Assembly (NCBI GenBank): GCA_035515795.1
Contig: DATJAY010000002.1
Coordinates: 186,001 to 250,000 of the forward strand
Direction: 5' to 3'
DNA from: Candidatus Acidiferrales bacterium
GTDB lineage: Bacteria > Bacteroidota > Ignavibacteria > Kryptoniales > JAKASW01
DNA: 64,000 bases
A program made the position numbers and the translations under genes. Each line of letters begins with the position of its first letter. Position 1 is the first letter of the stretch. Positions 1-64,000 of this stretch are shown piece after piece. The notes under the pieces were generated by a model. The model was not told where the DNA came from. It searched no databases and was given only the letters and a program-made list of their open reading frames with translations.

Positions 1-1
1 T

Positions 2-1465
2 TGGGAAGGAACTCTTCTTTACATGCCGTCTGCATTTCCGGGGGTTTCCGTCACTCAGGCAAGACAGACTCTTGAGATGACTGATAAGATCATCAAACAA
101 TTCCCGGAGGTCGAGAACGTATTCGGCAAGGCCGGCAGAGCCAACACTGCGCTCGATCCTGCGGGCTTCGACATGTTTGAGACGACGGTGAATCTTAAAC
201 CCGAATCTGAATGGCCAAAAGGGATGACGCCCGAAAAACTCAAGACTGTTCTCGACGATGCCCTTCAGGTACCGGGCCTTTCAAATGTCTGGACGATGCC
301 GATAAAGAACCGGGTTGATATGACCAGCACCGGCATCAAGAGCCAGATTGGCATCAAGGTTTCGGGCCCCAACCTGGATTCTCTCCAGTTCATCGGAGGA
401 AAAATAGAAGCCTTGCTCAAACAACTGCCTGAGACTTTAAGCGCGTTCGCAGAGCGGGTCGGGAACGGCAACTATATCGACTTCGCCGTCAACCGCGATG
501 AGGCTGCGCGGTACGGAGTCACAGTGCAGGATATTGAGGATGTGCTGCAGGGCGCGGTCGGTGGAATGCCAATCGGACAAATCGTTTCCGGCGTTGAGCG
601 ATATCCGATTACGGTGAGGTATGCGCTCGAGATGCGTGATAATCCGGAAGAGCTGAAGCGTGTTTTGATACCGACCTCGTCCGGCGGGCAGATTCCTCTT
701 GGAGAAGTCGCTGACCTATCCATCCACCAGGGGCCGATGTTTGTCAGGACCGAGGGAGTCGTGCCGACAATTTATGTCTTCATTGATGCCAATACTTCGG
801 ACATCGGCGGATATGTAAGCGAGGCGAAGCAATATCTTTCCGAGAACCTCAACCTTCCAGACGGCTACTTCGTGACATGGAGCGGCCAGTTCGAATTCAT
901 GCAGGAAGCCGCAAGAACCATGATGTATATTATTCCTGCCACGCTCGTGCTTATTTTCCTCATAATTTATTTGAACACCAGGTCAATGACGAAGACGTTG
1001 ATCGTCATGCTTGCTGTGCCATTCTCGCTGGTGGGAGCGATCTGGTTTCTTTATCTGCTTGGCTACAACATAAGTGTCGCGGTTGCCGTCGGGATGATTG
1101 CGCTCGCCGGACTCGATGCCGAAACGGGCGTCGTCATGCTTCTTTATCTCGATATTGCATTCGACAAACTCAAGGCTGCAGGGAAGTCGCTGACATTGGA
1201 GAATCTCAAAGAAGCAATCTATGAAGGTGCGGTCAGGAGAGTGCGGCCCAAGATGATGACGGCGTCCGCAATTCTGGCCGGTCTAATCCCGATAATGTGG
1301 AGCACAGGTTCCGGTGCAGATGTAATGAAGCGGATTGCAGCACCGATGGTCGGCGGAGTTGTCACCAGCGTTCTTCTCGAGCTTGCAGTATATCCTGTTA
1401 TTTACTATTTGTGGAGAAGAAGGGAACTGGAACGGAATAGTGGAGGGAAGTCGCCTTCCTTATGA
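2..1465 (+). CDS. CusA/CzcA-family heavy-metal RND efflux pump, C-terminal part (5' truncated)
   Basis: This is the C-terminal part of an inner-membrane RND pump of the heavy-metal efflux family, which exports metal ions by proton antiport through a tripartite envelope complex. The frame is open from base 2, reading WEGTLLYMPSAFPGVSV before the first ATG at 23, so the gene starts outside the window. Visible are the periplasmic porter region with its docking-domain segments, then transmembrane helices starting near MMYIIPATLVLIFLIIYL, the family signature AETGVVMLLYLDIAF, and RRVRPKMMTASAILAGLIP. The N-terminal half, with the proton-relay helix, is missing from view, so the metal (Cu/Ag against Zn/Co/Cd) cannot be decided. 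The C-terminus is complete and ends with a short basic tail. The family call is secure; the substrate is not. Confidence 0.93.
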   Translation, partial: WEGTLLYMPSAFPGVSVTQARQTLEMTDKIIKQFPEVENVFGKAGRANTALDPAGFDMFETTVNLKPESEWPKGMTPEKLKTVLDDALQVPGLSNVWTMPIKNRVDMTSTGIKSQIGIKVSGPNLDSLQFIGGKIEALLKQLPETLSAFAERVGNGNYIDFAVNRDEAARYGVTVQDIEDVLQGAVGGMPIGQIVSGVERYPITVRYALEMRDNPEELKRVLIPTSSGGQIPLGEVADLSIHQGPMFVRTEGVVPTIYVFIDANTSDIGGYVSEAKQYLSENLNLPDGYFVTWSGQFEFMQEAARTMMYIIPATLVLIFLIIYLNTRSMTKTLIVMLAVPFSLVGAIWFLYLLGYNISVAVAVGMIALAGLDAETGVVMLLYLDIAFDKLKAAGKSLTLENLKEAIYEGAVRRVRPKMMTASAILAGLIPIMWSTGSGADVMKRIAAPMVGGVVTSVLLELAVYPVIYYLWRRRELERNSGGKSPSL

Positions 1466-1846
1466 AATTTCCGTCATGAAGATGAAAGCCAGAAAGTCAA
1501 TGCAATTCAGGAATGGGTACTGGCCCGGTTCGAATGTTCCGGACGAGATAATAATTGTCATGGCAGCGTAAGCTGGTATCCAGAACCGAAGCTGGATTCC
1601 TGTTTTTGCCGGATCACCCGGGATCGAAACTGAGCCATTACCCCGAAACATAGTTGCAGAATGGCGCAGATTGCATTAACTTAGTCAGGGAAAGCGTCCA
1701 CTTTAAGAGACGATAGTTTTTCTTGGGTCGATACTTGCGTCATCTTTTCTTAATAGAGCAAAATTTTATTTCGATAAGGAACAGTTCGCTAAACTCGAGA
1801 CTTTGGACTAATCAGGAAAGTGACAAGTAAAGCGGAGGCTGCATTC
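1466..1846. other. Intergenic region with a degenerate dispersed repeat
   Basis: This stretch of about 380 bases lies between the efflux pump and the hybrid kinase. I see no credible gene. Short open frames here have no ribosome binding site and no recognisable protein similarity. The only structure noted is the inverted-repeat element at 1557-1620, listed separately. A promoter for the kinase is expected near its 3' end, but no convincing -35/-10 pair stands out. Confidence 0.6.
1557..1620. repeat. Degenerate intergenic inverted repeat of the WIPAYAGMT-coding type
   Basis: The two arms contain TATCCAGAA and CTGGATTCC in opposite orientation, flanked by TCATGGCAGCGTAAGC and TTTGCCGGATCACC. 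Read on the minus strand this gives the peptide fragment FWIPAYAAMT, close to the WIPAYAGMT reading of a dispersed intergenic palindrome seen in many bacterial genomes. The copy is diverged and probably inert. The recognition rests on memory of the repeat type, not on a search. Confidence 0.55.
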
Positions 1847-4369
1847 ATGGACGGAAGAAATCGGAAAACGGTATTATCTCCCTGGGTGCGGGGGATATTG
1901 CTGGCACTCATCAGCATCGGCCTCATCATTTGCGGAATTTTGTATTACCTGGCAGAAAGAAGCCAGATCAGGAGCCAGCGGTACGAGGAAATCGCTGCCA
2001 TAACAAACCTGAAAGTCAGGGAGATTGACCGGTGGAGACTTGAGCGTCTCGCCGATGCACGTGTGCTTTCAAAAAGCCCGTTGACAAGACAGGCTATCCT
2101 TGACTTGATCAGAGCACGATCCAACATGCAGCTCCGGGCAACGGTAGAGAAACGATTGGCACTGGAACAGCGGCTTGGATTGTACGTCGATGCTTTCGTC
2201 GTCGATACGATCGGGCGGACGCGAATCTCGATTGGCGCGTCATCATCCACTGTCGATACTGCTGAAGAAGTGGCTCTACATGAGGCAGTCACTGAGCGGA
2301 AGACGGTGGTGACAGACCTGTTCCGCAGTGCTGACGGAAGAATACTCATCGATGCCATGGACGTCGTCCTCGACGAATCAGGACGCCCGGCCGCAGTGAT
2401 TGTCCTGCGAAGCGATGCTGACAACTTTTTATATCCGCTCATAGATTTATGGCCGGTTCCGAGTCGTAGCGCTGAAACCATATTACTGGAAAAACAAGGG
2501 GATGAAATCATTTTCCTGAATAATCTGCTCTTCCGTCCCGGGAGTGCCCTTGAAATGCGTGTCCCTCTCAGCTCCAATATGCCCCTCGCTGTCCAGGCGG
2601 CCTCGGGAAAAGTCGGTATGTTTGAAGGAAAAGACTACCGAGGAAAGGATGTCCTCGCAGACCTTTCCGCAATTCCTGACACGCCATGGCTGATGGTCGC
2701 GAAAGTCGACGCAAGTGAAATCCTTGCCGAGGCGACTTATCGCGGCGGTGTAGTAATCCTGCTGGTAATTTTGTTCATAGTCCTTTCTATGGTGGCGACA
2801 GGTTATGCTTATCGGCGCAGCCAGGTCACAATCTATCGCGAGCTATATCAGGCAGAGACAGCGCTTCTTCAAAGCGAGGAGAGATTCCGCGGCCTCGTTG
2901 AAGGTTCGACATCGGCCATCTGGATCCACGACGGCAAGAATTTTCTTTACGCTAACCCTGCTGCCCTGCAAATCACTGGCTACAGTTTCGACGAGCTCTC
3001 CCATCTAAACGTAGAAGGGATCGTACATCCCGATTTTCGCAAATTTGTTATGGAGCAGGTGGAAAAACGAATTAAGGGAGGCGAAATTCCAAAGCAGTAT
3101 GAATATCAAATAGTGAGAAAAAATGGAGAGGAAGTATGGATCGACTTCAGCGACGCCGTGATAGATTATCAAGGAAAGCAGGCGATAATAGCTTCGGCAT
3201 ACGACATCACCGATAGAAAGAGACTTGAAGAACAGCTTGTCCAGGCACAAAAGATGGAAGCTATTGGCAGGCTTGCCGGAGGAGTTGCCCATGATTACAA
3301 TAACATGTTAGGAGTGATCATAGGATATACCGATCTTATCGCCATGAATGTGAAAAAAGACGATCCGATACGCCGCTATGTAGAATTGATCGCCTCCGCG
3401 TCTAAGCGGGGAGCAGACCTGACAAGACAGCTTCTTGCATTCGCAAGACGTGAAATGGTTTCGCCGAAGCCGATTGACCCGAACAAGGCGATCGATTCAC
3501 TCCAAAAGATGCTCGGGAAACTGATAGGTGAAGATATAATGCTGAAATTCTTCCCGGGAAAAAATATATGGAATGTAAAAATAGATCCGACTCAGTTCGA
3601 TCAGATCCTTATCAATCTTGCCACCAATGCGAGAGACGCGATAGATGGAGTAGGCGAAATCGTCGTTGAGACTTCAAACATTGTTGTCGATGAGGCATAC
3701 ACTAAGAACAAGATGGGCTTCGCTCCGGGCGAATATATGATGCTTATTTTCTCCGATAATGGTAAAGGGATGGATAGGGAGACCGTGAATAAGATATTCG
3801 AGCCGTTCTTCACCACGAAGGAGAGAGGTCGTGGAACGGGACTCGGGCTGTCAACTTTGTACGGAATCGTCGGTCAGAACGGAGGAAACATAGACGTTTT
3901 CAGCGAACCCGGTGAAGGCACGACGTTCAAGATTTACCTCCCGCGCTATCACGGAAAGTTGGAGGGGCCTGAGCCGGAGGGAGATGCTTCAGGTGTGGCC
4001 GGCAGCGAGACCATCCTCATAGTTGAAGACGAAGGAGAGCTTCTCGAATTGGCGAAGAACAGCCTGGAAGAGTACGGTTATAAGGTGCTGACTTCGTTGA
4101 GTCCGGAAAGGGGTATTTCGCTTTGCGAGACTTGTCAGGACAGAATACATTTGCTTTTGACGGATGTGGTCATGCCTGCGATGAATGGGAAGGAGCTTCG
4201 AGACCGGGTACGGATGATCAAGCCGGACATCAAGACTTTATTCATGTCTGGTTATACCGCTGAGATAATTGCGCATCGGGGAGTTCTCGAAGAGGACGTC
4301 GAGTTCATACAGAAGCCGTTCACGCCTTATGCGCTGGCAAAAAAAGTGCATGAGGTGCTGAACTCCTGA
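1847..4369 (+). CDS. Membrane-bound hybrid sensor histidine kinase (PAS-HisKA-HATPase-REC)
   Basis: This hybrid two-component kinase of about 840 residues senses a signal outside the inner membrane. An N-terminal transmembrane helix (about 16-36), a periplasmic sensor region and a second helix (about 300-322) are followed by a PAS domain (about 343-460). The HisKA phosphoacceptor helix has the His in GGVAHDYNN near 480. The ATPase has the N-box NLATNARDAI, DNGKGMD and GRGTGLGLS. A C-terminal receiver carries the acceptor Asp of LLTDVVMP near 770 and the Lys of FIQKPF. A GTG at 1820 would give nine more residues, but ATG 1847 has GGAGG at 1834-1838 with 8-nt spacing, so it is preferred. No cognate regulator is adjacent; the NtrC-type regulator 2.7 kb downstream is one candidate. 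The signal is unknown. Confidence 0.92.
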   Translation: MDGRNRKTVLSPWVRGILLALISIGLIICGILYYLAERSQIRSQRYEEIAAITNLKVREIDRWRLERLADARVLSKSPLTRQAILDLIRARSNMQLRATVEKRLALEQRLGLYVDAFVVDTIGRTRISIGASSSTVDTAEEVALHEAVTERKTVVTDLFRSADGRILIDAMDVVLDESGRPAAVIVLRSDADNFLYPLIDLWPVPSRSAETILLEKQGDEIIFLNNLLFRPGSALEMRVPLSSNMPLAVQAASGKVGMFEGKDYRGKDVLADLSAIPDTPWLMVAKVDASEILAEATYRGGVVILLVILFIVLSMVATGYAYRRSQVTIYRELYQAETALLQSEERFRGLVEGSTSAIWIHDGKNFLYANPAALQITGYSFDELSHLNVEGIVHPDFRKFVMEQVEKRIKGGEIPKQYEYQIVRKNGEEVWIDFSDAVIDYQGKQAIIASAYDITDRKRLEEQLVQAQKMEAIGRLAGGVAHDYNNMLGVIIGYTDLIAMNVKKDDPIRRYVELIASASKRGADLTRQLLAFARREMVSPKPIDPNKAIDSLQKMLGKLIGEDIMLKFFPGKNIWNVKIDPTQFDQILINLATNARDAIDGVGEIVVETSNIVVDEAYTKNKMGFAPGEYMMLIFSDNGKGMDRETVNKIFEPFFTTKERGRGTGLGLSTLYGIVGQNGGNIDVFSEPGEGTTFKIYLPRYHGKLEGPEPEGDASGVAGSETILIVEDEGELLELAKNSLEEYGYKVLTSLSPERGISLCETCQDRIHLLLTDVVMPAMNGKELRDRVRMIKPDIKTLFMSGYTAEIIAHRGVLEEDVEFIQKPFTPYALAKKVHEVLNS

Positions 4370-4599
4370 GCAGTTGGTTGCGGGGCCGGGACATTTCGGC
4401 AGGTATGGCATCTGCATTTGTCCATTTCATGTCCACAGAGATCATTGTTGCTCAATCAAGTGCCGTCAGCTACAGATTGTCTTCGACTCTGCATCGCCGC
4501 AAGGTGAACGATGTGATTCAAGAATATCTTAGACCACAGGGTAGCACTTTATCCAACGGGAAATTGGAAAGAAGAGTTCGCTAGCATAAATTGTAATAA

Positions 4600-5916
4600 A
4601 TGAAAAGAATAAATCTATTCCCTGTTTTACAATCCGGGACCAAGGAATTTTCGGAAAGACTAAAAAAAATAAAAAGCAGAAATTTTACTCTGGACGAAGA
4701 ACTGATTTCCACGGTAAGTGAGATTATCTCCACTGTTCGCGCGGACGGTGATTCAGCGCTGATAAAATTCACCAAAGAATTCGACGGCGTTGAGTTGAAA
4801 GGTATAAAAGTGCCGAAAGCGGAAATCGACAAGGCGAAATCCAACGTCAGCGAAATGATGCTGGAGATTATGCGCGAGGCTGCAAATAACGTCAGATCGT
4901 TCCACGAAAAGCAAAAACAAAATTCGTGGATTGAGCAAAGAAGCGACGGGAGTATACTCGGCCAGCGGATTGTGCCGCTTGACAGAGTGGCGATGTATGT
5001 CCCGGGCGGGACTGCCGCCTATCCGTCTACCGTCATCATGAATGCGGTTCCCGCACAGGTTGCAGGCGTACGAGAAATTTATGTGATGACGCCGCCGAAT
5101 AAAGACGGTTCTGTTAATCGGCTTGTCCTCGCGGCTTGCAGCTTGCTCGGGATAGAAAACGTGTATTCAGTCGGCGGAGCCCAGGCGATAGCCGCGGCGG
5201 CTTATGGGACACAGACCATCAAAAAGGCAGACAAAATTGTCGGACCGGGAAATATTTATGTGGCCGCAGCAAAGAAAATAGTATTCGGCGATGTCGGCAT
5301 CGACATGATCGCCGGACCGAGCGAAGTTGTAGTGTTTGCGGACTCATCGGCAAATGCGAATCACATTGCCGCGGATTTGCTTGCCCAGGCAGAGCATGAC
5401 AAAAATGCGGCTGCGGTTTTAGTTACCACCGATAAAGGTTTGGCGAAAAAGACTCAAAAGAAAATTTGCGACTTTGTTCCTGATTTGGCCAGAAAAGAAA
5501 TCACGGAGGAGTCAATCAAACGAAACGGAGCCGCTTTTGTCGTAAAAGATGTCTCCGAAGCGGTGTCGTTGATCAATGAGATAGCGCCGGAACATCTCGA
5601 GATTGTTGCGGATAACGAATGGGAAATATTAGGGAAGATTAAGAATGCTGGAGCAGTGTTTCTCGGAACATATTCACCCGAACCCGTCGGCGACTATTTT
5701 GCAGGACCGAGCCACGTCCTTCCGACCGGCGGAACAGCCAGGTTTTCATCGGTCTTGAGTGTGGATTCTTTCTTGAAACGATCAAGTGTTATCCGTTATT
5801 CAAAAAATTCATTCGAGCGTGATTCAACTAAGATAAGAATCTTTGCCGAGAACGAAGGACTCACAGCTCACGCTCTTTCAATAAAGACAAGGGAAAAAAT
5901 TGGGCGCAAAATCTAA
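4600..5916 (+). CDS. hisD: Histidinol dehydrogenase
   Basis: HisD catalyses the last two steps of histidine synthesis, the NAD-dependent oxidation of L-histidinol to histidine, in the cytoplasm. The 438-residue length is normal. Seen are the family signature VAMYVPGGTAAYPST, the metal-ligand segment LLAQAEHDKN (Gln and His), the catalytic Glu-His pair in APEHLEI, the ligand Asp in GDYFAGPSHVLPTGG, and the C-terminal ligand His in GLTAHALSIKTR. No clear Shine-Dalgarno precedes ATG 4600, but the homologous N-terminus begins there. The gene overlaps hisC by 17 bases, so the two are translationally linked. The rest of the his pathway is not in this window. No attenuator or leader peptide was recognised in the 230 bases upstream. 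Confidence 0.96.
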   Translation: MKRINLFPVLQSGTKEFSERLKKIKSRNFTLDEELISTVSEIISTVRADGDSALIKFTKEFDGVELKGIKVPKAEIDKAKSNVSEMMLEIMREAANNVRSFHEKQKQNSWIEQRSDGSILGQRIVPLDRVAMYVPGGTAAYPSTVIMNAVPAQVAGVREIYVMTPPNKDGSVNRLVLAACSLLGIENVYSVGGAQAIAAAAYGTQTIKKADKIVGPGNIYVAAAKKIVFGDVGIDMIAGPSEVVVFADSSANANHIAADLLAQAEHDKNAAAVLVTTDKGLAKKTQKKICDFVPDLARKEITEESIKRNGAAFVVKDVSEAVSLINEIAPEHLEIVADNEWEILGKIKNAGAVFLGTYSPEPVGDYFAGPSHVLPTGGTARFSSVLSVDSFLKRSSVIRYSKNSFERDSTKIRIFAENEGLTAHALSIKTREKIGRKI

Positions 5917-7009
5917 TTTCAAAAGAAGCGTTCTCGAATTATCGCCATATAATGTTTCCGGCCATCCCGCAAAAATCAAGCTGAACCAGAACGAAAGCCC
6001 TTACGATATTCCTTCCGAGCTGAAAAAAGAAATCATCGAGGAATTTCTCAGGATAGGATGGAATAGATATCCGGAAGTTTTCTCGACGTCGCTGCCGAAA
6101 AAATTCTCAGATCTCTACGATCTCCCAGAGCAATCGTTTATCGCTGCAAACGGGTCGAACGAATTAATTTACACGGTGGGGATGTCGATCGTAAAAGAAG
6201 GAGTCGATGTATTAATACCGCAGCCGACGTTTTATTTGTTTGAAAAAGTCGCGAAGATCCTCGAAGGAAACATAATCAGAGTCTATTCGAATTCCGATTT
6301 GACGTTTGATGAGAACGGAATATTGGAACATGCTCGTCGAATGCAGAATGGACTCGTGATAATAAGCTCCCCTAATAATCCGACGGGAAAATCGGCATCG
6401 CGCGAATTCATAATAGAACTTCTTAAGTCCACGGGCGCCATGGTGTTGATAGATGAAGCCTATATAGAATTTTCCGAACATCAGAGCAGTATAGCTCTGA
6501 CGAAATCTTTTAAAAATCTTGTTGTGCTGAGGACATTTTCCAAAGCTTTCAGTCTTGCCGGGCTTCGAATCGGCTATTTGACAGCGGATCCGGAAACCGC
6601 ATCCCAGATATTGAAGGTGAAGATACCCTTTACGGTAAATCCACTTTCCGAATTCACTGCGCTTAAGCTCCTCGAACACCGATCCCTTTTTGAGGAGCGC
6701 GTAACTTTTTTGAAGAAACAGAAAGTCTCGATGATGGATGCGTTGAGGAAGATCGACGAGGTCGAGGTGGTCGATTCGGACTCCAACTTCTTCTTGTTTG
6801 CGACCAGACTCTCTGCAAAGGATATGTTCGAGGATTTGTTAGAGCGGCAGAGCGTGCTGATTCGGGATGTCTCTTCCTATCCGCTTCTCGAAAAATATCT
6901 TCGTGTCAACGTAGGCTCAAGAGAAGAGAGCGAATATTTTGTTGAGTCGCTGCACAGATGTTTAGGACGAAAGATCAAAAAGCAAAATCTGAGAGTCAAA
7001 ATTCAATAG
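5900..7009 (+). CDS. hisC: Histidinol-phosphate aminotransferase
   Basis: This PLP-dependent class I/II aminotransferase converts imidazole-acetol phosphate and glutamate to histidinol phosphate. The 369-residue length fits HisC. Seen are the N-terminal LNQNESPYDIP substrate motif, SSPNNPTGK for cofactor binding, DEAYIEFSE, and the PLP-binding Lys near residue 215 in TFSKAFSLAGLRIGY. A C-terminal Arg lies in YLRVNVGSREES. The likely start is TTG 5900, preceded by AAGGG at about 6 nt and overlapping the hisD end. The pairing with hisD supports the HisC call over other aminotransferases of the family, although broader substrate use is possible. Confidence 0.93.
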   Translation: MGAKSNFKRSVLELSPYNVSGHPAKIKLNQNESPYDIPSELKKEIIEEFLRIGWNRYPEVFSTSLPKKFSDLYDLPEQSFIAANGSNELIYTVGMSIVKEGVDVLIPQPTFYLFEKVAKILEGNIIRVYSNSDLTFDENGILEHARRMQNGLVIISSPNNPTGKSASREFIIELLKSTGAMVLIDEAYIEFSEHQSSIALTKSFKNLVVLRTFSKAFSLAGLRIGYLTADPETASQILKVKIPFTVNPLSEFTALKLLEHRSLFEERVTFLKKQKVSMMDALRKIDEVEVVDSDSNFFLFATRLSAKDMFEDLLERQSVLIRDVSSYPLLEKYLRVNVGSREESEYFVESLHRCLGRKIKKQNLRVKIQ

Positions 7010-7083
7010 GATGCAATTCCGAACTTGTTTCTAAAATTTCCGGTATTTGTTCATTTGTATAACGTAGACTATATTTAATTGTC

Positions 7084-8448
7084 ATGGTTGCTCCTCTAGT
7101 ATATTTCTTAGACGATGATGATAACATAATTAAGCTGGTCAAGTACGGGCTGCGCAACGAGCAGTTCAATGTCAAGTACTTTAATCACCCCAATGCTCTT
7201 GTCGATGCAATAAAGATGGAATATCCGGACGTCGTGATCAGCGATGTCATGATGCCGGAGATCGACGGAATCGAACTTATTGATAAGATGCGCGGACTTG
7301 CGCGATTGATGCCGGTAATTCTGGTCACCGCGAGAGCCGCCGTGGACACTGCCGTGCGTGCCATGAAGGCGGGAGCTTTCGAGTATCTTACGAAACCGAT
7401 CAACTTTGACGAGTTGAAGCTTGCTATCGGTCGTGCGGTCGAAGTCGGCCACCTGCGAACCGAGGTGGCGGAGATGAAGTCGGGATTCAAGTCTCGCTAC
7501 TCTTTCGACAACCTCATCGGGGAGAGCGAGCCGATGACGGCCATGCGCGAGTTCATCAAACGAGTCGCGAATGTGACCGAGGCGGTTATCCTGATGCGGG
7601 GCGAAAGTGGTGTGGGGAAGAATCTTGTGGCGCGCGTGATCCATTATACCAGTCCCATCGCTGAAAAAAGGTATCTTGAAATAAACTGTGCGTCGCTGCC
7701 GTCAAATTTGCTCGAAGCTGAATTATTCGGTTATGAAAAGGGCGCATTCACAGATGCAAAGACCTCAAAAAAAGGCCTGCTCGAGGTGGCGAGCGGCGGA
7801 ACGGTCCTGCTCGATGAAATCACAAGCATGGATCTTGGACTTCAAGCGAAGTTCTTATCGTTTATCGAGAACAGGAGAATCAGGAGAGTAGGAGGACTTG
7901 AGGAAATTCCCGTAGACCTCCGCGTGATTTCGGCAACGAACTCAAATCTGGAGGCGGACGTTGCAAGCGGCAAGTTCAGGAGTGATCTGTTTTATCGAAT
8001 AAATGTTGTGTCCCTGGCGGTCCCGCCGCTTCGCGAACGAGACAAGGACGTAATTTTAATCGGCAGAAGATTCATCGACGACTTCAACATAAAATTCAAG
8101 AAGCATGTGAAGGGATTTACGACTTCTGCAGAACGCAAACTCCTCTCGCATGACTGGCCCGGAAACGTCCGTGAACTGCGGAACGTCGTAGAGCGCGCCA
8201 TGATATTTGCCGAGAAGGAATACATCGACGGGGATGAGATCGCCTTGACAAGCATCGGTGCGCAAGTTGCCGGTCAGTCCGACGGTCTTCACCTGCAGAA
8301 AGGGCTGACGCTTGATCAGGTCGAAGGAGAATATTTAAAGAAGGTCCTGGAGTGGAACAACTTCAACCTGGAGGCGACGGCAAACCAGCTCGGTGTTACA
8401 AGAAAAACTTTGTGGGAGAAGCGCAAGAAATACGGGCTGTTAAATTAA
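7084..8448 (+). CDS. Sigma-54-type (NtrC family) response regulator with GAFTDA loop
   Basis: This is a cytoplasmic response regulator of 454 residues. An N-terminal receiver (1-120) has the acid cluster DDDD, phosphoacceptor Asp54 in VVISDVMMP and a Lys in EYLTKPINF. The AAA+ domain has Walker A GESGVGKN, Walker B GGTVLLDEI, and RSDLFYRINVVSLAVPPLRER. A C-terminal Fis-type helix-turn-helix reads ATANQLGVTRKTLWEKRKKYG. The loop that contacts sigma-54 is GAFTDA (about 220-225) where the consensus is GAFTGA. The gene stands alone after hisC and converges on the GT4 gene, overlapping it by 9 bases. Its kinase partner could be the hybrid kinase upstream, but that is inference. Target promoters were not identified. 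Confidence 0.93.
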   Translation: MVAPLVYFLDDDDNIIKLVKYGLRNEQFNVKYFNHPNALVDAIKMEYPDVVISDVMMPEIDGIELIDKMRGLARLMPVILVTARAAVDTAVRAMKAGAFEYLTKPINFDELKLAIGRAVEVGHLRTEVAEMKSGFKSRYSFDNLIGESEPMTAMREFIKRVANVTEAVILMRGESGVGKNLVARVIHYTSPIAEKRYLEINCASLPSNLLEAELFGYEKGAFTDAKTSKKGLLEVASGGTVLLDEITSMDLGLQAKFLSFIENRRIRRVGGLEEIPVDLRVISATNSNLEADVASGKFRSDLFYRINVVSLAVPPLRERDKDVILIGRRFIDDFNIKFKKHVKGFTTSAERKLLSHDWPGNVRELRNVVERAMIFAEKEYIDGDEIALTSIGAQVAGQSDGLHLQKGLTLDQVEGEYLKKVLEWNNFNLEATANQLGVTRKTLWEKRKKYGLLN

Positions 8449-9600
8449 GCTGTTAATCAAAGCCAAGAATTTTTCTTTCTCTACCTGCCAATTCAAAACA
8501 CCCGCCGCTCTGTTGCAATTTCCAACGAGATCTTGGTAATGTTCCTCGTGGCTCGTCATTTCTAAGATTTTCTCTGCCGTATCGGATAAATTTTCCGGAT
8601 CGACTATCTCACCGATCTGAAATTTGCTCACAATACCCGCCATCTCAGGGAAATTCGGCACAATTACCGGAAGTCCCGCCGAAATGAATTGGAAGAGCTT
8701 GTTCGGAAGGGCGAGGTAATGACAAAGCCCCGAATTTTCCATCAGGTAAATTCCGAGCGTTGCTTTAGAAAGCTCATCAATTACTTCCGAGTTTCTTAAT
8801 TTTCCAATAAAGTGGACCCTACCGGATAGATTCAATGCAGCTGTAAATTCCTCGAGTTCCCCACGAAGCTTACCGTCGCCGATTAACTTCAATTCGTACC
8901 TTTCCGGCAGAAGTGTCAACAATCTTATCAGATTGCACAAACCTCTCCCTCCCTGAAAGCCTCCGGAAAATGCCAGGGTGACTTTGTTGAGTGACCGTTC
9001 GCCAAATGCCGGCGCGCGTTTGACGTCGGGAACGTTCATGATCACCGTCGTCGGCTTTCGCCACTTTGTTTCGAGAATATCTGCAATAGATTTGTTTACG
9101 GTCAGGACATGGTCGACATATTTTATCGAGATTTTCTCAACAAGGTTCCAGAACATGAAGCTGCTTCGTTTAGTCTTCAAGCTCGGCAAATGTTCATACA
9201 ATTCTTTTGAATCGTAAATTAGTTTTACGGATGAGCCGTTCTTTGTCGGAAGGGTACTCTTCGAGGAATAGCGTCGTTTATTGGCTACAGCCGGAAGGAG
9301 AGAAAACAAATCGCCGGCGATTATGATTTTTGCGCGGGACCTCCTCATTTCCGGGATGGCACGCTGGTAGAACTGGAGGAAAAATTTTTTTCCTGACACG
9401 TGTGCCATGGGTAGGCGGACCAGAGTCTCGCCGATTTCTTCTTCGCCGTCAGAGGATATTCCAACCAGTCTTGCATCGAAACCGGCGTCGAGGAGGGAGT
9501 GCAAATACTTCGAGCTGCGTGAATCATACCGCGGATCGGAGCTGACGAGGATTAGTACGTCGAGTCCCGCATGGGCAGGATCTCGCTCTGCGCTCGACAT
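8440..9600 (-). CDS. Glycosyltransferase family 4-like protein
   Basis: This GT-B fold glycosyltransferase of 386 residues is predicted to transfer a sugar from a nucleotide donor in the cytoplasm. The N-terminal Rossmann-like half has VLILVSSDPRYDSRS. The C-terminal donor-binding half has LAFSGGFQGGRGL, LIGDGKLRGELE, VHFIGKLRNSEVIDELS and the acidic/glycine segment FQFISAGLPVIVPNFPEM. It is the last gene of a long minus-strand run; its ATG follows the stop of the upstream PorV-like gene by a single base, so it is translationally coupled. Donor and acceptor are unknown. Its place after outer-membrane genes suggests a role in envelope glycosylation, which is inference only. Confidence 0.85.
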   Translation of the reverse strand: MSSAERDPAHAGLDVLILVSSDPRYDSRSSKYLHSLLDAGFDARLVGISSDGEEEIGETLVRLPMAHVSGKKFFLQFYQRAIPEMRRSRAKIIIAGDLFSLLPAVANKRRYSSKSTLPTKNGSSVKLIYDSKELYEHLPSLKTKRSSFMFWNLVEKISIKYVDHVLTVNKSIADILETKWRKPTTVIMNVPDVKRAPAFGERSLNKVTLAFSGGFQGGRGLCNLIRLLTLLPERYELKLIGDGKLRGELEEFTAALNLSGRVHFIGKLRNSEVIDELSKATLGIYLMENSGLCHYLALPNKLFQFISAGLPVIVPNFPEMAGIVSKFQIGEIVDPENLSDTAEKILEMTSHEEHYQDLVGNCNRAAGVLNWQVEKEKFLALINSLI

Positions 9601-9601
9601 G

Positions 9602-10510
9602 TTAGAAGACGAACGACACCGTGAAGGTTTGGCTGTTCCCGAAGTCTTGTTTCAAAGGTATGTATGAGTAATCGAACTTCAGGAGACTATAGCTCACACC
9701 CGCGCCGAAAGAGTACCCGGCGATTTCTATCCCCGACGAATATCCGGCCCGGAACTTAATATAGTTTTGGAAGGAGAGTTCCGCACCGATGCCCGGTGAG
9801 ATTCCTGCGGATTTGAAAGCGGCTCCTTCGAGGTAGCCTGTGATTGAAAAATTATCGTCGAGCGGTTTTGTGTAGCTTCCGCCGATGCGTATGAAGGCAG
9901 GAAGTGCAATCTTCTCTGAGATCATCGCGGAAGACGAACCGAAATTTCCTCCCGATAAACCAATCCTGATATCTTCCATCGGAGAATACTGCATGCCAAA
10001 ATTCAGTGCGTACCCGCTCGATTCGTAGACGAAAAGTTTTTCATACAAATACAAAGCGGAGATACCGACGCTGACATTATCGAAATTGTGAGCCACACCC
10101 ACCGCAAGGGCGAAATCTTTTGCGGAGAAAGACGACTGGGGATCGTCGCTCGGTGAAGTCCTCACTTCAATGTCCGGCACACTTGAGAGAAGGAGGCTTG
10201 TTCCGAATGAGAAGCCGCCGCCCTGGAATCGCGTTCCAAACATGTCTATTGTCGTCCCTGCAAAATAAGTGCGATGTGTCAGCATAAAGTCAAGTCCGAT
10301 TCCATTCTCATTTTCAATGGAAGCCAGCCCGGCTGGATTCGTGTAGATCGCGGTTGGCTCGCCGGTGATTACGTCGTTCGAGTTTGCAAGAGAAAGATCT
10401 CGAGCTGAGTAGCCTACCTCCAGTATCTGGAGGCCCGCCGCACCGCCTTGGGAGAAAGCAGTTGCGGAAAAAAGGAATACAGCCGCCATGACAAATGCCA
10501 AATATTTCAT
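9602..10510 (-). CDS. PorV/PorQ-family outer-membrane beta-barrel protein
   Basis: This secreted protein of 302 residues has an N-terminal signal peptide (MKYLAFVMAAVFLFSATAFS) followed by alternating strands typical of a 14-stranded FadL-like barrel. The family marker near the N-terminus is the segment ARDLSLANSNDVITGEPTAI then YTNPAGLASIEN. The chain ends in an aromatic residue (TFTVSFVF), as expected for BAM-inserted barrels. In T9SS bacteria PorV binds sorting-domain cargo and delivers it to the attachment machinery; other family members have unknown jobs. The upstream gene encodes a second such barrel 3 nt away, and a sorting-domain protein lies just before that. Whether it is a true PorV orthologue cannot be told by eye. 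Confidence 0.82.
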   Translation of the reverse strand: MKYLAFVMAAVFLFSATAFSQGGAAGLQILEVGYSARDLSLANSNDVITGEPTAIYTNPAGLASIENENGIGLDFMLTHRTYFAGTTIDMFGTRFQGGGFSFGTSLLLSSVPDIEVRTSPSDDPQSSFSAKDFALAVGVAHNFDNVSVGISALYLYEKLFVYESSGYALNFGMQYSPMEDIRIGLSGGNFGSSSAMISEKIALPAFIRIGGSYTKPLDDNFSITGYLEGAAFKSAGISPGIGAELSFQNYIKFRAGYSSGIEIAGYSFGAGVSYSLLKFDYSYIPLKQDFGNSQTFTVSFVF

Positions 10511-10513
10511 AAA

Positions 10514-11446
10514 TCAGAACCCAAATATTAATGAGATTGTCTGAATACCGTAGGGAGAAAACGGTTCCGCCACATAGGCATAATTGATTTCAGGTGTAAA
10601 GTCAAGGAAAGAAACTCTCGCGCCGAAGCCGAAAGTAGGCCACACCTTTGTTCCCACATTTTCTTGATTCCCGGAGGAGAAACCTCCCCGGATGGCGATA
10701 ATATCGACGGGATAAATTTCCAGACCTGCTTTGATGCCATTCAGCGACGAGGAGCTCGAGATATCATACTCGGCGGAGACGGAGGAATTCAGGACCGGCA
10801 GATGATACGCCGCCCCGATTTTAATAACATGAGGAAATGGTGTGCGGAAATCCGAGCCGTCGGTGCCGTATACACTCGTTGAATTCCAGTGATACTCTTC
10901 TCCGAGATCCGTGACGACAAGTGCGAGCGATAGGAAATTAGTCACCTCATACAATCCGCCGAAATCGAATCCGAGTGCGGTGGAAGATATGCCGGAGTAA
11001 AGACTGTAATAATATAATTTTAAACTGAGCCCGAGAGACAATCCCTGCGTAAACTGGTTCGCGAAACTGAAGTAAAACAAATTCTCACTCGTTGACAGAT
11101 TCCCCGTGTGAACGCCGTCGCCGTCTCTTTCATCGATGTTCGATACAGTGGCATTGATCACTCCGACCGAAAGGCCGGCGTTCGGCTTGAGCCCTTGAGT
11201 GTAAGTGAGCACGTTCAATTGTCTGTCCAGGGACAGAAGCGCAACTGAAGCTGCAATGCTTCCGCCACTTTGAAACGATGCGAGTGCCGGATTGTAGTAA
11301 GTGTAAACATTTCCCGATGCCAGGGCAGAGATTGAATTCCCAAGCGACATTCCTTTTGCATTTAGTCCAATTCGGGAGAAGCTGCCGGGGTCGCTTTGCG
11401 CAAGTGAAACGGAACTGATGATCAGGACAAGAAAAAATGTTTTCAT
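10514..11446 (-). CDS. PorV/PorQ-family outer-membrane beta-barrel protein (second copy)
   Basis: This is a predicted outer-membrane barrel of about 310 residues. The frame extends upstream to 11554, but the upstream 36 residues are very basic and lie inside the preceding gene. ATG 11446 forms an ATGA overlap with the preceding stop and is directly followed by a signal peptide (MKTFFLVLIISSVSLAQ), so it is the start. Family features are RIGLNAKGMSLGNSISALAS and YTYYNPALASF near the N-terminus, repeated amphipathic strands, and a terminal ISLIFGF. It is only distantly similar to the next gene, so the pair is an old duplication or two different subfamilies. Its link to the sorting-domain gene upstream suggests a cargo or partner relation. 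Confidence 0.82.
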   Translation of the reverse strand: MKTFFLVLIISSVSLAQSDPGSFSRIGLNAKGMSLGNSISALASGNVYTYYNPALASFQSGGSIAASVALLSLDRQLNVLTYTQGLKPNAGLSVGVINATVSNIDERDGDGVHTGNLSTSENLFYFSFANQFTQGLSLGLSLKLYYYSLYSGISSTALGFDFGGLYEVTNFLSLALVVTDLGEEYHWNSTSVYGTDGSDFRTPFPHVIKIGAAYHLPVLNSSVSAEYDISSSSSLNGIKAGLEIYPVDIIAIRGGFSSGNQENVGTKVWPTFGFGARVSFLDFTPEINYAYVAEPFSPYGIQTISLIFGF

Positions 11447-13023
11447 CTCAACACCAATATTTTTCCCCATGAAGGAGTTCCGCCGTTCACGACGACGCTG
11501 TAGAAATATACTCCGTTGTCTACGAAGCCACCGCGATCGCTTGCGCCATTCCATAGTTCATCTGCGTTGCCTTTGGAATCGATTGGAGTGCGCGTAGCAT
11601 TTTGAAGCAGCGTTCGGACGATGTGCATCGAGAAATCAAGAATTCTGATTGTCACCCTACCTCCGTTTCCAATGTAATAATGGATCCTTCCGACATCGAG
11701 GTGCGGGGAGAACGGATTCGGATAAAAGTAGGTCGAGTTAGCGGCCACGGTCGCATATGCCCTGAGAACATGCCACTCGCTCGCGTCGAAGCCCGCGCCA
11801 TTATCGATGCCTACGGCGGAGCCGTCACCGGATCCGACCCAAACCGTGTCTCCGCTTGTAGCGACAGCGTAAAATGCCTGAGATAAGTCGGAGGAAGGGT
11901 GAGAAATGGATTGTTTGGTGGTTTGATCATAAATATTTGTGATTACCTGGCTCGAACTTCCGAGATCTGAAGTGCGAAACAATCCATCGTCTGACACGCC
12001 GTATACGACTGTGCTGTCTTTAGATGCCATGCCATGAAAAAAGTGACCGTTCCAGATGCTGTGCCATGTTGCGCCGCCATCGTCTGTATAGCTGAGCGCC
12101 GAGGTTTCAGTAGGATCGTTAGCGACAACTGTCGCGCCCCAAATGCGATGAATCGAACGGGAATTTTGTCCTGCCAGTGAGACAACAAAATCGCCTGAGA
12201 TTGAGCTGGACTCATTTTGATGGCTGAACTTTTGCCAGGAGTAGCCGTTGTCGGCAGTCTTATCTATCCCGCCTGCGGTTCCGACATAAAGGACACTGTC
12301 TCCATCCGAGTACAGCGAGAATCCATACTGGTTGTAGTTTGTCTCGTCCGTGATTTTCCCCGCCAGAACTGAAAGCTGAAAATTGTACGTGCTGTCCTGA
12401 TTGATGTAGCTCAGATTATCAGGAGGCAGCACGACTCTCTGCCAAGTTTTTCCGAGGTCATTGCTCCTCCTCAACCCACCGGCCCAATTGGCGGTGTAGA
12501 GGTAGCCCTTGTGAAAAACAAGTGAGAAGGTGATATTCTGGACGTTTGTCGTTACCGGAAGGGCCCTCAGCGTGTCGTTGCCGAACACTACAGTCGTGTC
12601 TGCTTGTGAATCTACGCTTTGCGGTTCCTTGGTCCATGTTGTACCGTTATCCGTCGATGCAAATAGACCTTGCCCGACCAGATAAGTAGTGCCACCTTGG
12701 TCCATCGTGGTCGAAACCGCAACGGCAATCGTGTCTCCCTGGATTGCAACTGCATCAGCACTTATTCCCGTTGGGCCATTTTCTAAGTTGGTTTGGAATG
12801 ACATCCCGCCGGTGGTAGCCACGTTCAACCCTTTATTGGTCGCGAGGAAAACCCGGCCGTTTGAAATCAGTATCTGGCTGACGGTGTTGCTTGAAGGTTG
12901 AGTAGAAGTCGTGTCGGCAAGCTTGTAAGTCCGCTTAAGGAATTGTGCGTTTGCGTTTGGGACGTAAAGACATAAATACATAATGGCACAGACGATGAAA
13001 AGAAAATTCATTTTTAATTTCAT
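11443..13023 (-). CDS. Secreted beta-propeller (BNR/YCF48-like) protein with T9SS-type sorting domain
   Basis: This exported protein of 526 residues has a signal peptide ending near VPNANAQ. The body has repeated blades with Asp-box-like turns such as STDNGTTWTKE, SNDLGKTWQRV, TADNGYSWQKF and TDDGGATWHSI, typical of sortilin/BNR propellers. The last 80 or so residues form a FlgD-Ig-like domain beginning FYPNPFSPHLD and ending with GVYFYSVVVNGG and KILVLR, matching the T9SS type A sorting signal although PNPFSP replaces PNPFNP. It would be exported to the outer membrane surface. It is coupled to the lipoprotein gene upstream (TAATG, one shared base) and to the PorV-like gene downstream (ATGA). 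The ligand or function of the propeller is unknown. Confidence 0.85.
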   Translation of the reverse strand: MKLKMNFLFIVCAIMYLCLYVPNANAQFLKRTYKLADTTSTQPSSNTVSQILISNGRVFLATNKGLNVATTGGMSFQTNLENGPTGISADAVAIQGDTIAVAVSTTMDQGGTTYLVGQGLFASTDNGTTWTKEPQSVDSQADTTVVFGNDTLRALPVTTNVQNITFSLVFHKGYLYTANWAGGLRRSNDLGKTWQRVVLPPDNLSYINQDSTYNFQLSVLAGKITDETNYNQYGFSLYSDGDSVLYVGTAGGIDKTADNGYSWQKFSHQNESSSISGDFVVSLAGQNSRSIHRIWGATVVANDPTETSALSYTDDGGATWHSIWNGHFFHGMASKDSTVVYGVSDDGLFRTSDLGSSSQVITNIYDQTTKQSISHPSSDLSQAFYAVATSGDTVWVGSGDGSAVGIDNGAGFDASEWHVLRAYATVAANSTYFYPNPFSPHLDVGRIHYYIGNGGRVTIRILDFSMHIVRTLLQNATRTPIDSKGNADELWNGASDRGGFVDNGVYFYSVVVNGGTPSWGKILVLR

Positions 13024-13847
13024 TAATAGACCTTGATCTTGTGTGATAGAGAATCACTCTGGAGACCACTGCGGCTAACTGCGTGAAAGGTAAACGTGTA
13101 TGTGCCGAGCTCCGGCGGGTTGGGGTTAATGAGCGGCGGAAGTTGAATTGTAAGCGAATAAGTGCCCTCGTTTGTCGCCGTGTTGCTCGGTGGTCTCAGC
13201 TGAAACGGATTGCCCTCGGCGGGATTCCCATCCGGTTTTGTTGAGTTGAAGTACACGGTCTCAATGTCGCTTATGCCGAAAGGATCATGGACGTACGCAT
13301 ATATATTCAATAAAGTTGCGTTGTTGGAATCGATTTTGACCGAGTCGGGAACGGACACGCTGTCGATTACCGGCTCTTCGGCCTTGGAGTTGAACAGTCT
13401 TAGAGTTTTGACGGCGTAGTTCCCGGATGATCCATTGCTATCGTAGGTTACAAACGTATAGTTGATATTGCCGACGTACACATTTTCAAAATATGTCTGG
13501 ACCGTTCCGGCAATCGTATCTCCGTTTGTACTTGTGAAGAAGATATCGTTCAAAGTGCTTCCGGAATCATTGTCGACTCTTACTTCAAGATACTTGAAGT
13601 TTTGCGTCGAACTTATCGCCGCTCGAAAGCTATCGCTGATTGTCGCTTGAGCAGGTTGAACGGCGAGATACGAAGCTATGTCGACGCTGTCGTTATCAAA
13701 GTAAATCAACTGCGTGTTTATCGGCTGCGGCGAGTTGTTTATGACGACATTGCTCGCCTTCTGACACGAGCCGACCATGATGCCGAGGATGATTACTAGA
13801 AGGCCCGCCCCCGGCAGAATCTCTTGTGATCGAAAAACTTTCTTCAA
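13023..13847 (-). CDS. Predicted lipoprotein, TTG start, function unknown
   Basis: The open frame runs back to 14024, but that part overlaps the M50 protease gene and looks unlike protein. A TTG at 13847 is preceded by GAGG (13853-13856) with 5-nt spacing and gives a basic N-terminus, a hydrophobic stretch LLVIILGIMVGSC and a lipobox Cys, so this start is preferred (274 residues). The mature protein is rich in Asn, Asp, Ser and Thr and has features of Ig-like beta domains, with segments such as VSVPDSVKIDSN and GTYSLTIQLPP. I do not recognise a named family. It lies 11 nt after the protease gene and shares one base with the propeller gene, so it probably works with that exported protein at the membrane. 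Confidence 0.75.
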   Translation of the reverse strand: MKKVFRSQEILPGAGLLVIILGIMVGSCQKASNVVINNSPQPINTQLIYFDNDSVDIASYLAVQPAQATISDSFRAAISSTQNFKYLEVRVDNDSGSTLNDIFFTSTNGDTIAGTVQTYFENVYVGNINYTFVTYDSNGSSGNYAVKTLRLFNSKAEEPVIDSVSVPDSVKIDSNNATLLNIYAYVHDPFGISDIETVYFNSTKPDGNPAEGNPFQLRPPSNTATNEGTYSLTIQLPPLINPNPPELGTYTFTFHAVSRSGLQSDSLSHKIKVY

Positions 13848-13858
13848 AACAGCCTCAA

Positions 13859-14893
13859 TTATGTTGTAAAAGGATTTGGTGAGAAGGAGACGATGAAAAT
13901 CAAAATTGTCAACCACCCGATGATTTTGCGCTTGGTATCGAGTGGACTTGTGTCCGCTACCGGAGGGTGATCGAGTTTTATGAGAAAGAACAAGATGGCA
14001 CACCAGAAAAGCCAGCCTGTCCACCCTATGTTAATACTGCTTGCTCCTTTCAGCACGTTGCTCGGTATCAACGGCAGAATGCCAAGCAACCCAAGGAAAA
14101 GGATTACGAAGAAGAATGCTCTTGCGATTCGTTTATGGGCCGAGGCGAACATTGCGTAAATCATATGCCCGCCATCGAGCTGGCCGACAGGCAACAGGTT
14201 CATCGCGGTAACGAACAAACCGAACCACCCCACGCACAAGAAAGGATAATGATAAATCTCGCCCATCGGCGGCACAAATTCTCTGTGCGGATTCGTGAAA
14301 ATTATTTCAAGCAGTTTGAAAAGAATCGTGTTGCCGAAAGCGAGCGGGATCCCCTCGGATCCCGGAACGGTGTTTGTCGCGAAGTCGTAATTGGGATGAA
14401 TGTGAAGCAAGTAATCTTTAGATGGCAAATGCGTAAACCCGAACACCAGCACTGCGACGCTGACTATGAATCCGGCGATCGGGCCCGACACCCCGATATC
14501 GAACATTGCTTTGCGCGATGGTACGGGGGTTTTTGTTCTTATCACGGCGCCGAATGTTCCGAAATTCAAGAGTCCCGGAATAATCGGGAAGGGGATGAAG
14601 TACGGAAGGGTGGCTTTGACCCGATGCTTGAGCGCGTAAAAGAAATGCCCGAACTCGTGGGTTCCGAGGATAAGCAGCAACGAAATGCTGTAGGCCAGTC
14701 CCGATTTGAAATTTAAAAGATCGAACGGATCTTTGCCGATCCATTCAACGCCCGCGAGAGTAGTTGTAAACAGAGTGACCAGAAGAAGTCCGACATGCAG
14801 CGGCACGCGCATCTCCCGCCATGAAATTGAAAATGGCACTTCGTACTCGATCCGTTTTCCGTCGACTGGATCTCTTATCCACGATTCGGACAT
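13859..14893 (-). CDS. M50-family site-2 protease (intramembrane zinc metalloprotease)
   Basis: This polytopic inner-membrane protein of 344 residues belongs to the S2P/M50 group, which cleaves transmembrane segments of substrates, often in envelope-stress signalling. The zinc motif HEFGH is at residues 79-83 within a helix (SLLLILGTHEFGHFFYALKH). The third ligand Asp lies in NLLPVGQLDGGH (about 232-243). No PDZ domain is evident, so it resembles the FtsH-independent, PDZ-less subgroup. AAAGGAAGG lies about 14 nt upstream of the ATG. It starts the group that continues with a lipoprotein, sorting-domain propeller and PorV-like barrels; cleavage of an envelope partner is plausible but not shown by sequence. 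Confidence 0.92.
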   Translation of the reverse strand: MSESWIRDPVDGKRIEYEVPFSISWREMRVPLHVGLLLVTLFTTTLAGVEWIGKDPFDLLNFKSGLAYSISLLLILGTHEFGHFFYALKHRVKATLPYFIPFPIIPGLLNFGTFGAVIRTKTPVPSRKAMFDIGVSGPIAGFIVSVAVLVFGFTHLPSKDYLLHIHPNYDFATNTVPGSEGIPLAFGNTILFKLLEIIFTNPHREFVPPMGEIYHYPFLCVGWFGLFVTAMNLLPVGQLDGGHMIYAMFASAHKRIARAFFFVILFLGLLGILPLIPSNVLKGASSINIGWTGWLFWCAILFFLIKLDHPPVADTSPLDTKRKIIGWLTILIFIVSFSPNPFTT

Positions 14894-14946
14894 CTAATTA
14901 ATTATTCTACCTTCCTTTTGGCGGCGTTCTGTCGCCCGCGGATCTT

Positions 14947-16065
14947 TCAGTATTTTCGCCCCTTCCATATTACTCCTTTTCCGAAATAGACTGCGAACGG
15001 AAGTACGGCAACATATATTAAATAATAAATCTCAAAATAAAGTATAAATTTCAAGTGAGCAATCTTGCCATAATGCTTCAGTGTCGGATAAACGAACAAC
15101 GAGTCGATCACTGATTTCAGAAAGAAGAAGGAGACAAATACCGGCAGTGAGCGGAAGAGCGAGAGAATTATCAGCCAATGCAGGATGAAGCCTGGCGCGA
15201 GAGTAATGTATCCGAAAAATCCTGTCTCTTTACCTCCGGTTGCCCATCTCTTTCGCTGTGAGAAAACTTCCCTGAACGACTCAACAGGGAGAGTCTCTAC
15301 GAGCGTGGATTTTTCCATCGGGTAGCAGTAGCTCCATTTGCCGGACCTCGCAATGGCTTTCAGGAGCGCAAAGTCCTCCGTCACGCTAAATTTTATGTTT
15401 TTGTATCCTCCGATCTCGTCGTAAGCTTTTTTCCTTACCACAAGGTTGTTCCCGAGACATGCTATTGGTTTTCCGATTGTCGCCGCGCCTGCGCCGACCG
15501 TCAGCAGGAAATCCCAGTCGAGCGCCTGGATTCCATAAATGGGTTTACTTGTTTTCGAAATAAGGGTGACGCCTCCGACGATCCCTGTATCGCCGTCGAA
15601 ATACTTCAGTGTTTCCGTGATCCATGTCGGCGGAACTACGCAATCCGCATCCGTCAGGAAAATAAATTCTCCCGTTGCGTTTTCGATACCCTGCGAAAGC
15701 GCATTTGGCTTGCCGCGAAGCGCACTGCTTCCCTTTGCATCGACACGTCGAACATAACCGAAATCCCGGGACATTTTGTCGATGAGTGACGGGGTCGCGT
15801 CCGTTGACTGGTCATTTACGATGATTATCTCGAGTTTATCACGCGGATATTGGAGACCGACCAGCGAATTCAAACATGCCGGCAGATTCTTCTCTTCGTC
15901 TTTTGCCGCAACGACCACTGATACCTTAGGCGAACGTGGCGGCTGATGACCGGCAACCGATGGTTGACGGCCGGTTCTCCGCGAGCGATATGCCGCATAG
16001 GCGTAGAGCATCAGTTCCGCAAAGTATAGCAACACCGACAGCTCCAGAATACTTATGAAAGTCAT
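14947..16065 (-). CDS. Membrane-associated glycosyltransferase family 2
   Basis: This GT-A glycosyltransferase of 372 residues has one N-terminal membrane helix and three or four C-terminal helices, as in processive or lipid-directed GT2 enzymes. Catalytic motifs are VSVVVAAKDEEKNL, IIIVNDQSTDAT, the DxD-like DADCVVPPTWI, the acceptor-side TEDFALLKAI, and QRKRWATGG (Q-x-x-R-W). The ATG overlaps the stop of the DUF2723 gene by 4 bases (ATGA). Substrate is unknown. The arrangement, membrane GT2 next to a GT-C-like membrane protein, suggests glycan or glycolipid assembly at the inner membrane. Confidence 0.9.
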   Translation of the reverse strand: MTFISILELSVLLYFAELMLYAYAAYRSRRTGRQPSVAGHQPPRSPKVSVVVAAKDEEKNLPACLNSLVGLQYPRDKLEIIIVNDQSTDATPSLIDKMSRDFGYVRRVDAKGSSALRGKPNALSQGIENATGEFIFLTDADCVVPPTWITETLKYFDGDTGIVGGVTLISKTSKPIYGIQALDWDFLLTVGAGAATIGKPIACLGNNLVVRKKAYDEIGGYKNIKFSVTEDFALLKAIARSGKWSYCYPMEKSTLVETLPVESFREVFSQRKRWATGGKETGFFGYITLAPGFILHWLIILSLFRSLPVFVSFFFLKSVIDSLFVYPTLKHYGKIAHLKFILYFEIYYLIYVAVLPFAVYFGKGVIWKGRKY

Positions 16066-18038
16066 TTTCGGCCAAGCTCCTGCGAAACCTGAAGCTCTGC
16101 CATCCGGGCAGCTTGAGAAGCAGGGTCAACTTCGAGAGCCTTATTCAAACATATCATGGTCAAGCTGAGTTTTTCATGTCGGTACTCATACGCTGCTCGA
16201 GCCAGGAACATTCTTTCATAAAAGCCGATTATCTGTCGTGAATAATCGGTGCCGACATTTTTCGCGGCCTGAAACCCGTTCAATCCGGCAACGTTGAACG
16301 GCACATAACCGGTGTCGGTCCTGATCGCAAACAACAAGCCGTAAGGGACCTTATTGAATCCCGACAAATATTGATCTTCTATTTCCGGTCCGGCAAAAAC
16401 CTGTCTGCCGTTCTGCATTGCCCCGGTTATTATCTCACGAATGAAATTGTGATAGCTCAGCTCGATGCTGTTTGGATCATAGGGTAAATCGTTTTCAAAA
16501 ACCTTTAGGTTATCCTGGTACAAATTGTAAACACGGTCGTAATTTAGAAACAAGAAAGAGAACCGGTTGTGTACCTGGGCAGCGTACCATGATCGACGCA
16601 GCAATTCTTTGTCAATCACGATGATATCTTTTCTGATCTTGTCGACATTTTGGTAATAGAGCGATGCTGAGACGAAGTTGTCCCACTGGTATGAAAGCAC
16701 GATGGAATTCGGAGGAAGGGCTGATAGAATGTCTTTTGTATAATGTTCGACCGAATAATCTTTGCTCGCGTCGACTTCGTCATAGTTTGCGAAAGCCGAA
16801 ATAACCGGGAATGCCAGGAAGATTGCAGCAGCTGGAATGACCATCCTGGTACGGTGGGAGATGGTTTCAATCAGCCAACGGAAGCCAATCGCAGAGAAGA
16901 AGCTCAGCGCGATGTACGCGAGCAGAAAGTAACTGGCTATGTCATGGATGTCGTAATTGGCTGCGTACAGCAGATCCGAGACGAGGAGTATTAGACAGAA
17001 CCAAAAGTATTTCCTGTACGATCCGAAGGTGTTTGTCGATAAAAGGGAGGATGCAATTCCGATGATCACAAGAATGATTGTGATTCTGAATTCCCGGTAT
17101 AAACTTGAGAAAAATACGCCTAGCTGTTTTTGGAATACGTCAGACGAGCTGAACATCCATGTCCTGAATTGCTTGCCGGATACATGACGGATAAATCTCC
17201 GCAAATTGTCCGGGTTTCCCCAATCGAGCAACGGATTTTGAGAAGCTCTTATTGGAAGGTAAAGATAAAGCAACCCGGCTAACGCTCCGCCGACAATGAT
17301 CCAATAAATGTACTTGAGATCAAAACTTTTCCGGCGGTAGCTGGAAATGAAAAGGAAGATAAGCCCGGGCATTATCAGGATCGTGGTCATGTGGTTTGTA
17401 AATCCTAAGCCGAGGACTAATCCTGAGAATAGAGACCGAGACCTGGAAGGATTCTCGTAAAGATTCAGCCAAAGGATCAAGATTGTTGCGAACAACAGGA
17501 GTTGAAGCGGGTAGACTTCGATTGATGTACTCTGTTCCCAGAAAGTTCTGGAGAAAATCAGCATTAGGGTGCCGAGTATCGCAGCCAGTCTTGTGTTGAG
17601 TCCTGTAGCCTGAAGGGGAGTTGAATTGCCGTAACGTGATTGCTTTTGTTTCTTGTTTTTTCCTAAAGTTGTTGCATCTAAAGTGCAAAGCACGCACAAC
17701 GCTTTTGAAAAGACGAAATAAAATGTGCCGCCGGCGGTCGCAGTACAAGCAACTGCGAAGAAATTTGCGCGGAGGGCCACCTCGGAAAAAATGGGGATAT
17801 GGACAAATGCGAAGCCTAACAAAGTGAACAGCGGGTAACCTGTCGGATGGGCAATTCCCAGGGTCCACAATACAGTCGTAAGTTCTCCGCCGTCGATGTA
17901 CGGTATGCTCCGCGACATCGTGAAGAGATAGACGGTGAAGGATAAAATAGTCAAACTGCCGGCGATTGTGAGATCGATGAGCCGCCAACCTTGCGGAGGT
18001 TCCCAGCCCTCGCGGGGCCTAGTCTTGGTCACGCTCAA
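16062..18038 (-). CDS. DUF2723-family polytopic membrane protein (GT-C-like)
   Basis: This protein of 658 residues has about ten predicted helices in its first two thirds and a soluble C-terminal part. The DUF2723 signature is present: GGELTTVLWTLGIAHPTGYP just after the first helix, matching the D/E-rich luminal loop of GT-C mannosyltransferase-like proteins. The C-terminal region from about 430 is hydrophilic, with a final helical repeat (LARAAYEYRHEKLSLTMICL) that resembles a TPR. Members occur widely in the FCB group and are thought to be lipid-linked sugar transferases, but no reaction is proven. The start overlaps the end of glnE by 20 bases, and the end overlaps the GT2 gene by 4. Confidence 0.85.
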   Translation of the reverse strand: MSVTKTRPREGWEPPQGWRLIDLTIAGSLTILSFTVYLFTMSRSIPYIDGGELTTVLWTLGIAHPTGYPLFTLLGFAFVHIPIFSEVALRANFFAVACTATAGGTFYFVFSKALCVLCTLDATTLGKNKKQKQSRYGNSTPLQATGLNTRLAAILGTLMLIFSRTFWEQSTSIEVYPLQLLLFATILILWLNLYENPSRSRSLFSGLVLGLGFTNHMTTILIMPGLIFLFISSYRRKSFDLKYIYWIIVGGALAGLLYLYLPIRASQNPLLDWGNPDNLRRFIRHVSGKQFRTWMFSSSDVFQKQLGVFFSSLYREFRITIILVIIGIASSLLSTNTFGSYRKYFWFCLILLVSDLLYAANYDIHDIASYFLLAYIALSFFSAIGFRWLIETISHRTRMVIPAAAIFLAFPVISAFANYDEVDASKDYSVEHYTKDILSALPPNSIVLSYQWDNFVSASLYYQNVDKIRKDIIVIDKELLRRSWYAAQVHNRFSFLFLNYDRVYNLYQDNLKVFENDLPYDPNSIELSYHNFIREIITGAMQNGRQVFAGPEIEDQYLSGFNKVPYGLLFAIRTDTGYVPFNVAGLNGFQAAKNVGTDYSRQIIGFYERMFLARAAYEYRHEKLSLTMICLNKALEVDPASQAARMAELQVSQELGRK

Positions 18039-20880
18039 TTGTTGATAGGACCTTTCTTAGACTGGAGCTCATTCTCCTCATCCTGGCTTTAAGGCTGTCG
18101 AGAAACTCATTGGGGTTCTTGAAATCGAGATGCAACGCGAGGGACGCAAGCTCGTGTTCTTCGTGCGGGATCTTATGATTCGTTTTGGAGAGCGAAGTAT
18201 AGTTCATGAACTCGATTGTACGGTAGAAATTGTAGGTCTCGGAAATCTCATTCGCCTCTTCTTCGGCCAAGGCGCCGATGCCTTTTAGCTTTTCTATCAG
18301 CTCGAGAATTGGGCAGGGAAGTGTATCCGTCAACAGCTCGAGCCTGCTGAGAGTCAGCGTCTGCACCAGAAACTCTATTGCAACCATGCCGCCGTCGCCC
18401 GATTTTATGTCGACCTCGTCGAAATAATTTTTGCTCTGAATCAGCTTATTATAAATGGAAGCGATCTCTTTTACCAAAGAGGCATTTAACTTAAAACCGC
18501 TCAGGGTCTGGGTCAGCAATTTCTGAATTTTCGGTGATGGGAAGATGACTCTGAACCGAGTCATCGCCATCACTTCCCAGACGGACAATCGTTTCTGAAG
18601 ATAACTTTCGTATTCCGTCTCCGTCATCAGGAGGGGTGCGCTCTTTCCCTCGGGACGCAACTTCGTATCTATCGTTAAGAATTGACTGCCGTTCGAATCG
18701 AGAAGGTTCTTCTGAATCTCAGGGATCTTTTTCTCGATCGCGGGGTGCATAGATTTCAGCTTATCCGGAAGAATGAAGACTACATCAAGATCGGACATGA
18801 AGGACATTTCGCCGGATCCGAATTTTCCGCCGGCGATCACGGCGGGTTCATTCTTTCCGAAAACCTTCTTGAAAGCATCTGAAAAGAATTGTTCTGTTAC
18901 CTTCGTCCACCTTGCCTGCATTTCGGATATTGAAATAGCATCCAAAAGAAAAAGCAAGCCGAGTTTTACCTCGTTGAATTCCTTTTGGATATGAGCGGGG
19001 AGAAAATCCGACGTGTAGACTTCGTCATCAAAAAGTCTGTCCGGTGTTAATGCCATATCGAGAAGCAAAGGCTCCGCGGTCAGGTAATCCACGAACCTGG
19101 TCGATTTACAGCAAAGCGTCAGAATTAATTTTCTGAAACTTTCATCCTGCATCGATCTGTAAAACACTTCGAGACTCTTGATTGCAGGAATAAGGCGTGC
19201 AAGATTTTTCAATGCAAGATCCTGATCCACAGTCTGCTTGATGTCCTCAAAAAGATCGGGTGCAATTTCTCTGAAGGCTCTTGTGATAGTTGCGGGGAAT
19301 TCTATGTCTCCCGCTCGCGCGACGCCGCGGGAAAGCAATCGAGTGTTCCTGTAGGCATCCTCTATTTTCGTCAGGCCGTAGTTCTCAAGGACATGCCGGG
19401 TTCTCTCATCGTTGATCGATCCGTCGAGGAGCTGTTCAGTTTCTGTTCTCTCTATAGGCTGGTCGATGCGGAAGACATTGTCAAACATGCCAGTCACGGC
19501 ATCAAACCGGCTGAACAGTTCATTTCTAAACTTGCGTTCGTTTTTATAGCCGCATCGTTTGGCAAGATTTCGAAACTCCGCGCCGTCGGAAGGGAGAGTG
19601 TGAGTTTGCAGATTATTCAAAAGCTGAAGCCTGTGCTCGACGAGCCGGAAGAACTTATAAGCATCCGACAAGAGTGACGCCTCATGCTTGTCCACGAATT
19701 TACTCTTCTCCAATGCATTGATGGCTTGAAGAGTGTTGCCGGTTTGGATTTCCGGACACGATCCGCCGTTCAAAAGCTGAAGTGCCTGGACGATAAATTC
19801 TATATCTCGTATTCCTCCGCGGCGCAGTTTGACATTAAGCTCGCTGGGGTTGGTAGCTTCGATGCGGATTTTCATCCGCGGAATTTCATCTATAGGATTT
19901 TCAAGCCATGTTCTAGGGTATACAAAGGGACGAACATTACTGATAAATGCTTGGCTCACCGATTCGTCGCCGGCAACATGGCGTGCTTTGATAAGCATTT
20001 GTCTCTCCCATAACTCGCCGCGGGACTCGTAATATGCAAGCGCTCCGCTGAGGCTCTGGGCAGCGGCGCCAGCCGAACCGTCCGGCCGCAGTCGGAGATC
20101 AACTCTGTAGAGGCGGCCTTCTGCCGAGTCCGCAGTCAGCTGTTTCATGACCTGGCTGACAAAATGATTTGCAAGCTCGGCTGCGACTGCGGGATCGTCA
20201 TTTTCCTTCTCTGAAAAGAGGAACAGGAGGTCGATGTCGGAACTGTAATTGAGTTCATTGCCCCCAAATTTCCCGAGTGCGATGCAACTTATCGGCGGGA
20301 TGGATTCCTTCTCTTTGAATCCTTCCGAAATGATTTCAAAAAAAATTTTAAGAATGGCTTCCGCTAACTGGGAAATCTGCAGAGTGGTGTCTTCGATTTT
20401 GTCCCGCCCGCAGATATCGCGTGCGCCGATCCTTAGAATTTCACGTTTGTAAATTCTTCTAACCGAATCGTTTTTCTTCGTCGCATCAGCGTATATCGAA
20501 GCTTGACGCGATAATTCTTGAAGGAGTGTATCGGGGTCGAGAGGCAACTCTATTCCCTGGGGAGAAAAAAGATATCTGAAGTAAGACGGATGCTTGACAA
20601 GGATGTCCGCAAGATACTGGCTTGTCGAAATGATCTTCAGAAAATCGTCTCTCAGCCTTTTATTTTTCGAAAAATCGGTTATGACGGAAGCGGCATTGGG
20701 GGTGACGGCGAGGAACCGCTCGAGGTTATTTATCGCCATGAATTGGTCGGGAAGCTGCGATGTGATTTCTTCGAGCTCTCCGATGAATTCGGCGGAGCTG
20801 ACGGACGAGCCGGATGTAACTGTCAGTTCAAAAATTTTCCGGAGAAGATTTGAGGTATCGTTCTTAATCTTTTCGGTCAC
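18019..20880 (-). CDS. glnE: Bifunctional glutamine-synthetase adenylyltransferase/deadenylase
   Basis: GlnE reversibly adenylylates glutamine synthetase according to nitrogen status, usually with the PII protein. The 953-residue length is typical. Two nucleotidyltransferase-like domains are complete. The N-terminal one has GKFGGNELNYSSDID (203-217) followed by RVDLRLRPDGSAG. The C-terminal one has GGKFGSGEMSFMSDLD (684-699) and DTKLRPEGKSAPLLMT. Both retain the Asp-x-Asp pair, so both activities are predicted to be intact. It starts with GTG and overlaps the M20 gene by 17 bases and the DUF2723 gene by 20 bases. No glnA or glnB lies in the window; the presence of glnE inside an envelope gene run is probably positional rather than functional. 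Confidence 0.95.
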   Translation of the reverse strand: MTEKIKNDTSNLLRKIFELTVTSGSSVSSAEFIGELEEITSQLPDQFMAINNLERFLAVTPNAASVITDFSKNKRLRDDFLKIISTSQYLADILVKHPSYFRYLFSPQGIELPLDPDTLLQELSRQASIYADATKKNDSVRRIYKREILRIGARDICGRDKIEDTTLQISQLAEAILKIFFEIISEGFKEKESIPPISCIALGKFGGNELNYSSDIDLLFLFSEKENDDPAVAAELANHFVSQVMKQLTADSAEGRLYRVDLRLRPDGSAGAAAQSLSGALAYYESRGELWERQMLIKARHVAGDESVSQAFISNVRPFVYPRTWLENPIDEIPRMKIRIEATNPSELNVKLRRGGIRDIEFIVQALQLLNGGSCPEIQTGNTLQAINALEKSKFVDKHEASLLSDAYKFFRLVEHRLQLLNNLQTHTLPSDGAEFRNLAKRCGYKNERKFRNELFSRFDAVTGMFDNVFRIDQPIERTETEQLLDGSINDERTRHVLENYGLTKIEDAYRNTRLLSRGVARAGDIEFPATITRAFREIAPDLFEDIKQTVDQDLALKNLARLIPAIKSLEVFYRSMQDESFRKLILTLCCKSTRFVDYLTAEPLLLDMALTPDRLFDDEVYTSDFLPAHIQKEFNEVKLGLLFLLDAISISEMQARWTKVTEQFFSDAFKKVFGKNEPAVIAGGKFGSGEMSFMSDLDVVFILPDKLKSMHPAIEKKIPEIQKNLLDSNGSQFLTIDTKLRPEGKSAPLLMTETEYESYLQKRLSVWEVMAMTRFRVIFPSPKIQKLLTQTLSGFKLNASLVKEIASIYNKLIQSKNYFDEVDIKSGDGGMVAIEFLVQTLTLSRLELLTDTLPCPILELIEKLKGIGALAEEEANEISETYNFYRTIEFMNYTSLSKTNHKIPHEEHELASLALHLDFKNPNEFLDSLKARMRRMSSSLRKVLSTIERDQD

Positions 20881-22087
20881 GAGAATCCAGGTATTGCATT
20901 GTTAAGAAAGCAAGGAGTGCGGAACCGTGCATCAATGCATTTTCGTCAATTTTGAATTTTGAGCTGTGGATTGACGCGGTTGCCCCTGTCTTTTTGTTGC
21001 CCGCTCCTATCCACCAGAATGTACCCGGCGTCTCTTGCAGAAAGTATGCGAAGTCTTCTGCACTCATCACCGGATTCATTTCCACGGTCGATTTTTCGCC
21101 GAACAATTTCTTTGCAGATTCTCTCGCAAGTGAGGTTTCGTTTTCAGAATTAACGAGGACGGGATATCCGTTGCTAATCTCTACCTTGCATTTTCCGCCG
21201 AAGCCTTTCGCGACTTCCTCCGCAGTTTGTCTTATCAGGCTCAATCCCTTCTTACGCCAGTTCCCATTCATAGCACGAAAAGTTCCGGACAACTTCACCT
21301 CATCCGGGATGACGTTAGTTGCTGAGCCTCCGTGTATCGAGCCGATTGTCAGCACTGACGGCTCGAGAGGATTTCTCATCCTGCTGATTACGTTCTGAAG
21401 GGAGCTTATGACCTGCGCCGCAATTATGACCGGGTCGATTGTCTTGTGGGGCGATGCACCATGGCCTCCTTTCCCGATCACGGTGATGTAGATTTCATCC
21501 GCGGAAGCCATGAGTGGCCCGGCTTTGAATCCGAACTTGCCGACAGTCAGCTCTGTCGTCATGTGCTGTCCGAAAATGACGTCGACATCAGGATTGCTGA
21601 GAGCGCCATCCTTTATCATGGATGGTGCGCCGCCCGGGTTTTTTTCCTCGCTGGGCTGGAATATAAATTTTACCGTTCCGTTCAGTCCGGTCTTAAGCTC
21701 TGAAAGAATCCTGGCCGCGCCGATCAACATCGCCATGTGTGCGTCATGACCGCAAGCGTGCATTTTTCCCGGATTCTTACTTGCGAATGGAACATCGCTT
21801 TCCTCGTTTATCGGGAGCGCGTCCATGTCTGCTCGAAGGGCTACAACTCTGCGGTCGCGAATGCGCATTTTGGAAACCGCCGGAGGATCTCCATCGAGGA
21901 TTCCGACGAGGCCGGTTTTGCCAACGCCATTTTTCACACGAATGCCCAACTTTTCAAGCTCGTTTGCGACTATTTTCCCTGTGTTTAGTTCCTGGAATGC
22001 AAGCTCAGGATATTGATGGAACTCTCTCCTAAGTTTCACAATTTCAGAAAAAGATTTTCTTGAGATGGAAAGGATTTTTTCGATCAT
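20864..22087 (-). CDS. M20-family amidohydrolase (N-acyl amino acid / hippurate hydrolase type)
   Basis: This is a cytoplasmic metal-dependent amidohydrolase of 407 residues. Seen are LRREFHQYPELAFQE near the N-terminus, the metal motif ALRADMDALPI, ACGHDAHMAMLIGAA, QPSEEKNPGGAPSMI with the catalytic Glu, the dimerisation-domain segment IGKGGHGASPHKTIDPV, and the terminal metal-binding GSALLAF region. These place it in the M20D group, which releases amino acids from N-acyl, indole or similar amides. The exact substrate is not deducible. It is the first gene of the minus-strand run and is divergent from pgsA across 108 bases of AT-rich sequence. No Shine-Dalgarno is seen; its upstream region (TATTTTAAATAA) may act as an A/T-rich enhancer of initiation. 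Confidence 0.9.
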   Translation of the reverse strand: MIEKILSISRKSFSEIVKLRREFHQYPELAFQELNTGKIVANELEKLGIRVKNGVGKTGLVGILDGDPPAVSKMRIRDRRVVALRADMDALPINEESDVPFASKNPGKMHACGHDAHMAMLIGAARILSELKTGLNGTVKFIFQPSEEKNPGGAPSMIKDGALSNPDVDVIFGQHMTTELTVGKFGFKAGPLMASADEIYITVIGKGGHGASPHKTIDPVIIAAQVISSLQNVISRMRNPLEPSVLTIGSIHGGSATNVIPDEVKLSGTFRAMNGNWRKKGLSLIRQTAEEVAKGFGGKCKVEISNGYPVLVNSENETSLARESAKKLFGEKSTVEMNPVMSAEDFAYFLQETPGTFWWIGAGNKKTGATASIHSSKFKIDENALMHGSALLAFLTMQYLDSRDRKD

Positions 22088-22195
22088 TTATTTAAAATAT
22101 TTAGTCAGCGGATCAAATTCAATTGAAGTTTAAATTTTTAGCGAGCCGCTTTGATTACTTGACCTCCAGAGACTTCGCACTTAAATTGTGTCAGG

Positions 22196-22795
22196 ATGAC
22201 TCTGCCAAACCAGCTTACAATTCTCAGAATAGCGCTCACGCCGCTGTTTGTTTTGCTCTTCATAAGCGAGAGGATCGTTTTGAAGCAAATGTCGGTGCTC
22301 GTGTTTGTCGTCGCCGCCTTAACGGATTGGTATGACGGGTGGATCGCCAGAAAACTCGGCACGGTTTCACGGTGGGGAATCTTTTTGGATCCGCTTGCGG
22401 ACAAAGTTTTAACCTCGGCAGCGTTTGTAGCTTTCGCGTGGCTCGGTCTCATAGAATGGTGGATGGTGTGGGCTATCGTAGTACGCGATATTTCTATTAC
22501 CCTACTGCGGTCGTTTGCGGAATTTCGCGGGCAGACTTTGCACACGAATTTCTCTGCGAAGGCAAAAACAGTCTTCCAGATGGTTTTCATTTATACGATT
22601 CTCCTTGCGGTCATTTTCAAAACCTCTGTGGGATTATCGCCCGTGGTCAAAGAGGTTCTCAACAAGAATGTTCTCTACTATTCGATGCTGTTTGTGACTG
22701 TTCTGACTCTCGGCACCGGGCTTCAATATGTTATAGAGAATTTTAAGCTGATTCATTCTTCGTTTGCGCCGGAAGCACACAGGGCGGATGGATAA
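22196..22795 (+). CDS. pgsA: CDP-diacylglycerol-glycerol-3-phosphate 3-phosphatidyltransferase
   Basis: PgsA makes phosphatidylglycerol phosphate from CDP-diacylglycerol and glycerol 3-phosphate in the inner membrane. This protein of 199 residues begins MTLPNQLTILRIALTPLF, typical of the family, and carries the CDP-alcohol phosphotransferase motif as DWYDGWIARKLG then SRWGIFLDPLADK. Several membrane helices follow. It overlaps the next gene, pgpA, by 8 bases; PgpA removes the phosphate in the following step, so the pair encodes two successive reactions. The start ATG at 22196 is the only reasonable one, though the Shine-Dalgarno is poor. Confidence 0.95.
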   Translation: MTLPNQLTILRIALTPLFVLLFISERIVLKQMSVLVFVVAALTDWYDGWIARKLGTVSRWGIFLDPLADKVLTSAAFVAFAWLGLIEWWMVWAIVVRDISITLLRSFAEFRGQTLHTNFSAKAKTVFQMVFIYTILLAVIFKTSVGLSPVVKEVLNKNVLYYSMLFVTVLTLGTGLQYVIENFKLIHSSFAPEAHRADG

Positions 22796-23315
22796 CGATA
22801 CGGATCGGACCGCTGCGCGCGGAGATGGACACAATTTGCGCGAAGTTTCTCAAGGTCCGGGTGGAAGGCCGACCCTTCTCGATAAACTCATCACGACCGG
22901 ATTCGGAGCCGGCCTATCGCCATTCGCACCTGGAACGGTTGGCTCATTCGTCGGTCTGCTGGTCTATTTTATTCCGGGATTTGAGAGGGTTTATGTCATT
23001 GTGCCTGCCTTCGTTGTTTTTTTCGTATGGGGAACATTTGCTGCCGGAAGAATGGAGAAAGAATACGGGCATGATCCACCTCGCGTCGTGATTGACGAAA
23101 TTGTGGCATTCTGGGTGGCGATGGCGTTCATCCCAAAGCGCCTTTTCCTAATGGCTGCTGCGTTCTTGATTTTCAGGATGCTGGATATTTTCAAACCATT
23201 TCCGGCAAACTATTTCGACAAGAAGAGCGGCGGCATATGGATCATGCTCGATGATCTTGTGTGCGGAGTTTACACAAACATAATTTTGCAGATTTATCTT
23301 TATTCTCTGAAGTGA
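22788..23315 (+). CDS. pgpA: Phosphatidylglycerophosphatase A
   Basis: PgpA dephosphorylates phosphatidylglycerol phosphate to phosphatidylglycerol at the inner membrane. The domain begins at GFGAGLSPFAPGTVGS, the family's opening motif, then has VVIDEIVAFWVAM with the catalytic Asp-Glu pair, FRMLDIFKPFPANYFDK and IMLDDLVCGVYTN. Helices are predicted between these motifs. An upstream ATG at 22764 is possible, but ATG 22788 lies after AGGGCGG and overlaps pgsA by only 8 bases, so it is preferred (175 residues). A hydrophilic tail of about 30 residues precedes the domain. The stop overlaps the start of cinA in GTGA. Confidence 0.93.
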   Translation: MDNDTDRTAARGDGHNLREVSQGPGGRPTLLDKLITTGFGAGLSPFAPGTVGSFVGLLVYFIPGFERVYVIVPAFVVFFVWGTFAAGRMEKEYGHDPPRVVIDEIVAFWVAMAFIPKRLFLMAAAFLIFRMLDIFKPFPANYFDKKSGGIWIMLDDLVCGVYTNIILQIYLYSLK

Positions 23316-24559
23316 AAACCGCAGCAGTAATCACCATAGGCGACGAGCTTCTCATCGGCCAGGTCACAAATACAAACGCAGCTTTCATTGGACAGAAATT
23401 ATCTGAGGCAGGCGTCGAAGTTACACAAATGGTTGTGGTCGGCGATGACTACGAAGAAATTATGAAGGTGTTCAAGGAACACCATGATGAGGTCGATGTC
23501 GTTCTGGTGACCGGCGGCCTCGGCCCGACACATGACGATATCACAAAGAAAGTAGTTGCAGATTTTTTCAAGAGGAAGCTAATCATGGACAGCAGCGTGC
23601 TGGAAAATGTCCGCGACAGGCTTGCCAAGAGGAACATTCCGCTTCGGAGAGTAAATGAAGAGCAGGCACTGGTTCCTGAAGGATGTGAAGTCTTGATGAA
23701 CCATTGGGGGACTGCCCCGGGAATGCTGTTTGAGAATGGAAATAAATTTTTCGCCGTAATGCCGGGTGTGCCGCACGAGATGCAGAATTTGATGACGGAG
23801 TACATCGTACCGCGGTTGAAATCCAGGGCGATCGGCCAGGTTATCAAACACAAAGTCCTCAAGACGACCGGGATTGCCGAGTCGAGCTTATATGAGCTAA
23901 TCGGGAATGTCGAAGAAATTTTAGGGGGCAGGGCGAAACTTGCTTTTCTTCCGAGCCAGTTTGGAGTCTGCCTGCGCATTACGGTGAAGGCGGCGACAGA
24001 CGGGGAAGCGGATTCGATTATAGCCGATGTCGAAAAGAGAATCAGGACCAAAGCGGAGAAATACATCTATTCTGAAGGAGAAATAGAACTTGAAAAGGTT
24101 GTCGGAGAACTTCTAAGTGGAAGAAAGCTTACGATTTCGGTTGCCGAAAGCTGCACGGGAGGGTATATCTCGCATCGTATCACGAATATTCCGGGAAGTT
24201 CAGCATATTTCGATCGAAGTGTCATCACATATAGCAATGAGGCCAAAGTGGAGTTGCTCCATGTTCCTGTAGAACTTATTGATAAGTTCGGAGCGGTGAG
24301 CGAAGAAGTTGCGCGTGCCATGGCAGAAGGGATCAGGAGCACTTCAAAGACGGACATAGGAATTTCGGTCACGGGAATAGCGGGCCCGACCGGCGGCACC
24401 ACCGGGAAGCCTGTCGGTTTGGTTTATATCGGACTTGCCGATCGTGCTGGTACCGTAGTAAAAAAATATATGCTTGCTGATGAACGTTTGAGATTTAAGG
24501 AACGGACCTCGCAGGCGGCGCTAGAACTTGTTCGAAGGCGAATTCTAGGGCTTGAATAG
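23312..24559 (+). CDS. cinA: CinA-family protein (nicotinamide-nucleotide amidase / competence-damage protein)
   Basis: Full-length CinA of 415 residues has an N-terminal MoaB/MogA-like (COG1058) domain starting KTAAVITIGDELLIGQ and including VTGGLGPTHDD, and a C-terminal CinA amidase domain with VAESCTGGYISHRI and GIAGPTGGT. The C-terminal domain deamidates nicotinamide mononucleotide in pyridine-nucleotide salvage; the N-terminal domain acts as a pyrophosphatase in some members. The open frame extends to 23261, but GTG 23312 makes the usual N-terminus and overlaps the pgpA stop (GTGA). Placement of cinA close upstream of recA parallels the pgsA-cinA-recA order known in Bacillus and relatives. 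Confidence 0.95.
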   Translation: MKTAAVITIGDELLIGQVTNTNAAFIGQKLSEAGVEVTQMVVVGDDYEEIMKVFKEHHDEVDVVLVTGGLGPTHDDITKKVVADFFKRKLIMDSSVLENVRDRLAKRNIPLRRVNEEQALVPEGCEVLMNHWGTAPGMLFENGNKFFAVMPGVPHEMQNLMTEYIVPRLKSRAIGQVIKHKVLKTTGIAESSLYELIGNVEEILGGRAKLAFLPSQFGVCLRITVKAATDGEADSIIADVEKRIRTKAEKYIYSEGEIELEKVVGELLSGRKLTISVAESCTGGYISHRITNIPGSSAYFDRSVITYSNEAKVELLHVPVELIDKFGAVSEEVARAMAEGIRSTSKTDIGISVTGIAGPTGGTTGKPVGLVYIGLADRAGTVVKKYMLADERLRFKERTSQAALELVRRRILGLE

Positions 24560-25200
24560 TGCGAATATTCTTTGGGGCGACGTTGCCCGACAGTGTGAAG
24601 ATGCAGATCATAAGAATTCAAGAAGAGCTTCGTCCGAGCGTCCATGACGCAAAATTCGAAGGTAAGGATAAACTCCACATCACGCTTCAGTTTATAGGCG
24701 ATTTTAAATTTGAAAAATTACCCGAGCTTTTTTCATCTGTCGAGTCTGCACTTAAGGAGTTATCCCCTAAATGGTCGGCAGTCGAGGTAGTCGGAATGAA
24801 TTTTTTCCCGAGCGAGAAAATTAGAAGAGGCATCTGGCTCGATTGTCAGGATGACGGTACATTGAGCAGAGTGTCCGAAACGATAAAATCTGTAACTGCG
24901 AAGTTCGGCATTGTACCGGAAGATCGTCCCTTTAAGCCGCATATCACTATCGCCAGATTGAAAGATCGAAATGTTCGCCTTTCTCGAACACATACGGACG
25001 AACGATCCGTGTCATTCCGTCACTCGGATAATTTCGGACGTGACAGGGTAGAAGACTTGAAGAAATTTGAAAGTGAAGGTAAATTACGCTTCGAGAAATT
25101 TTCCCCGGTGAGTATTGCGTTGTTTGAAAGCAGGCTGAATAGAGACAAGTCCGGTTCAGAGTATAAAATTTTGTCGGAGATTTCGGCGAGTAACGCGTAG
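24559..25200 (+). CDS. thpR: RNA 2',3'-cyclic phosphodiesterase (2'-5' RNA ligase family)
   Basis: ThpR belongs to the two-histidine phosphoesterase superfamily and opens terminal 2',3'-cyclic phosphates of RNA; it was first described as a 2'-5' ligase. Both catalytic HxTx motifs are present, HITLQF near residue 41 and HITIAR near 128, in a 213-residue protein that is longer than usual because of an insertion after the second motif rich in charged residues (RTHTDERSVSFRH). It begins with GTG sharing one base with the cinA stop, so it is co-translated. Its biological role here is unclear; a link to RNA repair or to the neighbouring recA is possible. Confidence 0.9.
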   Translation: MRIFFGATLPDSVKMQIIRIQEELRPSVHDAKFEGKDKLHITLQFIGDFKFEKLPELFSSVESALKELSPKWSAVEVVGMNFFPSEKIRRGIWLDCQDDGTLSRVSETIKSVTAKFGIVPEDRPFKPHITIARLKDRNVRLSRTHTDERSVSFRHSDNFGRDRVEDLKKFESEGKLRFEKFSPVSIALFESRLNRDKSGSEYKILSEISASNA

Positions 25201-25383
25201 CATGAGTAGGTTGAGAGGATACTTTCCGTAAAGTTTCCGGTAGTAGCCGCTTCGGAATGTTAACGTGTGGAGAAACGGCTTGCGGAAATTTGCTTGGTGT
25301 GGGACAACATGCATTGTGCCATGATAAATCGCTCTCAATTCCATCGGATCATGAGTATTTATTAAACAGGAAGGAGTTATAAA

Positions 25384-26496
25384 ATGGCAGAGGAAAAAGA
25401 AGCAAAGCTGAAAGCTCTCGATATTGCATTGAACCAGATCGAGAGGGATTACGGAAAAGGCGCCGTGATGAAAATGGGAGAAGGGCCGATTGCAAGAATC
25501 GATTCGATTTCCACAGGTTCTATTTCCCTGGACTGGGCGTTGGGCATCGGCGGCGTCCCGCGCGGAAGGATTACGGAGATTTTTGGTCCGGAATCCTCGG
25601 GCAAAACCACGTTGTGTCTGGGTGTAATTGCGGAGGCTCAAAGGCAAGGAGGCATAGCCGCTTTTATTGATGCCGAACACGCGCTTGACCTAAATTATGC
25701 GAAGCGAATAGGCGTCGATACTAACAACTTGCTTTTGTCGCAGCCGGAATTTGGCGAGCAGGCACTCGACATCGTTGAGACGCTTGTCCGCAGCGGTGCT
25801 ATCGACGTGGTCGTTATTGATTCGGTGGCTGCGTTGACGCCCCGTGCGGAGATCGAAGGTGAAATGGGAGACGCACAGATGGGTGCGCAAGCCCGTTTAA
25901 TGTCTCAAGCGCTTCGGAAGCTTACTGCGGCAATAAATAAGAGCAACACATGCGTCATCTTCACGAACCAGCTCCGGAGCAAGATCGGGATCGTTTATGG
26001 AAACCCTGAGACGACGACCGGCGGCAACGCTCTGAAGTTTTACGCCGCGCTCCGGCTGGATATCAGGAAGCGTGACCATATCAAGGAAGGTGCAGACATA
26101 GTAGGTAACAGGGTACGAGTGAAAGTTGTGAAGAACAAAGTTGCGCCCCCGTTCAAAGAAGTTGAATTTGACATTCAATATAACGAGGGGATCTCGAGAG
26201 TAGGCGATTTATTGGACGTTGCCGTTGAACACAATATCATCCAGAAAAGCGGTACATGGTTCTCGTACAAAAATGACAGGCTCGGGCAGGGAAGGGACGC
26301 CGCAAAAAAATATTTCCAGGACAATCCCGGGATGTTGAACGAGCTGGAAGCGGAAGTGAGAACAAAGCTTGGTTTGATTTCTAAGAACGGGAACAACGGG
26401 AAGGTATCCGAAAAGCAAGACGAAAAAAAATCCCGCGAAGCGGGATCCCGCCATGCAGATTCTCCGGCGGGACAGGACACAAAGAGCAAGAAGTAA
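25384..26496 (+). CDS. recA: Recombinase A
   Basis: RecA forms filaments on single-stranded DNA, drives homologous strand exchange and triggers SOS-type self-cleavage of repressors. The 370-residue protein has Walker [11 protein letters not shown] (about 68-77), the [20 protein letters not shown] region with Walker B, the loop segment [18 protein letters not shown], and [17 protein letters not shown]. The start is secure, with AGGAAGGAG just upstream. The last 30 or so residues are a hydrophilic, low-complexity tail that differs from the family; its DNA carries two hairpins (26424-26472). 183 bases separate it from thpR, so it probably has its own promoter; no known SOS box was recognised. 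Confidence 0.98.
26424..26472. repeat. Tandem hairpins inside the recA 3' end, one terminator-like on the minus strand
   Basis: TCCCGC (26431-26436) pairs with GCGGGA (26440-26445) over a 3-nt loop, and TCCCGCC (26446-26452) pairs with GGCGGGA (26466-26472). A run of eight A lies directly upstream at 26423-26430, so on the minus strand the first hairpin is followed by U residues like an intrinsic terminator. The element lies within the unusual C-terminal tail of RecA and resembles a mobile intergenic palindrome that entered the reading frame. That origin is inference. Confidence 0.7.
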
Positions 26497-26556
26497 GTAG
26501 TTCATGGAGCACCGTTGGCAATTGGCATTAGTCGTGGACTATCAACAATAAGCCAG

Positions 26557-27243
26557 ATGAAAATTGTTTCGATTGAAAAGTCTCCTCGTTCTGGCAAAAT
26601 CAAAGTGTCGTTCGATGAAAGGGAAGTGCTTATTTTAAGCAAAGAAGTCCTTATAGATTACGGTCTTAGAAAGAACGACGATATTTCAGACGGGCTTCTT
26701 CTCAAGATTCGTAAATCGCAGATGTACCATGATACATATCTCGCGGCGATGCGGCTCATCAATTACCGGATGAGAACGAAGTCGGAATTAGTTAAGCGGC
26801 TCAGGGAGAAAAAGTTCCCCATCGAGATGATCGAACTCGTGATAGGAAAGTTAAGAGATGTTGGTTTGATAGACGATGAAAAGTTTGCGGAAATGTTCGT
26901 TGCCGGAAAGGTGACACGAAAGCCAGTCGGCAGGCGGGAGTTGGAGCGCAGGCTGCTCGAAAAGGGAATTACCAAGGAAGCTGCAGCTGCGGCGCTCTCG
27001 ACCGTCGGCGGCGAAGAAATTCAAAACGAGCTTGCTCTTCGGGCCGCACGGACAAAAATCCGCGCACTCAAAAGATTCGATAAGAAAAAGCGACGTGAGA
27101 AACTGATCTCATTCCTTGCAAGGCGAGGGTTCGACTGGAGCATAATCAAAAATGTGGTTCGCGAGACTTTTCCGGAAAGGGTTTCTCGCGTGGGGTCTTT
27201 CGATCATTCTGAGAACGGAGACTTAGGTGCAGACGATATTTAG
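26557..27243 (+). CDS. recX: RecX-family regulatory protein
   Basis: RecX binds RecA filaments and limits their growth. The domain of tandem three-helix repeats is seen in AMRLINYRMRTKSELVKRL, FPIEMIELVIGKLRDVGLID and ARRLL-like segments (RRELERRLLEKGI), with further C-terminal repeats. The start ATG 26557 gives MKIVSIEKSPRSGKIKVSF, the expected N-terminal beta extension. A TTG at 26515 with GGAG 5 nt before it could give 14 more residues. The gene follows recA by 60 bases and overlaps the transporter gene by 17 bases, the usual context. A length of about 228 residues is normal. Confidence 0.9.
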   Translation: MKIVSIEKSPRSGKIKVSFDEREVLILSKEVLIDYGLRKNDDISDGLLLKIRKSQMYHDTYLAAMRLINYRMRTKSELVKRLREKKFPIEMIELVIGKLRDVGLIDDEKFAEMFVAGKVTRKPVGRRELERRLLEKGITKEAAAAALSTVGGEEIQNELALRAARTKIRALKRFDKKKRREKLISFLARRGFDWSIIKNVVRETFPERVSRVGSFDHSENGDLGADDI

Positions 27244-28303
27244 AAAGAACAGCTTCAAGGTTTTTCTTGTAATTATAATTCTTTTGTCGGCATTGTGGGC
27301 GCTTTCATTTCTCGGGGGCGTATTTGCCCTTCTTCTTTTGTCGATATTGATGACTTTTCTTCTTTCGCCGATTGTCGAACTCCTGGAGACGAAAGGGATC
27401 CGGCGTATCTACGGGATTCTCATGATTTATTCTGTAATTGGTGTCGTGGTGGCCGGATTGCTATATACATTTCTGCCGCCGCTGTTCAATCAGATTGTCA
27501 GCCTGAAAGAGGCGATAGGGTCTCCCGACTTCACGCGGAAGTTAAGTGCAATTCAGTCGGAAATTCAGAGTAAAATTTCTTTCATTGATTTCGGGAACAT
27601 CTCAGAGAAGATAAATGGTGCAGTGGTACAGTTGACGAGCAAGTGGTTTACAATATTGACAAGCGTCGGTTCGTTTTTGATGTTGCTGATAATTGTTCCA
27701 TTTGTTTCTTTTTTTCTCCTTAAGGACGGTGAATTTATCATTCAGAAATTTATCGCCCTTGTCCCGAATAGGTATTTCGAGATGAGCCTGAACGTTGTTC
27801 ACAAAATCGGCATCCAGCTTGGCAAATATATTCGCGCATGGTTCACCGAAGCTGCGATCGTCGGGATATTGTCCATAGTTGGTTTGCTGGTCATGGGCGT
27901 TAAGTACGCCGTTATCATCGGTGTAGCGGCAGGGATCGCGAATTTGATTCCGTACCTCGGGCCGATTGTCGGTGCAGTTCCGGCTATTGTGGTCTCCTTC
28001 GTACAGATGGGGAATCTCAATATGGTATTGCCGATCGTCGGACTTTTTGCAGGGATAAGAATTATCGACGACATAATCATCGTGCCAACCGTGTATTCGC
28101 ACGGCGCCGAGATGCATCCTCTGACGATTGTTTTATTGGTTCTGATAGCGGCCGAGCTGGAAGGAATTGCAGGGATGGTATTGGCTATGCCGCTTTATAC
28201 AGTGTTCAAAGTTATAGCAAAGGAAACGTATTGGGGACTTACTTCATACAGAATTACAAAATCCGGGACGAACGCTGAGACGGTCTTGAAGTTATCGAAG
28301 TAA
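27227..28303 (+). CDS. AI-2E/PerM (UPF0118) family membrane transporter
   Basis: This polytopic inner-membrane protein of 358 residues has the family arrangement: two N-terminal helices (VFLVIIILLSALWALSFL and later ILMTFLLSPIVELLE), a middle soluble stretch, and five or so C-terminal helices with the conserved PFVSFFLLKDGE segment, GVAAGIANLIPYLGPIVGAV and LAMPLYTVFKVI. Characterised relatives export autoinducer-2 or act as Na+/H+ antiporters; which applies is unknown. GTG 27227 has GGAG at 6 nt and overlaps recX, so the transporter is probably co-expressed with it by location, without an evident functional link. Confidence 0.9.
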   Translation: MQTIFRKNSFKVFLVIIILLSALWALSFLGGVFALLLLSILMTFLLSPIVELLETKGIRRIYGILMIYSVIGVVVAGLLYTFLPPLFNQIVSLKEAIGSPDFTRKLSAIQSEIQSKISFIDFGNISEKINGAVVQLTSKWFTILTSVGSFLMLLIIVPFVSFFLLKDGEFIIQKFIALVPNRYFEMSLNVVHKIGIQLGKYIRAWFTEAAIVGILSIVGLLVMGVKYAVIIGVAAGIANLIPYLGPIVGAVPAIVVSFVQMGNLNMVLPIVGLFAGIRIIDDIIIVPTVYSHGAEMHPLTIVLLVLIAAELEGIAGMVLAMPLYTVFKVIAKETYWGLTSYRITKSGTNAETVLKLSK

Positions 28304-28376
28304 GTTGCAGCTTCCGATTAATCTTATTTAGTTTACAGTTGTGATTTGCGCGCGCGGAAAAAGCTCAGAGCGGCTA

Positions 28377-28405
28377 TTGACATTGGCAGACATCCCGATT
28401 AAATT
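28377..28405 (+). promoter_or_regulatory. Candidate sigma-70-like promoter before the TonB receptor
   Basis: TTGACA at 28377-28382 is a perfect -35 hexamer, followed after 17 bases by TAAATT (28400-28405), a 4-of-6 match to the -10 consensus. The flanks carry ATTGAC (28376-28381) and GTCAAT (28409-28414) as inverted arms, which could be an operator. It reads toward the TonB-dependent receptor operon. FCB-group organisms may use different promoter motifs, so this is only a candidate. Confidence 0.35.
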
Positions 28406-28489
28406 AGGGTCAATGTTAGCGGTAACAATTCAGAGTGACAAAGATTCTTAAAACAATTGCCGAAGAAGTATAAAAAGTAGTAGAGTAGG

Positions 28490-28502
28490 TTACTTCGTAA
28501 CG
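28490..28502. repeat. Short perfect palindrome in the leader
   Basis: GTTAC-TTC-GTAAC forms a 5-bp stem over a 3-nt loop within the long leader of the TonB receptor operon. It is not followed by a T run, so it is not a simple terminator. It may be part of a larger RNA fold or a protein-binding site. Confidence 0.4.
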
Positions 28503-28787
28503 GTGCAGGTTTAGCGAGCTTGGTAGTTTCTTCGTAAAGTTTTTTTGCTGTAAATATCCGAGATTAGATATTAGCAAGTGTTGCATGCGAGAAGTAACCG
28601 CAGTACAAAAAATCTAAGGAGTAAGCAAAGGTAGAAAAATGCTACTGATTTTTGCGGGGCTGCGTGGGAGAAGCGGCCGCGAGCGGAATCGAATTCTAAG
28701 TTTCTTTAGTTGTCAGATAACGGGGCAAAAGATAATCACTGGTTTTAAATGTTATAGGTCTATCTAATTTTAAAGGAGAAGCTAGAC

Positions 28788-31700
28788 ATGAAACAATTAC
28801 ACAGGTTGGTAGTTCCTTGGTTGTTTTTAACCGTCTTACTTCCGGCAACGACATTTGCCGGAACAACCGGAAAGATTGCGGGGACGATAACGGATAAAAC
28901 AACCAGCGAGGCTTTACCCGGCGTCAACGTCCTCGTGATGGGAACATCCTTGGGAGCTTCAACAGACTTGAATGGTCAATACACAGTTTTGGAAGTCTTG
29001 CCCGGGACATACAAGTTACAGATTTCTATGGTTGGGTATAAAAAGGTCGTTGTAGAAGACGTCGTCGTCCATATCGATCAAACCGCACATGTGGACGTAG
29101 CTTTGGAGCCTGAGGCGGTTCAGGCCGGGGAAGTTATTGTCACAGCGCAACAGCGGCTCATAAAGCCTGACGTGGCTACAAGCGTTTCTTCTTATACAGG
29201 GAACCAGGCCCAGCAACTGCCGGCGGTAAATATCGTCAGTATTCTCGGTCTGCAGGCGGGCGTCCAGGGCGGATGGGAAGGACCTCTGGGCGGGGCTTCT
29301 GCGCCGTCATACTACACTCAAAACTATACCACGGGGAGCGTTTCCGTGGGCGGCGGAATAAGCATCCGCGGTGGCGGCGGTGACCAAATTCTTTTCAACG
29401 TGGATGGCGCCACTTTGAGAGACCCGAGGAACAACGAACCCGAGACAAGGATCGCGATGAGCGATGTGAAAGAAGTCTCCGTGGAACGCGGCGGCTTTAA
29501 TGCCGAATATGGGCAGGTACGATCTGGAATCGTAAATGTCGTCACGCGCGAGGGAAGCAAATCCGACTACTCCGGCAGATTTGAGGTACGGCTCGCTCCT
29601 CCACAACCGAAATACTGGCTTGCCCCGGGAGTTTACGATATAAACAATCCGATGTCCGCCGCCTTGCGTCCGTATTTTGACCCGGCCGTCGCTTGGACCG
29701 GGACGACAAACGGAAACTGGGATGCGTATACTCAGCAGGAGTATCCGAGCTTCAGCGGGTGGGATAAAGTTGCGCAGACAATGAATGCGGAGGGCTACAA
29801 TTTGACTCCCGCAGAATGCCAGAGAGCTTTCGAATACGAAATCAGAAAGCAGCAGATCAACAACCAACCTGATTACAATATCGACGCTGGATTTGGCGGC
29901 CCGGTTCCTGTGGTCAGCGACGCACTGGGCGGGCTGAGATTCTTTGCCTCTTATCGCAGCAATAGATCAATGCTTGTGTGGCCGCTATCGAGGCCCGATT
30001 ATAAAGACTATGACGGCACGTTCCAGCTTAATTCAGACATTTCCCCGACGATGAAATTGCAGCTCAACGGCCTATACGGCGAGACGTTCACCGAGAGAAA
30101 CAACTGGGATACCAACCTGGGAGCCTATTTCTATCCTCAGTCGGCCTCCGATGTTGCAGGGATTGTCGGCTCCAATGACGGGAGTTTTAATCCATTTCTT
30201 CTTTATTCTAACTATGCTTTTTGTCTTACCGATATCTGGCATCGTAATCTTTCTGCGAAGTTTACTCACACTTTGAACGCGAACACATATTATGAAGTTT
30301 TGTTGCAGAACTATACCGTGCATTACAACACTCGTCCCGCTGCATTGAGAGATACATCGGCAAAGGTTGAAGTCGTTCCGGGTTTCTACGAGGATTCCAA
30401 CCCGTTTGGATACTGGCCGGATAACAACTTTGCAAATGTTATCATCAACGGCGGTTCGTTTTACGCAATGACGCGCGATCATAGCTTCGTAAGCACGACA
30501 AGTTTGAAGGCAGATCTGACGAGTCAGGTTAATTTTGAGAACTTGGTTAAAGCCGGAATAGAATTCGACTATAACGATCTGCACTTCGATTACGGTATAA
30601 TAAATTCTCAGCAGGGTCAAAATGTTTATTCCTCTCGGACACTCCTGGATGTCTTCCCTTATCGCGGGGCGGCTTATGCTCAAGATAAATTAGAGACGAA
30701 AGAGTTCACGATGAATGCGGGCTTGCGTCTGGATCTAAGCGACGCAAATTATCACTGGTGGGACATCAATCCATTCAGCACCGCCGGTTCAATATTTTTC
30801 CAGCCGCCCGACAGTGCAACGCTTGCCAATGCCAAATTCGGGTCAACTCCGTCGAAGATGCAATTGGATTTGAGTCCTAGGCTCGGGATATCGCATCCGA
30901 TTTCCGAAAATGCAAAGCTGTTTTTCAACTACGGCTGGTTCAGAGAGCTGCCTCAGTACGAGACCATTTTCCGTGTGAGCCGCGACGAGAATGATAAGAT
31001 GGCAGCGTACGGAAACCCCAACCTCATTCTCGCAAAAACTGTCTCGTACGAGTTAGGTGTTGACTTCTCGCTTGGCGAAGAGTATCTGCTTCAAGGAGCA
31101 GCATACTACAACGATGTCAGCGATCAGCAAGATGCCGTACAATATGTAGCAACTTCAGGGGTCAGTTACTTTGCGACCTCCGCCAATAACTATGCAGATA
31201 ATAAGGGCTTCGAGATCACACTTCGCAAGACTACCGGGGACTGGGTGAATGGCTTTGTCAACTACACATATCAGGTGAACACTGCGGGTCATTTCAACGA
31301 AGCCAAGGTTACTAACAATGCTCAACAACAAACCATCTTCGACAACACCACGGAGAACAATTACCAGAATCGGCCGATTCCCGCACCGTTCGCAAGGGCA
31401 AATGTGAATTTCCTTAGTCCGGCTGATTTTGGCCCGGATATAATCGGCAATCATATTTTTGGTGATTGGATGCTGAACATCGTCGTCGATTGGCAGGCCG
31501 GATACTGGACGACATGGAATCCCAATAATCCTAATATCTCGTATAACGTTCAGGCGGTCGATTACTTCAACACTCACCTCAGACTGCAGAAGACCCTCAC
31601 CTTTGGGCGGATGAATTTCCAGTTGTTCATGGATGTGGATAATGTGTTCAATACCCTCAGACTCTGGGATACCGGCGACGAGAATTATTTGTTGTCCCTG

Positions 31701-32099
31701 CATTTGCCGCCGAGTACCGCGTATGCCAACATTCCTGGAAGTGATAGAGTCGGAGACTACAGGAAGCCGGGAGTTAACTGGCAGCCGATGGTGGAGCAGA
31801 ATGTTGATGCGACCTCATCGCCGATAATGGATCCCACTCAATTGAATAATGGGAATTCCATTGCAATGTATTACAACGCCGTCACCGGAAAGTACTGGTG
31901 GTACGGCCCGCACGGCTACGCCGCTTCACAGGAACCCGGGCAGGATGTAAATGGATGGTGGCAGGTTCCTCAGTCGAAAGTCAATCAGGTCGTTTCGGAC
32001 AAAGCGTATATTCAGATGCCGAAAGAGTCGACGTTCTGGTTCCTTGATCCGCGGACTTTCTACTTTGGCCTGACATTTTCGTTCAATTTGTCAGACTAA
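28788..32099 (+). CDS. TonB-dependent receptor with carboxypeptidase-regulatory-like N-domain
   Basis: This outer-membrane import channel of 1103 residues is powered by TonB. After a signal peptide (to about residue 24), a CarboxypepD_reg-like domain (about 28-110) begins KIAGTITDKTTSEALPGVNV. A plug domain follows, with VGGGISIRGGGGDQILFNVD and VSVERGGFNAEYGQVRSG, and then a large barrel ending FYFGLTFSFNLSD with the terminal aromatic pattern. Arrangement is like OAR/CirA-type or SusC-like receptors. The start has AAAGGAG 8 nt upstream. It heads a plus-strand locus with a secreted protein, PorV-like barrel, lipoprotein and glycoside hydrolases, so a glycan-derived oligosaccharide is the likely substrate, though no SusD partner is visible. 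Confidence 0.92.
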   Translation: MKQLHRLVVPWLFLTVLLPATTFAGTTGKIAGTITDKTTSEALPGVNVLVMGTSLGASTDLNGQYTVLEVLPGTYKLQISMVGYKKVVVEDVVVHIDQTAHVDVALEPEAVQAGEVIVTAQQRLIKPDVATSVSSYTGNQAQQLPAVNIVSILGLQAGVQGGWEGPLGGASAPSYYTQNYTTGSVSVGGGISIRGGGGDQILFNVDGATLRDPRNNEPETRIAMSDVKEVSVERGGFNAEYGQVRSGIVNVVTREGSKSDYSGRFEVRLAPPQPKYWLAPGVYDINNPMSAALRPYFDPAVAWTGTTNGNWDAYTQQEYPSFSGWDKVAQTMNAEGYNLTPAECQRAFEYEIRKQQINNQPDYNIDAGFGGPVPVVSDALGGLRFFASYRSNRSMLVWPLSRPDYKDYDGTFQLNSDISPTMKLQLNGLYGETFTERNNWDTNLGAYFYPQSASDVAGIVGSNDGSFNPFLLYSNYAFCLTDIWHRNLSAKFTHTLNANTYYEVLLQNYTVHYNTRPAALRDTSAKVEVVPGFYEDSNPFGYWPDNNFANVIINGGSFYAMTRDHSFVSTTSLKADLTSQVNFENLVKAGIEFDYNDLHFDYGIINSQQGQNVYSSRTLLDVFPYRGAAYAQDKLETKEFTMNAGLRLDLSDANYHWWDINPFSTAGSIFFQPPDSATLANAKFGSTPSKMQLDLSPRLGISHPISENAKLFFNYGWFRELPQYETIFRVSRDENDKMAAYGNPNLILAKTVSYELGVDFSLGEEYLLQGAAYYNDVSDQQDAVQYVATSGVSYFATSANNYADNKGFEITLRKTTGDWVNGFVNYTYQVNTAGHFNEAKVTNNAQQQTIFDNTTENNYQNRPIPAPFARANVNFLSPADFGPDIIGNHIFGDWMLNIVVDWQAGYWTTWNPNNPNISYNVQAVDYFNTHLRLQKTLTFGRMNFQLFMDVDNVFNTLRLWDTGDENYLLSLHLPPSTAYANIPGSDRVGDYRKPGVNWQPMVEQNVDATSSPIMDPTQLNNGNSIAMYYNAVTGKYWWYGPHGYAASQEPGQDVNGWWQVPQSKVNQVVSDKAYIQMPKESTFWFLDPRTFYFGLTFSFNLSD

Positions 32100-32124
32100 C
32101 AAAAAGAAAAGAGGAATTTTTATA

Positions 32125-34779
32125 ATGAAATATCGAGCAATAAGAACCAGCGAAGGTTCCATGAGCGGGAAAAAACCGATTTTCCTTTTTATTGCAGCTT
32201 TCTTGTGTTTAGGTACTTTTGAAGTTTCGTTCGCGCAACAAGTCAAATGGCTCAGCGTAAGCGATCTATTGTCTCCGATAAATAATATCGGGATGAATTA
32301 CGAGGGTGAGTATGGCGCTCTCACGCAGGGCAATTTTGGAAACTCCTTTACGTGGCCTGCTCAATTCGGTTACGGATTCAATGACCAGGACATGTTGAGA
32401 ATGGAAGGAATGTGGATCGGCGTCAAAGATTACAACGACCCCCTTCTGGGTAAGCTTCTGAGTCCCAAGGTGGTTGGATCCGGGCCGCGGGATGGTGCGG
32501 ATCGGACCAATCAGATCTTCCCTGTTCAGTTTAAGCTCATTGGAAAGGAGCCGCATCCTAACGTGACGGTGATTAATGGCGGCAATGTTGCAGATGGGTC
32601 ATTTCAGACCGCGTATGACCAGGTGGACCAGTACGATCCCACCATGGCACCCGACCGTATGATAATAGTGCAATTCAACACCTCAGTCGGGATTACCGTA
32701 ACCAGGAAGGTAATGGTTTTTGGTGACAACACCGATGGTCAATATTTTATCAACGACTGGACTTTCAAGAACACCGGTATTTACGATGCCGCAGGTGATG
32801 TCAATGCCCAGACGCTCGATACTGTTTGGGTCTATTTCATTTACCGTTATGCTTTCGCAGGGGAAGGTAACGGAGCACCGTCCGAACCCATCGGAGGAGT
32901 TCAGGGTACCGGTTCCTGGGCATCATTCCAGTCCACGTGGGGGGAGAGCACTTTGAACCATGATTTCGGTGACTACGGCGTGGGGTCTCAGCTTTTTAAC
33001 GATGCTTCATCTCCTCTTTATCACATGAGGGGGTTCTATTCTTATTACGGTCCAGACAAGAACAGGACCTCACTTAAAGGCAGTATATATGATGAAGACT
33101 GGGGATGCCCGGCACAAAACTGGGATGGGCGGATGTGTTCATGGAAATTTGCAGGGAATGTAACTCTTCATGCCGATAAGGCAGTTGGCGATACGTCCGA
33201 TGATATTTCCCAGCCTGCAACTACCTGGTTTATTTCCTCGGACCTCGATCCCGACATCAAGAATTATATTAATCAATACGATGCGGTAGGAATGGCGGAC
33301 CGTTGGACAGACATTACTGAGGGGCATTCGCCGATACCTCACGATTCGAGCATGATAGCCGTTGTCGGTGGTGCAACACCTCTTCAGGGTAATTACCCCG
33401 TCGGACGAAGGAACAGCGGTGGTGGTACGAGTCAAGAGCAGGGATTTGGTCCCTATGCAAGCCTGGCACCGGGAGACAGCATTCATATAGTTTATGCTCA
33501 AGGAGGGGGCGGTATATCTCGTGAGAAAAATCTTGAGGTTGGCGCGAACTGGTTACAGTATTACAACGGAACGGGGACGCCCGATCTGATCATGCCTGAC
33601 GGATCGTCTGCGCCAAAAACTCTCGATGGTGCGAACGCTTACAAGAGGGCGTGGGTACTCACGGGAAAGGATTCTATTATAAAGATTTATCGGGAAGCAA
33701 TGAACAATTATGCATCGGGTTACAGGGCACCCCAGCCGCCGCAGCCTCCATCGAATTTTATCGTGAGCGGATTGGGTGATCGGATCAATTTGCAGTGGTC
33801 TGAAGAAGCTGAAAAGGATCCGCATTTTAACGGCTACGTTATCTATCGTTCATTAAATACTTCTATGAACCCGCTTGCAAGGTATGACAAGGTCTTTGAG
33901 TGCAGCAAGAACAATCTTCCCAGCGATGTCTCAGGCAACCGTAGCTGGGACGATGATGCAGCCAACGATCCTAACCCGCCGGGAAGAGGATTTGATTACT
34001 ACTATTATTTACAGACGAAGGATGATGGTACACAGAGGGATATCAATGGGAATCCGGTTGGAGTGCTTTACAGCAGCCTTGAGTGGACGATAACAGTTCT
34101 GCCGGCTTCATTGCAGCGCCCGCCGATTCCAGCTGGACCGCTGCCTTTTACATTCTCCACCATGAAATGGATAGCAATGAATAGCCAAGGAACATGGACT
34201 ACGGGAATGAAGTACGGCAGAAATGATTCCCTTGATGTGTCGGACTGGGTGAAATATAACAATGTAGATTATGTTTTTGTTCATGTGAATTCATCGGGTG
34301 TTGGAGATTCATTGACGAGCGCGGACTCTACGAATCCTGCCGCTGCCGATACGATTTGGAGAAAAGTCAACGTGACAGGAAAAACATGGGTAAGTGGAGC
34401 CGGATATAAGGCTTATGACGCTGTACTCGAGAATGGGTTAAATTACTTTACACCGTTTCAAATTTCTGCCGGTTTGGGATTGGATCTCGTCCGTGTTGTT
34501 CCAAATCCATATGACAGCCGCGCACGGTCCTATCAGTACGGCTCCCAGCCTGAAGTGCAAGATAAAATCAGTTTCTTTGGCCTGCCTGCTGTTTGCAAGC
34601 TGAAAATCTTCACGGAGCGTGGAGATTTGATATACACGATTGACCACAAAGGCACCGGTGATGAGAAGTGGTATTGCCGAACTTCAGCGGGTCAAATCGT
34701 TGCCAGCGGGATTTACATACTGGCAGTGGAAGAACCCAATGGGCCAAAGATCTTTCGCAAATTTGTCATTATCAGGTAA
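32125..34779 (+). CDS. Large secreted protein with FN3-like domain and divergent sorting-type C-terminus
   Basis: I do not recognise the main body of this protein. It has 884 residues with a signal peptide (hydrophobic FLFIAAFLCLGTF, cleavage after EVSFA). An aromatic, Gly-rich body follows, containing FGDNTDGQYFINDWTFKNTG. A fibronectin-III-like domain at about 535-625 has PPSNFIVSGLGDRINLQW and GYVIYRS. The last 90 residues start LVRVVPNPYDSRA and end FRKFVIIR, resembling the T9SS sorting fold with VVPNPY in place of YPNPFNP. GAGG lies about 10 nt upstream. It sits directly after the TonB receptor, the position SusD takes in polysaccharide loci, so it may be the glycan-binding partner; that is inference. 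Confidence 0.8.
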   Translation: MKYRAIRTSEGSMSGKKPIFLFIAAFLCLGTFEVSFAQQVKWLSVSDLLSPINNIGMNYEGEYGALTQGNFGNSFTWPAQFGYGFNDQDMLRMEGMWIGVKDYNDPLLGKLLSPKVVGSGPRDGADRTNQIFPVQFKLIGKEPHPNVTVINGGNVADGSFQTAYDQVDQYDPTMAPDRMIIVQFNTSVGITVTRKVMVFGDNTDGQYFINDWTFKNTGIYDAAGDVNAQTLDTVWVYFIYRYAFAGEGNGAPSEPIGGVQGTGSWASFQSTWGESTLNHDFGDYGVGSQLFNDASSPLYHMRGFYSYYGPDKNRTSLKGSIYDEDWGCPAQNWDGRMCSWKFAGNVTLHADKAVGDTSDDISQPATTWFISSDLDPDIKNYINQYDAVGMADRWTDITEGHSPIPHDSSMIAVVGGATPLQGNYPVGRRNSGGGTSQEQGFGPYASLAPGDSIHIVYAQGGGGISREKNLEVGANWLQYYNGTGTPDLIMPDGSSAPKTLDGANAYKRAWVLTGKDSIIKIYREAMNNYASGYRAPQPPQPPSNFIVSGLGDRINLQWSEEAEKDPHFNGYVIYRSLNTSMNPLARYDKVFECSKNNLPSDVSGNRSWDDDAANDPNPPGRGFDYYYYLQTKDDGTQRDINGNPVGVLYSSLEWTITVLPASLQRPPIPAGPLPFTFSTMKWIAMNSQGTWTTGMKYGRNDSLDVSDWVKYNNVDYVFVHVNSSGVGDSLTSADSTNPAAADTIWRKVNVTGKTWVSGAGYKAYDAVLENGLNYFTPFQISAGLGLDLVRVVPNPYDSRARSYQYGSQPEVQDKISFFGLPAVCKLKIFTERGDLIYTIDHKGTGDEKWYCRTSAGQIVASGIYILAVEEPNGPKIFRKFVIIR

Positions 34780-34790
34780 GGAGACATTAG

Positions 34791-35807
34791 ATGAAGAAGA
34801 AGATAAATTTTCTTGCGGCGGCTCTGCTTCTGAGTTCATTCACGGTTCCGGGTTTTGCACAGCAGAAATTAGCGCAGAGCGGATTTCAGTTCTTGAGCGT
34901 GGTCTCGGATGCTCACGGTGCTGCCATGGCTGATGCCATGACGAGTCTTCCATTAGGTTCGAGCTCACTATTTTTCAATCCTGCCGGGATGACAGGCTTG
35001 AACGGCGTCGTGGACTTATCTGGCAGCACGAATAAGTGGATAGCCGGTATCACTCATAATACTTTTAGCCTCGAAGTCAATCCGGCCAACGGCCGGTACG
35101 GGGTTATCGGTTTCAGTTTGCAGTATGTCAATTATGGGGATATTTATGAAACGATTGTGGGTCAAGGTCCTCAGGGCTACGAGGATCTCGGCATTTACCA
35201 TTTGACCGCTTACGCTGCCGGCCTAGGTTATGCGAAACAGTTGACCGAGCAGTTCAGCCTTGGAGGCCAGATAAAGTTGATACATCAAGACCTAGGTCCA
35301 AGCACAATTCCTTTGCCTGGCGGCACCGGTAACGACACAAGCCAGACTGCCTCAAATAAGTTATCGCCCATTGTGTTTGATTTCGGCACGCAATTCAAAA
35401 CCGGTGTTAAGAGCCTCGTGTTCGGAATGTCAGTGAGGAATTTTTCTCAGCAGGTGAAATATGTCGATGAAGGTTTCCAGGCCCCGCTGGCGTTCTCTCT
35501 CGGAATATCGATGAATCTTTTGGACTTGGCAAAATCGCTTCCGTTCAATCAATCGCTTCTCATGAGCCTAGATGCCAGCCATTATACTGATCGCCCTGAG
35601 GAAGTCAACGTCGGGCTAGATTACTGTCTGCTCGACATGTTATCTCTGCGCGCAGGTTACACTTCCGGAAACGCTGTTAACGATGAAGGGAATGGACTTT
35701 CATACGGAGTGGGTTTCTCGAAGTTCGGACTTTCCATCGACTACGCCTACACACCTTTCGGTGATTTCGGAAACATACAGCGATTCACTGTCCGGTTCTC
35801 AAGGTAA
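34791..35807 (+). CDS. PorV/PorQ-family outer-membrane beta-barrel protein
   Basis: This predicted outer-membrane barrel of 338 residues has a signal peptide (to about residue 24, SFTVPGFAQ), then the family N-terminus FLSVVSDAHGAAMADAMTSL and LFFNPAGMTGLNG, repeated amphipathic strands, and the terminal strand QRFTVRFSR. AAGGAG precedes the start, which lies 11 nt after the 884-residue secreted protein. Family members include the T9SS shuttle PorV. Its genomic pairing with a sorting-type cargo is repeated at 9.6-13.0 kb, so a dedicated partner role is plausible. No enzyme activity is expected. Confidence 0.83.
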   Translation: MKKKINFLAAALLLSSFTVPGFAQQKLAQSGFQFLSVVSDAHGAAMADAMTSLPLGSSSLFFNPAGMTGLNGVVDLSGSTNKWIAGITHNTFSLEVNPANGRYGVIGFSLQYVNYGDIYETIVGQGPQGYEDLGIYHLTAYAAGLGYAKQLTEQFSLGGQIKLIHQDLGPSTIPLPGGTGNDTSQTASNKLSPIVFDFGTQFKTGVKSLVFGMSVRNFSQQVKYVDEGFQAPLAFSLGISMNLLDLAKSLPFNQSLLMSLDASHYTDRPEEVNVGLDYCLLDMLSLRAGYTSGNAVNDEGNGLSYGVGFSKFGLSIDYAYTPFGDFGNIQRFTVRFSR

Positions 35808-35822
35808 AAGGAGAAAGAAAAC

Positions 35823-37109
35823 ATGAAATTCCATCGTTATATATTATTTACATTTGCGTTTATTTTTGCCTCCTTAGCATTTGTTTCAGGATGCAAGTAC
35901 AATGTTACAACGCCTACATGGGATAAGCCTTACGCGGCGCTGGGAGCTGCGACGATTGTTTCTATAGATCCGTCAGCGGCTACCGGAGGCGTGAATACAA
36001 TTACAATCCGCGGACACAATTTTGTCATTGCAGCGACAGACACATTTGCCTCCGACACCACAATAGTGTATTTCAGTGTCGGCAGTGTTGGCGGCAAAAA
36101 TTTTTCTCTGTCTCAGGCTGATGTCATTTCGATGGATTCCACGACGATAGTGGTGCGTCGTCCCAATCTTGTGAGTGACTCGATTACCATAGAAGTGGAG
36201 CCGCATAATGGCACCGTGGCGAAGCATGGACCATATCAAATAACAAATGTTACTTCGCAGTACGGCGGTCTTCTGCAAAACGTCCCCTTGGGTGGAATCG
36301 CGGCCGACAATCAGGGTCATGTGTTCGTTACGGAAAACTCGACCACCGGGTCCAGCCCGATGGGCATACATGAGATCACCTCTGCCACCGACAACATAGT
36401 AATAGGAACGGCCAATGGGACGCCATGGGGAGCTTGCGTGGGACCCGACAACAATTTATATGTGATGTCGGCAACCACCAGATGGATTGAGAAAGTGAAT
36501 CCATCGACTGATTCTGTGCAGCAGAAATGGGTGCAGCTGGCGAAACTTGCTAAATTTGGGGACTTCGACCAGGCTGGATATCTTTTTGCCGGATGGAACA
36601 AGACCGATCTCTATGTTATTCCTCCTTATGCCGCCGGAACCCTTAGCGCCCCGGCCGCTGTAGCAGGATATGCGTCCGATACAATACTTGCGGTGAAAGT
36701 CTATAATGGTGATGTCTATGTCGTATCTGCTCCCTCAGGTTCGCCGGGGAATGAAAAGGTCTGGAAGAATCATCTTACATCGGATAGCACGGTGGGTACA
36801 CGAGAGCTCGTGCTTGACATGAGTACGACGGCATTCGCTGCCGATCATATAACCGGCATCGCATTCTCCTCGAGCGGCGACCTGTATATCGCAACTTATT
36901 CGACCGATCCACTTCTCATCGACCCCGGCGCCGGATCAGATGGTACGAAAGTGGACAATATGTACAAAGGAATTCTCCCGACAGTTTGCAACGGGATTGC
37001 GTGGAGCAGCACATCCAATTATTTGTACATGATTGCCGGTGACGGTTCTAGCTCAAACAAATATATGGTATATCAAGTTGATATGGGGCAAGATGGCGGA
37101 GCACGATGA
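35823..37109 (+). CDS. IPT/TIG-domain lipoprotein with NHL-like propeller
   Basis: This predicted lipoprotein of 428 residues has a hydrophobic signal ending in the lipobox FVSGC near residue 24. An IPT/TIG Ig-like domain follows (about 38-125; IVSIDPSAATGGVNTITIRG). Then come several beta-propeller-like repeats with motifs such as GGIAADNQGHVFVTEN, GACVGPDNNLYVMS and GIAFSSSGDLYIATY, as in NHL or SMP-30-like folds. No enzyme residues are recognised. AAAGGAG lies just before the start, 15 nt after the PorV-like gene. IPT domains also occur in surface glycan-binding proteins (SGBPs) of Bacteroidetes loci, so a surface glycan-binding or scaffolding function is likely but not proven. Confidence 0.8.
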   Translation: MKFHRYILFTFAFIFASLAFVSGCKYNVTTPTWDKPYAALGAATIVSIDPSAATGGVNTITIRGHNFVIAATDTFASDTTIVYFSVGSVGGKNFSLSQADVISMDSTTIVVRRPNLVSDSITIEVEPHNGTVAKHGPYQITNVTSQYGGLLQNVPLGGIAADNQGHVFVTENSTTGSSPMGIHEITSATDNIVIGTANGTPWGACVGPDNNLYVMSATTRWIEKVNPSTDSVQQKWVQLAKLAKFGDFDQAGYLFAGWNKTDLYVIPPYAAGTLSAPAAVAGYASDTILAVKVYNGDVYVVSAPSGSPGNEKVWKNHLTSDSTVGTRELVLDMSTTAFAADHITGIAFSSSGDLYIATYSTDPLLIDPGAGSDGTKVDNMYKGILPTVCNGIAWSSTSNYLYMIAGDGSSSNKYMVYQVDMGQDGGAR

Positions 37110-37157
37110 TTTTTTGAAAGGATGATTCTTTCCTAACCAGTATAGAGATGTGATGCT

Positions 37158-39113
37158 ATGAATACTATCAAGGCAGTTCTATCAGCCGTGTTGCTTCTTG
37201 GCGGGGTCAGTCAGGTTTTCGGTCAGAGTGGGACAAATTGTTTCCTGCAGGATTATTACCCAAAAACTGCAGCTATACCACTCTATCGAGATACGACAAA
37301 GACTAATGTCTCCCCTAATGTTATCGTTACCATTGACGGTACCGACACGCTCGGCGAGATATCGAACTATGTTTTCGGAAATGCAGTAGCGACATGGGTG
37401 TCACAGGACGTAAACAATCCGACGCTGCTGGGTTATCTCCAATTGCTGTCGCCTACTCTCATCCGTTATCCGGGAGGAAGCTGGTCGGACGTTTTTTTCT
37501 GGAGCGGCAATCCTGGCGATCTGCCCGATTCTATTTACGATGCGAGCAATTATTATGGCACTGGTGCGGTTAAGCAAAGGCTCTCACCGGAGTTAGGCCC
37601 CAGTCTCCTTCCGACTCCTGAAAGCTACTATAATATGCGTGACCAGCTTTACACGCAGGGACTCATAACCATCAACTATGCTTACGCCCGCTACGGGCGA
37701 AGCAACGATCCCGTAGCGCAGGCCGCACATTATGCGGCTGATTGGGTGCGCTATGATGACGGTCGCACTGAATTTTGGGAGATCGGCAACGAAGATAACC
37801 GACCCTGGGAAGCCGGTTTCCTGATCGACACTTCGAAAAACAAAGACCATCAGCCCGCAGTAATTAGTGGTGACCTCTACGGGAAACATTTCAAAATATT
37901 TGTCGACTCGATGAAAGCGGCGGCGAACGGAATTGGAGCAACAATATATGTTGGAGGTCAAATAAACCAATACCATGATGCAAGCGACTGGATCGTCGCC
38001 GACCGGAATTGGAACCAACAGTTCTTCAACGAAGTCGGCGATACCGCAGATTTTTACGTGATACACGATTATTACGGCAACAATGCTACAAGCATAAAGG
38101 GTCAGGTAGATAACGGTGTGAGTGAAATTGACGCCGATATTGCCTCGGTTCGGCAGGACATTTCCAATTTCGGCGCTGCTCCGATGCCGATCGCATTGAC
38201 TGAATGGAACTGTTCCTCTGCAAACAACAGCGGGTCCGCTACGGCAGAAACATCAATTGCAAACGGGATGCAAGCTGTGGCGCTCTTTTGTGAGATGATA
38301 AAGAACAACATGGGGATGTCTGCAAGGTGGCTCATTGCAAACTGGAACACTGACGGAATGTTTTATAATGGGAACGATGGCAGCATTCCGCAATGGAATC
38401 CGCGGCCTGATTTCTATTACATATATTATCTGAACCAAGTCATCGGAGACCATGTCGTAAGCGCGACTGTGCCGGGAGGCAAAGGTATCTATGCTTATGC
38501 CACGAGGTTCTCTTCGGGACACACTGGTGTCGTTGTAGTGAATGACGGTTCCACCAGTCAAACTGTGATGCTGAATCCAAAAAGCATCGGTGTAGGAGAC
38601 AGATTTTATGTCTATACCCTCACAGGAGTCGACAATAGCACATGGCCGCAGTCTGTGGTTGTGAATGGTCATGGCCCCAGCGCGACAAGATGGGGACCCC
38701 TTGACAGCCTTCAGCAGATTCCGGCTCTGGCATATCCTGTCGATGACACGATAGAGTTTGCTTCACCAGCGAATTCGGTGGAATATGTATTGGTCGACAG
38801 TGGCAGCCGCAATATTTCGTCGGTCCACGGCAAGGATTCGCAGACTCCCTACAAATTTGAGCTGGGTCAAAATTATCCGAACCCTTTCAATCCGACGACC
38901 GACATTAGCTACCAGCTTATGACGGTTAGTCACGTGACTTTAAAGATTTATGACGTGCTTGGAAGAGAGATAGCGACGTTGGTCGATGGAGAACAGCAGC
39001 CTGGTGAACATATTGTCCGCTTTGACGGCTCGAACTTATCAAGCGGCGTCTATTTTTACCGGATGAAGGCTGGCGATTTTGTCGAAACAAAGAAACTTAT
39101 GTTGATAAGATAG
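37158..39113 (+). CDS. Clan GH-A-like glycoside hydrolase with T9SS type A sorting domain
   Basis: This exported protein of 651 residues has a signal peptide ending QVFGQS and a (beta/alpha)8-type catalytic domain. Candidate catalytic residues are the acid/base Glu in FWEIGNEDNRPW (about 209-214) and the nucleophile Glu in PIALTEWNCSS (about 347). IRYPGGSWSD near the N-terminus resembles GH51-like arabinofuranosidases (R-x-P-G-G). A beta-sandwich region follows. The last 85 residues are a sorting domain with NYPNPFNPTTDISY, VLGREIATLV and SGVYFYRMKAGDF. The enzyme would act at the surface. The exact family (GH51, GH39, GH44 or an unclassified one) needs a profile search. It lies in the same run as the TonB receptor. 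Confidence 0.8.
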   Translation: MNTIKAVLSAVLLLGGVSQVFGQSGTNCFLQDYYPKTAAIPLYRDTTKTNVSPNVIVTIDGTDTLGEISNYVFGNAVATWVSQDVNNPTLLGYLQLLSPTLIRYPGGSWSDVFFWSGNPGDLPDSIYDASNYYGTGAVKQRLSPELGPSLLPTPESYYNMRDQLYTQGLITINYAYARYGRSNDPVAQAAHYAADWVRYDDGRTEFWEIGNEDNRPWEAGFLIDTSKNKDHQPAVISGDLYGKHFKIFVDSMKAAANGIGATIYVGGQINQYHDASDWIVADRNWNQQFFNEVGDTADFYVIHDYYGNNATSIKGQVDNGVSEIDADIASVRQDISNFGAAPMPIALTEWNCSSANNSGSATAETSIANGMQAVALFCEMIKNNMGMSARWLIANWNTDGMFYNGNDGSIPQWNPRPDFYYIYYLNQVIGDHVVSATVPGGKGIYAYATRFSSGHTGVVVVNDGSTSQTVMLNPKSIGVGDRFYVYTLTGVDNSTWPQSVVVNGHGPSATRWGPLDSLQQIPALAYPVDDTIEFASPANSVEYVLVDSGSRNISSVHGKDSQTPYKFELGQNYPNPFNPTTDISYQLMTVSHVTLKIYDVLGREIATLVDGEQQPGEHIVRFDGSNLSSGVYFYRMKAGDFVETKKLMLIR

Positions 39114-39285
39114 GACGAGCATAACTTTGTTTAAAGGAGGTGGTAGGCGAACGAAGAAGTGAGTCGGAAAAAGTCTTTGTAAGATAGTGCAAGGTATTCA
39201 ACGTGAAAAGAGTCGGTTACTCATCATTCACGATGGATGCCGTGCAATGAGAAAATCTGAACTAAAAACATGAAGGAGAAGAAAA

Positions 39286-40422
39286 ATGAACGGCCTGAAA
39301 ATATTTTCCTGCATAGCGTTAATTTTCCTTATAAGCTCAGTGACCATGGCCCAAACCGGCACGCGTGTCATTGAGTCTTTCGATTATCAACTGGGATCCG
39401 TTCTGGATACTTTGGGCACTGCCGGCAACGGTTGGGCCGGCAGCTGGTACATCTCGGATTCGTCGACGAATCACAACAGTAAAATGCTCGCGGTGGCCGA
39501 TACCGGAATAGCAGATTATGAAAGTGCGCTGGCCTATCCTATCAACCGTGCTGGTCACGCGGTGTGCGGGTCAATTCCCAGCGGCTGGACCTATATACGA
39601 TATGCCCGGTATTTGAGCCATCCAGTGACCAACGAGGCGAAGGCTACCTACTGGTTGAGTTTCGTCAATGACCTGGAATACGGCTCGCCGAATTGCTGGA
39701 ACGTCTGCTCATTCTGGGACAGCACGTATGAAGAATTCGGAGCTCCACATGGCTGGGGTAACGACACTGCGATGATAAATAATGTTTCCGGCACAGGAGT
39801 CCCTGGACTTTTGTGTCAGGGCACAGGACCACACTGGTGGGTATTGAGACTGGACTTGGACGGAGATACCTCTGCCGTACTTCATATGTGGCATGATCTG
39901 GATCCCAGTGGAGGAAAACCCGACACAGCGTCTGCGGACGCGCGGGGAACCTACAGCTTTTGGAAACATGGAACCGTGTTATACGATTCCGTACTCCACC
40001 ACGGCTTCAACGCCGTTCACCTCGAGTTCAGCAATTCGAATGTCGGGACGCAGGCGATGTTTGCCGAAGTTCGCCTCGACACGTCTTGGGCTGGCGTCTC
40101 CGACAATGACGGAGGAAAGCTAACGACAGGTGTGAATCTTCCGCCCAATACGCACCCGACTCAATTCGTCTTGTCTCAAAACTATCCGAACCCGTTCAAT
40201 CCGACAACTCGGATAGAGTACACCGTTCCACAGAATAGTCTCGTTACTCTGAAAGTATACAACATCCTCGGACAGGAAGTAGCGACATTGTTCTCCGGCT
40301 TGAAGGCACCTGGTACGTACTCTGCAATATTTGATGGCAGCAGATTCGCCAGCGGCGTTTACTCCTATAGGTTACAGGCTGGAAGCAATCAGATTACTAA
40401 GAAATTGGTCCTCTTGAAGTAA
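39286..40422 (+). CDS. Secreted LamG/concanavalin-like protein with T9SS type A sorting domain
   Basis: I do not recognise a specific family. This protein of 378 residues has a signal peptide (IFLISSVTMAQ), a beta-rich body with ESFDYQLGSVLDTLG and RYARYLSHPVTNEAKATYW, a pattern seen in concanavalin/LamG-like jelly-roll proteins, and no obvious catalytic motif. The C-terminal 85 residues are a clear sorting domain, with QNYPNPFNPTTRIEY, NILGQEVATLF and SGVYSYRLQAG. AAGGAG precedes the ATG. It lies between the GH-A enzyme and the fucosidase, so a carbohydrate-binding role is likely. A strong inverted repeat begins 8 nt after its stop and may end the transcript. Confidence 0.75.
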   Translation: MNGLKIFSCIALIFLISSVTMAQTGTRVIESFDYQLGSVLDTLGTAGNGWAGSWYISDSSTNHNSKMLAVADTGIADYESALAYPINRAGHAVCGSIPSGWTYIRYARYLSHPVTNEAKATYWLSFVNDLEYGSPNCWNVCSFWDSTYEEFGAPHGWGNDTAMINNVSGTGVPGLLCQGTGPHWWVLRLDLDGDTSAVLHMWHDLDPSGGKPDTASADARGTYSFWKHGTVLYDSVLHHGFNAVHLEFSNSNVGTQAMFAEVRLDTSWAGVSDNDGGKLTTGVNLPPNTHPTQFVLSQNYPNPFNPTTRIEYTVPQNSLVTLKVYNILGQEVATLFSGLKAPGTYSAIFDGSRFASGVYSYRLQAGSNQITKKLVLLK

Positions 40423-40429
40423 ATCGTCT

Positions 40430-40492
40430 AAAATTTTTTGGTTGGACATATCCTGCAGCCGCCGTGGCCGCAGGAGTGTCCCAAAAAATTTT
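40430..40492. terminator. Long imperfect inverted repeat, likely bidirectional terminator
   Basis: The left arm reads AAAATTTTTTGG, then GGACA, then TCCTGC. The right arm reads GCAGGA, TGTCC, then CCAAAAAATTTT. Stems of 12, about 4-5 and 6 bp are separated by small bulges, with a 13-nt GC-rich loop. A-rich and T-rich ends on both sides fit an intrinsic terminator on either strand. It starts 8 nt after the stop of the LamG-like gene. Confidence 0.75.
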
Positions 40493-40752
40493 GTGATTTC
40501 ATTGTTAGCGGTAACACTTTTGCGGAATTTGAATGACGTTGATGCTCGTCGCGAAAATGTAAAATGCGACAGGGCCGGGAAGGTCTGGATTTTGGGCCTG
40601 CACTCAACCTGAACAATTGTACGATTCCAGGTTCCGGGGCAGCTCGCTCGCATCAGAGATCTGCTTTTCTGTTAGCCGGAGCGAACGTCAAACAAGCAAA
40701 ATGTCTCTAATGAAATAGTGCAATCCGGCTACTTCTTCTGATAAAACGCACA

Positions 40753-40782
40753 ACGCCTGCAGAGCGTGAAGGCTGCAGGCGT
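40753..40782. repeat. Perfect 10-bp inverted repeat before the fucosidase
   Basis: ACGCCTGCAG at 40753-40762 pairs perfectly with CTGCAGGCGT at 40773-40782 across a 10-nt loop. The following bases ATTCTTTA are only weakly T-rich, so it may be a terminator, a leader hairpin or a regulator site for the fucosidase that starts 60 bases on. Confidence 0.6.
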
Positions 40783-40841
40783 ATTCTTTATCGGTATTCG
40801 CTCGTCTTATGTAATCAACGGAAATGAAAAGGACCTTGTCT

Positions 40842-42275
40842 ATGAATCGTGCTCAATTCACGAAATTATTTTTTTTGACGATGATAATTCTGTTCCAATC
40901 GTTGGAATCAATGCATGCTCAAACAACTGAAGATCTCCAGCGTGCATTCACCGAGCTTCGCTTCGGTATGTTTATACATTTCGGCATTATGACATTTACC
41001 GGTGCGAAATGGGCTGCACCGGACCAAGATGTGACGAAGTTCAACCCGGCAGATCTCGACTGTAACCAATGGGCAGAGGCGGCAGTCGCCGCAAAAATGA
41101 AATTCGGAATTCTTACGACGAAACACCATGATGGTTTTTGTTTGTGGAACAGTAAATACACGTCAAACAGTGTTGCAAATAGTCCATGGAAAAATGGCGG
41201 CGGCGATGTTGTCCGAGAGTTCGTGAATGCCTTCAGGGCGCATGGGCTGTTCCCTTGCCTTTATTATTCCATCTGGGATAATACGAGGGGAGTAGGGAAT
41301 GGACCAATCACTGCGCGGGATATGGAGTTTATAAAAGGGCAGATTGCCGAGCTTTTGACTAATTATGGGCCCATCAAGATGCTCTTCATCGACGGATGGT
41401 CGTGGAAGATGGGACATGTAGCGGTGCCTTATGACGAAATACGCGCGCTGGTGAAAAGACTTCAACCGGGCTGTTTGCTTCTGGACAACACACACCTTCA
41501 ATGTCTGTACGAAAACGATATGGTACATTATGAAGCCGGACAGACGCTTCCGAACGACAACGTTCTTCCCGCATTGCAGAGTGCCTTGATAAACAAAAAC
41601 AGCGGCGACGACTGGTTCTGGGACGCGAGAGTTCCGACTGCGCCCTTGATGGACGTGAACGAAATTGTCGATGAATTCAAATTTCTTGAACCCAGATGGT
41701 GCACATTTGTATTGAATTGTCCTCCCAACGAAAACGGGAAATTAGATTCGAGCATCGTGGTGCGTCTGGAGGAAGTTGGAAAGGCATGGAATCCGGATAC
41801 AACCCGACCTGCATTACCTAAACAAGAACCATTCATGGAATATCCCGTGATCCCCGTGTCGGCCGCTGCAACAAGCGGCAACGCGAGTTATGCTATCGAT
41901 GGAATAAATGACAGATACTATTACTCGGTTTGGAAGTCCGATTCTTCCTTGCCCCAATCGATCACCATCGACCTTGGAAAGGAATTCAATGACATCGCAA
42001 TGCTGGAATATGTGCCACAATACAAGACTGTGGCAACTCCGATCACATCGGGTAGCATAGAGTCTTACGAAATCTACAAAAGCAACGACAATCTCAGTTT
42101 CACAAAGATTGCCAACGGCAAATGGGCCGGTGACGTAAGGATGAAAGTTGTGACATTCCAGCCGACCGGTGCGCGCTATATACGTCTTATTGCCTTAACA
42201 TCTGTTGATGGTTATGCCGCCATCACCGAAATTGCAATCGGACGAGATGGCAGCATAAACGAAATAAAACATTAA
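40842..42275 (+). CDS. GH29 alpha-L-fucosidase with F5/8-type C-terminal domain
   Basis: This enzyme hydrolyses terminal alpha-L-fucose from glycans. The secreted 477-residue protein has a signal peptide (to about residue 27), the GH29 N-terminal FGMFIHFGIMTF, the conserved ILTTKHHDGFCLW, and the nucleophile Asp in MLFIDGWSWKMG near residue 183. The region from about 340 is a discoidin-like F5/8 type C domain (NASYAIDGINDRYYYSVW, ITIDLGKEF) that can bind carbohydrate. ATG 40824 is possible, but ATG 40842 has AAAAGGA at 8 nt and is preferred. No sorting domain is seen, so it may stay periplasmic or be exported another way. It lies 18 bases from the GH31 gene. Confidence 0.93.
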   Translation: MNRAQFTKLFFLTMIILFQSLESMHAQTTEDLQRAFTELRFGMFIHFGIMTFTGAKWAAPDQDVTKFNPADLDCNQWAEAAVAAKMKFGILTTKHHDGFCLWNSKYTSNSVANSPWKNGGGDVVREFVNAFRAHGLFPCLYYSIWDNTRGVGNGPITARDMEFIKGQIAELLTNYGPIKMLFIDGWSWKMGHVAVPYDEIRALVKRLQPGCLLLDNTHLQCLYENDMVHYEAGQTLPNDNVLPALQSALINKNSGDDWFWDARVPTAPLMDVNEIVDEFKFLEPRWCTFVLNCPPNENGKLDSSIVVRLEEVGKAWNPDTTRPALPKQEPFMEYPVIPVSAAATSGNASYAIDGINDRYYYSVWKSDSSLPQSITIDLGKEFNDIAMLEYVPQYKTVATPITSGSIESYEIYKSNDNLSFTKIANGKWAGDVRMKVVTFQPTGARYIRLIALTSVDGYAAITEIAIGRDGSINEIKH

Positions 42276-42293
42276 ACAGGAATCGGATAAGAA

Positions 42294-44903
42294 ATGAAAA
42301 AAATAATTTTATTGATGTGTGTGTCATTAGATCTGCTTTTCTCGGAGGCGAACTCGCAGGTTGGCTCATTCCAGCGGCAGTCGGACGGGGTATTGTTCAG
42401 ATTGCAGACAGGTATTCTGAAAGTGTACGTATGCCAAGATAATATTTTCCGCATCACGTATTGTGCAGACACTGCACTTCCTCCAAAAGTCATTCTCACG
42501 GTGAACAAAGTCTGGGGTGCGCCTTCATTCACAATGGATGAGGATGATACTTCCGTGATTATTACTACGAGCAAAATCAAGGCGGCCGTATCCAAGGCTT
42601 CCTCATTGCTGAGTTTCTATTCAATTGACGGCAGCCTAATACTGTCGGAGGACAGCAGACGGATCTCTCCAGACACGGTTTACGGCGTGAATACGGACAG
42701 CTGCTCCTCAACTTTCAATTCTCCTACTGACGAAGCGATCTATGGCCTTGGGCAACATCAGCAAGGAATCATGGACTACAAGGGGCACACACAATTGCTA
42801 GACCAGGCGAACAAAGAGATAGGAATGCCGATCATAGTTTCCAGTAAAGGATACGGGATTTTGTGGGACAATTACTCGAAGACGCTCTTTGATGGCACAG
42901 TTGCATCGGCAACCAAATATCGATTCAGTTCGCTGTGTGGTGAAATGGTGGACTATTATTTCATTTACGGACCCGAAATCGATTCGGTAATCTCAGCGTA
43001 TAGAACGGCAACTGGGACCGCACCGCTATTTCCAAAATGGGCTTACGGTCTTTTCCAGTCTAAGAATAGATATTCGTCAAGCTCCGACCTTATCGCCGTT
43101 AAAAACGAGTACAGAAACAACGGGATCCCGGTGGATTGCATTGTCCAGGATTGGTATTACTGGAATCCATATTCATGGGGATCTAACGTAATGAATCCTT
43201 CCAATTATCCTGATCCCGCGGCGACGGTAGATTCACTGCACAATGCCAATATACATACGATGATTTCTATATGGGCAACATTTACGGAAGGCAATTCAAA
43301 TTATACTCAGTTTTCGGGGATCAACGCTTTATATCCGAGCGATGGTACACGCCATTACTATGATCCTCATAACAGTACGGCCAGAACTATCTATTGGCAG
43401 CAGGTCAGGGATCAATTGTTTGAAAAGTACGGCTGGGATGCCTGGTGGGCGGATGCCGACGAACCGGATACATATCCGGACACTTACGACAGGGACTCAG
43501 CCAACACTGCATTAGGCAAAGGTGTGCTGTACCATAATACATACCCGCTCATGCATGCCACAAGCGTTTATGACGGTTGGAGACAGGATATTAAAGATAA
43601 ACGACTGTTTACTCTGAGCAGATGTGCATTTCCTGGAAGTCAGCGAAACGCTGCAGCTTCATGGTCGGGCGACATAAGCTGTACGTGGGGTGATTTTAAA
43701 CTACAGCTATCTGCGGGCTTAAATTTTTGTCTCAGCGGAATTCCATATTGGACAACTGATATCGGTGGATACGCAACCAATTGGGTGCAAACTAACTGGG
43801 GAACACCCGACAAACGTGAATTATTTACCCGCTGGTTTGAGTACGGAACCTTTTGTCCTATATACCGGATTCACGGGGTGGACGATAAGTCCCTCTTGTC
43901 AAGTTTTTGGGATGCCACAACAAGAAGGATCCTTCTGAATTATGACATGCTGCGGTACAGGTTGATGCCTTATATTTATTCACTTGCCTGGATGGTCACG
44001 AGCGAGAATTATACCGTCATGCGTCATCTGATAATGGATTACAGAGCAGATCCCAATGTCGCTTCCATCGACGATCAATTTATGTTCGGTCCATTCATGA
44101 TGATCAATCCCGTCTGTACGCAAGGCGTCACATCTAGAACTGTATATCTGCCGACGGGCAATTGGTATGATTTCTGGACGGGAGATATTGTAAGCGGGGG
44201 AGGAAGCATAGTTGCAGCTGCTCCGTTAGATACTATGCCGATTTTTGTAAAATCGGGCTCAATAATTCCTATGGGTCCCAATATTCAGTATGCAACTCAA
44301 TCCATTGACACTCTTGAAATAAGAGTTTATAGAGGAGCCGATGCAAAATTCATTTTATATGAAGATGAGGGTGATAATTACAACTATGAGCAAGGACAGT
44401 ACTCTCTCATCCCATTTTCATATAGTGAAGCCACCGGACAACTTGTCATCGGTACGAGACAGGGATCATATAGTGGCATGCCAGAGGATAGAATATTTGA
44501 TGTGGTATTTGTGAGCAGCAATCATGGTACTGGCATCGGTTATACATCCATTATCGATACGGTGGTGCACTATGATGGTACACAGACGATAACCGCCGTC
44601 AGCGATAGACAAAACGGCGTCCCCGTTGGTCTTGTTCTTGAACAAAACTATCCTAATCCCTTCAATCCAATGACGACAATCAAGTATCGATTACCGGTCA
44701 GCGGCCGAGTCACGTTGAAGGTTTACGATGTCCTCGGGAGGGAAGTAGAAACTTTGGTGGATGAACAAGAGAGTGCCGGGAATCATTCGGTTTTGTTTGA
44801 TGGTGGTAAGCTGACGAGCGGGACGTATTTTTATGAAATAAAGGCTGTTGGCAGCGACGGACAAAGACTTGCATCAGTAAAAAAGATGATGGTGTTGAAG
44901 TAG
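42294..44903 (+). CDS. GH31-family glycosidase (alpha-xylosidase/alpha-glucosidase type) with T9SS sorting domain
   Basis: This exported retaining alpha-glycosidase of 869 residues has a signal peptide (LDLLFSEANS), an N-terminal beta-domain with YGLGQHQQGIMDYKG, and the (beta/alpha)8 catalytic domain. The nucleophile Asp lies in the W-x-D motif of DAWWADADEPD near residue 383-392. The acid/base Asp is in SWSGDISCTWGDF. A C-terminal beta-sandwich (DTLEIRVYRGADAKFILYED) follows, then a sorting domain with QNYPNPFNPMTTIKY and VLGREVETLV. The WADADEP form resembles GH31 alpha-xylosidases from polysaccharide loci. With the adjacent fucosidase it could remove fucose and xylose side chains of xyloglucan-like polymers. 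The actual sugar is not proven. Confidence 0.9.
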   Translation: MKKIILLMCVSLDLLFSEANSQVGSFQRQSDGVLFRLQTGILKVYVCQDNIFRITYCADTALPPKVILTVNKVWGAPSFTMDEDDTSVIITTSKIKAAVSKASSLLSFYSIDGSLILSEDSRRISPDTVYGVNTDSCSSTFNSPTDEAIYGLGQHQQGIMDYKGHTQLLDQANKEIGMPIIVSSKGYGILWDNYSKTLFDGTVASATKYRFSSLCGEMVDYYFIYGPEIDSVISAYRTATGTAPLFPKWAYGLFQSKNRYSSSSDLIAVKNEYRNNGIPVDCIVQDWYYWNPYSWGSNVMNPSNYPDPAATVDSLHNANIHTMISIWATFTEGNSNYTQFSGINALYPSDGTRHYYDPHNSTARTIYWQQVRDQLFEKYGWDAWWADADEPDTYPDTYDRDSANTALGKGVLYHNTYPLMHATSVYDGWRQDIKDKRLFTLSRCAFPGSQRNAAASWSGDISCTWGDFKLQLSAGLNFCLSGIPYWTTDIGGYATNWVQTNWGTPDKRELFTRWFEYGTFCPIYRIHGVDDKSLLSSFWDATTRRILLNYDMLRYRLMPYIYSLAWMVTSENYTVMRHLIMDYRADPNVASIDDQFMFGPFMMINPVCTQGVTSRTVYLPTGNWYDFWTGDIVSGGGSIVAAAPLDTMPIFVKSGSIIPMGPNIQYATQSIDTLEIRVYRGADAKFILYEDEGDNYNYEQGQYSLIPFSYSEATGQLVIGTRQGSYSGMPEDRIFDVVFVSSNHGTGIGYTSIIDTVVHYDGTQTITAVSDRQNGVPVGLVLEQNYPNPFNPMTTIKYRLPVSGRVTLKVYDVLGREVETLVDEQESAGNHSVLFDGGKLTSGTYFYEIKAVGSDGQRLASVKKMMVLK

Positions 44904-44943
44904 GGTCTCGTTCGAAACTCGCGACAAAGTTTACCTGAAGATA

Positions 44944-46854
44944 ATGAAGGACCGAGAAAAAGAAGAAGCGAAGAATCCAAAAGGTAACCGGCGCAGTCTT
45001 ACGTCTCGATCGCGGAAGAGAATGTTCTGGGTTGTCACTGTTTCCTTGCCGTTCATGGTGTTGATCGTTTTAGAGATTTCGCTGAGAATTCTCAATTACG
45101 ACGGCAATTTAGATTTGTTCATTCCGGCCCAAGCGGGTTACGAAGATTATCTCCAGTGTAATCCCAATGTCGCCCGCCGCTATTTTACCGGACAAACCGC
45201 GCTGCCTGCTCCGCCCAGAGGGATATTTCTGAGGGATAAGCCGAAGAACGGGTGTCGGATTTTTGTACTGGGCGAATCGTCGGCTGCAGGATTTCCGTAT
45301 GAGACAAATGCTTCCTTCCCGAATATCCTTGCTAGGTTGCTCTCGGACACTTTTCCTGGAAAGAAGGTTGAAGTTATCAACGTCGCGATGTCTGCGATTA
45401 ACAGCTATGCAATGCTGGACATGATGGACGAAATTCTGCGAGAGTCCCCTGACGCACTTCTTATTTACGCCGGTCACAACGAATATTATGGCGCCCTCGG
45501 GGTGGGTTCGGTTCAATCTCTTGGTAATTCAAGATGGCTGATTAGAACATATCTCAAGCTTGAGAGGTTCAAGATATTCCTTCTCTTGCGAGACTTCCTG
45601 GGCTGGCTAAGATTCGAATTAAACAAGATGATTTACGGAGGAAATGACAGCGAGCCATCATCGACGCTGATGGAAAGCATAGTGGCACAACAAACTATTC
45701 CCTTTGGGAGTCCGCTTTACGAGGCAGGGAAAATGCAGTTCGAAGAGAACATGAATGACATTCTCCAAAAGGCGGCTGAGAAGAAGGTGCCCGTTGTCTT
45801 GAGCGAGCTGGTCAGTAATCTCCGCGATCAACCCCCGTTTATCTCTGTGCGCGACAAGGAAGGAAAGACAGCGCAGGACTATTTCGACCTTGCCCGTCAG
45901 GAAGAAGCCGATGGAGATTATGCAAAGGCTCGTCAGAACTACTTCAAGGCAAAAGACTATGATGCCTTGCGGTTCCGCGCCCCGGAAGAATTTAACGATG
46001 CATTGCGTTCATTGGCAAAACAATACTCCTGTCCTATCGTTCCTACGCTGGCATATTTTGAAAACGCCTCCCCTAATGGCGTTATTGGGAACTCGTTAAT
46101 CCTGGAACATCTTCATCCCAACATTAATGGGTACTTTTTGATTGCGAAGGCTTTCTACGAAACGATGAAGGCAAACAAGATGATTAATTCATACTGGCCT
46201 CCGGACAGCGTAGGTCTGGAACGAGGAAAAGGAGTGACTCAATTGGACAGCGTTTATGGTGCCATGGTCATTCAACATTTAAAATCGGGCTGGCCCTTTC
46301 AACCTAAATCCGTTCCTAATCGTTTTATGGAAAATTTTCGACCCGCAAATCACATTCAAGAGATCGCGTTTGCCGTGATGCAAACGGGTTTGAGTCTGGA
46401 AGTTGGTCATATGGAATTGGGCGATTACTATGAGAATCATGGTGAATTAGAGAGGGCATTTGACGAGTACGAAGCTCTGATGACATCGATTCCACAGGTG
46501 ATGGATTTTTACAAGAAGGCCGCGGGTATTCTGCTCATGGAAAAGAAATATGACCGGGCGGAGGAACTGTTGAAGGTATCTCTGGGATATAAGGAAACCG
46601 TCTTCGCTTACAAGTGGCTGGGACAGATTGACCTGATGAATAAAAATTATGGGGAAGCGATCTCATATCTGACGAGAGCTGATTCTCTGGACAGACAAGA
46701 TGTTCAGGTGGTATTCAATTTGAGCCGGGCTTACTATTTAGACGGCCGATTGGGTGAAGGCGACAAGTATTTCATAAAATTGCAGAGTCTATCTCCAAAA
46801 CCCGAGGACATTGCTTATCTCAACAATTTGCGTGCATCGGTCCGCGCCAAGTGA
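44944..46854 (+). CDS. Membrane-anchored SGNH/GDSL hydrolase with C-terminal TPR repeats
   Basis: This protein of 636 residues has a very basic N-terminal tail and one membrane helix (about 28-50, VVTVSLPFMVLIVLEISL), so the rest lies outside the inner membrane. The SGNH domain shows block I with the nucleophile Ser in FVLGESSAAGFPY (about 106-118), the Asn of block III in YAGHNEYYG (near 177), and the His of block V in LEHLHPNINGY (near 390). An insertion with FSYF-like helical segments (DYAKARQNYFKAKDYDA) separates them. The C-terminal 150 residues are TPR-like. Such fusions are known in the FCB group and may deacylate or acylate surface glycans; substrate unknown. It follows the GH31 gene by 40 bases. 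Confidence 0.85.
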   Translation: MKDREKEEAKNPKGNRRSLTSRSRKRMFWVVTVSLPFMVLIVLEISLRILNYDGNLDLFIPAQAGYEDYLQCNPNVARRYFTGQTALPAPPRGIFLRDKPKNGCRIFVLGESSAAGFPYETNASFPNILARLLSDTFPGKKVEVINVAMSAINSYAMLDMMDEILRESPDALLIYAGHNEYYGALGVGSVQSLGNSRWLIRTYLKLERFKIFLLLRDFLGWLRFELNKMIYGGNDSEPSSTLMESIVAQQTIPFGSPLYEAGKMQFEENMNDILQKAAEKKVPVVLSELVSNLRDQPPFISVRDKEGKTAQDYFDLARQEEADGDYAKARQNYFKAKDYDALRFRAPEEFNDALRSLAKQYSCPIVPTLAYFENASPNGVIGNSLILEHLHPNINGYFLIAKAFYETMKANKMINSYWPPDSVGLERGKGVTQLDSVYGAMVIQHLKSGWPFQPKSVPNRFMENFRPANHIQEIAFAVMQTGLSLEVGHMELGDYYENHGELERAFDEYEALMTSIPQVMDFYKKAAGILLMEKKYDRAEELLKVSLGYKETVFAYKWLGQIDLMNKNYGEAISYLTRADSLDRQDVQVVFNLSRAYYLDGRLGEGDKYFIKLQSLSPKPEDIAYLNNLRASVRAK

Positions 46855-46953
46855 GAAACGTTCAGATTGTCGATGGGGGCTTTGTCAACGGAACGGCAAT
46901 TCATCTGACCGAAAAATCTTATCGCCGCACGGATTATTATCGTGAAGACTGTC

Positions 46954-46999
46954 TTTGAAATTGGTTCAGCAGAATATAGCTTGAGATACCGATTTCAAA
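46954..46999. repeat. 12-bp inverted repeat between the SGNH gene and rpmB
   Basis: TTTGAAATTGGT at 46954-46965 pairs with ACCGATTTCAAA at 46988-46999; the single mismatch would be a G-U wobble in RNA. The loop is 22 nt and no T run follows. It could end transcription from either side in a factor-assisted way, or be an operator. Confidence 0.45.
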
Positions 47000-47108
47000 C
47001 GCACGACTTAGCGGAATGTGACCCAAAAGTCAAAATCAAGTTTTAAAAGTCGGAAATCTGTTTAACTTTAGATTGTAATTCGCAGTACGAGGATGCAACC
47101 CCAGAAAC

Positions 47109-47300
47109 CTAAGCAGCTTTTCGCACGCGTCCCTGCTTGATGCAAGACGCGCAAACGTTTATGCGCCTGACCTTGCCGTCGATCACCGCGCGTACGCTTT
47201 GCAGATTCGGATTCCATCTGCGGTTGGTGATGTTGTGAGCATGACTCACATTGTGACCGTAAATCGGTTTTTTTCCGCAGACTTCACAGATTTTTGCCAT
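47109..47300 (-). CDS. rpmB: 50S ribosomal protein L28
   Basis: This small basic ribosomal protein of 63 residues belongs to the large subunit. It starts MAKICEVCGKKPIYGHNVSH, keeps both Cys pairs (CEVCGK and CASCIK) that form the zinc-binding version of L28, and has the family segment NITNRRWNPNLQSVRAV. GGAG lies 6 nt upstream of the ATG on the minus strand. It stands alone between the surface-glycan locus and the polysaccharide cluster, divergent from rfbB across 178 bases that probably contain both promoters. rpmG is not adjacent. Confidence 0.96.
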   Translation of the reverse strand: MAKICEVCGKKPIYGHNVSHAHNITNRRWNPNLQSVRAVIDGKVRRINVCASCIKQGRVRKAA

Positions 47301-47478
47301 TCACTTCTCCAAGATTTCGTATAATTTAGTATCTGCAACCCTTTTTTTCAAGACTACCCTCGCAACTTTTGTGTTGAAACTCCACCCAGCGAGTGATATA
47401 TTTTTCAATTACGAGTTGGCAATCATAAAATTTTTCACGACCACGATCGAAAAGAGTTTAGGTAAAAATCTATAATCA

Positions 47479-48504
47479 ATGCCAATGAACTTGAGAAGTA
47501 TTCTTGTAACCGGTGGCGCGGGCTTTATCGGCAGCAATTTCATAAGATTCTTTTTAGAAAAGCATGATAATGTCGACCTCATAAATCTTGACAAGTTGAC
47601 TTATGCCGGCAATCTTGAAAGCCTGCGCGACGTTGAGTCAAACCCCAGGTATCATTTTTATCGCGGAGATATTTCCGATGCTGCATTCGTGAAGCGGCTC
47701 TTTCATGAATGGCATTGCGATGCAATAGTTAATTTTGCTGCGGAGTCGCACGTTGACAGGAGTATTCTCGGCCCTCAAGTTTTTATCGAAACAAATGTCC
47801 GAGGAACCATGGTGCTCCTTGAGGCAGCGAGGGAATTTGGCGTAGAAAAATTCCTGCAGGTGTCGACAGATGAGGTCTACGGCTCGCTCGGAGCGAAAGG
47901 GAAATTTACCGAAGCAAATAACCTTTCACCGAATAGCCCTTATTCGGCGAGCAAAGCAAGTGCAGATGTGCTCGTGCGGGCATGGCTGAAAACTTTCAAT
48001 GTTCCGACTGTTATCACAAGATGCTCAAACAATTACGGGCCATTTCAGTTTCCCGAAAAATTCATACCGTTGATGATAATTAACGCGATGCAGAACAGGG
48101 AGCTTCCGATCTACGGTGATGGTGAAAATGTACGAGACTGGATTTTCGTTGAAGATCATTGCGAGGCTATCGATACGGTCTTATATCATGGAGTGGTCGG
48201 GGAAATCTATAATATCGGCGGCGGGAATGAGATTCGTAATATCGAGATGGCTAAGCTGATATTGAAAAGGCTTGGGAAGCCGGAGTCCCTATTGAAATTC
48301 GTGAAAGACCGGCCGGGACATGATCGCCGATATGCCATGGATTCATCGAAGATTGAAATAGAATTGAGATGGAAGCCTCACAGATCTTTTGAAGAGGGAA
48401 TCGAGGAAACAATAAGGTGGTACACCGACCACGAAGATTGGTGGAGAAGAATTATCTCCGGCGAGTACCAACACTATTATAAACTTCAGTACGAGGGAAG
48501 ATGA
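47479..48504 (+). CDS. rfbB: dTDP-glucose 4,6-dehydratase
   Basis: RfbB/RmlB converts dTDP-glucose to dTDP-4-keto-6-deoxyglucose, the shared intermediate of rhamnose and other deoxysugars. The 341-residue extended SDR enzyme has the NAD-binding TGGAGFIGSNFIRFF, FAAESHVDRSI, the catalytic STDEVYGSLG and the Tyr-x3-Lys of PYSASKASAD, plus NNYGPFQFPEKFIPL. It opens the polysaccharide cluster and overlaps the next gene by 4 bases (ATGA). The 4-keto sugar feeds the RmlC- and RmlD-like genes a few kilobases downstream. No rfbA (thymidylyltransferase) lies in the window. Confidence 0.94.
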   Translation: MPMNLRSILVTGGAGFIGSNFIRFFLEKHDNVDLINLDKLTYAGNLESLRDVESNPRYHFYRGDISDAAFVKRLFHEWHCDAIVNFAAESHVDRSILGPQVFIETNVRGTMVLLEAAREFGVEKFLQVSTDEVYGSLGAKGKFTEANNLSPNSPYSASKASADVLVRAWLKTFNVPTVITRCSNNYGPFQFPEKFIPLMIINAMQNRELPIYGDGENVRDWIFVEDHCEAIDTVLYHGVVGEIYNIGGGNEIRNIEMAKLILKRLGKPESLLKFVKDRPGHDRRYAMDSSKIEIELRWKPHRSFEEGIEETIRWYTDHEDWWRRIISGEYQHYYKLQYEGR

Positions 48505-49835
48505 ATACCGATGTCGAATTATTGAAGAAAAGAATTACAGAGAAAAAGATTAAAGTGGGGGTTGTGGGCCTTGGCTATGTGGGTCTACCTCTCGCGGTTG
48601 AATTTGCAGGGAAGGGAGTCGAAACGCTGGGAATTGATTTAGACCGAAAGAAAGTCGAGAGCGTAAACAAAGGTGTAAACTATATCGGTGATGTCGAGAG
48701 CGATGAGTTTGCTGAACTTGTGAAGTCGGGGATGCTGAAAGCGGAAGACAACTATAATTCAATAGACATGTGTGACGCGATTTTCATTTGTGTCCCGACT
48801 CCATTTACACCGAACAAAGAACCGGACATCTCTTTTATTCTTGACGCCGCGGAAAATATCGCAAAATGTGTGCGCAAAAATCAGATAATCGTGTTGAGAA
48901 GCACAACATTCCCAAACACAACTCAAGGATACGTTCAACCGATTCTTGAGAGAACAGGATTGAAAGCCGGGAAGGATTTCTTCCTCGCATTTTCTCCAGA
49001 GAGGATCGATCCGGGCAATAAGAAATTCAAGACGAATAACATACCGACGGTTGTCGGCGGCGTAAATGAGGCCAGCACGGAGCTTGCCTCGCTGGTTGTT
49101 AAGTACAGTGTCAATGAAATTGTCAAAGTATCGAATCCTAAAGTGGCTGAAATGGAAAAGCTGCTTGAAAATATTTTTAGGAGCGTAAATATCGCGCTCG
49201 TGAATGAGCTCGCGCAGCTCTGTGACAGGATGGGAGGGATAAATATTTGGGAAGTCGTAGATGCAGCGGCGACAAAACCTTTCGGTTTTATGCCGTTCTA
49301 TCCGGGTCCCGGAATCGGCGGACACTGCATACTCATCGACCCATATTACCTGGGGTGGCTAGCAAAAGCATATGACTTTCAGACCAACTTCATTTCGCTG
49401 GCGGCAGAAGTTAACGAAAATATGCCGTTCTACGTGAAGAACATGGTGCAGCGCGAGTTGAGTTTCCTCGCGACAAGTTTCAAGAAAGCAAGAATAGTGA
49501 TCCTTGGAGTGGCATTCAAAAAGGACGTCGATGACACGAGGCATTCTCCTGCCTTGAAGGTTATGGAACTTCTGCTCCAGGATGGTGCTGTGAACATTTC
49601 GTATAACGATCCGTACGTCCCGGAAGTCAGGGTGGATGGGAGGAAATTCAAATCTGTTGAGCTGACCGGGAAGCTACTGAAGTCCGCAGATTGCGTCTTG
49701 ATTACAACCGATCACTCGTCTTACGACTACGATTTTGTCGTGAAAAATTCCGATCTGGTTATTGACACTAGAAATGCGACGAGGAATGTCAAGAAAGGAA
49801 AAGAAAAAATTGTCCTCCTGGGGGACGGAAGATGA
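48501..49835 (+). CDS. UDP-N-acetylhexosamine 6-dehydrogenase (WbpA/WecC type)
   Basis: This NAD-dependent nucleotide-sugar dehydrogenase of 444 residues oxidises the C6 hydroxyl of a UDP-HexNAc to the uronic acid. It has the Rossmann motif VGLGYVGLPLAVEFAGKG, FICVPTPFTPNKEPD, FSPERIDPGNK, the active-site Cys in GIGGHCILIDPYY (near residue 276), and the C-terminal domain GVAFKKDVDDTRHSPA. It resembles both UDP-GlcNAc and UDP-ManNAc dehydrogenases. The neighbouring 2-epimerase (WecB-like) makes UDP-ManNAc, so UDP-ManNAcA production is one likely outcome. Overlap with rfbB (4 bases) indicates coupled translation. Confidence 0.9.
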   Translation: MNTDVELLKKRITEKKIKVGVVGLGYVGLPLAVEFAGKGVETLGIDLDRKKVESVNKGVNYIGDVESDEFAELVKSGMLKAEDNYNSIDMCDAIFICVPTPFTPNKEPDISFILDAAENIAKCVRKNQIIVLRSTTFPNTTQGYVQPILERTGLKAGKDFFLAFSPERIDPGNKKFKTNNIPTVVGGVNEASTELASLVVKYSVNEIVKVSNPKVAEMEKLLENIFRSVNIALVNELAQLCDRMGGINIWEVVDAAATKPFGFMPFYPGPGIGGHCILIDPYYLGWLAKAYDFQTNFISLAAEVNENMPFYVKNMVQRELSFLATSFKKARIVILGVAFKKDVDDTRHSPALKVMELLLQDGAVNISYNDPYVPEVRVDGRKFKSVELTGKLLKSADCVLITTDHSSYDYDFVVKNSDLVIDTRNATRNVKKGKEKIVLLGDGR

Positions 49836-49873
49836 GCGAGGAAGATTAGACAGCGCAGAGCGAAGAGTTTTCG

Positions 49874-50992
49874 GTGAATAGGAAATTGAGATTTATCAGC
49901 GTAGTAGGTGCTCGTCCAAACTTCATGAAGGTCGCCCCCCTTCATCGTGTTTTCTCTAAGATTGACAGAGTTGATCATATGATCGTTCACACGGGTCAGC
50001 ATTACGATGAAAACATGTCGAGAATTTTCTTTAACGATTTGGAGCTTCCGAAACCCGACGTCTATCTCGGTGTCGGTTCCGGGACTCATGCAGAGCAAAC
50101 TGCGAGGGTTATGGTCGAATTTGAAAAAATTCTTGTGAATGGAAAACCCGACCTCGTTATCGTCGTCGGTGATGTGAATTCGACGGTTGCCTGCAGCTTG
50201 ACGGCATCCAAACTCTTGATTCCGGTAGCCCACGTCGAGGCGGGGCTTCGGAGCTTTGACAGAACGATGCCCGAGGAGATAAATAGAATCGTAACGGATG
50301 TTTTAAGCGACTATCTTTTCGTTACCGAGGAAAGCGGAGTCGTGAACCTGCGGAATGAAGGCATAAGCGAAAAGAAAATCTTCCTGGTTGGCGACGTGAT
50401 GATAGACTCGCTGATATTGTATCGGGAGAAAGCGAGGCGATCCGAAATCAAAAAGACATTTGGATTATCGGCCGGAGAATATACGTTGGTGACCCTGCAT
50501 CGTCCGAGCAATGTGGACGATTGCACTAATCTCGAAACGATTCTGAAGATTTTCCATGGCATCGAACTTCATGGCAAAATAATATTTCCCATACATCCCC
50601 GGACAAGAAAACGCATTGAAGAATTCGGCCTTTCGTCACAATTTGCTGCCGTGAAAAATCTTGTGCTGACCGATCCGCTTGGATATTTAGATTTCTTGAA
50701 TCTTATGATGGACGCACGAATTGTGCTGACCGACTCAGGCGGAATACAGGAAGAGACGACTTTCTTAAATGTGCCTTGTGTAACTCTGCGCGAGAATACG
50801 GAGCGCCCCATCACGTTGGAAGTCGGAACGAATGTCTTGACGGGTTTATCGGTGGATGAAGTTGTTAATCTCACGAATGAATGCTACTCGGGGAAGTGGA
50901 AGAAAAGCAGAGTGCCGGAGCTTTGGGACGGGAAAGCGGCGGAAAGAATAGGGAAAGTACTTCTTGACTTACCGGTTCCAAATCAAGTATAG
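49874..50992 (+). CDS. wecB: Non-hydrolysing UDP-N-acetylglucosamine 2-epimerase
   Basis: This GT-B fold enzyme interconverts UDP-GlcNAc and UDP-ManNAc in the cytoplasm. The 372-residue protein has GARPNFMKVAPLHRVF, IVHTGQHYDENMS, VGDVNSTVACSL, HVEAGLRSFDRTMPEEINR, TLHRPSNVDD and the DSGGIQEETTFL loop with a C-terminal catalytic Glu. The start is probably GTG 49874, 7 nt after a GAAGAG-like site. It lies 38 bases after the dehydrogenase; together these two genes can make a ManNAc-derived uronic acid for a surface polymer. Confidence 0.94.
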   Translation: MNRKLRFISVVGARPNFMKVAPLHRVFSKIDRVDHMIVHTGQHYDENMSRIFFNDLELPKPDVYLGVGSGTHAEQTARVMVEFEKILVNGKPDLVIVVGDVNSTVACSLTASKLLIPVAHVEAGLRSFDRTMPEEINRIVTDVLSDYLFVTEESGVVNLRNEGISEKKIFLVGDVMIDSLILYREKARRSEIKKTFGLSAGEYTLVTLHRPSNVDDCTNLETILKIFHGIELHGKIIFPIHPRTRKRIEEFGLSSQFAAVKNLVLTDPLGYLDFLNLMMDARIVLTDSGGIQEETTFLNVPCVTLRENTERPITLEVGTNVLTGLSVDEVVNLTNECYSGKWKKSRVPELWDGKAAERIGKVLLDLPVPNQV

Positions 50993-51007
50993 AATGAAAT
51001 TATTATT

Positions 51008-51646
51008 ATGAAGATTGTTTCTGTAATATCTCTCGAGATACCCGACGTTAAAGTAGTCAGATTTGCGCGCTTCGTCGACAGTCGTGGTTTCTTTACTGAG
51101 CCCTACCGAAGGAGCGACAGCATCAGTCACCCCGGCTTGGAGAATTTTCGAAACTTGGAGTTCGTCCAAGTAAATGAAAGTTTCTCAATAAAAGGAGTCT
51201 GCCGAGGACTCCATTTTCAGTGGAATCCGTTCATGGGAAAATTAGTTCGCACCATTACTGGTCGAATGGTAGATATGGTTCTCGATATAAGAAAGGGCTC
51301 GCCGACACTCGGCAAAATAATAGCGTATGATATGCCCACCGAAGAGACCGATGCATTCAACGAATGGATATGGGTACCTCCCGGATTTGCTCACGGAAAT
51401 TTTTTCCCGGAAGATTCGAGAATTGAATACTTGTGTTCAGGTGAATACAGTCCCGGTTGTGAAGCGGGCATTTCTCCTCTGGCTGAAGACATCGACTGGT
51501 CCCTTTGTAGTCCCCAATTGAAATCCGTCTTTGACAATGCAATAGTTAGAAATGGAATTTTCAGCGAGAAAGACAAAAATGGACTTTCCTTATCAAATTG
51601 GCTGAAGGACACACGGTCCGATAATTTTTTATATGGTTCTTGTTGA
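51008..51646 (+). CDS. dTDP-4-dehydrorhamnose 3,5-epimerase family protein
   Basis: This RmlC-like cupin enzyme of 212 residues epimerises the 4-keto sugar made by RfbB. Seen are FVDSRGFFTEPYRRS, GVCRGLHFQWNP with the catalytic His near residue 67, the segment from TGRMVDMVLDIRKGS to LGK, and VPPGFAHGNFFPEDS. The enzyme may act on C3, C5 or both, so the final sugar (rhamnose or another 6-deoxy-hexose) is open. It precedes the RmlD-like reductase by 8 bases. It is slightly longer than typical RmlC, with an extra C-terminal helix region. Confidence 0.88.
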   Translation: MKIVSVISLEIPDVKVVRFARFVDSRGFFTEPYRRSDSISHPGLENFRNLEFVQVNESFSIKGVCRGLHFQWNPFMGKLVRTITGRMVDMVLDIRKGSPTLGKIIAYDMPTEETDAFNEWIWVPPGFAHGNFFPEDSRIEYLCSGEYSPGCEAGISPLAEDIDWSLCSPQLKSVFDNAIVRNGIFSEKDKNGLSLSNWLKDTRSDNFLYGSC

Positions 51647-51654
51647 GATAATTT

Positions 51655-52377
51655 ATGATTGACCAACGAAGCATTCTTTTTACAGGCGGGTCCGGACTGC
51701 TTGGACGTGAATTCCACAAACTTCTTCCTCAGGCACTTTATCCGTCCCGTGGTGAACTCGATGTAGCCAATTTCGAATCGGTGGAGGAGTGCTTCAAAGG
51801 AAAAAACATAAAGATTGTTTTCCACGCTGCCGCCTTCACCTCTCCGCCAAAGGTTGATAAGGACCCTGAGCAGGCAATTGATTCGAATATCATCGGAACC
51901 TGTAACATGGTAAAAATCTGCGCGAGACACCACGCAAGACTCATTTACGTTTCGACCGACTATGTTTTTTCAGGAGACAAAGGAAACTACCGCGAAACCG
52001 ACTCAGTTCATCCCGTGAACAAATACGCGTGGTCAAAATTGGGCGGTGAATGCGCGGTCAAAATGTATGATAATTCAGTCATCATCAGAACTAGCTTCGG
52101 GCCGGACGAATTTCCTTACGACAAAGCTTTCGTTGATCAATGGACGAGCCGCGAATCGGTATCCATGATAGCTAAGATGATGCTTAAGATTATTGAATCA
52201 GATTACCGTGGCGTCATACACATTGGAGGAGAGAGAAAGACTGTTTACAACTATGCGCTAAACTTGAGCCCGGATAAGAAAATCGGTCGTTTATCAACGT
52301 CGGAAGTCTCGTTCAAAGTACCGAATGACACATCCTTGGACGTCGGGCTTTATAGGTCGATTTTCGGTGATGAATAG
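51655..52377 (+). CDS. RmlD-like sugar-nucleotide reductase, short form
   Basis: This NAD(P)-dependent reductase of the extended SDR type has 240 residues, shorter than the usual 280-300 for RmlD. It has the nucleotide-binding TGGSGLLGREFH, HAAAFTSPPKVDKDPEQA, YVSTDYVFSGDKGNY and the catalytic Tyr-x3-Lys in KYAWSKLGGE. It would reduce the 4-keto group after the RmlC step. The C-terminal substrate domain appears shortened, with the sequence ending LYRSIFGDE. A related enzyme with a different product is possible. It follows the RmlC-like gene closely and probably works with it. Confidence 0.82.
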   Translation: MIDQRSILFTGGSGLLGREFHKLLPQALYPSRGELDVANFESVEECFKGKNIKIVFHAAAFTSPPKVDKDPEQAIDSNIIGTCNMVKICARHHARLIYVSTDYVFSGDKGNYRETDSVHPVNKYAWSKLGGECAVKMYDNSVIIRTSFGPDEFPYDKAFVDQWTSRESVSMIAKMMLKIIESDYRGVIHIGGERKTVYNYALNLSPDKKIGRLSTSEVSFKVPNDTSLDVGLYRSIFGDE

Positions 52378-52445
52378 CATGGATGTGGTGAGTTGATTCT
52401 TAGTTTGAGTTCGTTTCATGCACCGTCTCAGGACACGAGGGAGAC

Positions 52446-52479
52446 TGTCATTCTGACGGAACATAGTAACTGAAGAATC
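52446..52479. repeat. Dispersed intergenic repeat of the CATTCTGA...GAAGAATC type
   Basis: The text TGTCATTCTGACGGAACA followed by ACTGAAGAATC matches a short palindrome-like element common between genes in many FCB and other genomes. It lies in the 167-base gap between the RmlD-like gene and the epimerase. No function is known. The recognition is from memory of the repeat and should be tested by counting copies in the genome. Confidence 0.55.
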
Positions 52480-52544
52480 AGCCAATGGATAATCGCATTT
52501 GTTAGGCAATAAACTAATAATAATTGAGGTATGTGAGACTATAA

Positions 52545-53519
52545 ATGGGAAATAACAACGGGAAGAAAATCCTCGTAGGTGGTGGAGCTGGATACATAGG
52601 AAGTGCTCTTGTGCCTGTGTTGATTGAACACGGCTATCATGTTTCGGTTGTTGATTTCCTTTGGTTCGGAAATCATTTACCGAAGGAGGTCAAAGTCATT
52701 CAACAGGATCTCTTTGACCTGACGCGAGAGCAAATCGAAGGCTTCGACGTTTTTATCTTCTTGGCGGGACTTTCGAATGATCCGATGGCAGAGTTCAGCC
52801 CATCCAAGAATTTTGTTTATAATGCAGCATTGCCTGCTTATCTCGCATATATTGCGAAGCAAGCCGGCGTAAAGCGATATGTTTATGCATCTTCGTGTTC
52901 TGTTTATGGATACACCGAGAATAATCTTTATGATGAAAACTCTCCTGTTACATGCGGCTATCCATACGGGATTTCCAAGCTTCAAGGAGAGCGCGGCGTA
53001 TTCCAGTTACAGGACGAGAATTTTTCAGTGATTGCACTTAGGCAAGGAACTGTCTGCGGTTATAGTCCCAGAATGCGCTTTGACCTCATCATAAACACAA
53101 TGTTTAAGTCTGCGCTTACTTCCAAAAGGATTACGGTAAACAATCCAGCAATTTGGAGACCACTATGCGACGTCAGGGATATTGTCTTCGCGTACCTGCG
53201 GGCAATTCAAGCGGATTCAAACTTAAGCGGGGTTTTTAACATAACCGGAGGCAATTTCACAGTCGGTGAAGTGGGAGACCTTGTGAAAATGGAAGTCGAA
53301 AAAATTTCAGGGATGAAGGTCGCGTTAGACATAAAGAATATTCAGGATTACCGCAACTATAAAGTCTCTACCCAGAAAGCGGAGAACAACCTAGGGTTCA
53401 AACCGGTTTTTACAATTATCGATACTGTCGATGATCTCTTTAACCATAAAGACCTCTATGGCGATTTCGAGAACGATGAGTTCTACAACATACGCACTTT
53501 CAAAAAAATCGAATGGTAG
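52545..53519 (+). CDS. NAD-dependent epimerase/dehydratase
   Basis: This extended SDR enzyme of 324 residues acts on nucleotide sugars. It has the Rossmann motif VGGGAGYIGSALVPVLIE, the active-site segment ASSCSVYGYTEN, and the Tyr-x3-Lys in YPYGISKLQGE. It resembles UDP-glucose or UDP-galactose 4-epimerase-like and dTDP-sugar modifying enzymes, but the substrate cannot be fixed by eye. It is separated by 167 bases from the RmlD-like gene and followed by an unknown gene after 43 bases. A role in making one of the sugars of the polymer encoded by this cluster is likely. Confidence 0.87.
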   Translation: MGNNNGKKILVGGGAGYIGSALVPVLIEHGYHVSVVDFLWFGNHLPKEVKVIQQDLFDLTREQIEGFDVFIFLAGLSNDPMAEFSPSKNFVYNAALPAYLAYIAKQAGVKRYVYASSCSVYGYTENNLYDENSPVTCGYPYGISKLQGERGVFQLQDENFSVIALRQGTVCGYSPRMRFDLIINTMFKSALTSKRITVNNPAIWRPLCDVRDIVFAYLRAIQADSNLSGVFNITGGNFTVGEVGDLVKMEVEKISGMKVALDIKNIQDYRNYKVSTQKAENNLGFKPVFTIIDTVDDLFNHKDLYGDFENDEFYNIRTFKKIEW

Positions 53520-53562
53520 AATCAATTTGAAATTATGAACAGATTACGCGGGGGAATCATCA

Positions 53563-54444
53563 GTGCTGTTTCCTAAATTGAAGATGGTCGTCATATATGT
53601 CGAGTACGACCTCGAGAAATATCCCTCTTCGTTTGAACACCTCAAGTCTTATTTGAGTAAAGTTGGCGGCGAACGAATTCGTTATATTCGTGTGAATAAC
53701 AAAGACACGGGAACGGGATCGAGAAATCTGGGCGACAACACCATTTACTTGCAGGGGAGCAATGTCGATAGGGAATTCTCAGGATGGCAGAGAGGGATTG
53801 AGTTCGTTCGCAGTAGCAATGTGAAATTTGACGTAGTCCTTTTTGTCAATGAGGCATTCGAGGCAACTGGAGCGAGTTACCTTAAGAATAGCAATATCAA
53901 TTGGATGATTTTAAAGTCGCATGTCTTGGGTGCTGTGATCGGTTTTATCGACACGAGGTGGGAGAAGATACGCTTGAATAATAGGGGAGTGAGGATATGG
54001 ATTAATACTAACTGCTTTTTCGTTCCACATTCACTCTTGACAAAAATGAGCACGATAATAACTGTTGACAACAGTTGTATGTCGAAATATCTACCTGAAC
54101 AGTTTCCGAGCGATGGCGAACTGTTTGAACTGACAGCGCCGATAAACAACGCCTACAAAAACCATATGGTCGAATGGATCACAGAGGAGTGGCACAATAA
54201 GATCGATCTTAATGATAGGACGTGGCCAATATTTCGTTCGAAGGTCAAGGCGATGCTTAATGAGGCATCACTGTCTATTCGCATTCGCGAATTGGGGTAC
54301 ATCATACTTCCGTACAGCATCCCTATGTTTGTTTATAGAAAAATTCGTGGTGCTTTTAGAAAAGCAAAGAAGGCGGTTTTACAGGAGCGCCGCGGTTCTA
54401 TAAAAGATGCTTTCCTGTCGAGCACCAATGATATTGAACGATAA
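53563..54444 (+). CDS. Polysaccharide-cluster protein of unknown function
   Basis: I do not recognise this protein of 293 residues. It has a Rossmann-like opening (KLKMVVIYVEYDLE), then IRYIRVNNKDTGTG, NLGDNTIYLQGSNVDREFSG with WQRGIEFVR just after, and FDVVLFVNEAF. The segment REFSGWQRGIEF is reminiscent of rhamnan-synthesis or glycosyltransferase-like proteins that read an acceptor, and the C-terminal 60 residues are basic (FVYRKIRGAFRKAKKAV). The likely start is GTG 53563 with GGGGGA upstream; ATG 53584 is another choice. Its place between an epimerase and the chain-length regulator suggests a glycosyltransferase or modifying enzyme for the surface polymer. Confidence 0.6.
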   Translation: MLFPKLKMVVIYVEYDLEKYPSSFEHLKSYLSKVGGERIRYIRVNNKDTGTGSRNLGDNTIYLQGSNVDREFSGWQRGIEFVRSSNVKFDVVLFVNEAFEATGASYLKNSNINWMILKSHVLGAVIGFIDTRWEKIRLNNRGVRIWINTNCFFVPHSLLTKMSTIITVDNSCMSKYLPEQFPSDGELFELTAPINNAYKNHMVEWITEEWHNKIDLNDRTWPIFRSKVKAMLNEASLSIRIRELGYIILPYSIPMFVYRKIRGAFRKAKKAVLQERRGSIKDAFLSSTNDIER

Positions 54445-54533
54445 CGCATGGTTTATTATTTACCTGCTGGCACCCACGCGAAGTTAGTTTACGGATAAGC
54501 TTAGTCACCAAATTAGAAAGAAAGATTAGTGTA

Positions 54534-55799
54534 ATGAGTCCTGATTCAATGCAGAATGACGGAGAGGGAACACCGTCAGATGGAGAGAGCAAAAGTACGT
54601 TCTGGCAGTTTCTCTATGTCCTCGCCAAGTGGAAATGGTTCCTCCTGATATGGTTCACGAGTATCATGGTGGTTATCACCGCGATACTCTTGCTGATCCC
54701 GAGATCGTATAAGGCTGAAGCTTCAGTTCTTCCGCCGAGAAATTCGAATATCTTGAGCGGGCTGTCCGGTCTCTCAACGGTAATGCAAAGTGTATCTCCA
54801 TTGCTGAGCAGAACGGGTATAGGCTCAGCATCTCCGACTTTTACGTATCTCGCGATTCTCAATAGCCGGTCCGTGATGGATTCGGTAATTTCTGAATTCG
54901 ATCTGGTCAAAGTCTATGGCATAAGCAATTTCCCGATGGAGACCGCCGAGAAACAATTACGCGAGAATACTAAATTCGACATTGATGAAAATGACGCACT
55001 GAATATTACGGTAATCGATAGAGATGCAACTCGTGCTGCAGATATGGCAAATTATTTTATCACACTGCTCAATGAGATTTTTACGAAGGTAAGCGTTGAA
55101 GAGGCCCACAACAATAGGTTGTTCATCCAGCAGCGGTATGAAAAGAATCTTGAGGACTTGCGCAGCGCTGAAGATACATTAGAAGAGTTCCAGCAACATT
55201 TCAAAGTCTACGACATGCCGCAGCAAGCAAAAGCAGCTATCACTGCCGGGGCTGATCTCGAGGCTCAGCGGATCGCCGCTGAAGTCGAACTCGGCGTGAT
55301 GAAACAGCAATACGGAGAAGATGCTCCACAGGTGAAGCTGAAATCACTCCAGATCCAGGAACTAAACCAGAAACTTCAAGACCTGCAGACTGGTTCAGGA
55401 GCGGACTTCAGTAAGGGAGCAGGCATATTGCCGGCTTTTAAAAATGTTCCCGAGCTGGGGATTGCATACCTTAGATTATACCGCGATTATGAGATCCAGA
55501 CAAAATTGCTTGAGTTCATATTGCCTTTGTACGAACAGGCAAAGATTGAAGAGCAGAAGGATACTCCAGCAGTTATAGTTCTCGATAAAGCCATTCCGCC
55601 CGAAAGAGCTACAGTTCCGAAGAGACTATTCATAGAAATTGTGTTTGCCTTCGTTGTCCTTTCATCACTGGTTTATTTTGTTCATGTTCTGGAGAGGGTG
55701 AAATCCCAGGTTGGCGGGTTGAATTCCTTGGAGATAAAACTCCAACGGTACGCCGTCAAAGTTGCACGAAGGTTCAGAGTTAGAGAAGAAGTTCTTTGA
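54534..55799 (+). CDS. Wzz-family polysaccharide chain-length regulator
   Basis: This inner-membrane protein of 421 residues controls chain length of surface polysaccharide in Wzy-dependent systems. It has one N-terminal helix (about 33-56), a periplasmic segment with a long coiled coil (about 180-300; SAEDTLEEFQQHFKVYD, LKSLQIQELNQKLQDLQ) and a second helix (about 366-388) preceded by the proline-rich motif AIPPERATVPKR. This is the standard Wzz/PCP layout without a C-terminal kinase domain. It overlaps the next gene in TTGA, so the flippase is translated with it. The substrate is presumably the polymer made by this cluster. Confidence 0.88.
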   Translation: MSPDSMQNDGEGTPSDGESKSTFWQFLYVLAKWKWFLLIWFTSIMVVITAILLLIPRSYKAEASVLPPRNSNILSGLSGLSTVMQSVSPLLSRTGIGSASPTFTYLAILNSRSVMDSVISEFDLVKVYGISNFPMETAEKQLRENTKFDIDENDALNITVIDRDATRAADMANYFITLLNEIFTKVSVEEAHNNRLFIQQRYEKNLEDLRSAEDTLEEFQQHFKVYDMPQQAKAAITAGADLEAQRIAAEVELGVMKQQYGEDAPQVKLKSLQIQELNQKLQDLQTGSGADFSKGAGILPAFKNVPELGIAYLRLYRDYEIQTKLLEFILPLYEQAKIEEQKDTPAVIVLDKAIPPERATVPKRLFIEIVFAFVVLSSLVYFVHVLERVKSQVGGLNSLEIKLQRYAVKVARRFRVREEVL

Positions 55800-57295
55800 G
55801 AAAAGTTTATAAAAACACGGCACTAAACATTGTCGCACAGGTGATCGTGATGTTGATAATGTTTCTTGCGATCCCACGGATAGTAAGAGGACTAGGGGAT
55901 GTATCATTTGCCATATTGTCTCTAGTATGGACCGTGATTACTTATTTTACTTTGTGGGACTTAGGAATTGGCCGTGCGGTTACGAAATTTGTGGCCGAAA
56001 GAAAAGGAAAGAAGGAGAATAGCGATGTCGTGTCGGTTGTGATCACCTCCACGGTCATCGGCATTCTTTTAGGCTTCATATTTGGGGCGTTGATTTTTAT
56101 CTTTGATTATCAGCTAGCGCATTTACTTTTTACTGTGCCGGCTGGATATGACGCGATTGTTAATTTGGCGTTGAGGATTGTCGCGGTCTCCATGCCGGTG
56201 CTCCTCCTGCAGAGTGTTTTCCGCGGCGTTGTCATGGGGTTCGATAGATTTGACATGTCGAACTTAGTCCAAGTTATTAACGGATTTTTGCAATGGGGGG
56301 GAGCTCTGGTCTTAGTACTCCTCGGGGTTGGCGTGCTCTGGGTGATTGGTTTTGTGATGCTCAGCCGGTTGATTACCACTCTTATCCTTTTAGCAATGAT
56401 CTCTCGGATCATGAATTGGAAAGATCTGAATCGACCATTCAATTTCTCCTTAATGAAAGACGTTCTAGTCTTCGGAGGGTGGGCAATGGTCAGTCAAGTG
56501 ATCAGTCCTTTGCTCCAGTATGCGGAGAGATTTATGCTTAGCGCCATGGTAGCAACAAGCATAGTGACATTTTATGTGGTCCCTTATGAAGCAACTTCTA
56601 AAATGCTGGTATTATCGGTTGGATTGGTTTCAGCTTTGTTTCCGGCGATGAGCGAGATGCATGGAGTAGGAGGACTAAGCCAAGAGTTCAAAAAGCTGTA
56701 TAATCAGTCCGAACGAATCTTGGTTTTTACTTTTCTTCCGATCGGAGCATTCCTGTTTATTTTTACACCTGAAATCTTGAACATATGGATGGGGGGGCCT
56801 TTCGCGCAAAGCGCCCGGTTTGTTTTTGAAATTCTTTCCGTGGCATTTTTACTGAATTCAATCGCGCAACTTCCGTTCACAATTCTTCAGGCAGCGGGGA
56901 GATCGGATCTAACCGGGAAAATACATCTTATTGAATTACCGATTCATTTTCTCTTCACTTTCATAGCGATAAGGTATCTTGGGCTAGTTGGGGCAGCTAT
57001 AGCAACCCTGTTTAGAATTATCGTGGATACGATTCTGCTTTACGCATTTACGTCAAGGAAATTGGGATTAGAAGTCGGAGTCTTCAAAGATTTTCGTAGA
57101 AACTTGGCAATGCCTGCTTTGTCTCTTGTTGGCGGCATGGTTTGCATGTTTTTATTACAACGGTTTGTTGCCGTGAAAGTAGTTCTTGGACTTATGTCGT
57201 TCCTGTTGTATGGTTTCATTGTATTTAGATTTTCGCTTGAAGACAGTGAAAAGAAATTCTTGATGAATTTCGCCCAAAGGAGAGTAAGTGCCTGA
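55796..57295 (+). CDS. Wzx-type oligosaccharide flippase (MOP superfamily)
   Basis: This polytopic protein of 499 residues has about 14 predicted helices and is expected to flip lipid-linked repeat units from the cytoplasmic to the periplasmic face. It begins TALNIVAQVIVMLIMFLAIP and has typical segments such as LWDLGIGRAVTKFVAERKG, VPYEATSKMLVLSVGLVSAL with FPAMSEMHG just after, and LPFTILQAAGRSDLTGKI, all common in the polysaccharide transport family. It starts at TTG 55796, overlapping the Wzz stop by 4 bases, and overlaps the polymerase start by 8 bases. Confidence 0.9.
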   Translation: MRKVYKNTALNIVAQVIVMLIMFLAIPRIVRGLGDVSFAILSLVWTVITYFTLWDLGIGRAVTKFVAERKGKKENSDVVSVVITSTVIGILLGFIFGALIFIFDYQLAHLLFTVPAGYDAIVNLALRIVAVSMPVLLLQSVFRGVVMGFDRFDMSNLVQVINGFLQWGGALVLVLLGVGVLWVIGFVMLSRLITTLILLAMISRIMNWKDLNRPFNFSLMKDVLVFGGWAMVSQVISPLLQYAERFMLSAMVATSIVTFYVVPYEATSKMLVLSVGLVSALFPAMSEMHGVGGLSQEFKKLYNQSERILVFTFLPIGAFLFIFTPEILNIWMGGPFAQSARFVFEILSVAFLLNSIAQLPFTILQAAGRSDLTGKIHLIELPIHFLFTFIAIRYLGLVGAAIATLFRIIVDTILLYAFTSRKLGLEVGVFKDFRRNLAMPALSLVGGMVCMFLLQRFVAVKVVLGLMSFLLYGFIVFRFSLEDSEKKFLMNFAQRRVSA

Positions 57296-58583
57296 ACTGA
57301 CGCTGCTGACGTATGTATTGATCACGGTCGCGACGATTTGGTTGGGCCTGCGCGTTTACGGGAGATGGATCAACCACATCACTATCTATGGAATTGTCTG
57401 GGGGACGCAGATTGTGCTTTTCCAATTAAGGTTGATCAAATACTATGACTTTTCTCCGGAAACCACATTTCTAATTTTTGGGGCTTGGGCGGTTTTTGTC
57501 GTATCGTCATTGACTTTCAAGACGTTTTATTCCGGTAATGTACCGGCAACTCGGGAAAGAACGCATGAGGGCGTTGGGTTTCTTACGCCGGTTCTGGTTA
57601 CATTCACTTTGGTTGGTGCGATCGGTACCTATCAGCACTGGCTCGTCCTGATCAGGCTTTTTGGAAGCATCAAAAATGTGATAATCAGTGGAAATGTCCT
57701 TTATACACTTCGAACTCGAGAGAGTGGAATCCCAGGCATGTGGCCTTATGTTGACAGCTTTGGCTTAGCTGCCGACTTTCTCGGAGGGTACTTTGCCGCG
57801 GCCCGTGGCCGCCCGATCCTTTTGGCTATGATTCCCATCGTTGTTCAGATAGCTAACGCAATCTCTGGGTTCGGAAGGTCGGGTTTGGTCATCGGCCTAA
57901 TACTGTGGGGAACGGCATATTTCGTGCCCCAGGCCAACAAAAGAACAAGAGATTGGAAATCCTTGAGGAAGCGATTCTTATTGGTCACCTCTGTCCTTTT
58001 GATCTCCGCTCTGGGGATGGAGCTCATAAGGGAGTACAGGGGAACAAACGAAAGTTTCGCGGGGGAAACCGGATCGCTTTCGAAGGCTAAGGGTGTCGCT
58101 TTCATTGCCCCGTCGGTTTATCTATACTTGAGTTCGGATGTAGCCGTGTTGAACAAATTTCTGGATTATGAGTTTTCGGGAGAGACCGAGAATACTCCTG
58201 TTGGCGCAAATACATTTGCTCCTTTCTTTCGTCTCTTTTCGAAATATGGAATATCCGATTATGTCCGTGAATATCAGAAATTTTACAACGTCCCCGTGGG
58301 AACAAACACGGGAACGTACTTGCGCGAGCTGTATGCTGATTGGGGGATTGGTGGGACGATGCTTGCAGTATATGTCATAGGGGCACTCTGTTCCGTGGCG
58401 GCAACAGTTTATGATCGCAGAAGGACGTTGTCGTCTTTAGTGATTTTATCCCATCTTTATGCCTTTGTGTTTTTTACTTTTATGGTCATGCTATCTCGGG
58501 CGACTTATTGGTTAATCAGTCTCGTCGCATCGCTGATCGCCGCCGCCATTGTTGACAAGTTTTCCGTCAGGACAGATACATAA
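57288..58583 (+). CDS. Wzy-like oligosaccharide repeat-unit polymerase
   Basis: This polytopic protein of 431 residues has about ten helices and a large periplasmic loop in the C-terminal half, as in O-antigen polymerases. The loop region has FLDYEFSGETENTPVGANTF and SKYGISDYVREYQKFYN. A family-like segment GTYLRELYADWGIGGTML follows; a similar Tyr-rich loop followed by a Gly/Asp motif occurs in oligosaccharide repeat polymerases. The start is GTG 57288 with AAAGGAG at 5 nt. It is coupled to the flippase by an 8-base overlap. It is expected to join repeat units in the periplasm. Sequence similarity within Wzy families is low, so the call rests on topology, context and size. Confidence 0.83.
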   Translation: MPELTLLTYVLITVATIWLGLRVYGRWINHITIYGIVWGTQIVLFQLRLIKYYDFSPETTFLIFGAWAVFVVSSLTFKTFYSGNVPATRERTHEGVGFLTPVLVTFTLVGAIGTYQHWLVLIRLFGSIKNVIISGNVLYTLRTRESGIPGMWPYVDSFGLAADFLGGYFAAARGRPILLAMIPIVVQIANAISGFGRSGLVIGLILWGTAYFVPQANKRTRDWKSLRKRFLLVTSVLLISALGMELIREYRGTNESFAGETGSLSKAKGVAFIAPSVYLYLSSDVAVLNKFLDYEFSGETENTPVGANTFAPFFRLFSKYGISDYVREYQKFYNVPVGTNTGTYLRELYADWGIGGTMLAVYVIGALCSVAATVYDRRRTLSSLVILSHLYAFVFFTFMVMLSRATYWLISLVASLIAAAIVDKFSVRTDT

Positions 58584-58610
58584 GCATGTCGGCAAGAAAG
58601 GATTCCTTCA

Positions 58611-59852
58611 ATGAAAAGAAGAAGCATTCTGACAATGCTCCTCGTGACTACGGGCTTCAATCTATTTTCCAATCCTTTAAGGTGCCAGTGGGTTCAGACG
58701 AACGGCCCTTACGCGAACAGCGTTCACTGCTTGACATCGGTCGACACAGTCCTTTTTGCTGGAACAGATGACGGAGTTTTCCGATCAACGGATTCGGGTG
58801 ACCATTGGATTCAAGTCAACAACGGTCTGACAGACTATTCAGTCAATTCCCTCGCCGCGATGGGCCCTAAATTGTTTGCCGGAACAGGGGGCGGCGTGTT
58901 TGTGACCACCGATTATGGGACAAACTGGAGCGCCATGAACCAGGGATTAACTGATTACGACGTGATAACTCTTGTTGCAGACAAACCAAATCTCTTTGCA
59001 GGGGTCTCCTCTGGCGTTTTCCTCTCGAAGGATGAAGGTGCCAGCTGGGGTCCTATCGACTCTGGAATTGTGAGGTTGTCAGTCACTGGCAATCTTACGG
59101 TCTCATGTTTGGCGGCGGCCGATTCAATTATCTGTGTTGCTGCTTTGGAAGGACTTTTTGTTTCCTCGGATCTAGGGACGAACTGGACTCTCACGTCATT
59201 AGATTGGGCGAAGGAGGTTTCAATAATGGCAGATTCAGGAAGAATGAAACTATACGTTCGTACGGCCTATGATAACCCGTGGGGTCCAATTTACTGCCTC
59301 GACAGCGGCGGACTCAATTGGAATTGCGTAATGTCGCAAGCGACTTGTTTTGCGGTTGAGGATACACTCCTTTTCGCTGAATCAATAGACGGAGTCTTCT
59401 ATTCCAAGAATAGAGGGAGCACCTGGACGGATATTGGTGGAGGGTTTGCATTGGCTGCAAGTCGCGAAGTTAGTACCTTCTTCTTCGAAGACTCAATTGT
59501 TTATGCCGGAACTTTACACAGCGGAGTTTGGCGTTCAGAACTCTCATCCATTTTGTCAGGTGTCACTCCCGGAACGAATCATCTGCCCGCAGGTTTCTTG
59601 CTGCTCCACAACTATCCCAATCCGTTTAATCCTTCAACGGTGATAGATTACAAGTTGCCGGTTAGCTGCTTTGTCTCCCTCGAGGTCTATGACGTACTCG
59701 GCAAGAGTGTGGCCACTCTTGTGAATGAATACCAAAGGGCAGGATCCCATTGGGTGATTTTTCAAGCGAGCCAAATGACTAGTGGAGTGTATTTATGTCG
59801 ACTCCAAGCGGGGACTTGTTCCAAAACCCAGAAAATTCTGTTCCTGAAATGA
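58611..59852 (+). CDS. Secreted propeller (YCF48/BNR-like) protein with T9SS type A sorting domain
   Basis: This exported protein of 413 residues has a signal peptide ending near NPLRCQW and repeated propeller blades with GVFRSTDSGDHWIQVNNGL, GVFVTTDYGTNWSAMNQGL, GVFLSKDEGASWGPID and FYSKNRGSTWTDIG. The last 85 residues are a sorting domain with HNYPNPFNPSTVIDYKLP, VLGKSVATLV and SGVYLCRLQAG. It would be transported by T9SS to the surface. It lies 27 bases after the Wzy gene and before a divergent GT2. T9SS cargo can be attached to anionic lipopolysaccharide, so the neighbourhood is notable. No enzymatic motif is evident. Confidence 0.85.
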   Translation: MKRRSILTMLLVTTGFNLFSNPLRCQWVQTNGPYANSVHCLTSVDTVLFAGTDDGVFRSTDSGDHWIQVNNGLTDYSVNSLAAMGPKLFAGTGGGVFVTTDYGTNWSAMNQGLTDYDVITLVADKPNLFAGVSSGVFLSKDEGASWGPIDSGIVRLSVTGNLTVSCLAAADSIICVAALEGLFVSSDLGTNWTLTSLDWAKEVSIMADSGRMKLYVRTAYDNPWGPIYCLDSGGLNWNCVMSQATCFAVEDTLLFAESIDGVFYSKNRGSTWTDIGGGFALAASREVSTFFFEDSIVYAGTLHSGVWRSELSSILSGVTPGTNHLPAGFLLLHNYPNPFNPSTVIDYKLPVSCFVSLEVYDVLGKSVATLVNEYQRAGSHWVIFQASQMTSGVYLCRLQAGTCSKTQKILFLK

Positions 59853-59913
59853 TGTCCGTTATCCGTCCCTAGAAGAAAGTAATTCCTTCAACAGAAGCTC
59901 CTGTGGCACAAGG

Positions 59914-60903
59914 CTATTTGATGGTGTTCTGCAAATTAGATTCGTTTGCCCTTGGTTGAAAGAATCTTCTCGCAACTTCCTCTTTGTAATAGGAGGCCAG
60001 ATTCCCGATCTCAGTCTGATATCCTAGCGCTTTTTTTACGAACCGCTTTGGAATTGGTTTTCTATTTCGGATAATTCCTGGAATGCCTTTTATTGTTTCC
60101 ACGGTGGACGAGAGTATCCACATGGGATTCGTCCCGGTGAGCAACAACTGGGCTATTTCCACCGGAACACGGATTGCACACCTGCCTAATGCAATTGGGA
60201 ATGGAAAGTATTTCCAGTAATACCAGATTATGTTCCTGTATGACAGCAAGCGGATCCTTCCTTTGGAGCGGGACACAGTAGAGGCGTTATGGTATGTCAC
60301 GATGTTGGGAAAGTAGCGTATGTCATACCCAGCGCCAATAATTCTTGTGGAAAGGTCCACTTCGTTCATGTAGACGAAGAACTCTTCAGGGTAATAGCCA
60401 ACTTCTTCGAGCACTTTTTTCTTTATAGCTGCACCTGCGCCGATAAACATGTGGGCAGAGTATCCTTCTGAATCTTGAGTGTTGTGCTCGAATCGATACC
60501 AGTTATAGACCTTGTTTTCCGGGACGTAGACCACTTCGCAAGCGATAGCAGCGACTTTGTCACCCAACCGTGCGAAAGCATCTACGATTTTTTGAATACC
60601 AGTTGCCTCTAAATACGAATCGTTGTCGGACACAACGATGATTTCGCCAAGAGCTTTCTGCATCCCAATGTTGTAAGCCTTCACGCCAGTATTTGTCTCA
60701 AGCCTGATGTATTGTATCGCTGGGAACTCAGCCGCCAACATACAATCTGTGCCATCGGTCGAGCCGTTGTCCACGACAATAATTTCGACCTTTCTGTAAG
60801 TTTGCTCGCAATATTTTTTGAGTGTCTCTCTAAGATCGTCTCTGCGGTTCCATGTGGCGATGACCACGCTTACAAGCGGCTCAGAGATATTCTTCTGCAT
60901 CAT
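59914..60903 (-). CDS. Glycosyltransferase family 2, rhamnosyltransferase-like
   Basis: This GT-A transferase of 329 residues has the N-terminal VVIATWNRRDDLRETLKKY, IIVVDNGSTDGT, a DxD-like IVVSDNDSYLEATG and the later FFVYMNEVDLSTRI that contains the general-base Asp region. No clear membrane helix is seen, though C-terminal segments are amphipathic. It resembles WbbL/rhamnosyltransferase-like enzymes of polysaccharide clusters. It is the only minus-strand gene in this part of the cluster, opposite to the propeller gene on one side and divergent from the GT4 gene on the other, so it has its own promoter. Donor sugar is not known. Confidence 0.88.
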   Translation of the reverse strand: MMQKNISEPLVSVVIATWNRRDDLRETLKKYCEQTYRKVEIIVVDNGSTDGTDCMLAAEFPAIQYIRLETNTGVKAYNIGMQKALGEIIVVSDNDSYLEATGIQKIVDAFARLGDKVAAIACEVVYVPENKVYNWYRFEHNTQDSEGYSAHMFIGAGAAIKKKVLEEVGYYPEEFFVYMNEVDLSTRIIGAGYDIRYFPNIVTYHNASTVSRSKGRIRLLSYRNIIWYYWKYFPFPIALGRCAIRVPVEIAQLLLTGTNPMWILSSTVETIKGIPGIIRNRKPIPKRFVKKALGYQTEIGNLASYYKEEVARRFFQPRANESNLQNTIK

Positions 60904-61073
60904 CTAAAGTCCGTTTTAACTCCTTTTCCGTCAAAAATAAATCTGTCTCATGGAACTGGCAAGCTTAAGTTAGCTACCCAAGGGATTTATAAAAATATCG
61001 TGCGATAACCCGGTCCCTTTGTTCCACACATTTGCCGTTGTAATTTCGCCCTATGTCTGATATTTTTATTCCC

Positions 61074-62309
61074 ATGAAAATCCTCCAGTTATCTCCTCGC
61101 ATTCCTTACCCGCTCACTGAGGGTGGAAGCATTGGCATCTTCAACATAACTCGACAGTTGAGCGAAAGGGGAGCACTAATTTATTTTGTCGCCGTCTCAG
61201 GGAATCGTGACACAGACTGCCCGAAAGAATTATCAAAACTCTGTCAAAGTGTACTCGTCACCAAAGCGAGCAAGCGATACAGCTTCGCAGCCGCTGCAAG
61301 AAATCTTTTCTCTCCTGTTCCGATCAACGTAGAGAAATATCATTCTCGAAAGATCCTGAAAGAGATTATCAGCTTCGCTTCGGACAAGCAAATCGATTTG
61401 ATTCATGTTGACCATCTCCATATGGCTTATTACGGGCTTGCTCTTGGGAAGTTGCTCATGGTGCCAGTGGCACTCAGAGAGCATAACCTTGAGCTCAAGA
61501 TCATGGAGCGCTTCTCGGAAAGCTCCGGTAATCCTGCGTACAGAGCTTACGCCAAATCGCAGATGAAAAAGTTCTTAAAGTACGAGCCGTCGATCTGTGC
61601 CCAGATGGATAAATGCGTTATGATCACCGAGCAAGACCGTGACCGTCTTCTGTCGATGAGAAGGGATGTCGATGCGGTTGTGATTCCTGCGGGCGTAGAT
61701 ACTGATTTTTTCAAGCCAGCCGACTCCATCGGCGACGAAAACACAATTATTTACGTCGGCGGTTTAGATTGGCTTCCCAATATTGATGGACTGAAGTGGT
61801 TCGTCGATGAAGTAATGCCGATAATAACGGAGTCGAAACGAAACGTTAGACTAATCATATATGGGAAAGGTGATCCCCGAAGCGTCGATAGACTTGGTAA
61901 TGGAAAGAATGTGATAGTCGAAGGCTACATCCATGACGTGCGTCAAGCTTTCATGAAGGGAAGAGTAATGGTTGTGCCGTTGCTTGCCGGCAGCGGCATT
62001 AGAATAAGAATTCTTGAAGCGATGGCAGCGGGTAAACCGATCGTCACAACTTCGATTGGTAGCGAAGGCATCAAAATTGAGCCGGGCAAGAACATTATGA
62101 TTGCCGACACAGCGAATCAATTTGCTGAAAAAGTGTTGTTGCTGTTGAACGATGAAAATCTTTGTAGAACAGTCAGCAAAGAAGCGGGATCTTTCGTGAG
62201 CTCCGAATATTCATGGCACAGGATCGGTGATATGTTCTGGCGTGCTTATAATGAGATAATTGACAAGCGGGCGAAATCATCTAGAGATAACGCAAGGATG
62301 GGATCCTGA
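61074..62309 (+). CDS. Glycosyltransferase family 4
   Basis: This GT-B transferase of about 411 residues has an N-terminal MKILQLSPRIPYPLTEGG and a C-terminal donor site with IIYVGGLDWLPNIDGLKWF, LIIYGKGDPRSVDRLG, VIVEGYIHDVRQAFMKG, VVPLLAGSGIRIRILEAMAA and GKPIVTTSIGSEG, including the E-x7-E motif. An upstream ATG at 61053 adds seven residues; neither start has a clear Shine-Dalgarno, and MKILQ matches typical family N-termini, so 61074 is favoured. It lies on the plus strand divergent from the GT2 gene, and 160 bases before the GHMP kinase. Donor and acceptor are unknown. Confidence 0.9.
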   Translation: MKILQLSPRIPYPLTEGGSIGIFNITRQLSERGALIYFVAVSGNRDTDCPKELSKLCQSVLVTKASKRYSFAAAARNLFSPVPINVEKYHSRKILKEIISFASDKQIDLIHVDHLHMAYYGLALGKLLMVPVALREHNLELKIMERFSESSGNPAYRAYAKSQMKKFLKYEPSICAQMDKCVMITEQDRDRLLSMRRDVDAVVIPAGVDTDFFKPADSIGDENTIIYVGGLDWLPNIDGLKWFVDEVMPIITESKRNVRLIIYGKGDPRSVDRLGNGKNVIVEGYIHDVRQAFMKGRVMVVPLLAGSGIRIRILEAMAAGKPIVTTSIGSEGIKIEPGKNIMIADTANQFAEKVLLLLNDENLCRTVSKEAGSFVSSEYSWHRIGDMFWRAYNEIIDKRAKSSRDNARMGS

Positions 62310-62366
62310 TTCAAAGAGCCAATTGTGGGTGGGGTGGGATGATTTTCCATTTCTTCTTAATGGAGC

Positions 62367-62385
62367 CTACCACGCAGCATGGTAG
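62367..62385. repeat. Small hairpin after the GT4 gene
   Basis: CTACCA at 62367-62372 pairs with TGGTAG at 62380-62385 over a 7-nt loop, 57 nt after the GT4 stop. No T run follows. It may be a weak terminator or an unrelated palindrome. Confidence 0.35.
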
Positions 62386-62469
62386 TGATAAAATCGAGAG
62401 CAGATGTTAAATTTGAACCCAAGATATTAAAATACGTGGCGCGTCAACAAAGCGCAGAATGGATAATTA

Positions 62470-63465
62470 ATGATAGTAGTACGGACGCCGTTTCGTCTCC
62501 CGCTTGGCGGAGGTGGGACTGATTTGCCCTCGTATTACAAAAAGTATGAGGGTTTCCTGGTAACTGCCGCAGTAAACAAGTACATGTACATCAATCTGAA
62601 TGTCCCTGCGCTGGTCGACAAGATCAAGATCGCGTATAATAAAACAGAAATCGTTGGACTGCAAGAAATCGGGAAGATTGAACATGAGATCGTACGCGAG
62701 GCGCTCATATACCTCAAAATCTGCCAGCCACTTGAGATTCACTCGATGGCAGATTTGTCCGCCGGAACCGGCATGGGATCGTCAAGCTCTTATACTGTCG
62801 GACTTCTAAGAGCACTAAACGCAATGCAGCGTCGTCATATTTCAGTTCAGGAACTCGCTGAAGAGGCATGCAGAATAGAGATTGACCTTGTCGGGAAGCC
62901 GATCGGTAAACAGGATCAATACGCGGCGGCCTACGGAGGCATAATAGCCCTCCAGATAGACAAACTTGGAAATGTGAAAGTAACTCGACCTAGAATTGAT
63001 CATGAGACCATCTATGAACTGGAGAACAGGCTGATGATGTTTTACACCTCGATACAGCGAGATGCCAACGAGATTCTTGGTGAGCAGAGTCTGAAGGCAA
63101 AAGTTGGCGAAGAAGTTGTTACAAAGGCGATGCATAGGATTAAGGAAATTGGCAAAGAGGTGAAGCTTGCTTTAGAGAATGATGATGTGTCGGGATTTGG
63201 ACGACTGATGAACGATCACTGGCTTGAAAAGAAAAAGATCTCTGACAAAATGAGTACTGGAGAAATTGACAAGTGGTATGCAAAGGCATTAGGCAACGGT
63301 GCGATCGGCGGTAAATTGATGGGCGCAGGCGGAGGAGGCTTTCTTCTTCTCTGTGCCGATCATGGAAAACGTAAGGAATTGAGAAACGCTATGGAAGCTG
63401 AGGGCCTAAGATATATGGATTTCAAGTTTGATTGGGAAGGAAGCAAGGAGCTGGTCAACATATGA
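62470..63465 (+). CDS. GHMP-family sugar kinase (D-glycero-D-manno-heptose 7-phosphate kinase-like)
   Basis: This cytoplasmic kinase of 331 residues belongs to the GHMP superfamily. It has the N-terminal TPFRLPLGGGGTDLPSYY, the ATP-binding SAGTGMGSSSSYTVGLLRAL (GHMP motif 2), VGKPIGKQDQYAAAYGGI, and the C-terminal motif GGKLMGAGGGGFLLL. This set is typical of HddA-type D-glycero-D-manno-heptose 7-phosphate kinases and related fucose or sugar kinases. It would phosphorylate a heptose or other hexose precursor for the polysaccharide. No other heptose-pathway gene (isomerase, phosphatase, guanylyltransferase) is visible nearby, so the sugar is uncertain. Confidence 0.86.
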   Translation: MIVVRTPFRLPLGGGGTDLPSYYKKYEGFLVTAAVNKYMYINLNVPALVDKIKIAYNKTEIVGLQEIGKIEHEIVREALIYLKICQPLEIHSMADLSAGTGMGSSSSYTVGLLRALNAMQRRHISVQELAEEACRIEIDLVGKPIGKQDQYAAAYGGIIALQIDKLGNVKVTRPRIDHETIYELENRLMMFYTSIQRDANEILGEQSLKAKVGEEVVTKAMHRIKEIGKEVKLALENDDVSGFGRLMNDHWLEKKKISDKMSTGEIDKWYAKALGNGAIGGKLMGAGGGGFLLLCADHGKRKELRNAMEAEGLRYMDFKFDWEGSKELVNI

Positions 63466-63511
63466 AACAGAAGGATGAGAATCTGAGACAATTAAATCGC
63501 AAAGGTTTGCA

Positions 63512-63643
63512 GTGAAGACGATGGTAAACAGATGTGCGCACACAGCAATCCATGAAATAGGTCTTGATCTTCCTATCAGGAGACGATCGAAGATTTTAAA
63601 AAGAGATGTGGTGGAGCGACCAAGAGATTGGTGGTTGGTCTGA
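63512..63643 (+). CDS. Possible small protein, 43 codons
   Basis: This short open frame begins with GTG 63512 (or ATG 63521) and has AAAGG at 63500-63504, about 7 nt upstream. The product is basic with RRRSKILKRDVVERPRDWW near its end. I do not recognise it. It fills most of the 182-base gap between the kinase and the final epimerase gene. It may be a remnant of a longer gene or chance. Low confidence. Confidence 0.25.
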   Translation: MKTMVNRCAHTAIHEIGLDLPIRRRSKILKRDVVERPRDWWLV

Positions 63644-63647
63644 CGGC

Positions 63648-64000
63648 ATGAGAAGGCCCGGTTTTCAAAAAAGTGCTGCGTTTTCAAGTCCCTCGCGTCT
63701 CACTGTGCTCATCACAGGAGCTGCCGGCTTCATAGGCTCGAACCTTGCCGACCGCCTCCTGGTGAAAGGATACCGGGTAATCGGCATCGACAATCTCTCA
63801 TTCGGTAGCCTTGAACAGGTCCCTGAGGCGGTGGAGTTTCATAAGCTGGATATCCGTGATAATTCCATCTATCCATTATTTCAAGGATCCGATTATGTGT
63901 TCCATCTTGCTGCCAAGAATTGCATAAGTGATTGTCAGTCTGATCCGGTGGAGACTGCCGATATAAACGTTCGCGGCACTGTAAATGTTTTTGAAGCGGC
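63648..64000 (+). CDS. NAD-dependent epimerase/dehydratase, N-terminal part (cut by window end)
   Basis: This is the start of an extended SDR nucleotide-sugar enzyme; about 117 residues are visible and the rest lies beyond the window. The frame is open from ATG 63648 and has the NAD-binding TVLITGAAGFIGSNLADRLL, IGIDNLSFGSLEQV, FHKLDIRD and VFHLAAKNCISDCQSDP, then NVRGTVNVFEAA. These match UDP-glucose 4-epimerase/UDP-glucuronate-type enzymes. The Tyr-x3-Lys is not in view. An Ala/Ser-rich stretch of about 17 residues precedes the Rossmann motif, so a later start cannot be excluded. It continues the polysaccharide cluster. Confidence 0.85.
   Translation, partial: MRRPGFQKSAAFSSPSRLTVLITGAAGFIGSNLADRLLVKGYRVIGIDNLSFGSLEQVPEAVEFHKLDIRDNSIYPLFQGSDYVFHLAAKNCISDCQSDPVETADINVRGTVNVFEA

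Follow-up and report, generated by a model that had tools for sequence, protein, structure and literature searches.

How bacteria with few or no SusC/SusD pairs import glycans has become a question because, in a published survey, susCD genes occurred only 'scarcely' in the carbohydrate gene clusters of Ignavibacteriales and were absent from those of Ca. Kapabacteria (PMC10576277). The locus described here lies at positions 28788–44903 of the window, the whole stretch of 64,000 nucleotides that was analysed, in an Ignavibacteria genome of 4.08 Mb in 39 contigs. A first-pass annotation had described it as a TonB-receptor glycan locus without SusD, in which an 884-aa secreted protein (32125..34779), here labelled X, follows the receptor. 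The cassette around X is best seen as TonB-dependent uptake with a surface partner in a new form, joined to type IX secretion (T9SS). The reading that we on balance find probable is that the T9SS exports X, that a dedicated PorV barrel serves as the docking site of its CTD, and that X catches substrate for the receptor. While the T9SS signal on X and its pairing with the receptor are well supported, we infer the retention by the CTD, the docking on PorV, the capture of a ligand and the nature of the substrate from better known systems.

Gene content of the locus

All ORFs of the cluster lie on the plus strand at the coordinates given previously, and ORF and domain calls support the order first read from the DNA. 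The TonB receptor (TBDR; 28788..32099), with CarbopepD_reg_2, Plug and TonB barrel domains, is followed by X, by an outer-membrane barrel of the PorV/PorQ family (34791..35807), and by a surface lipoprotein (35823..37109) with an IPT/TIG Ig domain and a beta-propeller, in which Pfam-type searches gave TIG and NHL matches. The intergenic gaps are short, at 25 bases between TBDR and X, 11 between X and PorV, 15 between PorV and the IPT gene and 48 between the latter and the first enzyme gene, and a purine-rich, Shine-Dalgarno-like sequence precedes the TBDR, X, PorV and IPT genes, in agreement with the 25-base gap and strong Shine-Dalgarno sequence reported earlier for X directly 3' of the receptor. 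The barrel exceeds the curated cut-off of NF033709 (165 bits against 90) and scores under the equivalog cut-offs of both PorV and PorQ.

Downstream lie a GH-A-like enzyme with a T9SS type A tail (37158..39113; Por_Secre_tail), for which Pfam, NCBIfam-type profile and further searches gave a weak glycoside hydrolase fold match (Glyco_hydro_cc, E 0.012) and no family name, and a 378-aa secreted protein (39286..40422), which had been labelled 'LamG-like' and in which the type A tail (Por_Secre_tail) is the sole domain match. These are followed by a GH29 alpha-L-fucosidase with an F5/8 C domain (40824..42275; PF01120, E 3e-36, and PF00754) and a GH31 enzyme with a T9SS tail (42294..44903; PF01055), nearest to alpha-xylosidases, whose best solved relatives include BoGH31A. 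Just beyond the cluster, at 44944–46854, is the gene of a single protein that combines SGNH/GDSL lipase and TPR domains, and such a protein is likewise found near other cassettes (L036, L048, L051 and L103). Pfam searches of 28788–44903 found no SusD, as the first reading of the locus had it.

The receptor and its relatives

The comparison with SusCD loci presupposes that the receptor is a SusC. Against the SusC model TIGR04056, however, the receptor scores 79.5 bits, under the cut-off of 368, while a control receptor on contig C38 of the same genome scores 477.8 bits and is followed by a SusD-like_2 protein. The C38 receptor is the only true SusC found in the genome, and the one SusD recovered by a PF07980 search adjoins it; no SusD elsewhere was seen to pair with the window receptor. 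In a tree built from 52 receptors, one clade (SH-aLRT 96) unites the receptors that precede X, a larger clade (support 98) comprises receptors followed by X, by long X or directly by PorV, and a third (100) contains Xanthomonas/Caulobacter-type receptors whose downstream neighbours are other T9SS-tailed proteins. The score under the SusC cut-off and the separate clade led us to reject the idea of a SusC locus from which SusD was lost; because the receptor is not a SusC and belongs to a clade of its own, the locus is a parallel system and not a SusCD locus in which SusD was replaced. The suggestion that X replaces SusD was thus half right, in that X stands where SusD follows SusC and lacks the SusD fold, but does so beside a receptor of another lineage.

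A second arrangement without SusD was also seen, in which eight other receptors, on contigs C6, C5, C10, C23, C25 and C28, are each followed by a protein of ~500–680 aa with a T9SS type A tail; two of the eight were tested and are of the Xanthomonas/Caulobacter type.

Occurrence of the cassette in other genomes

More than 100 other X copies have the same neighbourhood, which is therefore not due to chance. When one genome per species was scanned, 297 relatives were obtained, and 78 loci were kept, from Ignavibacteria, KSB1, Marinimicrobia, Calditrichota, WOR-3, Delongbacteria and unnamed bacteria. Where the flanks are long enough for a count, 91/94 copies of X have a TBDR immediately upstream and 50/62 are followed by PorV; for a further 40 loci, drawn from class-wide matches, the corresponding counts are 39/39 and 37/38. 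The conserved receptor–X neighbourhood that the first-pass annotation proposed to count is thus present in both sets, although the cassette copies are related, and neither the pairings nor the co-variation described below are independent events. Some tandem TBDR–X copies lack a PorV gene of their own, and an additional ORF (~190–390 aa) separates X from PorV in Marinimicrobia, WOR-3 and others (five loci may serve as examples: L063, L071, L086, L089 and L108). Literature searches returned nothing on the cassette itself.

Within the host genome, a TBDR with X or long X is found again on contigs C15, C19, C23, C5, C36 and C4, and a TBDR–PorV variant on C35. The C23 locus (L032), a TBDR–X–PorV cassette without an IPT gene, lies amid what by eye appear to be genes of sugar-acid catabolism, namely an aldolase, kinases and a LacI-type regulator. 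Across the class, X is present at E <= 1e-80 in ~51 of 197 genomes (counted among the matches listed), and SusD exceeds the PF07980 cut-off in 44 of the 197, mostly in one or two copies, a figure from PF07980 only that may undercount SusD.

Fold and domains of X

X has no Pfam match above cut-off and belongs to no Pfam or NCBIfam family; PHROGs gave no match, and a sequence search of the PDB nothing beyond weak FN3 and PorZ-CTD matches. The AF2 model, built on an alignment of 75 sequences (pLDDT 79.4), predicts a beta-rich N-domain (~40–530) closing in two long helices, an FN3 domain (~540–650), a low-confidence linker and the CTD (~785–884). A SusD fold was sought with the Pfam SusD family, in the AF2 model and among the Foldseek matches listed, and none was found in X; hhalign against the genome's own SusD gave 0.3%. 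As the IPT lipoprotein, modelled on 46 sequences, has no SusD fold either (AF2 model and Foldseek), the check that had been proposed for the two proteins finds neither to be SusD-like, and X, to judge from its model, is not SusD-like.

The sole clear structural match of X found by Foldseek is that of its CTD to the CTD of PorZ (5m11; 35% identity across 100 columns). Weaker matches were to CTD chains in T9SS complexes. The best matches of the N-domain are GH94 and GH116 enzymes with a beta-sandwich domain, which could be taken to mean that X is itself a carbohydrate-active enzyme and not a binding protein. These matches are, however, weak (TM ~0.2), and the catalytic (alpha/alpha)6 barrel of both families is missing from the AF2 model, in which only the two long helices and the FN3 domain come next; we regard an enzymatic X as very improbable. 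A lipid anchor is also unlikely for X, because a lipobox-like motif occurs in only 5/134 copies.

In long X, the body of the protein was at first considered unrelated to that of X, as an initial hhalign comparison showed the CTD alone to be common; this was rejected, as fuller alignments added the stretch before FN3 and the FN3 domain itself (99.3%).

The type IX secretion signal and the PorV-family barrel

The first-pass annotation had overlooked the T9SS C-terminal signal of X. By both sequence and fold X ends in a C-terminal beta-sandwich CTD of the PorZ kind, as expected of T9SS cargo, and the match to the C-terminus of the PorZ model is shared by 24/35 family members. The host encodes SprA, PorU and a PorV, and thus a T9SS translocon, and SprA was found in 16/16 other X-bearing genomes checked, from several phyla. 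The CTD of X (34480..34776) belongs to a special subtype, for which profile A7 gives seven matches of >=96 bits in the whole genome, and these are exactly X and the long-X cassette proteins. A PorV paralogue follows 6/6 of those that could be tested (the seventh lies at a contig edge), although the seven copies are related by duplication and the six pairings are not independent events. The next A7 match, at 53 bits, is a few kb before the TBDR–PorV pair on C35, and the remainder score <= ~35 bits. The classical type A tail is found on enzymes downstream in the window and on dozens of other proteins of the genome. At an orphan X on contig C3 (L031:10425-12890), an in-frame TAA is followed in the same frame by a classical type A T9SS tail, not a PorZ-like CTD, and neither receptor nor PorV was found in the surrounding stretch.

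Considering what the neighbouring barrel may do, PorQ is known to anchor PorZ, and PorV both holds PorU and secreted cargo and acts as a cargo shuttle (PMC5562754). X might accordingly be ordinary T9SS cargo with PorV as a mere dedicated shuttle, and the receptor might import breakdown products without contacting X, a reading with which the many T9SS-tailed enzymes in the vicinity of cassettes agree. Yet the genome encodes dozens of further T9SS cargos without a PorV neighbour, and X is tied to one receptor clade and has an N-domain that co-varies with the receptor; we think this explanation distinctly improbable. If X does instead dock on its neighbour, a role would also be given to many of the PorV paralogues of such genomes, of which the host has 18 family matches.

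Three further barrel neighbourhoods were observed in this genome. On the minus strand of the window (9602–13023), two PorV/PorQ-family proteins in tandem (113 and 81 bits) come after a BNR-repeat protein whose T9SS tail is weak, making this a CTD-protein and barrel neighbourhood without a receptor. On contig C35 (L183, ~64–70 kb), the genome has a second PorU-like protein, which is 1626 aa long, scores 250 bits, short of the PorU cut-off, and has its own PorV-family protein beside it; at the end of contig C7 (L180) a PorV–IPT pair has no CTD-subtype match beside it, the upstream partner being lost at the contig end.

Co-variation of the parts and the role of the lipoprotein

Distance matrices from 56 complete cassettes were compared by partial correlation with 200 bootstraps. 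The receptor co-varies with the X N-domain (0.64) but shows no such relation to FN3 plus CTD (~0), whereas PorV co-varies with FN3 plus CTD (0.40) and not with the N-domain (-0.21); both contrasts were upheld in 200/200 bootstraps. This suggests that the N-domain goes with the receptor and FN3 plus CTD with PorV, and is support and not proof, because the cassettes compared are related by descent.

The lipoprotein was modelled by AF2 with a pLDDT of 89.7 as an Ig (IPT) domain joined to a beta-propeller, and its lipobox Cys24 is invariant in the 46 sequences. Its Foldseek matches include 3hrp from B. theta and 4hw6 from B. ovatus, the latter described as an 'auxiliary nutrient binding protein', a resemblance that speaks for the earlier proposal that it may be a second binder. 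The main rival to our reading makes this protein the lid of the receptor and leaves X as an accessory surface protein, for example a scaffold. BtuG, a seven-bladed propeller lipoprotein that is the lid of BtuB, provides the precedent (PMC10404256); the IPT protein of the window is a lipoprotein with a propeller and co-varies, if weakly, with the receptor (0.26). A lid of the BtuBG type would be expected always to accompany its receptor, but the lipoprotein was found within five genes in only 22/36 cassettes of the class sample, X and PorV being retained, and no lipoprotein gene was found at long-X loci; the co-variation of X with the receptor is also the stronger. A lid function for the lipoprotein thus has a minor, though real, chance of being correct.

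In the capture reading that we favour, the core would be a four-gene outer-membrane nutrient-uptake cassette of TonB receptor, X, PorV-type barrel and propeller lipoprotein. X would be made with a signal peptide, leave through the T9SS channel SprA by means of its CTD, and be kept on the surface, without a lipid anchor, through binding of the same CTD to the PorV-family barrel of the adjacent gene, much as PorZ sits on PorQ and PorU on PorV. The CTD of PorZ is uncleaved (PMC8545088). The beta-rich N-domain would catch the ligand for the receptor and might form a cap over the barrel in the manner of SusD or BtuG, and the IPT-propeller lipoprotein would be a second surface binder. Of the earlier proposal that X is an alternative capture protein, the conserved pairing, the SusD-like position and the lack of a SusD fold speak in favour; its setting in a SusCD locus fell away, and capture itself is conjectural.

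Cargo and significance

As the GH31 enzyme is nearest to alpha-xylosidases, including BoGH31A, and GH29 is a fucosidase family, the probable cargo in the window is a glycan with fucosyl and alpha-xylosyl groups, for example fragments of xyloglucan, an assignment from gene content that is reasonable but unproved. GH31 is also found just past the cassette in four related loci, and in one of these (L042) a 51% identical relative of the GH-A-like enzyme adjoins the cassette. Among 66 genes sampled downstream of cassettes, 28 encode a T9SS tail, and glycoside hydrolase families account for at least 12 matches. Some cassettes have no glycan enzyme nearby, and the cargo may therefore not always be a glycan.

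The X cassette offers a concrete, testable candidate for glycan uptake in several phyla, centred on a protein that is missing from Pfam and NCBIfam. If the proposal is right, it links type IX secretion to TonB-dependent uptake, two systems that are usually kept separate. More tentatively, and with somewhat less confidence than we have in the capture reading for this locus, the cassette could represent a widespread two-barrel uptake machine, in which a TonB receptor works with a T9SS-exported, non-lipoprotein capture or lid subunit, kept on a dedicated barrel of the PorV family by a CTD that is not cleaved, and which might be the main route of glycan uptake where SusCD pairs are few or absent.

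Comparison with known systems

The SusC/SusD (RagA/RagB) systems share with the X cassette a TonB receptor followed by a surface partner, together with further surface lipoproteins and glycan enzymes. They differ in that the receptor of the X cassette falls below the curated SusC cut-off, and in that X is beta-rich, is no lipoprotein and has a T9SS CTD, with a PorV barrel belonging to the set. BtuB/BtuG of vitamin B12 uptake likewise joins a TonB receptor to a surface partner other than SusD, and many X cassettes include a propeller lipoprotein; BtuG, however, is the sole lid and a lipoprotein, and neither a T9SS protein nor a PorV barrel takes part. The Bacteroides lipoproteins 3hrp and 4hw6 combine Ig and propeller domains as does the lipoprotein of the window, but only their structures are known, with nutrient binding as a putative role, whereas the window lipoprotein sits in an X cassette.

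On the secretion side, PorZ–PorQ and PorU–PorV of the T9SS attachment complex also consist of a CTD protein and a barrel of the PorV/PorQ family, and PorZ has the CTD nearest to that of X, although X, which goes with a TonB receptor, has neither propellers nor a sortase domain. Type B CTD proteins occupy PorP-like barrels, and the sprB and sprF genes are neighbours (PMC9143113); SprB–SprF is a barrel-anchored, secreted CTD protein encoded beside its barrel, as proposed for X, albeit with another CTD type, another barrel family and no receptor.
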